Source of the DNA: a candidate division WOR-3 bacterium
Lineage (GTDB): Bacteria > SDB-A
Assembly (NCBI GenBank): GCA_016926475.1
Contig: JAFGON010000046.1
Coordinates: 1-36,483 of the forward strand
Length of the DNA: 36,483 bases
Reading direction: 5' to 3'
The notes beneath the pieces were generated by a model. The model searched no databases and was not told the origin of the DNA. It worked only from the letters and a program-made list of their open reading frames with translations. The translations under genes were made by a program, and so were the position numbers. Position 1 is the stretch's first letter. Each line of letters opens with the position of its first letter. Below, piece by piece: positions 1 to 36,483 of this stretch.

Positions 1-1
1 A

Positions 2-154
2 ATTGATAAAGACAGTGGTATCAAGAATGATCCCAATGATTGGGCAAAAGAAGTCGGCAATCCAAGATATATCCTCGACCTCCTCCTAAGCATCATCAAC
101 GTCAGCATTAAAACCGTTGATATTGTCAATGATTTACCAAAGTTGGAGTTTTGA
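2..154 (+). CDS. C-terminal end of a predicted helicase / type ISP-like restriction protein (partial)
   Basis: The window opens inside a reading frame (frame 2) that ends at TGA 152-154, giving the last 50 residues of a protein whose body lies to the left. The tail contains SGIKNDPNDW followed by NPRYILDLLLSIINVSIKTV and ends in LPKLEF. From memory this resembles the C-terminal signature of large predicted helicases (COG4889-like, type ISP restriction-modification or DEAD/DEAH defence helicases), where an NDPNDW...PRYILDLL...VSVETV pattern closes the protein. Only the tail is visible, so no catalytic motif can be checked and the assignment rests on that pattern alone. If right, a phage-defence or restriction gene lies immediately left of the window. 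Confidence 0.5.
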   Translation: MDKDSGIKNDPNDWAKEVGNPRYILDLLLSIINVSIKTVDIVNDLPKLEF

Positions 155-481
155 ATAGATAAAATAAATTGTAAAATAAATGAAATCTTTTTTTCTAATA
201 TTTTAGAATATGAAACTTTCTCTTTTAAAATTGGGAAAACATTTGAACTATCTATAATCACTTGTATAGCATACATCCGTGCATGATGAATTAAAAACAA
301 ATGGCAAGAGTTTGTATTCACCATAGATATACATTAATAACAAATACAAATATTCTTTATTTTCTGGAAATATATCAACAGTTAAGTTATCAATCGGAGT
401 ATATACCTCTGTCAAGTGGCATATATCTTTACGAGTTGTTGCTGCACATAACTTTACGAGTCTAAATAATAAAAAAAAGGT
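155..481 (-). pseudogene. possible frameshifted remnant of an unidentified gene
   Basis: On the minus strand one frame is open for 77 codons (481 down to 251, no ATG near its beginning) and reads like ordinary protein, for example TEVYTPIDNLTVDIFPENKE. A second minus frame, open from 333 leftwards, continues in similar style with ARMYAIQVIIDSSNVFPILK. The two overlap at about 251-333, so a single-base slip there would join them into one chain. The second frame stays open past 155 but is then antisense to the helicase tail, so the true end is unknown. I recognise no family. In DNA this AT-rich such open frames are less expected by chance than in GC-rich DNA, but short ones still occur; this is a low-confidence call. 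Confidence 0.22.
427..461. repeat. 10-bp direct repeat CTTTACGAGT, two copies
   Basis: CTTTACGAGT occurs at 427-436 and again at 452-461, 25 bp start to start, inside the AT-rich non-genic stretch. The spacing is close to 2.4 helical turns. It may be a paired binding site, a scar of sequence duplication, or chance. Confidence 0.4.
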
Positions 482-686
482 CTAAAGGGATGGTGGTGTT
501 GCACTAAATTATTGAGCGGAACCAGTTATTTCTTATTATATATTTTTACCCGAAGGTTTTTTTTCGATAATTTTGATTTCGGGGAAATAATAAAACCCTT
601 AAAAGTAATGGCAAACAGCAAATCTTATGTTTAAATTATTAAATGAAATCGCCCTTGCGATATATTCAGTTATAACACAAACAAAT

Positions 687-710
687 ATTGTTCAATTCGT
701 ACTGAACAAT
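687..710. promoter_or_regulatory. operator-like inverted repeat ATTGTTCA-N8-TGAACAAT
   Basis: ATTGTTCA (687-694) and TGAACAAT (703-710) are perfect reverse complements separated by 8 bp. The dyad covers the -35 hexamer and the spacer of the candidate promoter, so a dimeric regulator bound here would block RNA polymerase. The two half-site centres lie 16 bp apart, about one and a half helical turns. No regulator gene is adjacent, so the protein that would bind is unknown. Confidence 0.4.
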
Positions 711-716
711 TATCAT
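688..716 (+). promoter_or_regulatory. candidate sigma70-type promoter for the small membrane protein / PAP2 operon
   Basis: A -35-like TTGTTC at 688-693 is followed after exactly 17 bp by TATCAT at 711-716 (5 of 6 to TATAAT). The predicted transcript would begin near 723 and carry a leader of about 75 nt before the ATG at 800. The -35 is weak, but an inverted repeat lies on top of the same bases, which suits a regulated promoter. Confidence 0.4.
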
Positions 717-799
717 TAATCAACAAAAAAGGTTACATGCTTTTATGGCTGCTATAAGAAAGATTAAAACAATCAAAACAACATAAGGAAAATCTTCAT

Positions 800-1117
800 A
801 TGAAATTTGTAATGATCTTAGGGTATGTCTTGTTGATATTAGGCGGCGTTTTAAGTTTGTTCTATTTTTCGGCGTATTTACTTTCGCACCTGACATATCT
901 GACAGTATGTTTCAACAAGTGGGTGATGTCCGAAGCCCCTAAGTACGCGACCGATCCTATACTGTATCTTCTCGGCTCGTTTTTCTGGCTTTTTGTCGCT
1001 TTTACAGGGATGATAATGATCATGTTTCAAAAGATCTGCGCCATGATTCAAAGCGGCAAAATCAATACTCATTCACAAACAATAGAAAGTGAAAAAAAAT
1101 CAGAAGTTGAAATTTGA
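800..1117 (+). CDS. small two-helix membrane protein, unknown function
   Basis: This 105-residue protein has two strongly hydrophobic segments (about residues 4-27 and 53-77) separated by a polar stretch of about 25 residues, and ends in a charged, lysine/glutamate-rich tail. The start is ATG with AAGGA about 10 bases upstream. I recognise no family. Its last 29 bases overlap the PAP2-type gene that follows in another frame, so the two are almost certainly co-transcribed and perhaps translationally coupled. A plausible reading is a partner or accessory protein of the phosphatase in the inner membrane, but nothing in the sequence proves it. Confidence 0.7.
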   Translation: MKFVMILGYVLLILGGVLSLFYFSAYLLSHLTYLTVCFNKWVMSEAPKYATDPILYLLGSFFWLFVAFTGMIMIMFQKICAMIQSGKINTHSQTIESEKKSEVEI

Positions 1118-1871
1118 TATACGGCACGGGAGCTGGCATTTTTATGTTCTCACGGTTTTGTCGCTTTTCGCTGTAGTAACTGCATTACCTCAATTCAACT
1201 TGTTCTTTTTCAGATTCCTCAACAATATATCCTCGGTTACGGGGGAGAATATCTGGATCGTCCTGACTTTTTTCTCAGACGGTCTCGTCTCGTTCGTGGT
1301 TTTGACTCCTTTTTTAAAGAAAAAACCCAAGATAATTTTCGCTGTCATAATTGCCACTGCCGTGTCAACTCTTTTAAACCAGATCCTAAAGAGGTCATTT
1401 CATATTCAGAGGCCAACTCGCGTCCTCGACAGGGAGACGATGATACTGATTGGTCCTGATTGGGGTCAGTATTCTTTTCCTTCCGGTCATTCAGCTATGA
1501 TATTTGTCCTGGCTTCCGTCATTTCCGCTTTAATGAATAGATCTGTCAAAACAGCAGTCTTGTCGTCTGCTTCACTTATAGCCCTATCACGCGCTGTTGT
1601 CGGAGTGCATTGGCCGTTCGATATCGCTGTCGGGGCGATGATTGGTTGGGCTTCGGGATGGATTGGAATTTTCATCTCTGAAAAGGCGAAATGGGGTTAT
1701 GGGAGGAAAGCCTCGCTGATATACGCGTTTTTGCTCTCCGGGGCTTGCGTGGTTTTGTTTTTGTGGGACTATTCAGGCTTTGAAGGCATAATGTTTTTTC
1801 AGAGAGCTGTCGCCTTCATTTTTATGCTCTTCAGCGTTTGGGCGATAGTTAAAATTTTAAAAGATAAATAG
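1089..1871 (+). CDS. PAP2-family membrane phosphatase
   Basis: A 260-residue multi-spanning protein carrying the three parts of the PAP2 acid-phosphatase signature: K101-x6-R108-P109, the PSGH motif at 131-134, and S167-R168-x5-H174-x3-D178. His134 and His174 are the expected catalytic pair, and D178 completes the active site. Family members remove phosphate from lipid substrates such as phosphatidic acid, undecaprenyl diphosphate or phosphatidylglycerol phosphate, with the active site on the outer face of the inner membrane. The substrate cannot be read from sequence. The start is a GTG lying 29 bases inside the preceding gene; no strong ribosome site is visible, which suits translational coupling. 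Hydrophobic segments follow the C-terminal motif, as usual for the family. Confidence 0.88.
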   Translation: MKKNQKLKFDIRHGSWHFYVLTVLSLFAVVTALPQFNLFFFRFLNNISSVTGENIWIVLTFFSDGLVSFVVLTPFLKKKPKIIFAVIIATAVSTLLNQILKRSFHIQRPTRVLDRETMILIGPDWGQYSFPSGHSAMIFVLASVISALMNRSVKTAVLSSASLIALSRAVVGVHWPFDIAVGAMIGWASGWIGIFISEKAKWGYGRKASLIYAFLLSGACVVLFLWDYSGFEGIMFFQRAVAFIFMLFSVWAIVKILKDK

Positions 1872-1908
1872 ACACGAGAATCAAAAAAGACAACTTTTCT
1901 ATTTTCTC

Positions 1909-1937
1909 TTGATTTTATCCTAAAATTGTCGCAAAAT
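1909..1937 (+). promoter_or_regulatory. candidate promoter for tRNA-Arg
   Basis: TTGATT (1909-1914) is followed after 17 bp by CAAAAT (1932-1937), each matching 4 of 6 consensus bases. Transcription would start near 1944, about 30 nt before the mature tRNA. The match is modest. Confidence 0.3.
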
Positions 1938-1957
1938 ACGCTCTGATCGTTTAAAGA

Positions 1958-1976
1958 GCGAAAAATACTTTTTCGC
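1958..1976. repeat. perfect 8-bp hairpin abutting the tRNA 5' end
   Basis: GCGAAAAA (1958-1965) and TTTTTCGC (1969-1976) form a perfect hairpin with a 3-base loop. The right arm includes the first two bases of the tRNA, so in the precursor it would compete with the acceptor stem. A second 6-bp hairpin, CGCTCT/AGAGCG (1939-1944 and 1955-1960), overlaps its left arm. Confidence 0.45.
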
Positions 1977-2047
1977 CCTCGTAGCTCAGTGGATAGAGCA
2001 TCGGTTTCCTAAACCGGGGGTCACAAGTTCGAATCTTGTCGGGGGCG
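1975..2047 (+). tRNA. tRNA-Arg (anticodon CCU)
   Basis: All four arms can be folded by hand over 73 bases: acceptor GCCCTCG with CGGGGGC, D arm GCTC/GAGC, anticodon stem TCGGT/ACCGG with loop TTCCTAA, a five-base variable loop, and T arm ACAAG/CTTGT around TTCGAAT. The anticodon CCT lies at 2008-2010 and reads the arginine codon AGG. The discriminator base is G, and CCA is not encoded (ATA follows), so it must be added after transcription. The next coding gene starts 28 bases downstream, so the two may share a transcript. Confidence 0.95.
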
Positions 2048-2075
2048 ATATCAAAATTGATAAGGAGAGAAAAAA

Positions 2076-2846
2076 ATGACCAAGAATCTTCCTCATCAGG
2101 AAATTGGACACGATGATATATTCGTAAAATACGTGAAAAAAGGCGTTTTGCTTATAAAAAAATACCCCTACCACACAATACTGGCCATTGTCGCATCAGT
2201 TTCTGTCATCATCCTTTTATCTACCTTATTAGGCAGGAAGAGTGAAAATCTTACTAAGAGCGACCAAGTTCTACAGACCATGAACCTGTTTGACGCCTTG
2301 TACTTTCAGGAAAACACACAAGAGATATTGACCGGCATAATGCAATCCATGGAGGGGTTGTCTAAATCAGCCAACCAGGATACTTCGGGCAAAGCTCTTA
2401 TCAATACGCTTGAAGGATACGCAATGATGTTGCAGTTTCAGTATCAGTTAGCTGCTGAAAAATGGCAGAAAGTGTATTCCGGAGAAGAACCATCGCCAAA
2501 GATAGTGAATTTAGTGGCGACTCTGGGATTTTCTGATCTGGTCGATCCGGTTAATTCTCTGTCAATTTTGTATCCGAAACTTCAGGAGTTCTTCGTCGAA
2601 GATTCGGGACTTGCTATGCTCGCCATTCTCGACGCTGGAGAAAACGCGGCTTTGACCTTGATGTATGACACTTCTTTGGCTGTTGACACATCTGCAAACC
2701 AAATCTACGAGATGGGGAGGACAGCTCTTGAGTATTCATCACTCAACATGACGAATGCCTTCCTCAAAAACGAAGCAGATTTCTACGGGGATATTCTTGA
2801 GGTCGCCTACCAGGTCAGAAAAAACAAAATTGAAGTCAATGAGTAA
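2076..2846 (+). CDS. membrane-anchored TPR-like protein (YfgM-like layout), unknown role
   Basis: A 256-residue protein with a short polar N-terminus, one membrane segment at about 32-52, and a predicted mostly alpha-helical remainder. The layout (cytoplasmic stub, one helix, TPR-like extracytoplasmic domain) resembles YfgM/TPR_21 proteins, which assist secretion chaperones in other bacteria, but sequence similarity is only general. The phrase LQFQYQLAAEKWQKVYSG near residue 128 has the helix-turn-helix rhythm of a TPR unit. The start is ATG with a good AAGGAG about 8 bases upstream. It lies just after tRNA-Arg and converges on tex. Orientation and function are inference. Confidence 0.75.
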   Translation: MTKNLPHQEIGHDDIFVKYVKKGVLLIKKYPYHTILAIVASVSVIILLSTLLGRKSENLTKSDQVLQTMNLFDALYFQENTQEILTGIMQSMEGLSKSANQDTSGKALINTLEGYAMMLQFQYQLAAEKWQKVYSGEEPSPKIVNLVATLGFSDLVDPVNSLSILYPKLQEFFVEDSGLAMLAILDAGENAALTLMYDTSLAVDTSANQIYEMGRTALEYSSLNMTNAFLKNEADFYGDILEVAYQVRKNKIEVNE

Positions 2847-2866
2847 GTTTTTGTATTGAAAACTTA
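2844..2866. terminator. weak AT-rich hairpin between converging genes
   Basis: TAAGTTTT (2844-2851) pairs perfectly with AAAACTTA (2859-2866) around a 7-base loop, beginning at the stop codon of the plus-strand gene. It is AT-rich and lacks a clear U-run, so it is a poor intrinsic terminator, but it sits where one is needed. Confidence 0.3.
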
Positions 2867-2899
2867 AGAAGGGAATTTATACTGTCATCAGAAGGGATT

Positions 2900-5152
2900 T
2901 CATCTCGAACCCCATTTTTTCTTGAGTTGTTCGACTGATTCAGCAAGGCTTTTTTTCTTTTTTTTCCGTTTTCTTTCGCCTTTTTTTTCGAGAGCTTTCA
3001 TGCTGAGGTTTATTCTCTTGAGTACCTGATCTACGGATATAACTTTGACTTTCACTTTTTTACCGACTGAGATGAACTCCTCGGGTTTTGAAATATAATG
3101 ATTCGACATTTCGGAAATGTGAACCAGCCCGTCTATATGAACCCCAATGTCGACAAAAACACCGAAATTGGTAACATTTGTCACAACTCCGTCGAGTGTC
3201 ATCGAAGGTTTGACGTCGGAGATATCCGAGACGTCTTCATTGAAAAGAAAGATTTGAAAATCTTTTCTCGGGTCTCTTCCCGGATTTTTCAACTCTGAGA
3301 TTATATCGATAACTGTCGGAAGACCAAACGCTTCTGTAGTGTATTTTTCAGGCGAAATGCTTGAAAGAAGATCGTTTCTTGAAATCATTTCGGGCACTGA
3401 TTTTCCGAGATCTTCAGATATATTTTTCACGATAAAATATGATTCGGGGTGAATTCCAGTTGAATCCAGTGGTTCTTCATGTCCTTTTATTCTCAGGAAA
3501 CCGGCGCTCTGCTGAAAAGCTTTTTCGCCGTACATCCTGACATTCATCAAATCTTTCCTGTTTTTAAAAATCCCGTTCTTCGTTCTGTGCTCGACAATGT
3601 TTTTTGCCAAAGTTTCTCCTATACCTGATACGTACTTCAACAGATGGTATGAGGCTATGTTAAGGTCTACACCCACTCTGTTGACGACCGAGATTACCAC
3701 CGAGTCGAGTTTACTCTTCAAAAGAACTTGGTTTACGTCGTGTTGGTATTGACCTACACCGATGGCTTTCGGATCAATTTTCACGAGCTCGGAAAGTGGG
3801 TCTTGAAACCTTCTTCCAATCGAGACAGCGCCTCTTACCGTGACGTCTTTGTCAGGAAATTCTTCCCTTCCTGTTTTTGAAGCAGAATATACTGAAGCTC
3901 CAGCCTCGCTAATGATTGTGATCACAATATCTTCGCCTTCAATTGTTTTTTTTACCAATTCTTCTGTCTCTCTCGAAGCCGTTCCGTTTCCGATCACTAT
4001 CGCCTTGACGGAGTGCTTTTTGGCGCTATCAAATATTTTTTTTGCTGAATCTCCCAGCATTTTTTTGGATCCTACCGAAAAGAAAACAAAATCTTCGACG
4101 ATGTTGCCGATCTCATCCAAAACAACTGTTTTACAGCCTGTCTTGTAACCAGGATCGACAGCCATCAGTTTCATTGGACCTGCAGGAGGCGACAGTAGAA
4201 GGCTCTCGAGGTTTTTGGAAAATATTTCCACGGCTTCAAGCTCTGATTTCTTTTTCAACTCGAGTCTAATGTCGAGTTCGATAGACGGTATTATCAGTCT
4301 CTTCAACGCATCGTCGAGAATCGTGTCCAAATATAATTTTCTCGGGTGATTGTCGTCATAAAGCAGAGTAGATAGTTCAAAAGAGTATGAATCCTTTACA
4401 GAGGTTATTGATGTTTTGAGCACTTTTTCTCTTTCTCCTCTGGCAATGGCAAGGTATCTGTGGGAAGGTATGTTGTTGATCTTTTCCGTGAAGTTGTAGT
4501 ACTTTTCGAATTTAGACCGTTTGTCCGCCCATTCCTCTGCGGAGCTGACAATGATGACTCCGTTTTCCCTGAGAAAATCACGGGCTTTTTTTCTCACTTC
4601 GGAATTTTCTGAAAACTCCTCGGCGAGAATATATCCTGCACCTTCAAGCGCTTCCTGAGGTGGACAATTATTTTCGTTTTCATCCAAAAACTTTATCGCG
4701 AGGGAAATGGGTTCTCCGATAATTTGTGAATCGATCAACAACAGGGCAAGACCGGACAGGCCTTTGTCTCTCGCGACGGAGGCTTTCGTTTTTCTTTTAG
4801 GCTTGAACGGAAGATAAAGGTCTTCGAGTTCGCTTTTCAAATAGACCGATTCTATCTTTTTCTGTAGGCTGTCTGTTAGTTTATTCTGATCTTTTATGGT
4901 TGATAGAATTGTCTTTTTCCTTGCGTTCAATTCAAATATATAATCGCAAAGTTCTTTGACTTTTTGAACCTTGAGTTCATCAGCGATTTGAATCTTTTCT
5001 TTTCTGTAACGAGAAATAAAAGGAACTGTCATTGAAGCGTCGAAAAGGTCTATGAGGTTGACCGCGACGTTTTTGGAAACTCCGGATTCCGAAGAAATGT
5101 AATCAAGATCTCTTTCAGAAATCGATTTTTTTAGTGGTGACTCATATTGCAT
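2900..5152 (-). CDS. tex: Tex family S1 RNA-binding transcription accessory protein
   Basis: The 750-residue length and domain order are those of Tex: a helical N-terminal region (about 1-320), a YqgF/RuvC-like fold beginning at MAVDPGYKTG (about 330-455), helix-hairpin-helix repeats containing VSGIGETLAKNIVEHR (about 495-555), and an S1 domain at about 651-720 (GVVTNVTNFGVFVDIGVHID). A lysine-rich tail follows. Tex binds nucleic acids through S1 and is conserved across bacteria, with roles proposed in transcription and stress tolerance. The ATG start has a GAGATG-type ribosome site. It is divergent from the GH18 gene, with 60 bp between the starts, and stands alone on its strand. All expected domains are present. 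Confidence 0.95.
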   Translation of the reverse strand: MQYESPLKKSISERDLDYISSESGVSKNVAVNLIDLFDASMTVPFISRYRKEKIQIADELKVQKVKELCDYIFELNARKKTILSTIKDQNKLTDSLQKKIESVYLKSELEDLYLPFKPKRKTKASVARDKGLSGLALLLIDSQIIGEPISLAIKFLDENENNCPPQEALEGAGYILAEEFSENSEVRKKARDFLRENGVIIVSSAEEWADKRSKFEKYYNFTEKINNIPSHRYLAIARGEREKVLKTSITSVKDSYSFELSTLLYDDNHPRKLYLDTILDDALKRLIIPSIELDIRLELKKKSELEAVEIFSKNLESLLLSPPAGPMKLMAVDPGYKTGCKTVVLDEIGNIVEDFVFFSVGSKKMLGDSAKKIFDSAKKHSVKAIVIGNGTASRETEELVKKTIEGEDIVITIISEAGASVYSASKTGREEFPDKDVTVRGAVSIGRRFQDPLSELVKIDPKAIGVGQYQHDVNQVLLKSKLDSVVISVVNRVGVDLNIASYHLLKYVSGIGETLAKNIVEHRTKNGIFKNRKDLMNVRMYGEKAFQQSAGFLRIKGHEEPLDSTGIHPESYFIVKNISEDLGKSVPEMISRNDLLSSISPEKYTTEAFGLPTVIDIISELKNPGRDPRKDFQIFLFNEDVSDISDVKPSMTLDGVVTNVTNFGVFVDIGVHIDGLVHISEMSNHYISKPEEFISVGKKVKVKVISVDQVLKRINLSMKALEKKGERKRKKKKKSLAESVEQLKKKWGSR

Positions 5153-5175
5153 AAAATCATCTCAAGAATTATCAT
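5147..5175 (+). promoter_or_regulatory. candidate promoter of the GH18 gene
   Basis: TTGCAT (5147-5152) and TATCAT (5170-5175, 5 of 6) are separated by 17 bp. Transcription would begin near 5182 and supports translation from the ATG at 5213 rather than from a further-upstream in-frame ATG at 5147. The -35 overlaps the tex start codon region. Confidence 0.35.
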
Positions 5176-5212
5176 ACTAACAAATCGTCAAATAAATAGC
5201 AAGGGGTGGTAT

Positions 5213-7438
5213 ATGTTCTTGTTCTATTGTTTTTCCCTAATATTTCTCGGAACGACTGTTCATTTTCAAGAATATGAAAAGAACCGTAAAGACTTTGACT
5301 TTTCCCAAGTATGGCAAGAGCCGGTACCTTTAGCTGAAATTTCTTCGGAAGGACTCACCAGAGATTATTATGGTTACCTGCCTTCATGGGTCTCAAATAC
5401 TTCTTATCAAGAATTCGATTTCCGCCTCTTGACGCATATCGCTTACTTTTCCGTCGAGTTGAATACTTCCGGAGAAGTGGGATCCATACCCAACCAGACT
5501 CGTTTCAACGAGATAGTATCAATGGCTCATCCCAGAGGCGTCAAAATACACATGACTTTCACCCTTTTCGGCACATCATCTGTTTCGTCTTTTCTGAACA
5601 ATTCCTCAGCAAGACAGACAGCTATATCAAACATAGTCAACCTCGTCGAAGACAGGGGTATAGAAGGCGCGAACATTGATTTTGAATTTGTTTCATCGTC
5701 TGTCAGGGATTCTTTCACTCTATTTATACGTCAGTTATCAAGTGCCCTCCGAACCAGCTCTGCCGGCAGAAAAGAACTTTACATCGCCATGCCTTGCGTT
5801 CCTTCCTGGTATCCGGGTTATAATTTTACGGATTTGGCTGACACTGTCGATGGCTTATTTATAATGGCCTATGATTACCATTACAGCGGGTCTTCCACAG
5901 CCGGCCCTGTTTCTCCGACTGTCAACAGCTCTTTCTGGGGTTATTACGCGGTCAACACCTCTATTGGCGACATAATCAATTCATGGGGAACAGACAGAAA
6001 AAAAGTGATTCTGGGAATGCCGTATTATGGAATCGAATGGCCGACGACCTCTCAGTCTGCTGGATCATCCACGACAGGCAATGGGAGCGCGGTTACATTC
6101 AACAACGCCAAATCAAACGCTTATACATACGGCAGAATATGGGACGATAATTCTCAAACCCCATGGTACAGATACAACGACGGCTCATGGCGGCAATGCT
6201 GGTATGACGATTCGGTAAGCATTGGATTGAAGCTTGCAATCGCCCGTGACAGCGCTCTTGCCGGAGCGGGGTGTTGGGCTTTGGGATACGATTACGGTGA
6301 AGACGATCTCTGGAACGTAATCGAAAGTACTTTTTGGATAGGCGCTCCTGTTCTGCACTGTTCGTTCGAAGTCATCGCCTCTTCGCTAAACTTAAGGGCA
6401 GGACCTTCTTCTTCTTATCCGGTTATTTCGCAATTGCACGCCGGCCAAAAATTCGTGCTTTTCGATAGAAACGGCAATTGGTACAAGATATACCATCCTT
6501 CGGCCAGCGGCGCCGCTCACGGGTGGGCTTACGGAGGGAGCGGAAACCCTCTCAAATATTTAAAGGGAGCCAACGGAGGCGACCTTCTTCAGGTGACGGC
6601 ATCTTTGCTGAATGTCAGGTCGGGACCCACAACCGATTCTTCCGTTTTGACTTTGATTTCGGAAGGTCAATGCTTTGTTCCGGACTCATACTCGGGGGAC
6701 TGGGCCAGAATATTTCTCTCCGACAGCAACGGCCAGGGATGGATACACTGGCAATCCTATACAAGGCAGATCCATTTTCCAGAAGATTCCAACGCTTTCT
6801 TTTTGACGGTGGACTTCTTTTGTTGCCAAGACACAGTGTTCTCTGGGGACACTTTCAGTTTAGAGGTATTCACAATAAACACGGGCGAATCGCCTTTAGA
6901 CTCTCAACTTTTACTCTGTTCAGACAGCGCGAGTCCTTTCTATTATCCCGGGTCTTGGACCGATTCCTTTAATGCCGTAACTGAAGGTTTTCAAGCCCTA
7001 CCCAGTCAGTATTCGAATAGAAATTCCCTGATGAGGGCTCCTGCGGTCGGATCTTGTCAGACGATATATCAGACTTTCAGATTTAAAAGAGGTCAAAATC
7101 CAATTTCAAGCGACTTCACATTTTCTGTCGTCGTTATACCCTCTTCTACGGTTGAAGAAGAAATTAATTCAATCTCTTCCAACACCGTTCAAGCGAGCAT
7201 TCAACCCCTTGTATTCAGAGAATTATGTTTTTTGGAAGTAGATTCTGACCTCGAATACGAATTGCAAGTTTTTGACGTATCCGGGAGGGTTGTTTTTGCG
7301 CACAGAGGCGATGGAAGAAAAATCGCCTTCGGGAACAACCTGCCGTGCGGCAGTTATTTTTACCTGTTCAGAACGGTAGATGACGTGCAAAATCCGTTTA
7401 TTTTATACGGCAAGATGACAAAAGTGATAGACGATTGA
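5213..7438 (+). CDS. secreted GH18-family glycoside hydrolase with two SH3 domains and a sorting-like tail
   Basis: The start is ATG 5213, preceded by AAGGGGTGG; it gives a 741-residue protein beginning with a hydrophobic signal-like segment (MFLFYCFSLIFLGTTVHF). Residues about 50-375 form a GH18 domain: DYYGYLPSW at the beginning, the active-site strand EGANIDFE with catalytic Glu158, and LFIMAYDYHY further on. The N-I-D-F-E form is typical of YaaH/spore-germination-type GH18 enzymes that act on peptidoglycan or chitin-like chains. Two bacterial SH3 domains follow (about 384-445 and 455-518; LNLRAGPSSSYPV and LNVRSGPTTDSSV), usual wall-binding modules. The last ~75 residues (FDVSGRVVF...CGSYFYLFRT...YGKMTKV) resemble a type-A (type IX secretion) sorting domain. 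Likely a surface-bound wall or chitin hydrolase. Confidence 0.85.
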   Translation: MFLFYCFSLIFLGTTVHFQEYEKNRKDFDFSQVWQEPVPLAEISSEGLTRDYYGYLPSWVSNTSYQEFDFRLLTHIAYFSVELNTSGEVGSIPNQTRFNEIVSMAHPRGVKIHMTFTLFGTSSVSSFLNNSSARQTAISNIVNLVEDRGIEGANIDFEFVSSSVRDSFTLFIRQLSSALRTSSAGRKELYIAMPCVPSWYPGYNFTDLADTVDGLFIMAYDYHYSGSSTAGPVSPTVNSSFWGYYAVNTSIGDIINSWGTDRKKVILGMPYYGIEWPTTSQSAGSSTTGNGSAVTFNNAKSNAYTYGRIWDDNSQTPWYRYNDGSWRQCWYDDSVSIGLKLAIARDSALAGAGCWALGYDYGEDDLWNVIESTFWIGAPVLHCSFEVIASSLNLRAGPSSSYPVISQLHAGQKFVLFDRNGNWYKIYHPSASGAAHGWAYGGSGNPLKYLKGANGGDLLQVTASLLNVRSGPTTDSSVLTLISEGQCFVPDSYSGDWARIFLSDSNGQGWIHWQSYTRQIHFPEDSNAFFLTVDFFCCQDTVFSGDTFSLEVFTINTGESPLDSQLLLCSDSASPFYYPGSWTDSFNAVTEGFQALPSQYSNRNSLMRAPAVGSCQTIYQTFRFKRGQNPISSDFTFSVVVIPSSTVEEEINSISSNTVQASIQPLVFRELCFLEVDSDLEYELQVFDVSGRVVFAHRGDGRKIAFGNNLPCGSYFYLFRTVDDVQNPFILYGKMTKVIDD

Positions 7439-7460
7439 ACAGTTGTAAAAAGGCGAAAAT

Positions 7461-9569
7461 CTAAATGTTATTTTTTCCAAAATAACTTCGGACTGTTTTT
7501 GACGGTTGTTTTATGGATTTCATGATTTCGAAGAATTCATCTCTGTTTTTGATTTCTGATATTTTAAGCAGAAATTCGCTGTCGCCGAAAATTTTTCCTA
7601 TGGAGGCGAGAATCTGAAGATGAGGGGATTCTGCTTCAGGTGAGAGAATGAGAAAAAAAAGCTTGGAATCTTTGTTGTCTATCGAATCGAATTTCACGCC
7701 GCAGCGAGAAATTCCAACTGCAATTTCAACATTCTTTACCCTGTTAGTCCTTATATGAGGAACCGCAAGTCCGTTTTCAAGACCTGTGCTCATCATGTCT
7801 TCTCTTTCCAATATCTTTTCGAACAAAAATTTCTTTTCTGTAATTTTACCGTTTTGAAACAAAACTTCAAGCAACTCCTTTATCACTTCTTCCTTTTTAA
7901 CTGATTTCAAAGGCACAACAACGCATTTCGGATCAATAAATTTCATTAGGTTGACGTCATTTTTCGAAAATCCGTTCGTTATTATCTCTTTTTTCAACTC
8001 TTCAGGTTTGGCAATAGTTTTAAGGTGCTGGGCAGTTTCAAAAAGTTCGAGAAATGATTCGTAGGCGATTGTATTTATGAGCCCGACGTCTTCTTTTTTG
8101 GATTTGAAAATGATTTTGTCCTCAACAGCCGACATTTTCAGGAAGACCTTTTCTTTTCTGATGTAGTGAATGTTGTCCTGAGATTGTATGTGGGTTATAA
8201 AAAAGCCTTCTTTACTGAAATTGACAAGAATGTTTGACAGTATCAATGAAAACAGTTCGGGATTTGAAATGTCGAATGTTGTATCTACTTCATCAAACCC
8301 TTTGGGGTCTCTTTTTATGCCTTTTTTACTAGATTTGAATGAAGCGTCAATGAACGGAGGAGAGACGATTATGCTGAGCATTGCCATCATCATGCTCACG
8401 CCGAACGTCTTTTCGTCGAAAAGGTTGCTCATAAGGGCAAAACTCGCTATTATCAGGGCGACTTCAGCTCTCGGGACCATACCCAGGCCAATCCTCAGGG
8501 CACCTCTTAGGTTGAAATTGGTAATGTAAGCCGGAAGCGCACAACCGAATATTTTAGACACAAAAGCGAAGAGAGAAAACAACAGACCGAAGATCACGAT
8601 TTCTTTGACAAAAAATATCGAAGGGTCTACGAGCATCCCCATGATAGTGAAGAAAAATGGCAAGAAGAAGGCCTCAAGGGGGTTCAGCGATTCTTTGACC
8701 ACATAGCTTATATCAGTTCTCGAAAGGGACAATCCCATTACATAGGCTCCGACAATAAGGGCAAGACCTGATTTTTCAAAAATTCCTCCCATAAAAAAAG
8801 CAAGAGAAAGGGACAGAAGCGAAAATGTCATCTTGTTTTTGAAAACTTTAAGGGCTCTGCCGATTTTTCTCGCGGCGAGAAGGCTTAGAACGGTGAATAT
8901 CAGCCAAAGAGCGATGATTTTGATTGAAAATGAAAGAATGCTGAAAAGGGTTTCGCTTGACGAAGAAGAGGATTGAGCTCGTGAAGTCGAAACCGCGACG
9001 ACGATCGACAAGGTCAATATTCCCAGGACGTCATCTATAACCGCCGCTGAAATTACAGAAACCCCCTCCGGAGTATCTATTTTTTTCCTCTCCGAGAGTA
9101 TTCTCACCGTTACGCCCACCGAAGTAGCCATGCTTATACATCCGAGAAGCATGGATTTGGGTGAAAGAAAAGGTTCATGGAGAAACAAAACCGAAGCCAG
9201 GTCACCGAGTAAAAAAGAAAAAAAAGCGCCGGAAAGACCTATAAAACTCGCTGAAAGAGAATAGTGCAGGAACAATTTGATGTCGGTTTCAAGTCCTGAA
9301 AAGAACAAAAGCATCATGGAAGCCACAGTGGCGAATGAATACAATTCAGCGCTCACGGGGAAACCCATTGCTGAGTTGAAAGGGAATAGGCCTTCGGGAA
9401 AACCGGGGAGTGGTATTTTACCCAGAACATAAGGACCTATTATCACTCCGGCAATGATTTCACCCAAAACCGAAGGCAGCCTCAATTTTTTGAAAAGCAG
9501 CCCTGAACCGGTTGCGGCTATTAGTATTATACCCGCCTGAAAGACAAATCTTGTCATGTATTCCGTCAT
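7461..9569 (-). CDS. CPA2 cation/proton antiporter fused to a PTS EIIA-2 domain
   Basis: A 702-residue protein. Residues about 1-410 form a many-helix CPA2 antiporter domain with the family's SGLETDI segment (91-97) and the D179-D180 pair in AAVIDDVLGIL, the ion-binding site of electrogenic Na+/H+ exchangers. A linker of about 130 residues follows, then a fructose-type EIIA domain (about 560-690) with the phosphoacceptor context GLAVPHIRT, His605. EIIA domains normally relay phosphate in sugar uptake; fused to a transporter they are thought to sense phosphorylation or nucleotide state. The chosen ATG has AAGGA 7 bases upstream and lies downstream of a good promoter; an in-frame TTG at 9623 would be upstream of the transcription start. 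It converges on the GH18 gene. Confidence 0.9.
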   Translation of the reverse strand: MTEYMTRFVFQAGIILIAATGSGLLFKKLRLPSVLGEIIAGVIIGPYVLGKIPLPGFPEGLFPFNSAMGFPVSAELYSFATVASMMLLFFSGLETDIKLFLHYSLSASFIGLSGAFFSFLLGDLASVLFLHEPFLSPKSMLLGCISMATSVGVTVRILSERKKIDTPEGVSVISAAVIDDVLGILTLSIVVAVSTSRAQSSSSSSETLFSILSFSIKIIALWLIFTVLSLLAARKIGRALKVFKNKMTFSLLSLSLAFFMGGIFEKSGLALIVGAYVMGLSLSRTDISYVVKESLNPLEAFFLPFFFTIMGMLVDPSIFFVKEIVIFGLLFSLFAFVSKIFGCALPAYITNFNLRGALRIGLGMVPRAEVALIIASFALMSNLFDEKTFGVSMMMAMLSIIVSPPFIDASFKSSKKGIKRDPKGFDEVDTTFDISNPELFSLILSNILVNFSKEGFFITHIQSQDNIHYIRKEKVFLKMSAVEDKIIFKSKKEDVGLINTIAYESFLELFETAQHLKTIAKPEELKKEIITNGFSKNDVNLMKFIDPKCVVVPLKSVKKEEVIKELLEVLFQNGKITEKKFLFEKILEREDMMSTGLENGLAVPHIRTNRVKNVEIAVGISRCGVKFDSIDNKDSKLFFLILSPEAESPHLQILASIGKIFGDSEFLLKISEIKNRDEFFEIMKSIKQPSKTVRSYFGKNNI
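7467..7486. terminator. AT-rich hairpin at the end of the GH18/antiporter convergence
   Basis: GTTATTTT (7467-7474) pairs perfectly with AAAATAAC (7479-7486) around a TTCC loop. It lies inside the last codons of the antiporter gene, 29 bp after the GH18 stop. It could end the plus-strand transcript; with no GC in the stem centre it is weak. Confidence 0.3.
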
Positions 9570-9611
9570 TATTTTTCCTTTGATGCTCGATATTATGGAA
9601 ATGTTGTGCTG

Positions 9612-9639
9612 ATTATACTTCAAAGGGATAGAAAATCAA
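9612..9639 (-). promoter_or_regulatory. promoter of the antiporter gene
   Basis: Read on the minus strand, TTGATT (9634-9639) is followed after 16 bp by a perfect TATAAT (9612-9617). Transcription would start near 9605, about 36 nt before the ATG at 9569. Confidence 0.6.
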
Positions 9640-9676
9640 CAAAAAACAGACTTTCTGAACCGCACAATCAAATTTC

Positions 9677-9705
9677 TTTACATACAAAAAAAAGTGTATT
9701 ATTAA
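9677..9705 (+). promoter_or_regulatory. promoter of the Lol-like export operon
   Basis: TTTACA (9677-9682, 5 of 6) and TATTAA (9700-9705, 4 of 6) are 17 bp apart. Transcription would start near 9712, only about 9 nt before the ATG at 9721, leaving a very short or incomplete ribosome-binding region. Confidence 0.4.
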
Positions 9706-9720
9706 AACGTAAGAGTTTAA

Positions 9721-10473
9721 ATGATACGGTCAACAGTGAAAATATCCATTATTATACCATTGTCAATTGCTGTCTTCGCCAATTTAAGCGCTGTCACGGC
9801 GGAAGAAATAGCGGCAAAACTGGATGACCTTTACCGAAGCCAATCGAGCATGGGAAAGGTTGAAATGACAATAACAACCCCGGAGTGGCAAAGAACCCTT
9901 GTCTTTGAAATCTGGACTCTGGGTATGGAAAAAACATTTGTCAAAATCGTATCTCCTGAAAGAGAAAAGGACTTTGCGACGCTGAGAATAGGAAACGAGA
10001 TGTGGAACTACCTTCCAGCCACAAACAGAGTAATGAAAATACCTCCGTCTATGATGCTGTCCTCCTGGATGGGGTCTGATTTTACAAACGACGATTTGGT
10101 AAGAGAGTCATCCTACATCGAAGATTACACCTTCCAAATAGTGAAAGTTGAAAATCCCGTTCAGGGAGAAATATACCTGGAGATGATTCCTAAAGAGACC
10201 TCCGCCGTAGTGTGGGGGAAAATAATAACTGCTGTCCGAGAAGGCGATTTTCTGCCTTTGTGGCAAAAGTATTACGATGAGGACGGAAACTTCATGAGAG
10301 AAATGGTATTCACAGAAATTGTAAATTTCGGATCGAGAGAAATACCTTCCACAATGGAGATAAGACCCCTGGACAAACCCGGAAACAGCACAGTTGTTCG
10401 TTTTATCGATATCGAATTCGACACAGACATTGACGAAGGGATATTTTCTCTGAGAAACCTGCAAAGAAATTGA
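9721..10473 (+). CDS. LolA-like outer-membrane lipoprotein-sorting protein (COG2834)
   Basis: A 250-residue secreted protein with a signal peptide (about 1-27, cleavage near VTA-EE). The mature part matches the LolA_like group: EIAAKLDDLYRSQSSMGKVEM at its start, the central RIGNEMWNYLPATNRVMKIP, then SSWMGSDFTNDDLVRESSY. Such proteins have the LolA half-barrel fold and carry lipids or lipoproteins across the periplasm. Four downstream genes supply two permeases, an ATPase and an outer-membrane barrel, so this is likely the periplasmic carrier of one export route. The ATG is the first in-frame start; the ribosome site (AAGAG) is poor and the mRNA leader looks very short. Its TGA overlaps the TTG start of the next gene. 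Confidence 0.85.
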   Translation: MIRSTVKISIIIPLSIAVFANLSAVTAEEIAAKLDDLYRSQSSMGKVEMTITTPEWQRTLVFEIWTLGMEKTFVKIVSPEREKDFATLRIGNEMWNYLPATNRVMKIPPSMMLSSWMGSDFTNDDLVRESSYIEDYTFQIVKVENPVQGEIYLEMIPKETSAVVWGKIITAVREGDFLPLWQKYYDEDGNFMREMVFTEIVNFGSREIPSTMEIRPLDKPGNSTVVRFIDIEFDTDIDEGIFSLRNLQRN

Positions 10474-11687
10474 AACTCATACTGAAAATCGCTCTGAGAA
10501 ATGTTTTTCGTCAAAAGAGAAGATCCCTGTTGACCGGAATGATGATGAGCGTTGGATTCGCTCTTTTCTCAACAAGCATCGCGTGGATTGACGGATCCTA
10601 TAATACCATAATAACAAATTTCACCGAGAACAAACTCGGGCACCTCCAGATCCACGTAAAGGGTTATCTTGATTCTCCGAGCATCTATAAAAGAATAAAA
10701 TCGGCTTACGCTTTGGGAGATTCAATTCTAAATATAGAAGGAGTTAGGAGCTGGACTCCGAGAATTTTAGCCGGAGGCCTTGGCATGGTCGGTGAAAACA
10801 CAGCGGCCGTGCAGATAATCGCCGTTGACCCTGCAAGAGAAGACCTCTCTTCCAAATTAAACAAAAAAGTTATAGAAGGCTCTTACCTGCCTGATGTAAA
10901 CAGCAAAAAAGTTTTGATAGGAAAAGATTTGGCAAAAATTATTTCAGCCGAAATCGGCGACACAATAGTGTTTTTATCCCAGTCGGCGGATGGATCAATC
11001 GCCAATGATCAGTATGAAATATCAGGCATCGTATCTACAGGTAACCCTTCTGAAGACAGGATTTATTGCTACATGGATATCAAAGACGCCTGGAATCTTT
11101 TTTACATGCAAGGAAGCTGCCACGAGATATCGATACTGATCAATTCAATAGACGACATAGAGAATATGAAGAGGAAAATCGGCTCGATTCTGCCCGAAGA
11201 CCTCGAAATTAAAACTTGGAAAGAATTCGCCAGGTCATTTTACAAAGCGATGCAAGCCGACAGGGCGGGGGACATGGTTTTCAGAATAATAATCATGCTG
11301 ATAATATCAGTCGGGATATTCAATTCCGTTCTGATGGCTGTTTTGGAGAGGACCAGAGAATACGGGCTTCTGAAATCTCTCGGAATGAAACCTTCTGAAA
11401 TCTTTGGTTTAATATACTCCGAGCTTTTCATACTCTCGTCATTCAGCGTCTTTGCCGGCTCCGTCATCGCAACCCTTGCAATTTGGTTTTTGTCTTACAA
11501 AGGATTGACGCTCGGAGAGGGATTTTCTTACGGAGGGATGATTTTCAGCGAATTGAAAGCCACATTTTCCATAAGGGCGTTTTACGAACCTTTGTTACTG
11601 CTGGTTTTATCTGTTGCCGCCGTGACTTTTTTCCCGGCTTTGAAAGCCTCCAATACCGACCCAATAGTCTCAATGAGAGATTTTTAG
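10470..11687 (+). CDS. FtsX/LolCE-type ABC transporter permease, first of two
   Basis: A 405-residue permease with the MacB/LolC layout: one helix near the N-terminus (about 18-40) after the typical IALRNVFRQKRRSLLTG opening, a large extracytoplasmic domain (about 45-260), and three C-terminal helices (about 268-390), with the coupling-region phrase LLKSLGMKPSEIFGLI and an end in NTDPIVSMRDF. The start is TTG overlapping the previous TGA (ATTGA), so translation is coupled. With the following permease and ATPase it would make a heteromeric LolCDE-like machine that lifts lipids or lipoproteins from the inner membrane to the LolA-like carrier. Substrate unknown. Confidence 0.87.
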   Translation: MKLILKIALRNVFRQKRRSLLTGMMMSVGFALFSTSIAWIDGSYNTIITNFTENKLGHLQIHVKGYLDSPSIYKRIKSAYALGDSILNIEGVRSWTPRILAGGLGMVGENTAAVQIIAVDPAREDLSSKLNKKVIEGSYLPDVNSKKVLIGKDLAKIISAEIGDTIVFLSQSADGSIANDQYEISGIVSTGNPSEDRIYCYMDIKDAWNLFYMQGSCHEISILINSIDDIENMKRKIGSILPEDLEIKTWKEFARSFYKAMQADRAGDMVFRIIIMLIISVGIFNSVLMAVLERTREYGLLKSLGMKPSEIFGLIYSELFILSSFSVFAGSVIATLAIWFLSYKGLTLGEGFSYGGMIFSELKATFSIRAFYEPLLLLVLSVAAVTFFPALKASNTDPIVSMRDF

Positions 11688-11692
11688 CGAAT

Positions 11693-12919
11693 ATGTTTTT
11701 AACAATTTCCAAAATCGCTCGCCGAAACATCCTGAGAAACAAAAAGCGGAGTCTGATAACCGCTGTATCGGTCGGTCTTGGTTTGTCGGTTTTAATATTG
11801 ACCGATGCATTGATTCAAGGTTTCAACAACTACATTAGAACTTCTTTAACCTCTGTTTTCTCTGGTCAGGCTCAAATACACAATGAAAATTTCATCCAGA
11901 CCATGCAATCCAAAGACACCATATTCAATTCATCTCAAGTAATGAACGACTTGAAAATTTTCGAACAAGTAGAATATTTTTCACCGCGGTTACTCTCAAA
12001 CGCGACGGTGACTTCAGTGTCAGACCTCAAATACGTGCTTTTAGCGGGAGTCGATCCCAACAGAGAACGTAATTTATCAATTTTTGACGACTGCATAATA
12101 AAAGGGAGCTATCTCACGCAGGAAAACCGCAACGGCATCCTTCTGGGGGTAGACCTTGCAAACACTTTGGGAGTTGACACAGGAGACAAAGTGGTCATAA
12201 CCCTCGCAAGGACAAATACCGGAGAAATCTATCAAGAACTTTTCAGGGTCTCGGGTGTCTTCGACACAGAAATGGAAGAAATAAACAAATCGATAGCTTT
12301 GGTTGAAATCAACGCCGCCTCTGAAATGCTCGGTTTAAACGGCGAAATACACGAGATTGCTGTCGTATTTAAAGATCAGAGCTACTCCGATGACCCTGAC
12401 GGTGAATTCTTCTCGATGTTTTCCAAAAACGGAAACAAGTCTTTGAGCTGGAAACAAATCTATCCGGATATCGTCAAAATGTCTGAGATGACCGACATAT
12501 CAACCCTTGTAATAGCAGTTATAATATTTTTAGTTGTAGGCCTTGGAATCGTCAACACAATTTTCATGTCAATATACGACCGGCTGTTTGAATTCGGAGT
12601 TCTCAGGGCGATTGGAGCGAGAAAAAAATTTATCGTCTATATGATATTGTCAGAAACCCTTGTCTTGTCGTTCTGGAGCGTTGTTGTCGGTGGGTTTTTA
12701 GGTCTATTGATAACTTTCATCCTCTCGAAGACTGGTATAAACTACGGTGGAATCGAATACGAAAGCGTGCTTTTGAAAACCGTTTATCCGAGTTTACGTC
12801 TATACCAGTTTATAAAGTACCCGGTGTTATTGATGATATTTTCAGTTTTGATATCTTTGCATCCGGCTCTTTACGCTTCGAGAATATCTCTCGCAAAGTC
12901 GGTAAAAAAGACTCTTTAA
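11693..12919 (+). CDS. FtsX/LolCE-type ABC transporter permease, second of two
   Basis: A 408-residue paralogue of the preceding gene with the same arrangement: FLTISKIARRNILRNKKRSL opening, one helix, a large periplasmic domain, three C-terminal helices, and the phrase LFEFGVLRAIGARKKFIVYM between helices. ATG 11693 is chosen because it starts with the family's usual N-terminus five bases after the previous stop; the frame is open much further upstream, but that part only overlaps the first permease gene. Two different permease genes side by side imply a heterodimer like LolC-LolE. A GAGAG within the end of the upstream gene may be its ribosome site. Confidence 0.87.
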   Translation: MFLTISKIARRNILRNKKRSLITAVSVGLGLSVLILTDALIQGFNNYIRTSLTSVFSGQAQIHNENFIQTMQSKDTIFNSSQVMNDLKIFEQVEYFSPRLLSNATVTSVSDLKYVLLAGVDPNRERNLSIFDDCIIKGSYLTQENRNGILLGVDLANTLGVDTGDKVVITLARTNTGEIYQELFRVSGVFDTEMEEINKSIALVEINAASEMLGLNGEIHEIAVVFKDQSYSDDPDGEFFSMFSKNGNKSLSWKQIYPDIVKMSEMTDISTLVIAVIIFLVVGLGIVNTIFMSIYDRLFEFGVLRAIGARKKFIVYMILSETLVLSFWSVVVGGFLGLLITFILSKTGINYGGIEYESVLLKTVYPSLRLYQFIKYPVLLMIFSVLISLHPALYASRISLAKSVKKTL

Positions 12920-12930
12920 AGGGGATTTCA

Positions 12931-13626
12931 ATGAATGTTTCAAAAATAATAATCGACATTGAAAATTTAAAAAAAACATACTCTGACGGAGGGATTCCGG
13001 TCCACGCGGTAAGGGGGATAACCTGTGAATTCGAAGAAGGAGAATTTACAGCTATCGTCGGTCCTTCGGGCTCTGGAAAGACCACTTTGATGAATCTAAT
13101 GGCCGGATTGGACACTCCGACCGAGGGATCGGTGTCTTTAAACGGAACCCCGATAAGCAAAATGAAAGGCTCGGTTTTGTCAGATTTCAGAAGGGATAAC
13201 ATTGGATTTATTTTTCAATCCTACAATCTCATCCCTGTTCTCACTGTGAGAGAGAACGTCGAATTCATACTTCTTCTAAAAAAAGTCTGCAAGAAAATAA
13301 GAGATCAAAGAGTGGAAGAAGTCCTCGAAGAGATAGGCTTAAAGGGTTTTGCCGAAAAAAAAGTTACAATGATTTCAGGCGGACAACAGCAGAGAGTCGC
13401 AATAGCCAGAGCAATAGCGGCTAAACCGAAGATAATACTCGCTGATGAACCGACCGCGAATCTCGATTCAGAGAACAGTGTTAACCTCATTGAAATAATG
13501 CTGAAAATGAATAAAATCCACGGGACAACATTTATATTTTCAACACACGACAGCCTTATAAGAGACAAAGCCAAAAGGATCATAACCGTGAAAGACGGGA
13601 AGATATTTTCTGACGAAAAAAAATGA
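12931..13626 (+). CDS. LolD/MacB-type ABC transporter ATP-binding protein
   Basis: At 231 residues this is the usual length for LolD/FtsE-type ATPases. All motifs are intact: Walker A GPSGSGKTT at 44-52, Q-loop Gln96 in FIFQSYNL, signature SGGQQQR at 149-155, Walker B IILADEP at 168-174 and the switch histidine at 206. The Q-loop phrase FQSYNLIPVLTVRENV is characteristic of the MacB/LolD subfamily. The ATG follows AAAGGGG by about 8 bases. It energises the two preceding permeases on the cytoplasmic side; its stop overlaps the next gene's start (ATGA). Confidence 0.93.
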   Translation: MNVSKIIIDIENLKKTYSDGGIPVHAVRGITCEFEEGEFTAIVGPSGSGKTTLMNLMAGLDTPTEGSVSLNGTPISKMKGSVLSDFRRDNIGFIFQSYNLIPVLTVRENVEFILLLKKVCKKIRDQRVEEVLEEIGLKGFAEKKVTMISGGQQQRVAIARAIAAKPKIILADEPTANLDSENSVNLIEIMLKMNKIHGTTFIFSTHDSLIRDKAKRIITVKDGKIFSDEKK

Positions 13627-14795
13627 AAATCAATTTGTATCTTTCGGTTTTGTTTTTGCTCTTTTCAGTTTCTCAACGTTGTGATTGCCTTGATTATGAA
13701 TTCGGAGGTTTTTGTAGAAATTATTATTCCATGAACGTCCAACTGAGCGAAAGACCTTCACGCGGCTTTAACCTGAACTCCTGTTATTTGAAATTTCGTT
13801 TATCAAAAACCGATGTTCTGACTTTAAACTCGGCAGTCTTTTTTTTCGCTTCAGCTTCAGACCCCTTTCATTTTCCTGAAATTTCAGAGATAGACAAGTC
13901 TTTCCGGTTCGGCTGTCACAAAAAAATTCTCTACCCGAGAAACAAGGAAAACAGCGGTCCTTTTTGTATTTCCGCCGATATAGACAGATTCAACATAATT
14001 CTCAAAACTCCGAAATTCGACGTTTTCGCAGGCAGACAAGCTATTTCCTGGGGAATGTCGAGGTTTATATCCCCGACAGACATCTTTATAAAGACGTCTT
14101 TTTTTGACGCCGTCAGAAGCGAGTCCAGGGGGATTGACGCCCTTTTGGTCAGATCTCCCCTCACGGACAAGGGCGATTTCACTTCTGGCATTGTCATAGG
14201 GGAAAATTTCGACTCTAAAAATTCCGCGTATTTTGCCAAAGCCAGGACATCTATTTTGGGCATAGATACCGAACTTTTGTACTGTGAATTCAGGCAGGAA
14301 CAGATTTTTGGCGTTTCTCTTTCACACCCGCTTGGAGGAGCTCTGATCTGGAGCGAAACAGCGTTTTACGGAAACATTGAAAGTTTAAACGTTTCTCTGG
14401 GTTGCGATTATTTTTTGTCGGGCGGAGCTTACGTTTTTTTGGAAATATTTTTCAACGGGCTGGGGGAGAGCTCTAGCGAGGATTATTGGCAAAATGAAAG
14501 CAAAAAGGCTTACATGAAGAAACTTGTCTATCTCAACGGCAGAAATTACTTTTCTTTCGGGATTGACAACCAAATAACACCGCTTGTCCACCATTCCTCG
14601 AGAATCTCTGTTAATGCATCTGAACCATCTGTTTTCGCATCGCATACTATCGATGTAAATTTAAGAGAAAACGTATACTTCGATTTTGGGTACACGGGAG
14701 GCTACCCTCTTTTCGGCATGGATGCTGAAAACAGTTTTTCGGAATACGGTTCGATAGGCAAATCATTTTTCGGCTCGATCTCGATCTATTTTTAA
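13623..14795 (+). CDS. outer-membrane beta-barrel protein of the export operon (DUF1302-like)
   Basis: A 390-residue protein with a signal peptide (about 1-22), then alternating short amphipathic strands and a C-terminal phenylalanine (GSISIYF), the usual end of an outer-membrane barrel. The segment VFAGRQAISWGMSRFISPTDIF near residue 140 strongly recalls DUF1302/alginate-export-type barrels, where a G-R-Q-x-x-x-W-G motif precedes a description of strands. DUF1302 proteins elsewhere accompany LolA-like and transporter proteins in lipid export. Here it is translationally coupled (ATGA) to the ATPase and closes the operon, so it is the likely outer-membrane component receiving the cargo. Family placement is by pattern and is not certain. 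Confidence 0.75.
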   Translation: MKINLYLSVLFLLFSVSQRCDCLDYEFGGFCRNYYSMNVQLSERPSRGFNLNSCYLKFRLSKTDVLTLNSAVFFFASASDPFHFPEISEIDKSFRFGCHKKILYPRNKENSGPFCISADIDRFNIILKTPKFDVFAGRQAISWGMSRFISPTDIFIKTSFFDAVRSESRGIDALLVRSPLTDKGDFTSGIVIGENFDSKNSAYFAKARTSILGIDTELLYCEFRQEQIFGVSLSHPLGGALIWSETAFYGNIESLNVSLGCDYFLSGGAYVFLEIFFNGLGESSSEDYWQNESKKAYMKKLVYLNGRNYFSFGIDNQITPLVHHSSRISVNASEPSVFASHTIDVNLRENVYFDFGYTGGYPLFGMDAENSFSEYGSIGKSFFGSISIYF

Positions 14796-14801
14796 AAAAG
14801 T

Positions 14802-14853
14802 TTTGAACACTGGAATACAAGATCAAAGCATCTTGACCTAGCATTTGAACACT
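14802..14853. repeat. 10-bp direct repeat TTTGAACACT around the M23 promoter
   Basis: TTTGAACACT occurs at 14802-14811 and 14844-14853, 42 bp start to start, i.e. four helical turns. The second copy fills most of the spacer between -35 and -10 of the promoter below, as expected for paired regulator sites on one face of the DNA. Confidence 0.45.
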
Positions 14854-14861
14854 CCTATAAT
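14833..14861 (+). promoter_or_regulatory. strong promoter of the M23-bactofilin operon
   Basis: TTGACC (14833-14838) and a perfect TATAAT (14856-14861) are 17 bp apart, the best-matched promoter in the window. The start point would be near 14868, only about 9 nt before the ATG at 14877, so the AGGTG at 14866-14870 would be at the very 5' end of the message or missing from it. Confidence 0.7.
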
Positions 14862-14876
14862 AATTAGGTGATTTAA

Positions 14877-15791
14877 ATGAAAAGAAATGAAGACAGATTT
14901 TTAACCATACTTTTTATTCCGCACAACGCCAAATCCCCTCATGTCATAAAAATACCGTATTTTTACATCAATTCGGCAATTATTCTTCTTGTCTTGATAG
15001 TAATATTTTCAACAGTATCTTTTTTCACCATGAGATACTACGCCAATCAAAAATCAATGCTCGACAGAAAAAATAGGAGTTTAATCTGCGAAAGAGACAC
15101 TCTATATGAAATAATTGATCAAGTCGAAAGCATAAAGAACGAACTGATTGTCCTTGAACAGCTGAGAATAAATCTCAGAAGTAAAATTTACGAAGACAGT
15201 CAAAGCGCTAATTACCAAAACGATATGATCCTCGCCGATTTGCTTCCTCCTCTAGGTGGAAGCAGTTCGGAATACCAGGGGTATAACTCTCTAAAGAGAA
15301 CTTATGACGAAATACTTTTTTTAAAAAACCAAATGCCGACGTCTTTTGATTTGGCTGAAAAAACCCTTTCTGAAGCAGAAAGCATCGATTACGAACTCGC
15401 CCATATTCCTTCGATAAATCCCACCGAAGGTCATATAACTTCCGGATTTGGATTCAGAGAAGACCCTTTCCTTCACACCACAAAATTTCATCACGGGGTG
15501 GACATACCAAACTCTACGGGAACACATATTTGGGCGGCAGCCGACGGAGTTGTGAACTTCGCCGGAACCATGTCCGGTTACGGCAACATCATCAGAATTC
15601 ATCATAATTGTTCCTTGGAAACAGTTTACGCACACCTCGACAGTTTTGCCGTCAGGCTTGGCGAAAAAGTTCAAAAAGGTCAACTAATTGGGTACATGGG
15701 ATCGACTGGAAGGAGCACCGATCCACATCTGCATTATGAAGTGAGAATAAACGACGAACCTGTAAACCCCGTAAACTTTATTAAAAATTAG
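14877..15791 (+). CDS. membrane-anchored M23 family metallopeptidase
   Basis: A 304-residue protein with one N-terminal membrane helix (about 31-52), a coiled-coil-like region (about 60-110), a linker, and a C-terminal M23 LytM-type domain (about 183-304). Zinc ligands fit H205-x3-D209 (FHHGVDI) and H286 of the HLH motif at 284-286, with catalytic His253 in VYAHLD, so the enzyme looks active. M23 enzymes cut peptidoglycan cross-bridges; versions with a helix and coiled coil act at the inner-membrane face of the wall in division or shape control. The next gene is a bactofilin, 10 bases downstream, and M23-bactofilin pairs are a known shape-determining module. The ATG has AGGTG 6 bases upstream. 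Confidence 0.92.
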   Translation: MKRNEDRFLTILFIPHNAKSPHVIKIPYFYINSAIILLVLIVIFSTVSFFTMRYYANQKSMLDRKNRSLICERDTLYEIIDQVESIKNELIVLEQLRINLRSKIYEDSQSANYQNDMILADLLPPLGGSSSEYQGYNSLKRTYDEILFLKNQMPTSFDLAEKTLSEAESIDYELAHIPSINPTEGHITSGFGFREDPFLHTTKFHHGVDIPNSTGTHIWAAADGVVNFAGTMSGYGNIIRIHHNCSLETVYAHLDSFAVRLGEKVQKGQLIGYMGSTGRSTDPHLHYEVRINDEPVNPVNFIKN

Positions 15792-15801
15792 GGAGAGGGA
15801 A

Positions 15802-16239
15802 ATGCTCGGAAAAAATTCAAGGGGCGATAGCAAAATTGAAACAGTGATTGGACAGACTTCATTCCTCGAAGGCACAGTGTCGTCTGAGAATTCGCTTAGA
15901 ATCGACGGCAAGATAGAGGGAAAAATCAACGGAAATCAAGATATAATAATAGGAGAATCAGGATACGTGAAGGGAACCATTAAAGGCGAAAATCTGATAA
16001 TAGCGGGGATTCTCGAAGGAACAGCCGATATAAACGGAACTCTTTCGATAAAAAAAAGCGCGACCATACTCGGAGATATTGTTGTAGGGGCGATCGATAT
16101 AGAAGAAGGCGGAAAATTTCTCGGGAGCTGTAAGATGAAAAATGAACCGAAACTTCTTGAAAGCTCAAGAATTTTCGAGGAGAAAAAAAAACGAGAACCG
16201 ACCGAAGATTCGGATTCAGGCCAGAAAAACACGGATTGA
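15802..16239 (+). CDS. bactofilin cytoskeletal protein
   Basis: A 145-residue protein whose central part (about 15-110) is the bactofilin domain: ETVIGQTSFLEGTVSSENSL, then LRIDGKIEGKI and repeating G-x-I/V units of a right-handed beta-helix. The tail is charged and probably disordered. Bactofilins polymerise without nucleotide into membrane-associated filaments and position wall enzymes. The start is ATG with GGGAGAGGG just upstream. It follows the M23 peptidase gene with a 10-base gap, consistent with the filament scaffolding that enzyme. Its stop overlaps a TTG that could start the next gene. Confidence 0.93.
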   Translation: MLGKNSRGDSKIETVIGQTSFLEGTVSSENSLRIDGKIEGKINGNQDIIIGESGYVKGTIKGENLIIAGILEGTADINGTLSIKKSATILGDIVVGAIDIEEGGKFLGSCKMKNEPKLLESSRIFEEKKKREPTEDSDSGQKNTD

Positions 16240-16754
16240 TTTGTTTTTTGTGCCTGGCTTTTGCCTGTTCCCTGAACAAACAGGAGTGTAAAAATATGAT
16301 CCTGACAAGCGACGCTTTCGGTTACGGCGAGGAGATCCCCGCTAAATACACCTGCGACGGTGAAAATATATCGCCTGAACTGTCATGGGATTCCTTCCCT
16401 TCACAAACCAAATCTTTCGCTTTAACCTGCGACGACCCGGACGCTCCATCAGGAGGCTGGGTGCACTGGGTCGTGTACAACATTCCAGCAGATATAAATT
16501 CCCTTCAAGAAAGAATGCCTTCTGACAGCATACTCCAAAACGGCATAAATCAGGGGCTGACGGATTTCAGAACGACAGGCTACGGTGGACCGTGTCCGCC
16601 AAGCGGAAAGCACCGTTACTTCTTTAAAATATACGCTCTCGATGAAAACCTTGTACTGGAACCCGGTATGGAGATGGATGATCTGATGAAAGCGATATCC
16701 CCTCATATAATAGCCTCAGGGGAGCTGATGGGAGTCTATTCCAGAAAAAGGTAG
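16236..16754 (+). CDS. YbhB/YbcL (PEBP, Raf-kinase-inhibitor-like) protein, possibly a lipoprotein
   Basis: The domain from about residue 21 is a bacterial PEBP: IPAKYTCDGENISPELSW, CDDPDAPSGGWVHWVVYNIP with the ligand-pocket DPDAP and GGWVHW signatures, then GPCPPSGKHRYFFKIYALD. These small proteins bind phosphate-containing ligands; their role in bacteria is poorly known. Two starts are possible. TTG 16236 overlaps the bactofilin stop (ATTGA) and adds a short hydrophobic stretch ending LAFAC, like a lipoprotein signal but without positive charges. ATG 16296 has a good AGGAG 9 bases upstream and gives a cytoplasmic 152-residue protein. I give the longer form; either is credible. It is the last gene of the M23-bactofilin operon. 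Confidence 0.85.
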   Translation: MICFLCLAFACSLNKQECKNMILTSDAFGYGEEIPAKYTCDGENISPELSWDSFPSQTKSFALTCDDPDAPSGGWVHWVVYNIPADINSLQERMPSDSILQNGINQGLTDFRTTGYGGPCPPSGKHRYFFKIYALDENLVLEPGMEMDDLMKAISPHIIASGELMGVYSRKR

Positions 16755-16758
16755 CTTT

Positions 16759-17787
16759 TTAAACGCTGAAAAAGAATTCGACGACATCACCGTCGCGCAT
16801 AATGTATTCTTTGCCTTCCGACCTCACAAGATTTTGACTTTTTGCTTTTTGTATGTTTCCGGTTTTTTTGAGATCTTCAAAGTGTACTACTTGAGCCCTT
16901 ATAAAACCCCTTTCCAGGTCAGAATGAATTTTTCCAGCAGCTTGAGGCGCTTTGGATCCGCTTTTTGTCAACCATGCTCTGCTCTCTTTGGGGCCTGTAG
17001 TTAAAAAAGTGACAAGGTCGATTCCTTCAAGAAGTTTTTTAGCAAGTTCGATTTTACCGCCAGGTTTTATTCCGAAGTCCCTACGGAAATCATCGGCTTC
17101 ATCTTGTTTCATTTGGCATATTTCAAGTTCAAAATTCGAGCATATTGACACCGTCGGTATGCCTTTTTCAGTAATTTTCTTTGTAGAGTCTTCAGTCTTG
17201 TAAAGCCTCTCGTCAGAGTTCAACACCGCGAAAGCTTTCAAATGCGATACCAAGCCAATCCTTTCAGCCCATTCGAAATACTGCGGTTCGAGTTCATTTC
17301 TAAGAGGGGCATTATTCTCGAGGATAGGCAGAATTTTATCTGCCAGGATTTTTTTTTCGAGGTCTTCTATGTTAGTCCTCTTGAATTTGTTGTCGTTAAG
17401 CCTTAAAAGACGACCCTCAACCGTATGTAAATCCGAAAGGATAATAAAGGTTTCCAGAAGATCCAATTCCGACACAGGATCAGGTTCGCCAAGAAATCCC
17501 GATTGCGAAAAATTCCTGAGGCAATATAAAATTGCGTCTTTGCCTTTTGAGGAGGGAACGACTTGTTTTTCAAAAAAATCCTCATCTTCGACTCCGGATT
17601 TCGGAGCCGGAGTGTCCGCAATGCCGACCTTGGCGTAGACCTTTTTTTTGGACGAGCTCATTTGGACAAGCCAGTCAACCCTTTCGTCGGCAAGTTCGAT
17701 GACTCCCTTGGGGTTTTTTGATCCGGTCAAAAAATGAATAAGTGTTGATTTGCCGGAGCCTTTTCTACCTATTATTTGAATTTCCAA
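16759..17787 (-). CDS. divergent YchF/Obg-like P-loop NTPase with TGS domain
   Basis: A 342-residue protein close to YchF length (about 363). The C-terminal TGS part (about 258-342) is clearly YchF-like: FLTTGPKESRAWLTKSG, KAPQAAGKIHSDLERGFIRA, then GKEYIMRDGDVVEFFF. The N-terminal P-loop is G7-RKGSGKST instead of the usual LPNVGKST, and the G3 motif is ADTPAP rather than DxAGL. N190-SDE193 matches the NxxE element that makes YchF prefer ATP. YchF binds ribosomes and ATP and influences translation and oxidative stress. The start is TTG with GAGGGA upstream and lies 23 bases inside the preceding gene. It is the last gene of the long minus-strand operon, an unusual place for a translation factor. 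Confidence 0.82.
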   Translation of the reverse strand: MEIQIIGRKGSGKSTLIHFLTGSKNPKGVIELADERVDWLVQMSSSKKKVYAKVGIADTPAPKSGVEDEDFFEKQVVPSSKGKDAILYCLRNFSQSGFLGEPDPVSELDLLETFIILSDLHTVEGRLLRLNDNKFKRTNIEDLEKKILADKILPILENNAPLRNELEPQYFEWAERIGLVSHLKAFAVLNSDERLYKTEDSTKKITEKGIPTVSICSNFELEICQMKQDEADDFRRDFGIKPGGKIELAKKLLEGIDLVTFLTTGPKESRAWLTKSGSKAPQAAGKIHSDLERGFIRAQVVHFEDLKKTGNIQKAKSQNLVRSEGKEYIMRDGDVVEFFFSV

Positions 17788-18673
17788 GAATATCCCTCAA
17801 TTTATTTAAAATTTCTTCATCAGGGTTGTAAGACTCGGTGAAGAGGTTTATTTCGCTGAATTTCCACCCTGTAATACTGCCGTCTTCGTTTAATTCGAGG
17901 TCAATCAAACCGACCGAAGATAAACCAGTGTGAATTCTAAAATTTAGTGTGTGGTTCAGCGAACTCTCCCAGGTGCCTGCAAAACCGTCAAAACCGCCTA
18001 TTATTATGTCGATGCCGGCAATTGAATTTGCCGTCAGAGTGTCGTGCCTGAAACTCGAATGACTCAGAGCTATAACAATATCGCAATTCTCTTGGTTCAA
18101 AGAATCAAGCGCTATCGACAAGGCGTCGTTTTCTTTCAGAACTCGGTTTTCATTTAAAATCTCATGAGGCAAAAACCATTCGGCGTGGCTTGAAATGTAA
18201 CCCGTGACTCCTATTTTGACCCCGTTGATTTGGAAAATTCTAAACGGTTCAAAAATCCAATTGCCTGCAGAATCGACAAGAGAAGACGAGATGAATTCAC
18301 AATCCATTTCTTTTGAAATGCCCTCTAAGAACCGGACGCCTTTGAAAAGGTCGTCTATTCCGACAGACATGGCGTCGTATTCCATATCGCGTGCAACATA
18401 GATGCCGGCTTCAATTCTTCTTGTGGATCCTGCGGGAGAAAGCCCCCAAAAATTACCTGCGTCTAGTAACAAGTCTGGTTTTTCAACTTCGAGAAAAGTG
18501 CGAAGCGAAGCTGCGCTTCCCAGGGGAGGAGGAAAAGTAGGGCTTATCCATGTCGCTGTTGATGGCGTGTAATTTCCTTGAACGTCTGAGGTGAAACATA
18601 TTCTGATGTTTCGTGCAGAGACGGATTCAAGAGCCAAGAACAGGAGTAAAGAAGTCAGTTTAAGGGTTTTCAT
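17765..18673 (-). CDS. secreted 5'-nucleotidase-like metallophosphoesterase with degenerate metal site
   Basis: A 302-residue protein with a signal peptide (about 1-20). The order of segments follows the UshA/5'-nucleotidase metallophosphoesterase fold: FTSDVQGNY near 30, LLLDAGNFW at 69-75, a VGIDDL element at 104-109, IVIALSHSS, and DIIIGGFDG. Most metal ligands differ from the standard: D-x-H is D30-V-Q32, GD is G73-N74, the GNH(E/D) element is GIDD, and the GHxH element is GGFD. It may therefore use fewer metals or have lost catalysis and act as a binding protein. It overlaps the nuclease gene upstream by 14 bases and the YchF-like gene downstream by 23. Only the fold is confidently assigned. 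Confidence 0.68.
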   Translation of the reverse strand: MKTLKLTSLLLFLALESVSARNIRICFTSDVQGNYTPSTATWISPTFPPPLGSAASLRTFLEVEKPDLLLDAGNFWGLSPAGSTRRIEAGIYVARDMEYDAMSVGIDDLFKGVRFLEGISKEMDCEFISSSLVDSAGNWIFEPFRIFQINGVKIGVTGYISSHAEWFLPHEILNENRVLKENDALSIALDSLNQENCDIVIALSHSSFRHDTLTANSIAGIDIIIGGFDGFAGTWESSLNHTLNFRIHTGLSSVGLIDLELNEDGSITGWKFSEINLFTESYNPDEEILNKLRDILGNSNNR

Positions 18674-19250
18674 CTAACTCTTCCTCTTCTTCTTCTTCAG
18701 CGTCGAGTATAAGCTCTACCGTGCTGTGTTCTCGAATTTTATCGTAATATTCCCTAACTTCCCTGTATAACTCGGCGGATTTAATCATCACGGATATCTC
18801 GTTGTTTCTCGCGAGGGCGTAATAAGACCAGTTTGTTGAGCCTATGACGAGAATGTCTTCGTCAATGAGCACCATTTTGTTGTGGCTAGTCACGTCAGGC
18901 GGATCCCAGAGTACGCTTACGCCTCCTTCTCTCAGAAGATTCGCCAGCTGAAGATTCTGATAGGTGCTTCCGAGGTTCCAGGAAGAAGCGTCGAGAATCA
19001 CTTCCACTCTTACCCCCCTGCTTACGGCGTCAAAAAGATCCTGGTACAAAAGTTCATTGACACCTTCAGGATGGTCGGGATAAGTCCTGGCTTGATACAT
19101 GACGATCAAAATTTCATTTTCGGCTTTTTGGATGGCTTCGTGCAGAACCGGGTAATAATCTCTGTTTGCCATCATTACGACATCTTCAGCTTCATGAGCC
19201 GAAAGGGCCAGCGCCGAAAATGCTATCAGAAGGACCGCAAATATTCTCAT
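18660..19250 (-). CDS. secreted single-HKD phospholipase D family protein (Nuc-like endonuclease)
   Basis: At 196 residues with a signal peptide (about 1-18) and one HKD motif, H123-N-K125-x4-D130 followed by GSTNWS at 137-142, this matches the small Nuc/EndA subfamily of the PLD superfamily. Those proteins dimerise to build one active site and degrade DNA or RNA without metal ions; Salmonella Nuc is periplasmic and of similar size. FDAVSRGVRVEVILDASS and the LREGGVSVL segment are in the expected positions. A tail of consecutive glutamates is unusual for the family. ATG with GAGGAG upstream. It follows an outer-membrane protein gene with a 9-base gap, so the location fits the periplasm or surface. 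Confidence 0.85.
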   Translation of the reverse strand: MRIFAVLLIAFSALALSAHEAEDVVMMANRDYYPVLHEAIQKAENEILIVMYQARTYPDHPEGVNELLYQDLFDAVSRGVRVEVILDASSWNLGSTYQNLQLANLLREGGVSVLWDPPDVTSHNKMVLIDEDILVIGSTNWSYYALARNNEISVMIKSAELYREVREYYDKIREHSTVELILDAEEEEEEELDENP

Positions 19251-19259
19251 TTTTTCTCC

Positions 19260-20351
19260 TCAAATCAAATATGTGATGCCGCAGATAAGGCCGATAGTGC
19301 TTTCTCTGACCGTTTTTTCAGATTCGAAAGGCTTTGTATAGTCTCTCTGAGCGTATCGGAAAGACATTGAAAAAGTAGTTGGATAAAAGTCGTACGAAAA
19401 ACCGGTAGAGAAGAAAAATGAATTCGCTTGATCGAGGCTGAAATTTTCTTCATACCCTCCGCCGAGTGAAAACACGGTTTTGTTGTAGAACTTGTTTTCC
19501 AAACCGAAAAACAGCGCATTGACATCATCAAGAGAATCGTTGATCTGGCTGTAGAAGCTACGCGTGTAATCCAGATGGATTTTCGCGGGAATAAATCCTG
19601 GTACCTCTACGCATAATCCCAGTGTTGATTTTATCGGAGTGTTAGTGGTCTCGTCACTCGTCGATATCGCCAGTCCGAAAGAATAGCGGTCAAAAGAGGA
19701 CAGGACTCCTCCTTTGAAAACAAAAGCAGCATTCTCGGTTTTGTCCGTAGTTATCGTGTCAATTCTTCCGGCTTCAAAATAAATTATTTCGTATGTTTTG
19801 GTCCTGTTTAGCAGAAGATAATCGACTTCAACTCCGGCGGAAAAATTGTCTGAAAAATAACGGGCTGTCAGCCCGAATGCGTTTCCCTGGCCTGAAGATT
19901 TTTTAAATGTCTCGCTGACGACCTGGTAGAATGAATTCCTCTCGGTGTATTTGTACTCGTAATCATAATCCATGAATTGAGACGTGAGTAACCCGGCGCC
20001 GAATGTGCCGGTGTTGAAATACAAAATGGCCGAATAAGGAGTTAGATTCGATTTGCTGTTCTGCGATACCGTCAGCATGCCCATCCTGTTGTTGTAGCTG
20101 TCGAAAATCGTGACGACTTCAGATTCTGTCGTGTAATTCATTCCGACGTTCACGGCAAAATAATATTTTCCGGGCACGGAGCAAGCCGGATTTATCAGAA
20201 CATCCGTTGTGACTCCCGCTTGACCTCTTGCTGCGGTTTGGGTCATGCACTGATATATGGGTTTCCCGGTGTTCAGGTAATCTATGTATCCCCCGGAAAA
20301 GAGTACCGCCGGAAACAAAGCCAAGAATATGATGATAGGGCTTAATTTCAT
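19260..20351 (-). CDS. outer-membrane beta-barrel protein, unknown function
   Basis: A 363-residue protein with a signal peptide (about 1-19) and a series of alternating hydrophobic/polar strands, many ending in aromatic residues (for example SFFFSTGFSYDFYPTTFSMSF). The N-terminal part of the mature protein, ARGQAGVTTDVLINPACSVPG, resembles the lid/plug region of PorV/FadL-type barrels (…A..NPA…). ATG with AAGGAG 7 bases upstream. It lies 21 bases after the HhH-barrel gene and 9 bases before the nuclease gene, inside the operon. I do not recognise a named family beyond this barrel group. Confidence 0.7.
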   Translation of the reverse strand: MKLSPIIIFLALFPAVLFSGGYIDYLNTGKPIYQCMTQTAARGQAGVTTDVLINPACSVPGKYYFAVNVGMNYTTESEVVTIFDSYNNRMGMLTVSQNSKSNLTPYSAILYFNTGTFGAGLLTSQFMDYDYEYKYTERNSFYQVVSETFKKSSGQGNAFGLTARYFSDNFSAGVEVDYLLLNRTKTYEIIYFEAGRIDTITTDKTENAAFVFKGGVLSSFDRYSFGLAISTSDETTNTPIKSTLGLCVEVPGFIPAKIHLDYTRSFYSQINDSLDDVNALFFGLENKFYNKTVFSLGGGYEENFSLDQANSFFFSTGFSYDFYPTTFSMSFRYAQRDYTKPFESEKTVRESTIGLICGITYLI

Positions 20352-20372
20352 TTTTTTCTCCTTGGTTTATTT

Positions 20373-22757
20373 CTAAAACCTGTAGTCCATCAGAATGTAT
20401 AAATAAAAATTCGATGAAACATCATCAAAACCGGCTCCGTTGTATAGCTGCCCGTCTGCAAAGTGGAGCTCTTCCGAGCCGTAATAGGGGCTGTATGAAA
20501 GATCATGCCTGACTTTGAACCGCAGGAAAATATTGTCGTTCAGCCTCTGCCGCGCCGCAAAATAAGTTTTGATGCCGTGACCATAGAGAAAATCTATCCC
20601 CATGTCTTCGAATTCCCACATGCTCATCTCTTCGCCGTTCCAGATGTCCATACCTCCGAGAACAGAAAATCCATCGTAGAATTTATGCTCGTATCTTCCC
20701 GACAGATAATAACCGGATATAATTTCAGAATTTCCTTTTCCTTCACGCTGAGAAAGCATGACCTGGCTTCTCGCCAAAGAAAACGAGATGTAATCGCTGT
20801 TTTGGAGGAAAAATCTGAGTGTCAGTTCTGTCTCGTTGGTCACGGAAGAACTGTAGTATGAAGGTTTTTGCAGTTTTTTGTTCTGCCACTTCTGCCTCAG
20901 CCTAAAACTCATTGGATAGGAAAACCTGTATTCAACCGTAGCCTGTGATCTGAAATTGTCCAAACCTGTAGCAAGATTTTTCCAAATGTCGACATACGCT
21001 TTGGTGATTGTCAGGCTTCTCGTTATCTGATAGCGTGTCTCGATATAAAATCCCTGTTCAGCTTTCGGAACGGGGTCGTATTGTAGGTATGAATAAACCG
21101 GGTTTAAAAGCCTGTAGGGTTTTTCAAATTCGGTGTCCTCAAAACGCCTTTGCTCGGCAAATCCTCTTGAGAAAGGATTGTCGTAACCTATGTCGTAGTG
21201 CCTGAAGATGAAGTCCAAGTATATGAATTCTTTTTGAACTCTCGATGAAATCAAATAAGCTTTCTTGCCGTTTTTCTGACCTGCTAACTCGCCTGACATC
21301 TGAAAAATTCCCGAAAAAACTGTTCTTGCGGATACTGAATAAGCCTGTCTTTGTTGTCCGGTCGAAGAGAGAAGGAAGTTTCCGTCTTCCAAGTTGTCTC
21401 TGTCTCCCGGTATGTCAAGGAGAGAAGTGTCCGGCAGAAAATATTTGTCGTATTCCAAAGCATAAAAATACGCTTCAACACATGTTCCGGGCAAATACTT
21501 GTCGAGTCTGAAGGAGATTCCCGCCCCTGCAAGCTTTTCGGTCAAATTTTCGGAATACTTTTCGATCTCCCAGGGAAATGAAAACAGAGCGAGTGCGGTG
21601 TCATCGGATGACAAAATCGCGTCTCGCTTTGAATAACTGACAAAAAGCAGGGGATAGGCGATATCCATGAAGTTAAGTTCCGCCGCCGCTCCTCTGAATC
21701 CGTATTGGCTGTTTGGGGTCAGAGCCGGGTATAAACCCCTGATCCTCTGAGTTGTCCTCGCTCTGAATTCCGAGGAATTGTCCATGAAAAGGCCTTCTGA
21801 GAGTGTCAATCTATAATCGCCTGCTATAAATTTTTGAACGAATCCCCAGTGTTCGAACAACACGTATCCTTGAAAGGTATTTTTACCTGCTTCTTCCGTA
21901 TTGTATGCGGCGCCGGCTCTGAACCTGTCAGAATACCCTCCTTTCGCTGAAATTGAGGCGTTGAAATCTTCTTTTATCGACGAGATGCTCTGAAAGTCCG
22001 ATTCCAAGGACATTCTAAGTGAATCAATCATACCCGGGGTCCAGCCGCTCAAAGTCAAATCTTCGTATATTGAAGATTCGATATCTTCCAACGCGCCTAT
22101 TCTTTGCTCAAGTTCATTTTTGTAGTAATTTAAATCGCCTTCTTCATTCCGGAGGTTTTCCAATTCGCTTTTGTATCTGACAATACCCCAGTATCTGTCT
22201 TCTATTGAATCGTCGGGTTCGAAAACATAGTATCTGATGTTTCTGTAGCCGTAGGAAGACAGATTTTCAGTGTTTCTTAAATGGCTCAAGTACCTGTAAT
22301 CACCCCATTTCTGTCTGTGGCTGACAATGGCGGACGCGTCTATCAAAGAAACTCCGTAAAGAGAATTCAATTGCTGAACAGTCGCTTTGTTCAGGTCGAG
22401 AGGGAAAAGAAGCAAATTCTCCCAGTAGTCAATTGCCGAATTTCCGGGGTCGTCTTCAGAAGCGAGACGGTCCTTGAGCTGGTCTATTCTGAGGTTTCTC
22501 CAATCGGCAGGCGCGAGGGGTGTAATCGAAAATTCCTTTAAAATGTCTGAATAGCTTTGGGGGTCCATATCCTTGACGTATATCAGATCCGTAAACGTCC
22601 TGAAAGAGCCGTGTTCGATTCTGTATTCGATAATGTTTTCCGCAATCGAGCTGTCGAGCGGAAGAGAATATAGTTCCTGCAGTGAAACCGAATTCAAATC
22701 TTTGCGTTTGATTTCTTCGGTTCCGGATATCAGAAATAAAATTATTAGATATATCAC
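20373..22757 (-). CDS. outer-membrane barrel protein with two ComEA-like helix-hairpin-helix modules
   Basis: A 794-residue protein. After a short signal-like segment (about 1-12) come two helix-hairpin-helix modules of the ComEA type: DLNSVSLQELYSLP with an HGSFRTFTDLIYV follow-up (20-77), and DLNKATVQQLNSLYGV with WGDYRYLSHL (121-175). In ComEA such modules bind double-stranded DNA during uptake. A helical stretch (about 190-240) leads into a long region of beta strands ending in YLYILMDYRF, with the C-terminal Phe of outer-membrane barrels. The GTG start overlaps the previous stop (GTGA). A DNA-binding module fused to a barrel, beside a nuclease gene, suggests binding of DNA at the outer membrane; that is inference. 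Confidence 0.8.
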   Translation of the reverse strand: MIYLIILFLISGTEEIKRKDLNSVSLQELYSLPLDSSIAENIIEYRIEHGSFRTFTDLIYVKDMDPQSYSDILKEFSITPLAPADWRNLRIDQLKDRLASEDDPGNSAIDYWENLLLFPLDLNKATVQQLNSLYGVSLIDASAIVSHRQKWGDYRYLSHLRNTENLSSYGYRNIRYYVFEPDDSIEDRYWGIVRYKSELENLRNEEGDLNYYKNELEQRIGALEDIESSIYEDLTLSGWTPGMIDSLRMSLESDFQSISSIKEDFNASISAKGGYSDRFRAGAAYNTEEAGKNTFQGYVLFEHWGFVQKFIAGDYRLTLSEGLFMDNSSEFRARTTQRIRGLYPALTPNSQYGFRGAAAELNFMDIAYPLLFVSYSKRDAILSSDDTALALFSFPWEIEKYSENLTEKLAGAGISFRLDKYLPGTCVEAYFYALEYDKYFLPDTSLLDIPGDRDNLEDGNFLLSSTGQQRQAYSVSARTVFSGIFQMSGELAGQKNGKKAYLISSRVQKEFIYLDFIFRHYDIGYDNPFSRGFAEQRRFEDTEFEKPYRLLNPVYSYLQYDPVPKAEQGFYIETRYQITRSLTITKAYVDIWKNLATGLDNFRSQATVEYRFSYPMSFRLRQKWQNKKLQKPSYYSSSVTNETELTLRFFLQNSDYISFSLARSQVMLSQREGKGNSEIISGYYLSGRYEHKFYDGFSVLGGMDIWNGEEMSMWEFEDMGIDFLYGHGIKTYFAARQRLNDNIFLRFKVRHDLSYSPYYGSEELHFADGQLYNGAGFDDVSSNFYLYILMDYRF

Positions 22758-23611
22758 AATGTATAACCCATGGACATAATATGAGTGAAAGGAAGTATTG
22801 AATGCTGAACGATTGAATAATCGACCTCGAAATGAGCGTATTTAACCGTCAAACCCGCTGAAAATCTCACGGGTTCTGTCTGAATCCCCGCTCTTAGCAA
22901 GAGGTATTCTGAAACCCCGTATTCCTGGCCGAATGAAACTCTGAGGGGATATCCCATTTCCTGCCTGAAATCCAACGTGGTGTTGATGTTTTCTGCAGGG
23001 TGAAAAGCGACGCCAGCCCTAACCACGCGAGGGAGGTATTCTAGTGATTCTTTTCCGAGAGTCGGAGAATTCAAGTTTCTAACTGAGAACCCTATGTTCC
23101 ATATCCCGTATAGAGTGCCGATTAATCCAGCGTCCAATCCAAGAGCGTAGGCGGAGCCGAACCTTTCCTGTTTGAGGGAATAAGCGTTTACAGAAGCTCC
23201 AGCGTAAAGGTATTCATTCATTATGACAGCGTGTGTCAGAGACAAATACAATTCTCTGTGAAGTTGGGCGTCGGACGACACCAAAAAGCTGTCGGCATTT
23301 CTGAACTCACCTTTCAGAGAAAGCCATCTGGCGTTGAGGGCGGTCGCTCCGAGAGGGTTTTCGAAAACGATAGAAGCGCCCGCTGAATTGATGAGTCCAA
23401 AAGGTTTTTTATAAAAAACCTTCATTTGTGTAGCCCGAAAAAAAGCTATCCCGGCTGGATTATAGACAGCTTCGAGGGGATCTGCAGGACAAGCCGTGAC
23501 AGCTTCAGCCATGCCTTCGGCTCTGGGAGAAGTTTCGACGTCTTCAAAAACCGGCAGTATAAGAGACGGTATGAAGAGTCCAAAAAGGATTGAGTAAAAA
23601 CATTTTTTCAT
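22754..23611 (-). CDS. PorV/PorQ-family outer-membrane protein
   Basis: A 285-residue barrel protein with a signal peptide (about 1-20). The mature N-terminus SPRAEGMAEAVTA...DPLEAVYNPAGIAFF is the hallmark of the PorV/PorQ (UPF0164, FadL-like) group, whose usual form is GARAxGMGGA...D..A.xxNPAGLA. In type IX secretion PorV receives cargo bearing a C-terminal sorting domain and shuttles it to the surface. Here the gene lies 3 bases after one for a secreted protein with such a tail, which fits that job but does not prove a type IX system. ATG with GGAG 7 bases upstream; its stop overlaps the GTG of the following gene. Smaller than PorV of Porphyromonas (about 390 residues). Confidence 0.8.
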   Translation of the reverse strand: MKKCFYSILFGLFIPSLILPVFEDVETSPRAEGMAEAVTACPADPLEAVYNPAGIAFFRATQMKVFYKKPFGLINSAGASIVFENPLGATALNARWLSLKGEFRNADSFLVSSDAQLHRELYLSLTHAVIMNEYLYAGASVNAYSLKQERFGSAYALGLDAGLIGTLYGIWNIGFSVRNLNSPTLGKESLEYLPRVVRAGVAFHPAENINTTLDFRQEMGYPLRVSFGQEYGVSEYLLLRAGIQTEPVRFSAGLTVKYAHFEVDYSIVQHSILPFTHIMSMGYTL

Positions 23612-23614
23612 ATT

Positions 23615-26572
23615 TCACTCCAAAGGGGTTCCGACCACAAAAGGCCGATTAATTGATGTTTCTGAGCCGTCCGGCTTTTTGAAGGTGTAGTTAATAAAAT
23701 ATATCCCTATTGACGCTGAATTCCCATAATCTGTCAAGCCGTCCCATAGAATCAACTGAGGCCCGCTTGAAGTATTTTCGAGCAATGTTCTGACAAGCCT
23801 GCCTTCCATGTCAAATATGCGAAGCGCTATTCTTCCGCCCGTCGGAGAATTCAGGAAAATATTCAGAATCTCTCCCAAAGAGAAAGATATTGGATTTGGG
23901 TAAACGGTCATTTCCTGTTCTTCCGACACGGGACCAAAGTCGGCAATTTGAATATCCGGGATAATTCTCGGCAAAAGCTGGTAGCCTGAGGCGGGTGGAT
24001 TGTCGTATGTGTATTGACCGATTATTCCGCAGACATTGATTATTTGGCTTGTCTGGAGACCTGAAAGGTCTATTCCGGCGTCATCGTTGACTCTGACACT
24101 GATCAAAGTGCGACCGTTTCTTACAGTGAAATCTTTTCCGGATCCGCTCTGCTGAGGGAGCGTGACCACAACAGCATTTGAAACTCGGGCTAGTCTTCCT
24201 TCGACGGTTTCGTAAAGTCCCTGATTCGATACCAGGTCCAAAGTGTCCGGAAGCGGTCTTTGAAAACCGATTTTCAGAACAGAATCGGGAGAAGAATAGA
24301 CGATTTCTGTAACCCCGTTGTATTCCGTCACTACTCCCCTGACGACGACTTCAGTTCCGATTACAAATGAAACATTTCCTTCGTCTTCGGAAGAAAACAC
24401 GTTGACACCTCCCGAAGCGTCCTCAATCCAAAAAGAAGTTTTGGTCGTTGATCCGTTGAAGACGCTTGAAGGTCCTGTAACAACACCCGCCACGACTACA
24501 AACTCGCCCTGGTGCGCTGAGCTGTAACCTCCTGAATCAGGCGACTGCGCGTCGGATATAGTCATGACAGACCAGACTTCCGGAGAGTCGTATATTTCCT
24601 GGAGATAGAAAGGATCATCAAGGGCTGTTTTTGTCTTCAGCGTGAATTTTCCGAAAGAGCCTGGGGCTGTCACGTTTTTAAAGACAATCCCGCAGATGCT
24701 GTCCGGAGGAAGGGAGAGGCCGCTGACGAAAACAACGAATTTTCTTGTCACTCCGTCTCCAGCTATGGAGTCGACGAAACCGGATTGTCCAACTTCGACA
24801 TCTCCGACAGTTCCGCTCCAATGCCAAGCCGTGTCTGATAATTCAAAAGAAGCGAAATTAAGAGTGTCCATCTCGGCTTTTAATACTATGGTAATATCTC
24901 CGGTGGAAGATACCGGAACCGAGGAAAGGAAAGGTTCGGCGAAACCGCTTCCGTTACCGCCTTTTCTGATGTCGAAAAGGCCCCTCGGCATCAGTTGATA
25001 ACCTGATGTGTATGGGGATGAAGGGGAATACTGGGATACGACTCCGGTTATGGAAAAACCGTCTTCCGGGACAGGTTTGCCGGCAATGTCGGATGCTTCT
25101 ATTCGTAACTCGAAAGTTCCGGTTGGGTCTTGAATCGTCATATTCTGTCCGGTTTGGGGAAACACGGGAGACGTCCTCAGCAAATTATCTATTTTAACTA
25201 GCCGGCCTTCGAAATTTTCAACTCCACCGGTTCCCTCAAGAGAAAGCGTTGAGCAGGTGACAGTCAAAGGTTTTGGTTGTTGCGAGGGGTGAGGGCCAGA
25301 AACAATCGACGCAGGTGACAGTTCAGTCAGGCCGTTCCATTGGGTCACAGTCCCCTGAAAACTGGCGCTGTCTCCTATGGACAATCCTGACCCCGGGTTG
25401 TAAACGCATACTCCGGCGGTGTTGTCCTCAAGAAAATATTGTCCTCCCAATTCTCCCGCCACGGTCATAATTCCGGTGATGTTCACTGTCTCGCCGAGAA
25501 GAAGGGGAATTCCCTGGGAGTTGTTCTGCCGCAGAAGAGATATCGGTATCGTTCCGTCAGACCTGCTTACTAAAATTTCTGGAAAATCAGAAATAGGGGA
25601 TAGGGCAGTGTCTGATTGAGAACCTGTGAAAACTTGAAGAGTTTCGACTCCTGAAACCCGAGGCGTTACGTCTGCGAGATTCAGAGTGCCGTTGAAAATC
25701 TGGTTTACGCAAGCGTTTTCTATGGAGAGTGTGTCTCCAGCAATGGTTAAAACCGCGTTCAGAAAGCCTGCGCCGGAAAAGGTGTGCGATCCCGTAAAGT
25801 CAAAAGTTTCTGGAATAATGATTCTGACACTGTTTATCTGCCCGAAATCAGTCGAAAAACGGATTGATAGATTTTCCGGCACGCCCTCCAGGAGCTGGTT
25901 TGGATATAGAGTCACTTTTCCGATTCCGGAGAATGACCTGTAAATGTCAAAATCTCCCCTGGGCTCAAGTTTGAAATCGTCGTAAGAATAGTTTAGAATT
26001 CCTACGATTGCCGCGAGCGTATCGTTGAGAGACGGCATAGTGTAACTTGCTTCATCGTTAACCCTACAAGGGCCTGATCCGTCGTCAATTTCCCACTCTC
26101 CATAACCGAGGGTCGTGTCGGTGACGACAGGATTCATCACGCCGACAAGTACACCTTCGTACATTTCAGCGGTGTCTGGATTCGAAGTCGCCAAAGCGCT
26201 CGTATTGACTATTGTAGGAGCCGGCAGGTCGCACCCTGAAGCGAGAACGGTCAGAGACGACACGTACCCTATTTCAGTTTTACCCCAGTACTCGGTCACT
26301 GTTCCAGTCACCCTGATCGAATCTCCAGTGTTTACAGTGTAATAAGTGGAATAAATTAGAATTCCGCTGTAAGGACCCAATGAATCCTGAATGTATATCG
26401 GGTCGTTTGTGAATGTTCCGTTCTGGACTGTGACTATTCCTGAAGTCGTCACCACAGAACCGATATACTGTCCGGTCGAATCCGATTGAATCTCCCTGAT
26501 TCTGACGTCGGCAGATAAAGTAAAAACCCGCAGAACAAGGAAAATTAAAAAAAGACGGCGCATGTATGCCAT
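23615..26572 (-). CDS. large secreted protein with about six OB-fold domains and a FlgD/type-A sorting-like C-terminus
   Basis: A 985-residue protein with a signal peptide (about 1-21). Three homologous units lie at about 23-212, 350-537 and 682-877. Each holds two OB-fold-like halves: the first with GTVTEYWGKTEI, GTVTQWNGLTEL or GVVTEYNGVTEI, the second closing with LEPRGDFDI, YQLMPRGLFDI or YQLLPRIIPDI. Such OB-folds (YhcR/DUF5689 type) occur in secreted nucleases, but no nuclease domain is seen. Ig-like spacers separate the units. The last 98 residues (YPNP..., RIFDMEGRLVRTLL, WDGLTDYGNSASIGIYF) form a FlgD-like/type-A sorting domain. ATG preceded by AAGGAGG. Likely surface-exposed and nucleic-acid or ligand binding. 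Confidence 0.82.
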   Translation of the reverse strand: MAYMRRLFLIFLVLRVFTLSADVRIREIQSDSTGQYIGSVVTTSGIVTVQNGTFTNDPIYIQDSLGPYSGILIYSTYYTVNTGDSIRVTGTVTEYWGKTEIGYVSSLTVLASGCDLPAPTIVNTSALATSNPDTAEMYEGVLVGVMNPVVTDTTLGYGEWEIDDGSGPCRVNDEASYTMPSLNDTLAAIVGILNYSYDDFKLEPRGDFDIYRSFSGIGKVTLYPNQLLEGVPENLSIRFSTDFGQINSVRIIIPETFDFTGSHTFSGAGFLNAVLTIAGDTLSIENACVNQIFNGTLNLADVTPRVSGVETLQVFTGSQSDTALSPISDFPEILVSRSDGTIPISLLRQNNSQGIPLLLGETVNITGIMTVAGELGGQYFLEDNTAGVCVYNPGSGLSIGDSASFQGTVTQWNGLTELSPASIVSGPHPSQQPKPLTVTCSTLSLEGTGGVENFEGRLVKIDNLLRTSPVFPQTGQNMTIQDPTGTFELRIEASDIAGKPVPEDGFSITGVVSQYSPSSPYTSGYQLMPRGLFDIRKGGNGSGFAEPFLSSVPVSSTGDITIVLKAEMDTLNFASFELSDTAWHWSGTVGDVEVGQSGFVDSIAGDGVTRKFVVFVSGLSLPPDSICGIVFKNVTAPGSFGKFTLKTKTALDDPFYLQEIYDSPEVWSVMTISDAQSPDSGGYSSAHQGEFVVVAGVVTGPSSVFNGSTTKTSFWIEDASGGVNVFSSEDEGNVSFVIGTEVVVRGVVTEYNGVTEIVYSSPDSVLKIGFQRPLPDTLDLVSNQGLYETVEGRLARVSNAVVVTLPQQSGSGKDFTVRNGRTLISVRVNDDAGIDLSGLQTSQIINVCGIIGQYTYDNPPASGYQLLPRIIPDIQIADFGPVSEEQEMTVYPNPISFSLGEILNIFLNSPTGGRIALRIFDMEGRLVRTLLENTSSGPQLILWDGLTDYGNSASIGIYFINYTFKKPDGSETSINRPFVVGTPLE

Positions 26573-26593
26573 TAAAAGCCTCCTTTGAGATTT

Positions 26594-27184
26594 TTACTTT
26601 ATTTCGCTGACATTGTAGCCAGATTTATCGAATTTTCTGCCGCACTTCACGCATATGCAGGACTCATGCTTGTCTTTGTCAGTTGAAAATGTCAGGTTTG
26701 TTCCGCATTCACATATCCATCCCTTGATGCTTGCCGGAACACCCATGACAAGAGCATAGTCGGGCACGTCTTTGGTCACGACAGCTCCTGCTGCCACCAT
26801 TGCCCACTTACCGACTGTGTTGCCGCAGACTATTGTCGAGTTCGCTCCCAAAGTCGCCCCTTTTTTTACCTTGGTCGAGACCCATTTACCGCCTTTTGGG
26901 TAAGGGGCTCTCGGGTTGATGTCGTTTGTGAAAACCATCGAAGGTCCGGCGAAAACTCCGTCTTCGAGCGTTACCATGGCGTAGACGGAGACGTTGTTCT
27001 GAAGCTTCACCCCGTCGCCTAGAACGGCTTTGTCATCTACATAGCAGTTTTGGCTTATGGAACAATCTTTTCCTATAACTGCTCCGGATCTGATATGGCT
27101 GAAATGCCAGATTTTAGTCCCCTCGCCGATTTGTGCCCCTTCATCGACAACAGCTGTCTCGTGCGCGTAGTATTTTTTTTCCAA
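26594..27184 (-). CDS. WbpD/WlbB-type UDP-sugar N-acetyltransferase with zinc-ribbon tail
   Basis: A 196-residue left-handed beta-helix acetyltransferase. It reads almost like the WbpD/WlbB consensus: VVDEGAQIGEGTKIWHFSHI, NCYVDDKAVLGDGVKLQNNV, SVYAMVTLEDGVFAGPSMVF-TNDINPR, then GATLGANSTIVCG and GAVVTKDVPDYALVMGVPA. These enzymes acetylate the 3-amino group of a UDP-2-acetamido-3-amino glucuronic acid, a step to di-acetamido-uronic acid sugars of surface polysaccharides. Cysteines 158/160 and 178/181 form a likely zinc ribbon seen in many homologues. The TTG start has AAGGAG 7 bases upstream and lies 2 bases after the epimerase stop. Other Wbp enzymes are not in the window. Confidence 0.88.
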   Translation of the reverse strand: MEKKYYAHETAVVDEGAQIGEGTKIWHFSHIRSGAVIGKDCSISQNCYVDDKAVLGDGVKLQNNVSVYAMVTLEDGVFAGPSMVFTNDINPRAPYPKGGKWVSTKVKKGATLGANSTIVCGNTVGKWAMVAAGAVVTKDVPDYALVMGVPASIKGWICECGTNLTFSTDKDKHESCICVKCGRKFDKSGYNVSEIK

Positions 27185-27186
27185 CT

Positions 27187-28107
27187 CTAATCTCCTTTTG
27201 AGAGAAAATATTCAACCGTTTTCTTTAAGCCTTCTTCTAAAGAGGTGGTTGGTTCCCAGCCGAGGTCTTTTTTCGCCTTCGCGAAGCTGGCGACGCTTTT
27301 TTTAAGCTCTCCTGGTCTGGTGTCCATCAGAACAGGTTCAGGAATTTCTTTAAAAAATTTCCTCATCTCTCCAAACAATTCGGAGACAGAGGTCGCCACA
27401 CCGGTTGAAATATTGTAGGTTTCATGGGAACCTGCAATAAGGGCTTTCGAAACGGCTTTGACGACGTCTCCTACGAAGACATAATCCCTCTGAAGTTTTC
27501 CATGCCCGTAGAGGATCGATTGTTTTTTCGATATCATCTGATTGGCGAAAATAGCTACCACTCCGGCTTCCCCGTGAGGATCCTGCCTTGGTCCATAGAC
27601 GTTTGTGAAACGGAGGACAGTGAAGTCTATACCGAAATTGTGGGAGTATGACCTCAGGTAATGCTCTCCGGCGAGTTTCGAGACTCCGTATGGCGAGACG
27701 GGTACAGGAGGATTGTTTTCATCCGCTGGCGATTCTGTGTCGCCGTACATCACTCCTGCGGAAGAGACGAAGATAATTTTTTTCACCTCGGATTTAACAG
27801 CGGAATCGAGAAGGTTTAAAAGCCCTTGTATGTTTACTTTCATGTCAAACGCAGGGTCGGCGACGGATTTTCTGACGTCGATTTGAGCGGCGAAATGAAT
27901 GACGGTGTCGAATTTATTTTTGCCGAAAATCTGATCGAAATCGCAATCGATTATGTCAGCTGTTATCAGTTTCGCTTTTTTTGTCAGGTTTTCGATTTTA
28001 CCTGATGAAAGGTTGTCAACCACTAAAATTTCGTGCCCTGATTTTACCAATTCATCGCAAGTGTTGGACCCTATAAAGCCGGCTCCGCCGGTCACCAAAA
28101 TTTTCAT
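27187..28107 (-). CDS. NAD-dependent nucleotide-sugar epimerase/dehydratase (extended SDR, GalE-like)
   Basis: A 306-residue extended short-chain dehydrogenase. The NAD site is GGAGFIG at 7-13, the acidic end of beta-2 is D31 in VVDNLSSG, the active site has S115-S116 and Y140-GVSK144, and RFTNVYGPRQDPHGEAGVVAIF is the substrate-region phrase of UDP-glucose/UDP-GlcNAc 4-epimerases. All catalytic residues are present. ATG 28107 is chosen for its GAAGGAG 6 bases upstream and because the promoter at 28136-28164 would start transcription downstream of an earlier in-frame TTG. It is the first gene of the nine-gene operon and, with the acetyltransferase after it, probably makes an activated sugar for the cell surface. 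Confidence 0.92.
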   Translation of the reverse strand: MKILVTGGAGFIGSNTCDELVKSGHEILVVDNLSSGKIENLTKKAKLITADIIDCDFDQIFGKNKFDTVIHFAAQIDVRKSVADPAFDMKVNIQGLLNLLDSAVKSEVKKIIFVSSAGVMYGDTESPADENNPPVPVSPYGVSKLAGEHYLRSYSHNFGIDFTVLRFTNVYGPRQDPHGEAGVVAIFANQMISKKQSILYGHGKLQRDYVFVGDVVKAVSKALIAGSHETYNISTGVATSVSELFGEMRKFFKEIPEPVLMDTRPGELKKSVASFAKAKKDLGWEPTTSLEEGLKKTVEYFLSKGD

Positions 28108-28135
28108 GTTTTCTCCTTCTGTGTTTGAAAACTTC

Positions 28136-28164
28136 AAAATAAATTATCCTTTTCGTTCTGTCAA
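28136..28164 (-). promoter_or_regulatory. promoter of the nine-gene minus-strand operon
   Basis: On the minus strand a perfect TTGACA (28159-28164) is followed after 17 bp by TATTTT (28136-28141, 4 of 6). The transcript would start near 28129, giving a leader of about 22 nt to the ATG at 28107. No other comparable promoter was noticed in the operon's gene junctions. Confidence 0.6.
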
Positions 28165-28174
28165 GTTTATATCC

Positions 28175-28203
28175 TTGACAATGTTTTTCGTAAGATAGAA
28201 AAT
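28175..28203 (+). promoter_or_regulatory. promoter of the DUF1232 / signalling-protein operon
   Basis: A perfect TTGACA (28175-28180) is followed after 17 bp by GAAAAT (28198-28203, 4 of 6). It points away from the minus promoter; the two -35 boxes form TGTCAA-N10-TTGACA, a short dyad between divergent genes. Confidence 0.55.
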
Positions 28204-28223
28204 CAATTAAAAACGGGGGGTAT

Positions 28224-28616
28224 ATGGAAAATTCCAAATTTCAAGTCACCGAAGATTTTCTCAAAGAAAACTCTCAAAAAATCAAAGAAGAAGATCTGGA
28301 ACTAATCGTTGAGAAAGCCGACGACATAGAGGATAAGGTTAAAAAAAGCGGACCACTTTCGAGGTTTTACGAGGATATCAAACTTTCTCTTTCAATGATA
28401 AAGGACTACACCAGGGGCAAATACAAAGCAATTCCTTTCTGGGCTCTTTCTTCCGTTGCTTTCACGGTTCTTTATATACTGAACCCAGTCGACATTTTCG
28501 CCGATCCTGTCCCTTTTCTCGGGCTTATCGACGATGTGACGCTTATTGGCATCTGTCTTTACATGGTTGAAAAAGATCTGAAAAAATACAGAATCTGGAA
28601 ATCAAAATCTGAATAG
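28224..28616 (+). CDS. DUF1232 (YkvA-like) membrane protein
   Basis: A 130-residue protein with a charged helical N-terminal half and a C-terminal DUF1232 domain: IPFWALSSVAFTVLYILNPVDIF (about 70-92), then PVPFLGLIDDVTLIGICLYMV. The NPVDIFxDPVPFLGxIDD core is the family signature. DUF1232 proteins are small membrane proteins of unknown function. The ATG follows GGGGGG. The TAG stop touches the ATG of the giant kinase/GGDEF gene with no gap, so the two are co-translated and the DUF1232 protein could be a membrane partner or anchor of that soluble signalling protein. Confidence 0.9.
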   Translation: MENSKFQVTEDFLKENSQKIKEEDLELIVEKADDIEDKVKKSGPLSRFYEDIKLSLSMIKDYTRGKYKAIPFWALSSVAFTVLYILNPVDIFADPVPFLGLIDDVTLIGICLYMVEKDLKKYRIWKSKSE

Positions 28617-31600
28617 ATGAAGCTGATAAATCGCCGTTACAGGGTAGAAGGAGAAATCGGACAGGGGTCTTACGGCGTAATATACAAAGTCTCGGATCTT
28701 CAGGACGAAAAAAATCCTTCCAAAACACTGAAAATCTACAACACAGACAAATTGGTCAACCAGGATCTCGACGCTTTTAAAAACGAGTATTTCTACACCA
28801 AAAGCATTGATCTGCCCTGCGCAGTAAAAGCCCACACATTTGAAAAGATATACAACATTGACGGTTTTTCTTTTTACGGCAACTACTATTTTTACACAAT
28901 GAACTATATCAGAGGAAAGAACATTTCGTCGTTAAAGCTTTCGACAAAAAAAGAACGTTCTCTTTTGGCAGAAAGGCTTTTGTTCACCCTTAAGTGGCTT
29001 GAATCAAATGGTTTCGGTCACAGCGATTTACACCGGGAAAATATTTTGGTCGATGAGAATTCCCAGATAATCCTTTTGGATTTCATTCAACCAAAAATAA
29101 TTCAACTCGAAGAAGACGATTTAAAAGCTTTCATAAAAGAAATCACCGGACATGATTTAGCAAAGGCATTAATAGACCATCAAAAACTGAAGTTTAGAAA
29201 TATTTGCCCCAAAGCTTTTTTTGACTTTGTCAGAAAATATTACAGGATGAACATAGGGACTATTGGACATGTCAAAAGTCATTTTGACAGAGCTTTGACC
29301 CTTTCAGAAAAGGCAAAGATCTTCAGAATAAACGCAGTTAATTACAAAGATAATTATTACGATATACTCAATGGTTATTTTAAATCATACTCTGAAATCA
29401 ACGAATATTTTTACATAGAGCTCGATTTATCAAAAGATCCGCTCACTTATTTCAACGATTTTAGAAATCAGATGATGAAATCGCTCGATTTAAGGGGTAT
29501 TAAGTCTTCAGAAATCACAAAAGACGAGACGATTATAGACAAAGACTCAAAAGCCCTCGACCATATAATTTCATCTATTGAGAAACTGTCCTTATACGGC
29601 AAAGTCGCTGTCAGTTTCAAGGGTAATAACCGAAAAAACGAACTGACAGAGACAATCGAGGCTGTCGAAGAAAGATTCAAGGGTGAAGGTCTCTTGATTC
29701 TTACTCCGATATTGTCAGATTCTGGCAAATCAAGCGGATTCTATAATATTTGCGAACCTCCGGACAGCGACAAGTTTGAAAATTTTCTCAAGGAAAAAAT
29801 AAAGAATATCTTCTACGCTTTAGATGTTGACGACATAATAGACTACATGCGCAAAAATGGAAATTATGATATTTGCAGAATTCTTGAAAACGTTTTGAGA
29901 TCCAACAGGTCTTTGAAAAGCAGTTCAAGAACTCTGAATCTTATAAATAAAAACGCTTTAAACCGTATTTTTGAAGACAAATACCGCCGGATCAAAGATA
30001 GCACCGATTACGAATATTTTTTCAGCTATTTTGAATTGCTTAAAAGGCCTGTCGATATATCTTTGTTGAAATTGTTTTTGGGCGACGGGCCTGGAAAATC
30101 TCTGGATGAAATCATATATGACCTTCTCGGCTTAAACCTTTTGGCCTTTCAGCCAGGCGGAGCATTGGACTACTACGACCGGACCACCGAAGTGAAAGTC
30201 CGTTCATACTTTAAAAAAGAAGATTTCAAAAATAAGGCTTCTTACGACGTGATAAAGTATTTAGAGAAAAAAAACCTCAGGATTGACGAGGAAAAACTTC
30301 TTCTGAATTTATACTTTTCGACAAGTCAATTTTTTGAGTATTCACGTTTTCTGTTTTCCCATTTCATCGAACCATTCAGAAATTTAAACAGCATAGAGAA
30401 AATCGCCGAAGATTTTATTTATAAAATCGAATCCAAAAATCTCTTGAAATCAGTAAACCTTCCCCAGGGTCTGCCGAGAGAAACCATAAAATATATCTAC
30501 ATAAAATTGAAGAACAAGTTCGACCTATCTCGTAAGATCGAGAATCTTTTAGATTTTGTAGAAAAGGACCAACCCTGTGCATTTATCAAATACAACGTTC
30601 TGTTCGACGTATTCAGCCAATACCTGAACTCGGGGGACATGGAGAATTCAAAATCAATTTATGACGTTATTTCTGTCGAAAAGGAAAATTTGGGCAAGTA
30701 TCAGAACCTGGCATTTTTGATATATCGTGCAAAGTTCTACACTCTGTTTTCCGAGTTTGAAAAATCAATATCAGACCTGAGGGATTTTTTCCGTAATGTT
30801 CACAAGGAAAAGGATGACAAGACAAAGTATTTAACTTTGAAAGCTCTTGAAATATTGGCTGACCTCTACCATAAACAGGGAAAAATGCAAAAATTCGCGA
30901 ATACTATTAGAATTTTCCTTGAAAAGGCAAAAGTTGTATCGGACGAAAACGGGGATTTAAGCTACTTTTTCTCTGCAAATACAGATTATGCTTATTACCA
31001 TTTCAATTACGGCAAGAGGTCTGAAGCAAAGAAATATTTCCAAAAAGCCCTTGAACTCGCACAAACATACAAAGACTACAACGACCTGATTCTCGCTTCA
31101 AACAACCTCGCAGCAATCGAAAACGACACTAAAATCACCCTCGAATACCTGAGAGACGCGTTGAAGTATTCAAATATGATAGGGGAGAACGTATACATAT
31201 ACCTTGTTATTTCAAACATACTGTCTCTCAACATAGATCCTGTTAAAAAATACGGATTCATCAGGGATAATATGAGCATAATTCTGAACTGCAACACGGA
31301 CCATGAGATTTCTGTTAAATTCTGCCTTGATCTTTACTACTCTATCATTTGCATCTTGTTGTCACTTGACAAAAAAGAAGAATTGAGTTTTTTCTTTGAG
31401 AAATTGGAAAAAATCGAAATCGAAAAACAAAGAATGCCTGACGCTTTTCTGTTGAAGAAAATCGTTCAGACCTTCTATCAGATTAGTTTAAATGGCTATA
31501 AAAAAGATTACTTTAATATTTATTATAAATTATTGGATGAATTTAACGATATATACAACTATTCTATAATTGTTTATATGTATATCAACAGCCTTTTCTA

Positions 31601-33044
31601 CCACCTGGACGACAGTCAAATTGTTTTTATTTCAAAAAAAATTATCAGTTTGTTTAAAGATATTTTTGCCGGTGACGAGATAAACAGCGTCAGAATGTTC
31701 GTAAAACTTAAAACGTCGAAATTTAAAAAAGAGTCCCTGAAAAGGTACATTGAGAGGTATGTCTCCGGTCTTTCGAATTTGAATTATCTCTCATACAGGA
31801 TAATTTTCATTTTATCCCAAGCGCTGAAGGGGATGGGTGATGACGAATACAAAAATCTGCTCTCCTATTCCGCAGAAGAGCTTGTGAAAACCAGGGACAG
31901 TTTCAAAAACAAGAGGTTGTTTAAAAAAACCATGTGTTTTCGTATTTTATGTTATTTTAAAAATGATTTTCCATCGGAGTACAACCGTTTAATTGAAAAG
32001 AAGGAAAAATTTCAATTCACAAAAAATTCTTTCCTCGATTTGAACAGACAATTGCAGTTAAACTATTTTTCAGAAAATCAAGTGTTGATAAAGAATGTCA
32101 TATCGGCTGTTTTGCGTTCTTTGAATTACGATAGAGGAGCTTTTTTTACATCTCTTCAGAACAAAATCCCGCAAATTGTCGTCTACAGAAAAAAATATTA
32201 CTATTCAGAGGACGATCCCTATTTTATCGATAAAATCCCTCTTGAAAAGTCAACGGAAGTTTTCACCGGACTTAACGAAGACAAATATTCCTCAATCAAA
32301 TCTTTCATCTCTATTCCTGTAGTAAACGAGTTGTATTACAAGAGGTTCATGCACCGGATCAACAGGGAAAAATCTAGAAGATCTTCTCTCACCAAAAGTC
32401 TTTTATACGAAAACAACATAATCGACGGTTTGATTTACCTTGACAAAAAAAATGGCTTATCGGACAGTTTCAACCCCGAATATCTCAATTTATTGTCATT
32501 TACGTTGTCACAGTACTGGAATTACAACAGGGCTGAAAAGCTTTATATGAGAGACGGGCTGACGAATTTATATTTGAGAAACGTTTTTTTGAATAAGTTA
32601 AGGGAGATGATCCACAGAGAAGAAGAAAGAGTGCATAAATTGTCTTTGATAATGGTGGATATTGACGATTTCAAAAATGTAAACGATCTGTTTGGGCACT
32701 CAAGGGGCGATTATGTGCTGAAAAAACTCTCTGAAATAATGGTAAAAAAAATCAGATCATCAGATTTGGTTGGAAGATACGGAGGTGAAGAGTTTTTGAT
32801 TGCTCTTCCGAACACAAACATCCATTCTGCTGTTGTCGTAGCTCAAAAGATCAGAGAAGTTATAGAAAAATCCCAAATAATAGGCGACGCTATGAAACTC
32901 ACTATCAGCTGCGGGGTCGCAGAATATCCAAAAGATTCTCAATGGCTTGAAGAACTTATAGAAAAGACGGATAAATATTTGATAAAAGCTAAAAATCTAG
33001 GTAAAAACCGTGTTGTATCGTCAATAGACGAAAATTCAACTTAG
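28617..33044 (+). CDS. multidomain signalling protein: kinase-like, degenerate AAA, TPR-like, GAF-like and GGDEF diguanylate cyclase
   Basis: A 1475-residue protein without membrane segments. Residues 1-230 form a protein-kinase-like domain: glycine loop G15-Q-G17-SY-G20, lysine K39, catalytic H135-SDLHREN142 with D137, and D155-F-I in place of DFG. Residues about 250-560 have the rhythm of the AAA/STAND module usual after such kinases, but no P-loop is visible. Helical TPR-like repeats (about 600-1130; EAKKYFQKALELAQ) follow, then a GAF-like region (about 1155-1300) and a GGDEF domain with G1389-GEEF and an inhibitory site R1380-SSD1383 in correct spacing. The output is likely c-di-GMP under product control; the input is unknown. 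ATG directly abuts the previous stop. Confidence 0.85.
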   Translation: MKLINRRYRVEGEIGQGSYGVIYKVSDLQDEKNPSKTLKIYNTDKLVNQDLDAFKNEYFYTKSIDLPCAVKAHTFEKIYNIDGFSFYGNYYFYTMNYIRGKNISSLKLSTKKERSLLAERLLFTLKWLESNGFGHSDLHRENILVDENSQIILLDFIQPKIIQLEEDDLKAFIKEITGHDLAKALIDHQKLKFRNICPKAFFDFVRKYYRMNIGTIGHVKSHFDRALTLSEKAKIFRINAVNYKDNYYDILNGYFKSYSEINEYFYIELDLSKDPLTYFNDFRNQMMKSLDLRGIKSSEITKDETIIDKDSKALDHIISSIEKLSLYGKVAVSFKGNNRKNELTETIEAVEERFKGEGLLILTPILSDSGKSSGFYNICEPPDSDKFENFLKEKIKNIFYALDVDDIIDYMRKNGNYDICRILENVLRSNRSLKSSSRTLNLINKNALNRIFEDKYRRIKDSTDYEYFFSYFELLKRPVDISLLKLFLGDGPGKSLDEIIYDLLGLNLLAFQPGGALDYYDRTTEVKVRSYFKKEDFKNKASYDVIKYLEKKNLRIDEEKLLLNLYFSTSQFFEYSRFLFSHFIEPFRNLNSIEKIAEDFIYKIESKNLLKSVNLPQGLPRETIKYIYIKLKNKFDLSRKIENLLDFVEKDQPCAFIKYNVLFDVFSQYLNSGDMENSKSIYDVISVEKENLGKYQNLAFLIYRAKFYTLFSEFEKSISDLRDFFRNVHKEKDDKTKYLTLKALEILADLYHKQGKMQKFANTIRIFLEKAKVVSDENGDLSYFFSANTDYAYYHFNYGKRSEAKKYFQKALELAQTYKDYNDLILASNNLAAIENDTKITLEYLRDALKYSNMIGENVYIYLVISNILSLNIDPVKKYGFIRDNMSIILNCNTDHEISVKFCLDLYYSIICILLSLDKKEELSFFFEKLEKIEIEKQRMPDAFLLKKIVQTFYQISLNGYKKDYFNIYYKLLDEFNDIYNYSIIVYMYINSLFYHLDDSQIVFISKKIISLFKDIFAGDEINSVRMFVKLKTSKFKKESLKRYIERYVSGLSNLNYLSYRIIFILSQALKGMGDDEYKNLLSYSAEELVKTRDSFKNKRLFKKTMCFRILCYFKNDFPSEYNRLIEKKEKFQFTKNSFLDLNRQLQLNYFSENQVLIKNVISAVLRSLNYDRGAFFTSLQNKIPQIVVYRKKYYYSEDDPYFIDKIPLEKSTEVFTGLNEDKYSSIKSFISIPVVNELYYKRFMHRINREKSRRSSLTKSLLYENNIIDGLIYLDKKNGLSDSFNPEYLNLLSFTLSQYWNYNRAEKLYMRDGLTNLYLRNVFLNKLREMIHREEERVHKLSLIMVDIDDFKNVNDLFGHSRGDYVLKKLSEIMVKKIRSSDLVGRYGGEEFLIALPNTNIHSAVVVAQKIREVIEKSQIIGDAMKLTISCGVAEYPKDSQWLEELIEKTDKYLIKAKNLGKNRVVSSIDENST

Positions 33045-33156
33045 CAATCAAAACGGGAAAATACTGATCCAAAATATTTTTGCATCGTAAAAACGTAGTT
33101 TAAGTAAAAATTATATTTTAAATTAAACGCCGATAATAAACATTATGTTAAATTGA

Positions 33157-33666
33157 CTAATTTGCGTTACCGTTTGTCAACATAGTCGCGCAAAGTGTAA
33201 AAAACATAGAACCGTATATTGTCCCGTAAAAGCAAAGTACGAATGACCAGAGTGCGAAAAAGATCGATCCGATTATAATACCAGCAAGGGCGAATTCATC
33301 ACCTTTTTGGTTTTGGTTGTTTTCTTTCAGTTGTTTTCTGGCTATTATACCTGTTATTATTGCCGGAATAGCCGAAAGCAAATGAAAATAAATTGAAGCC
33401 ACGGAAAGAGCGAATGAGACGATGGCGAGGTCGTTGTATTTTACTTTTTTCACGTCAGTTGAACCACTGGTTGCCGTTTTTTTTTCTTCCAAGGGCGGAT
33501 TTTCTTCAATTTTCGGAGCAGGAAACATTTTTTCATAGCATTCTTTGCAATAGACCTTTTTATCGACTTCTTCCCTGCACATATGGCAAATATTTTTTCC
33601 GCAAACGCTGCACTTGTCGCAAGCGATTATATCGGGATGAAAGAAGCAATTCGTAGGAGTATCCAT
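33157..33666 (-). CDS. B-box-like zinc finger protein with DUF4190 membrane region
   Basis: A 169-residue protein. The N-terminus (1-45) has a treble/B-box-like zinc pattern with C7, H10, C19, C22, C27, C30, C40 and C43, and a proline/lysine-rich linker follows. Residues about 78-165 are a DUF4190-type region with two hydrophobic segments flanking the typical GIIARKQLKENNQNQKGDEF-ALAGIIIG loop. B-box/DUF4190 fusions occur in several bacterial phyla; their role is unknown. It converges on the kinase/GGDEF gene (112 bp apart) and diverges from the next membrane protein. Start ATG with no clear ribosome site. Confidence 0.82.
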   Translation of the reverse strand: MDTPTNCFFHPDIIACDKCSVCGKNICHMCREEVDKKVYCKECYEKMFPAPKIEENPPLEEKKTATSGSTDVKKVKYNDLAIVSFALSVASIYFHLLSAIPAIITGIIARKQLKENNQNQKGDEFALAGIIIGSIFFALWSFVLCFYGTIYGSMFFTLCATMLTNGNAN

Positions 33667-33739
33667 GCAGAAAATTTACCATAAAACAAAAAAAAACAAA
33701 ACATTTTCTGAATTGAAATATAGCCGCAATTAAGTTTTC

Positions 33740-33768
33740 TTGACATATAAAATTTTGTAAATTAAATT
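33740..33768 (+). promoter_or_regulatory. promoter of the 215-residue membrane protein gene
   Basis: A perfect TTGACA (33740-33745), 17 bp, then TAAATT (33763-33768, 4 of 6). Transcription would begin near 33775, leaving about 17 nt with the AGGAGG ribosome site (33782-33787) before ATG 33792. Confidence 0.6.
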
Positions 33769-33791
33769 GGTGGAAATACTCAGGAGGTAAA

Positions 33792-34439
33792 ATGGACAAA
33801 AAAATCAATTTTCAAAACGCCATGGATAAAATCAAAAATGGTTGGTCATGGTTTCAAAAAGACATAATGAACTATGGACTCACAGTACTCGTTGGCGCTC
33901 TCGTCTCGTTTCTGACGTTAGGTGTTTTAACGGGACCGATAATGCTGGGGTTATTGAGTGCCGCGAGAAAACAAGAAAAAGGGGAAAAAGTCGAAGTCGG
34001 ACTCGCGTTTTCTCAGATGTCAAAATTCATGCCTTCTTTTGTCTTCACTGTAATAGTAGGCGCGGTTTATGCAGTTATATTGGTGGTATACTGGCTTCTC
34101 ATAATTCTTTTGACCGCTATAAAATTGGGTATCTGCGTCTGTTTGATACATCCTGCTTTTATAACTATTTTCATAATCGCCTCGGTCATAGGACAGGTGT
34201 TTTTGATACTTGGTTATCTCCAAATACTCTGGGAAGACAAAAGTTTCTCCGGGGCTTTTAAAACTTCCATGGGATTCATAAGGAGTAATTTTCCAAAATC
34301 AATCGAGATTCTGATCGCCCTTTTCATATGCGGTCTTTTCGGTATAGTCCCGATCGTGGGAAGCATCGCGGCTCTTGGAATGGTAGCTTTTGTTGCCAAC
34401 CAATACTACGACGAACTCAAAGCCGCTCAGGCTTTTTAA
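33792..34439 (+). CDS. polytopic membrane protein, unknown function
   Basis: A 215-residue protein with an amphipathic lysine-rich N-terminus (about 1-25) and four or more hydrophobic segments (about 28-55, 76-108, 112-142, 168-205). The layout and phrases such as GPIMLGLLSAARKQEKGEKV and FSGAFKTSMGFIRSNFPKS recall DUF975/YesL-like or 'glycerophosphoryl diester phosphodiesterase membrane domain' proteins, where helices alternate with short basic loops. No catalytic motif is seen. The start is ATG with a very strong AGGAGG four bases upstream and a clear promoter, so the gene is probably well expressed and monocistronic. It ends at a bidirectional terminator. Confidence 0.78.
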   Translation: MDKKINFQNAMDKIKNGWSWFQKDIMNYGLTVLVGALVSFLTLGVLTGPIMLGLLSAARKQEKGEKVEVGLAFSQMSKFMPSFVFTVIVGAVYAVILVVYWLLIILLTAIKLGICVCLIHPAFITIFIIASVIGQVFLILGYLQILWEDKSFSGAFKTSMGFIRSNFPKSIEILIALFICGLFGIVPIVGSIAALGMVAFVANQYYDELKAAQAF

Positions 34440-34455
34440 CGGGATAATGTCTGAT

Positions 34456-34488
34456 AAGCCAAGGGAGTAGCCATAACTCCCCTGGCTT
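34456..34488. terminator. bidirectional hairpin terminator
   Basis: AAGCCA-A-GGGAGT (34456-34468) pairs with ACTCCC-C-TGGCTT (34476-34488) around a 7-base loop, with a single A/C mismatch in a 12-bp stem. It lies between the converging membrane protein and asnS genes. The flanking T-runs are short on both sides, but the stem is the most stable in the window. Confidence 0.6.
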
Positions 34489-34551
34489 TCTGAAAGTCAA
34501 AAAAAAATGATGAGCAAAAAAATCTTATGGCAAATACCGGGTTAAAAGACT

Positions 34552-35838
34552 TTAAGGTCTGATTCTGTCCATCATCCTCGGAAAGGCAACCGACTCTCTG
34601 ACATGCTGTATCCCGCATATCCAAGCCACTGTTCTTTCAAGACCGAGTCCAAATCCCCCATGAGGCACAGATCCGTATCTTCTGAGGTCTAAATACCATT
34701 CGAAATCTTCCCTGGGAAGATCGTGTTCTTTTATCTTTTCTTCCAAAACCTCTATCCTCTCTTCCCTGACTCCGCCTCCAACTATCTCTCCGTAACCCTC
34801 TGGCGCGATGAGATCCACACCCATAGCGAGTCGCGGATTTTCAGGATCCGCTTTCATGTAAAAAGCTTTTATGTGCGAAGGAAATCTGTGAATGCAAACA
34901 GGGGATTGGGAAATTTTAGAAATCTCGGTCTCTTCAGGCGCGCCGTAATCTGCCCCCCACTCTATTGAAAATCCTCTGTCTTTCAAAATTTTGACGCTTT
35001 CATCGTATGAAATCCTCTTGAAAGGGGCTTTGACAGCCTCAAGAGGTGCCGTGTCTCTTTCGAGAAGGGCAAAATCGAGTCTGTTTTTATCCAAAACTCT
35101 TTGGAGAATGTGCAATATAAGGTTTTGAGATGAGTCCATTATGGATTCAATATCCGCGAAAATCCATTCGGGTTCAACTTGCCAGAATTCTGTGAGATGC
35201 CTTCTGGTTTTGGATTTTTCAGCCCTGAACACAGGGCCGAAACAGTAGACTTTTTCAAGAGCAAGAGCGTTCGCTTCATTGTAAAGCTGTCCACTCTGGG
35301 ACAAATACACTTGCGTGTCGAAATAATCCACTTTGAAAAGAGTAGTCGTTCCTTCGCAAGCCGATGGTGTGAAAATAGGCGTATCGACACAGTAAAAACC
35401 TTCTTTTTGGAAAAAATCTCTTATGGCTTCTATTATCGAGGATCTTACCCTCATAATCGCAGATTGTCTGGGTGAACGAAGCCAGAGATGTCTCAGGGAC
35501 AAAAGAAAATCCGGTCCGCTGGGTTTTCTCGGTATGGGATATTCTCCGAAAGGTTCTGATATGGTTTCAATTTCCCTGAGAACTATCTCGTAGCCGAATT
35601 TTGCTTTTTCTTGCGCGACGACTTTTCCTTTGGCTTTTATAGCGCTCTCCACTGGAAGGTGTCCGCATTTATCGAAGACTTCATCTGTGACTTCATCCTT
35701 GATGACTGTTATCTGGCAGACCCCTGAGCCGTCTCTCGCCTGCAGGAAATGGATTTGACCGGAGCTTCTCTTACCGGTCAGCCAGCAAAAAACTTCAACA
35801 TCTTTTCCTTCATAAGCGGAAATTTCCGAAAACCGCAT
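34552..35838 (-). CDS. asnS: asparaginyl-tRNA synthetase
   Basis: A 428-residue class II synthetase of normal length. The N-terminal OB-fold anticodon-binding domain (about 1-105) is followed by the catalytic core with motif 2 FRAEKSKTRRHLTEFWQVEP and motif 3 GFGLGLERTVAW, and the strand GVDLIAPEGYGEIVGGGVRE characteristic of AsnRS. It attaches asparagine to tRNA-Asn. The TQVYLSQSGQLYNEAN segment fits AsnRS rather than AspRS. ATG 35838 is chosen because TTGGAGG stands right before it (GGAGG, 5-base gap); the in-frame TTG at 35850 belongs to that ribosome site. It starts 21 bases after the LarA-like gene on the same strand, so the two probably form an operon. Confidence 0.95.
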   Translation of the reverse strand: MRFSEISAYEGKDVEVFCWLTGKRSSGQIHFLQARDGSGVCQITVIKDEVTDEVFDKCGHLPVESAIKAKGKVVAQEKAKFGYEIVLREIETISEPFGEYPIPRKPSGPDFLLSLRHLWLRSPRQSAIMRVRSSIIEAIRDFFQKEGFYCVDTPIFTPSACEGTTTLFKVDYFDTQVYLSQSGQLYNEANALALEKVYCFGPVFRAEKSKTRRHLTEFWQVEPEWIFADIESIMDSSQNLILHILQRVLDKNRLDFALLERDTAPLEAVKAPFKRISYDESVKILKDRGFSIEWGADYGAPEETEISKISQSPVCIHRFPSHIKAFYMKADPENPRLAMGVDLIAPEGYGEIVGGGVREERIEVLEEKIKEHDLPREDFEWYLDLRRYGSVPHGGFGLGLERTVAWICGIQHVRESVAFPRMMDRIRP

Positions 35839-35859
35839 ATTGACCTCCAAATATTGTGA

Positions 35860-36483
35860 TCAGGGCGAAAAAAGAGGAACAGTGATTTCACCTCTCGGAA
35901 TATTATACACAAATAGTTTTTGCTGTTCAACCATTTCGTAAAATTTGTATATTCCGTTGATTTTCTCTATGAATATTTTTTTCAAAACCGATTCTTCGAC
36001 ATTCGAGACACCCAAAACTTTGAAATCAAGCGCTATTTTTGCCATGTGGTAGGATTTGTGGTATCCGAATTTGTACCCTTGCTTTAAATGTTCCAGGACA
36101 TCCACCGGGCTGTCAAACGCAGAAAGCAGGTCATAAAAGCCTCTGTCCCCTATCCCTTCGCTGCAATGAGCTAAAAAACAAAGTATTCCTCCTTTTTTCA
36201 GAGCGCAGGAAGCGTGTATTATCGCTTTTTGAGTCTGGTAAAGGGTCCTCGAATACGGTTCGCCGACCTCCACGAGGATTGCGTCTGCGAGGCGGTCGAT
36301 AGGGACAGCGAATATCGAAGATGAAAGTTCTACGGCGTCCAAAAAGGATTGTCTTATGTCTCCAGTGAATACGTCGATTATACCTTTTTCAGTTCCGACT
36401 ATTTGAATGGAAAACACTTGAATATCAAGTAAATCTATTGTTCCATCCATCTCCTTGTGAACAGGGTTGCCTTCAAGCTTCAG
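35860..36483 (-). CDS. LarA/DUF2088-family protein (lactate racemase-like), C-terminal part
   Basis: The frame runs off the right edge of the window: upstream of an internal Met at 36450 it continues LKLEGNPVHKEMDG to base 36483, and EGNPVxxE is the usual entry to the LarA C-terminal domain. The visible 207 residues carry VGEPYSRTLYQTQKAIIHAS-CALKKGGILCFLAHCSEGIG, a close match to the LarA pattern (PKDxNLYQSQKAL...A...VKDGGxIILVAxCxEGxG). LarA uses a nickel pincer nucleotide to racemise lactate; many DUF2088 homologues act on other 2-hydroxy acids. The catalytic histidines and the lysine that holds the cofactor lie mostly outside the window, so the substrate cannot be judged. Confidence 0.85.
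   Translation of the reverse strand: MKLEGNPVHKEMDGTIDLLDIQVFSIQIVGTEKGIIDVFTGDIRQSFLDAVELSSSIFAVPIDRLADAILVEVGEPYSRTLYQTQKAIIHASCALKKGGILCFLAHCSEGIGDRGFYDLLSAFDSPVDVLEHLKQGYKFGYHKSYHMAKIALDFKVLGVSNVEESVLKKIFIEKINGIYKFYEMVEQQKLFVYNIPRGEITVPLFSP

Follow-up and report, generated by a model that had tools for sequence, protein, structure and literature searches.

Five adjacent genes in a stretch of 36,483 nucleotides from a candidate division WOR-3 bacterium (the whole stretch is called the window below) probably encode an exporter of the shuttle type that is dedicated to a hydrophobic molecule and separate from the lipoprotein pathway of the cell. They specify a LolA-like periplasmic carrier, two permeases and an ATPase of the ABC type, and an outer-membrane beta-barrel. 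Little is settled about how lipids that are neither LPS nor lipoproteins travel to the outer membrane, and the operon bears on this question: the set is conserved and self-contained, spans every layer of the envelope, and is found in many phyla of which few members have been cultured.

The five genes and their products

The genes lie on the forward strand at positions 9721–14795, with neighbours that overlap or are at most 11 bases apart. The coordinates, families and predicted barrel of the five-gene export operon proposed in the preliminary description were confirmed by the open reading frames, Pfam and a structure model.

The carrier gene comes first (9721–10473, +). Its product was recognised by its Pfam match and its predicted fold; it has a signal peptide and lacks a lipobox cysteine. 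PF17131 (LolA_like) is its sole Pfam match, at 158 bits against a cut-off of 30, and PF03548 (LolA) gives none. In an AlphaFold2 model (pLDDT 88), the predicted fold is that of the PF17131/DUF1329 subfamily, structurally nearest the DUF1329/LolA3 group: structure comparison gave 3BUU, 3BK5, 9TP6 (LolA3 of P. gingivalis) and 4Z48 (a DUF1329 protein) as the nearest solved folds, with TMq values of 0.72–0.77, and values of about 0.37–0.46 for canonical LolA entries.

Permease A (10470–11687, +; LolC/E/F-like) has a TTG start and overlaps the carrier gene by 4 bases. Permease B (LolE/LolF-like) follows after a gap of 5 bases (11693–12919, +); its ATG at 11693 is taken as the most likely start within a longer mechanical ORF that runs from 11483. 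The ATPase gene (12931–13626, +; LolD/FtsE-like) begins 11 bases further on. Both permeases contain MacB_PCD and FtsX domains, and the ATPase matches ABC_tran with 133.9 bits and has all of the Walker A (GPSGSGKT), signature (ISGGQ) and Walker B (ILADEP) motifs. With such permeases and an ATPase of the LolD/MacB type, the engine is, as judged by sequence, a member of the type VII ABC transporter superfamily; Pfam found no RND or MMPL engine in the operon. Nor did it find among the operon's proteins a MacA adaptor or a TolC duct, as a MacAB-TolC tripartite pump would have. In profile comparisons of the two permeases, LolF, LolE and LolC rank above MacB, and yet the permeases reach only 107.7 and 113.2 bits against TIGR02212 (LolCE), where the cut-off is 362.45, as the ATPase reaches 211.3 bits against TIGR02211 (LolD), where it is 307.75. 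A separate MacB-like permease gene, adjoining an ATPase gene, lies on contig C88 of the same genome, and a further permease distantly related to LolC/E, again with an ATPase gene, on G000:C96 (L006, L134).

The most conserved stretch of the periplasmic domain of permease A is QSADGSIAN (residues 171–179), which aligns, against E. coli sequences, with the Hook hairpin of LolC in a loop about five residues shorter than that of LolC. Since the Hook recruits LolA in LolCDE (PMC9457489), this alignment would make permease A most likely the docking subunit.

The last gene (13623–14795, +) overlaps the ATPase gene by 4 bases and encodes the predicted outer-membrane barrel, which has a signal peptide and ends in SIYF. 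The AlphaFold2 model (pLDDT 87.4, pTM 0.82) has about 18 long strands, and Foldseek matched it to porins, OprD/Occ channels and AlgE-type folds (E about 1e-10); these matches are generic, with TMq of about 0.4–0.6, and do not indicate a specific function. Sequence searches for homologues of solved structure gave none that was credible. The C-terminal residue is F or Y in 62/62 full-length homologues among the matches listed, and in an alignment of 51 family members the invariant positions cluster around a GRQ..WG..D core. The window barrel itself matches no Pfam family. DUF1302 is matched weakly by five of the 51 members (best E 5.5e-5), and its cut-off of 23.2 is passed, at 25.8–30.5 bits, by three of ten distant relatives scanned (L110, L114 and L115), which lie beside MMPL-carrier fusions, before or after them, or share that arrangement. 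The barrel had been described as DUF1302-like, a fair description of a likeness that is remote and may stop short of family membership.

A strong match to a sigma-70-like promoter (TTGACC-17-TATAAT, 11/12, a consensus match only) is present at 14833–14861 (+), ahead of the next gene, which suggests that the transcription unit ends after the barrel. Directly downstream are an M23 peptidase gene and then a bactofilin gene (14877–16239, +), in an order kept in the genus and, with other genes between, in genome G003. On the other side is a gene for a sodium/hydrogen exchanger domain fused to a PTS EIIA domain (7461–9623, −), syntenic beside the operon in two genomes of the same genus. The window also encodes a 1475-residue protein (28617–33044, +) that carries a protein kinase domain at its N-terminus and a GGDEF diguanylate cyclase domain at its C-terminus.

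Conservation of the set and the separate lipoprotein pathway

One scan of a genome collection gave 80 carrier loci, all of which were fetched. The full set is kept in 65 of them, across about a dozen phyla, most of the others being cut by contig ends; in 63, carrier, permease, permease, ATPase and barrel follow one another in the same order and on the same strand. Two betaproteobacterial loci, in Methylibium rhizosphaerae C1-9 (L074) and Herbaspirillum sp. ST 5-3 (L084), have all these parts, the two permeases being joined in one protein, and the presence of the system in these named strains makes it testable in cultured betaproteobacteria. The exceptions to the linkage are a carrier without the rest (L053, L057), a carrier with permease A only (L061, L072), and genome G453, in which barrel and ATPase are kept and the permeases and carrier are absent. 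Within the organism's own phylum, the barrel stands beside the ATPase and permease B in all four genomes examined, and full operons were read in three genomes besides that of the window; within the genus, the system lies among ordinary genes in a single syntenic block. Of 132 genomes in the phylum of G020, 34 have a strong carrier and 30 of these 34 a barrel, the carrier or operon in the four barrel-less genomes lying at a contig end (a position judged, for G460 and G528, from match coordinates alone). The gene neighbourhoods thus bear out the conservation of the barrel beside the carrier, and the persistence of the set across about a dozen phyla and in all four genomes of its own phylum argues that it is not due to chance.

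Some loci differ in layout. In the Poribacteria, the carrier is followed in L051, L053 and L057 by a protein of 188–216 residues and one of 542 residues, and is separated from permease A in L050 and L052 by about 2.2 kb. In L140 and L142, distant PF17131-type carriers adjoin other type VII-like permeases without this barrel.

The fold of the barrel is that of a generic porin, and within the genus it diverges fastest (40–43% identity, versus 70% for the carrier), as might be the case for a general porin that merely adjoins a Lol-like operon. This explanation is nevertheless very improbable, given the linkage of the barrel over many phyla and its co-divergence with the other four proteins: in 59 operons, the pairwise distances of the five proteins correlate with r of 0.95–0.99 (0.95–0.97 for the barrel against the other four), part of which is expected from shared descent alone. 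Remote relatives of the barrel are, moreover, linked to carriers beside RND engines.

These more distant pairs of carrier and barrel, reached in other genomes via weaker barrel matches, adjoin a large protein of about 780–900 residues, which Pfam identified as MMPL/RND in all six cases scanned; L115 and L116, whose large proteins are outside these six, agree with them in length and order. L110 and L114 have carrier domain and MMPL protein joined in one chain, a fusion that argues for contact between carrier and engine. The window carrier has homologues among the carriers that adjoin RND proteins, and two of these carriers also match DUF1329; in the carrier tree the ABC-linked and RND-linked rows are split by one change with a support of 97. 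The likeness to RND systems with LolA-like and DUF1302-like proteins, put forward in the preliminary description, is therefore supported by the occurrence of homologous carriers and barrels next to MMPL proteins, and the carrier-barrel module occurs with two kinds of engine. A broader proposal, to which slightly less than an even chance is given, is that these systems form an unrecognised and widespread class of shuttle, in which the same carrier-barrel module can work with an ABC engine or with an RND engine and hydrophobic molecules reach the outer leaflet, or exit, via the barrel without a continuous periplasmic channel.

How the operon stands to the lipoprotein pathway depends on what else the genome encodes. 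One PF03548 LolA is encoded on another contig downstream of an ftsK-like gene; elsewhere, a lysS-like gene is followed downstream by genes for a LolF-like permease and a LolD-like ATPase (the ftsK and lysS identities being a reading of the sequences). The scores of this permease (349.6 for TIGR02212) and ATPase (269.7 for TIGR02211) are closer to the cut-offs and also below them. Canonical LolA coexists with the system in 24 of 30 other genomes that carry it, and there is no LolB-like gene in the operon. Because the genome also holds ftsK-lolA and lysS-lolF-lolD, the operon is not the cell's lipoprotein pathway, and the general lipoprotein pathway was rejected as the main reading. It had been proposed that the operon would be simply that pathway if it were the only Lol system of the genome and the barrel were not conserved beside it; neither half holds.

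Another possibility is a second, specialised route for a subset of lipoproteins, which the barrel would place in the outer leaflet or on the cell surface. The permeases are nearest LolF/LolE and the carrier has a LolA-type fold, and a Borrelia cluster of MacB-like ABC, LolA-like and Omp85 proteins has been proposed to serve lipoproteins or another non-polar ligand (PMC13078400). However, the coexistence of a complete-looking canonical Lol set, and of canonical LolA in most of the other genomes, makes such a route improbable, as does the nearness of the carrier to the DUF1329/LolA3 group, since LolA3 of P. gingivalis binds the local LolB only weakly (PMC13103446). Nor did the clustering of flanking genes show any lipoprotein gene recurring next to the operon.

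Regulators, cargo and a possible mechanism

Of 87 loci, 19 have a TetR-type gene next to the operon, in several phyla and in both the ABC and the RND versions, which suggests inducible export. The TetR profile, for which these loci themselves supplied the seven sequences, gave no matches further off in them, and Pfam confirmed the TetR identity for six. Only these regulators recur in the flanking-gene clustering, which gave no recurrent biosynthetic gene.

The TetR genes might be explained if the system were an inducible pump that expels toxic compounds of hydrophobic nature (xenobiotics, solvents or antimicrobial lipids) rather than a transporter of a lipid of the cell's own. The patchy presence of the system in the phylum of G020 is in keeping with this, as is the nature of the RND analogue AmeABCD, an efflux system for apolar monoterpenes (PMC6394551). 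However, there is no TetR gene beside the window's own operon or beside most of the others, and the system is kept in 4/4 genomes of its own phylum and, in the genus, within a block of ordinary genes. An efflux pump is thus possible rather than probable; its likelihood overlaps that of the shuttle-type exporter, of which it is a sub-case differing only in the origin of the cargo.

As to the cargo itself, a hopanoid-like lipid had been suggested as an example. No match to squalene-hopene cyclase (PF13243) was found in the genome or in three others of the phylum, so a hopanoid is unlikely here and was rejected for this organism; PF13243 matches are present in 4 of 21 other genomes with the system. 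A replacement for LPS transport is likewise not supported, since this genome encodes LpxC, as do 22 of 25 genomes that carry the system. Among other systems of the RND type, TOL_3187/3188 has been linked to the C28 alkane (PMC6304351) and PP_0765/0766 to Tween 20 (PMC10866462).

For the preferred reading, a shuttle-type exporter, we infer the direction of transport, all contacts among the parts and that the cargo is hydrophobic. A heterodimer of permeases A and B with a dimer of the ATPase would pull a molecule that is amphipathic or hydrophobic out of the inner membrane, in the manner of LolCDE. The carrier would dock on a hook-like hairpin, most likely that of permease A, and the molecule would enter its half-barrel cavity. 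The carrier would then traverse the periplasm and dock on the barrel, the stand-in for LolB, where the molecule would enter the outer membrane or leave the cell.

Comparison with known systems

Like LolABCDE of E. coli, the operon has a type VII ABC extractor with a pair of permeases and a single ATPase family, and a soluble carrier of half-barrel shape. It differs in that a barrel replaces LolB, the carrier belongs to PF17131/DUF1329 rather than PF03548, the permeases fall far under the LolCE cut-off, and a canonical Lol system is encoded elsewhere in the same genome. YbbAP-TesA differs from the operon in having a periplasmic esterase as partner and neither carrier nor barrel (PMC12646458).

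A LolA-superfamily carrier, a barrel and an inner-membrane transporter are likewise found together in AmeABCD of Castellaniella defragrans (PMC6394551) and in PP_0765/0766 and PP_2018/2019 of P. putida (PMC10866462). In these systems, the carrier is DUF1329, the barrel DUF1302 and the substrates hydrophobic; the window barrel is only remotely DUF1302-like. Their engines differ from the ABC engine here, that of AmeABCD being RND/HAE3, with an extra periplasmic protein, and that of P. putida an efflux transporter described as multidrug. In Thalassolituus, TOL_3187/TOL_3188, proposed to aid the passage of long-chain alkanes (PMC6304351), resembles the operon in that a LolA-like domain is followed directly by a porin-like protein, and this described domain order makes it a putative homologue. 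Unlike here, carrier and MMPL (RND) engine form one fused protein, which is the arrangement of the fusions in L110 and L114.

The BBJ23-29 cluster, seven genes limited to Borrelia (PMC13078400), also combines a MacB-like type VII ABC transporter, a LolA-like protein and an outer-membrane barrel, but it has a single, homodimeric permease, two TPR proteins and a barrel of the Omp85 type rather than a porin-like one. AmeABCD, the Thalassolituus MMPL-LolA/porin pair and BBJ23-29 are the closest published relatives, and none combines these parts; in the open-access papers searched, no description was found of an ABC transporter with a PF17131 carrier and a porin-like barrel. By their shared carrier and barrel, the operon and its relatives link two kinds of system that have been described separately, the ABC-Lol systems and the RND systems with DUF1329 and DUF1302.

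Follow-up and report, generated by a model that had tools for sequence, protein, structure and literature searches.

The window, a 36,483-nucleotide stretch of DNA from a candidate division WOR-3 bacterium, contains nine minus-strand open reading frames (ORFs; Table 1) at the coordinates given by the first-pass annotation, which had been made from the sequence alone. The gene order and close spacing described there, with junctions of −23 to +21 bases, were borne out by the ORF coordinates (eight junctions, 5′ to 3′: +2, +21, +3, −4, +21, +9, −14 and −23). The "one good promoter" placed upstream does exist as a sequence match, but such sites are no commoner than chance in this region (20 found versus 14.6 expected, s.d. 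4.5). Pfam and NCBIfam confirmed the families of the six middle genes with one exception, the small barrel at 19260..20351: the window copy had no family match, and 7 of 24 homologues matched Toluene_X/FadL. Two functional assignments within these families need correcting: DNA binding is unsupported for the HhH modules, and the nucleotidase lacks its active site. The YchF-like GTPase at the operon end matched PF06071 (E = 3e-33) and scored 171.8 bits against TIGR00092, under the cut-off of 279.2.

Table 1 Predicted features of the operon, in the direction of transcription
Feature	Position	Strand	Basis or remark
Sigma-70-like promoter match, TTGACA-17-TATTTT	28136..28164	-	Upstream of operon
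NAD-dependent sugar-nucleotide epimerase/dehydratase	27187..28107	-	First gene of local operon; NAD epimerase family match (Pfam, NCBIfam)
Hexapeptide acyltransferase (NeuD/PglB-like)	26594..27184	-	Clade-specific; family match (Pfam, NCBIfam)
Core gene 1, secreted multi-domain OB-fold/DUF5689 protein	23615..26572	-	T9SS/FlgD-like C-terminal tail; Pfam and NCBIfam
Core gene 2, PorV/PorQ-family barrel	22754..23611	-	NF033709 E=5e-15
Core gene 3, HhH-barrel, ~24 strands and periplasmic double HhH domain (two HHH_3 modules)	20373..22757	-	Pfam, AlphaFold2
Core gene 4, small FadL/PorV-type barrel	19260..20351	-	Homologue family matches
NucT-like PLD nuclease, PLDc_2, signal peptide	18660..19250	-	HxK(x)4D(x)6GSxN intact
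Core gene 5, decayed 5′-nucleotidase-fold protein	17765..18673	-	Metallophosphatase fold closest to UshA/SoxB; 302 aa
YchF-like GTPase/ATPase	16759..17787	-	YchF/TGS-type C terminus; overlaps operon end; position clade-specific

All nine genes of the proposed operon are present, but the complete set is kept only in the four closest genomes, and the epimerase and acyltransferase genes adjoin the core only there. As judged by comparison of sequences, the ancient conserved unit is five genes, not nine: the secreted OB/lamin-tail protein, the PorV-like barrel, the HhH-barrel, the FadL-type barrel and the 5′-nucleotidase form one operon in 70+ loci from about ten little-studied phyla (WOR-3, Edwardsbacteria, Cloacimonadota, Gemmatimonadota, Calditrichota, Eisenbacteria, Krumholzibacteriota, Zixibacteria and others). 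The carriers found were outside Bacteroidota. Among distant loci whose flanking sequence sufficed, 33 of 43 preserve the gene order, and median gaps ranged from −4 to 22 bases. Among eligible loci, the PorV-like gene adjoins the HhH-barrel gene in 60 of 65, the small barrel gene is present in 60 of 66 and the 5′-nucleotidase gene in 47 of 54 (chance expectation, roughly 0.1–0.3%). The HhH-barrel tree mostly tracks phyla (15 changes; minimum 13), and a search of viral contigs and plasmids returned no relatives of this barrel, giving no sign of carriage by phages or plasmids. The linkage is real and extends far beyond what the first-pass annotation could have known. Its own alternative, an unrelated string of envelope genes, is rejected because the linkage of five of the six middle genes holds across phyla. 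The papers searched contained no account of this operon.

The OB-fold protein of the window scored above the cut-off for DUF5689 (PF18942, 44.6 versus 28.6 bits), and its relatives also bear lamin-tail domains. Nucleases of the ExeM/NucH family are matched by its OB region (NF033681, 6e-23), and the profile of the protein gave a match to the N-terminal portion of an EEP-domain nuclease structure. In the same profile the C-terminal tail resembles the C terminus of PorU (E = 4e-4); the sorting tail of the window copy is weak (TIGR04183, 21.4 bits versus a cut-off of 23; PF18962, 19.7 versus 27). The protein is acidic (mean pI 4.4). A fold search with it was uninformative, returning only generic chains of beta-domains.

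Carriage of the operon goes together with type IX secretion (T9SS). SprA was detected in the window's genome (412.5 bits) and in 45 of the 46 carrier genomes searched. In a 60-genome panel, all eight carriers were among the 15 SprA-positive genomes (Fisher p = 2.5e-6; 1.9e-4 when the window's family was counted once). Dedicated cargo–shuttle gene pairs are established in T9SS (PMC12618676), and the present operon resembles the Bacteroidota pairing of a cargo with a PorV or PorP/SprF shuttle in having SprA in the genome and a PorV-family gene beside a secreted protein with a sorting-like tail. It differs in the weakness of that tail and in bringing together, within a single operon, a ~24-strand HhH-barrel, a hydrolase and a further barrel of the FadL type. 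The PorV/PorQ-family barrel is probably a dedicated shuttle or anchor; its NF033709 score (55.8 bits versus a cut-off of 90) indicates resemblance at the family level only.

An AlphaFold2 model of the HhH-barrel has the HhH domain first, followed by about 24 strands, and a PDB fold search retrieved nothing more specific than large barrels of generic kinds (ushers, TonB receptors, MtrB and FadL) at query TM-scores up to ~0.35. The HhH part shares with ComEA the HHH_3 fold and the presence of two modules, but is fused to a barrel and is devoid of GhG hairpins. All four are gone from the window protein and the motif survives in 1 of 285 hairpins across the family, whereas stand-alone ComEA-like proteins from these genomes, used as controls, retain it. 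The modules had been called DNA-binding; capture of DNA by the HhH part is not supported, because the canonical DNA-contact hairpins are lost while the ComEA-like proteins keep theirs. The domain is acidic (median pI 5.0). On net charge alone the HhH region could not be told apart from genuine ComEA-like domains, some of those being close to neutral; the distinction came from the hairpin test.

The OB-fold and other core genes are linked to the HhH-barrel as the first-pass annotation had supposed, but the nuclease that it placed with them is a neighbour of that barrel in just 6 of 75 loci, all in WOR-3, and is a late addition to the operon. The motif HxK(x)4D(x)6GSxN is present in all six copies. 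Like Helicobacter pylori NucT, the window protein is a secreted single-HKD protein with this identical signature; unlike NucT, for which a positively charged groove has been reported, it is acidic overall and sits in a barrel operon. The pI of the PLD core, 4.6–5.7, argues against a basic groove. Nuclease action is plausible, and the nearest solved relatives include mitochondrial cardiolipin hydrolase.

Loci without the PLD gene usually hold an intact 5′-nucleotidase alone in this slot. Its five metal motifs are intact in most relatives, and the full-length proteins best match true 5′-nucleotidases. In the window, the motifs DxH, GD, GNH(D/E), H and GHxH read DVQ, GN, GIDD, SH and GGFDG, and the C-terminal substrate-binding domain (PF02872) of full-length relatives is missing. 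The fold named in the first reading is there but the active site is not: because it is truncated and has lost its metal ligands, the window protein is predicted to be a dead, inactive remnant. The six PLD-bearing WOR-3 loci are exactly those in which the nucleotidase is shortened and its metal ligands lost; a statistical test of this association was tried, with only one or two independent event pairs. The nucleotidase has also decayed in Calditrichota and L029 with no PLD gene in place, so its activity is dispensable there. ComEC-type metallo-beta-lactamase proteins and RecJ-like DHH proteins recur near the operon, and association with nucleic-acid or nucleotide hydrolases recurs with several unrelated enzyme families. 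Genes for a Ugp-like ABC importer, absent near most loci, lie near the operon in 10–11; such an importer points to organophosphates other than DNA as a possible target.

The explanation we favour, while rating it slightly short of an even chance, is a T9SS-linked surface module that scavenges extracellular nucleic acids or nucleotides and has an exchangeable enzyme slot. The OB/lamin-tail protein would pass the outer membrane through SprA, with the PorV-like barrel as its dedicated shuttle, delivering it to the HhH-barrel, a large barrel of the outer membrane whose periplasmic HhH domain would serve as a plug or protein-binding platform, not as a DNA clamp. The slot enzyme would cut or dephosphorylate the captured substrate; in most phyla this would be the 5′-nucleotidase, and in the window's WOR-3 lineage the NucT-like PLD nuclease, the nucleotidase having decayed. 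Products would cross the barrels and then be imported. The operon of five genes, its co-occurrence with SprA, the change of enzyme, the HhH hairpin loss and the active-site loss of the window nucleotidase are read from the sequences; the surface location, shuttle–cargo pairing, substrate and import we infer. The earlier proposal that these proteins bind, cut and import extracellular DNA keeps the cross-phylum linkage and the recurring hydrolases in its favour, but loses DNA capture by the HhH modules. DNA-foraging sets of Shewanella and Lutibacter, which combine secreted nucleases with periplasmic 5′-nucleotidases, are alike in that the OB region is related to ExeM/NucH and a 5′-nucleotidase-family protein is encoded; they differ in that here the OB protein is without a nuclease domain and barrels are co-encoded. 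Several observations run against scavenging: the acidity of the OB, HhH and PLD proteins, unlike NucT's groove; the non-canonical HhH hairpins; a window nucleotidase inactive by sequence, with decay elsewhere in loci without PLD; a window sorting tail just below the NCBIfam cut-off; a PLD–decay association of one or two independent events; and the Ugp-like importer, with its hint of other organophosphates.

The acidity of the proteins and the loss of the HhH DNA contacts would also suit a T9SS module for surface display or adhesion that has nothing to do with nucleic acids, with the barrels anchoring the OB/lamin-tail protein and the enzyme gene merely co-travelling. T9SS co-occurrence, the known dedicated shuttle–cargo pairs (PMC12618676) and the persistence of the barrels where the nucleotidase decayed, more than once, point the same way, but we regard this as fairly unlikely given a 5′-nucleotidase in 47 of 54 eligible loci, mostly with all five metal motifs, and the further nucleic-acid hydrolases recurring nearby. 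That FadL-type barrels, PLD or UshA-like enzymes and the Ugp-like importer together scavenge other organophosphates (for example phospholipid head groups, glycerophosphodiesters or nucleotide sugars) seems improbable: the importer genes beside some loci, the barrel type and the cardiolipin hydrolase among PLD relatives fit it, but most loci are without importer genes nearby, the full-length nucleotidases best match true 5′-nucleotidases and the OB protein resembles OB regions of nucleases.

We also think it unlikely that the operon provides the outer-membrane DNA-uptake step of natural transformation, feeding ComEC, as in those Bacteroidota that depend on a DUF5689 surface protein, a barrel in the outer membrane and an HhH protein unrelated by homology to textbook components. 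Transformation of Riemerella anatipestifer requires each of these three (a DUF5689 protein, an outer-membrane beta-barrel and a protein with three HhH modules), along with ComEC, DprA and ComF, and the essential genes found in that screen include ones not homologous to any known machine (PMC8459023). These proteins (RA0C_RS04920, RS04915 and RS02645) are the closest tested parallel, bringing a DUF5689 surface protein, a barrel and HhH modules into one process; the window OB protein passes the DUF5689 cut-off, NucT has itself been implicated in transformation (PMC5714352), and ComEC was detected in the genome of the window as well as in 12 of the 13 genomes searched. However, the Riemerella barrel and HhH protein are likened to the core by domain description; here HhH and barrel are fused, without GhG hairpins, and PorV, a second barrel and a nucleotidase or PLD protein are added. 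The presence of ComEC carries little weight, as it is nearly ubiquitous. The HhH hairpins are degenerate while the same genomes hold stand-alone ComEA-like proteins with intact ones, and a conserved nucleotidase is easier to reconcile with nutrition than with the import of whole DNA. Secretins occur in 31 of 33 carriers, leaving no gap for the operon to fill, and a role as substitute for a missing PilQ was rejected on this count.

A bolder idea, doubtful but one we take seriously, is that the operon would encode an undescribed, old outer-membrane machine of many FCB-related phyla, in which a T9SS-displayed OB/DUF5689 receptor, seated on a ~24-strand barrel whose ComEA-like domain has been repurposed, brings in DNA or DNA fragments, the enzyme being swapped among nucleotidase, PLD and ComEC-type hydrolases by lineage. 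A five-gene operon spread over about ten phyla and tied to T9SS and nucleic-acid hydrolases offers a defined, testable candidate for the way in which DNA or its breakdown products cross the outer membrane in this wide bacterial group. Its catalytic gene decays in place while the barrels stay, which indicates a structural core separable from the enzyme.

Inspection of ORFs in the window bore out the nine genes, order and junctions of the first-pass annotation, which had read the middle six as a surface system that captures, degrades and takes up DNA. Family searches gave the assignments listed below (genome size, 2.15 Mb). The YchF-like protein, whose gene overlaps the end of the operon, scores well under the YchF equivalog cut-off and is a diverged relative. 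The kinase/GGDEF protein (1475 aa; kinase N-terminal, GGDEF C-terminal) diverges from the operon, and ORFs of near-equal length occupy its position in two related genomes, L015 and L016. About a dozen distant loci have, close to the operon, similar ORFs that group with the exchanger fusion by single linkage.

Assignments and coordinates of operon genes and neighbouring features.
Locus	Feature	Coordinates	Assignment
Window	Gene 1		NAD-type epimerase
Window	Gene 2		Hexapeptide acyltransferase
Window	Gene 3		OB/DUF5689 protein, weak sorting tail
Window	Gene 4		PorV-family barrel
Window	Gene 5		Double HHH_3 protein (HhH-barrel)
Window	Gene 6		Barrel 2, window copy without family assignment
Window	Gene 7	18660-19250 (-)	PLDc_2 protein (PLD)
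Window	Gene 8	17765-18673 (-)	UshA/SoxB-like metallophosphatase fold
Window	Gene 9	16759-17787 (-)	YchF-like GTPase
Window	Outside operon	28617-33044	Protein kinase/GGDEF
Window	Outside operon	7461-9623	Sodium/proton exchanger–PTS EIIA_2 fusion
L051	Near operon	2-1276	Secreted ComEC-type metallo-beta-lactamase protein
L067	Near operon	2-916	Same
L088	Near operon	14990-16093; 18026-19387	Same, two proteins
L053, L055, L075	Near operon		Same

By whole-genome search, the three closest genomes have the entire nine-gene block and very distant ones an OB–PorV–HhH-barrel trio; a scan of named genomes yielded 72 HhH-barrel loci. Profile searches of all ORFs around these loci gave the order OB, PorV, HhH-barrel, barrel 2, 5'-nucleotidase; among loci whose flanks were long enough, PorV was present in 60/65, OB in 47/55, barrel 2 in 60/66, the nucleotidase in 47/54 and all five in 33 of 43 distant loci. 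Gaps within this core are mostly <100 bases, and a nucleotidase would be expected there by chance in roughly 0.1–0.3% of loci. The epimerase, acyltransferase and YchF-like genes adjoin the core only in the window's own family. A quick HhH-barrel tree, with some long branches, grouped mostly by phylum, which argues that the five-gene unit is old and mainly vertically inherited; as a conserved locus, it is a stronger observation than first claimed. The window's close named relatives carry the labels WOR-3 (L027) and 'Desulfuromonas sp. SDB' (L028). Tree position is at odds with the titles of L028 (Desulfuromonas), L046 (Caldisericaceae), L080 (Fibrobacter) and L091 (Puniceispirillum), which are probably mislabelled or mixed bins.

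SprA, the type IX secretion system (T9SS) translocon, is encoded in the window genome and in 45 of 46 HhH-barrel carriers, the sole exception being a 1.2 Mb assembly. In a 60-genome panel, the 15 SprA-positive genomes included 8/8 carriers (Fisher p = 2.5e-6; 1.9e-4 with the window's family as one). The OB protein tail resembles T9SS/FlgD tails and the PorU C-terminus. Pairing of cargo genes with their own shuttle is established in Flavobacterium (PMC12618676).

Six WOR-3-like loci, and no others, carry the PLD gene: L036, L038, the window and its three kin. Every copy retains the NucT signature. In exactly these loci the nucleotidase is 274–302 aa, versus about 500–590 elsewhere, and has lost its metal ligands; in the window DVQ replaces DxH, GN replaces GD, GIDD replaces GNHD and GGFDG replaces GGHxH, and judged by its sequence the protein is inactive. 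Intact relatives have Metallophos and 5_nucleotid_C domains and match solved structures of true 5'-nucleotidases. Because the six loci amount to one or two gains in the tree, the association, though striking, is beyond statistical testing. Decay without PLD was found in a Calditrichota group (L046, L050, L082, L090) and L029, and the window genome encodes another, full-length nucleotidase outside the operon. This repeated loss of catalytic residues, also in lineages without PLD, suggests a retained non-catalytic role. In L096 and L097, short proteins that by eye are CAP-domain-like lie between barrel 2 and nucleotidase.

HhH proteins contact the DNA backbone through G-h-G hairpins. The HHH_3 matches in the HhH-barrel are genuine, but across about 70 homologues only 1/285 hairpins has G-h-G, the family motifs there being LPIS, PGhT, NVSP and a GL turn, whereas stand-alone ComEA-like proteins of the same genomes have PGIGP and GIG. 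The DNA-binding role first proposed for these modules thus finds no support, and a plug or protein-binding module is more likely. The OB, HhH and PLD parts are all acidic. AlphaFold2 models comprise an all-helical HhH domain followed by about 24 strands of at least 8 residues (HhH-barrel, pLDDT 81) and a chain of beta domains (OB protein, pLDDT 82); fold searches with both returned no specific relative.

Genes for a Ugp-like ABC importer (permeases and a binding protein, in some loci also the ATPase) adjoin the operon on the same strand in 10–11 loci (L030, L032, L035, L038, L042, L051–L053, L055, L067, L075); the binding proteins score far under equivalog cut-offs, and the first permease gene of L038 shares 4 bases with the nucleotidase gene. 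ComEC-type metallo-beta-lactamase proteins are encoded on the same strand in six loci, and one true ComEC was found; L088 also has a second HhH-barrel-like ORF (600 aa). Four Edwardsbacteria-type loci encode same-strand RecJ-like DHH proteins.

We found no description of this operon in the open-access literature searched, where DUF5689 is named only in PMC8459023. The closest tested parallel is there: natural transformation in Riemerella depends on a protein with DUF5689, an outer-membrane barrel and a protein with three HhH modules, each essential. NucT is implicated in transformation as well as in salvaging purines from DNA (PMC5714352). Bacteria that forage for DNA in sediment use secreted nucleases together with 5'-nucleotidases (PMC8289736). 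The original functional story is right in outline but wrong on two points: the HhH modules do not appear to bind DNA, and by its sequence the window nucleotidase is inactive. Our best reading, held at slightly under even confidence, is a T9SS-displayed module for scavenging nucleic acids or nucleotides, which would act at the cell surface on these substrates and may serve their import.
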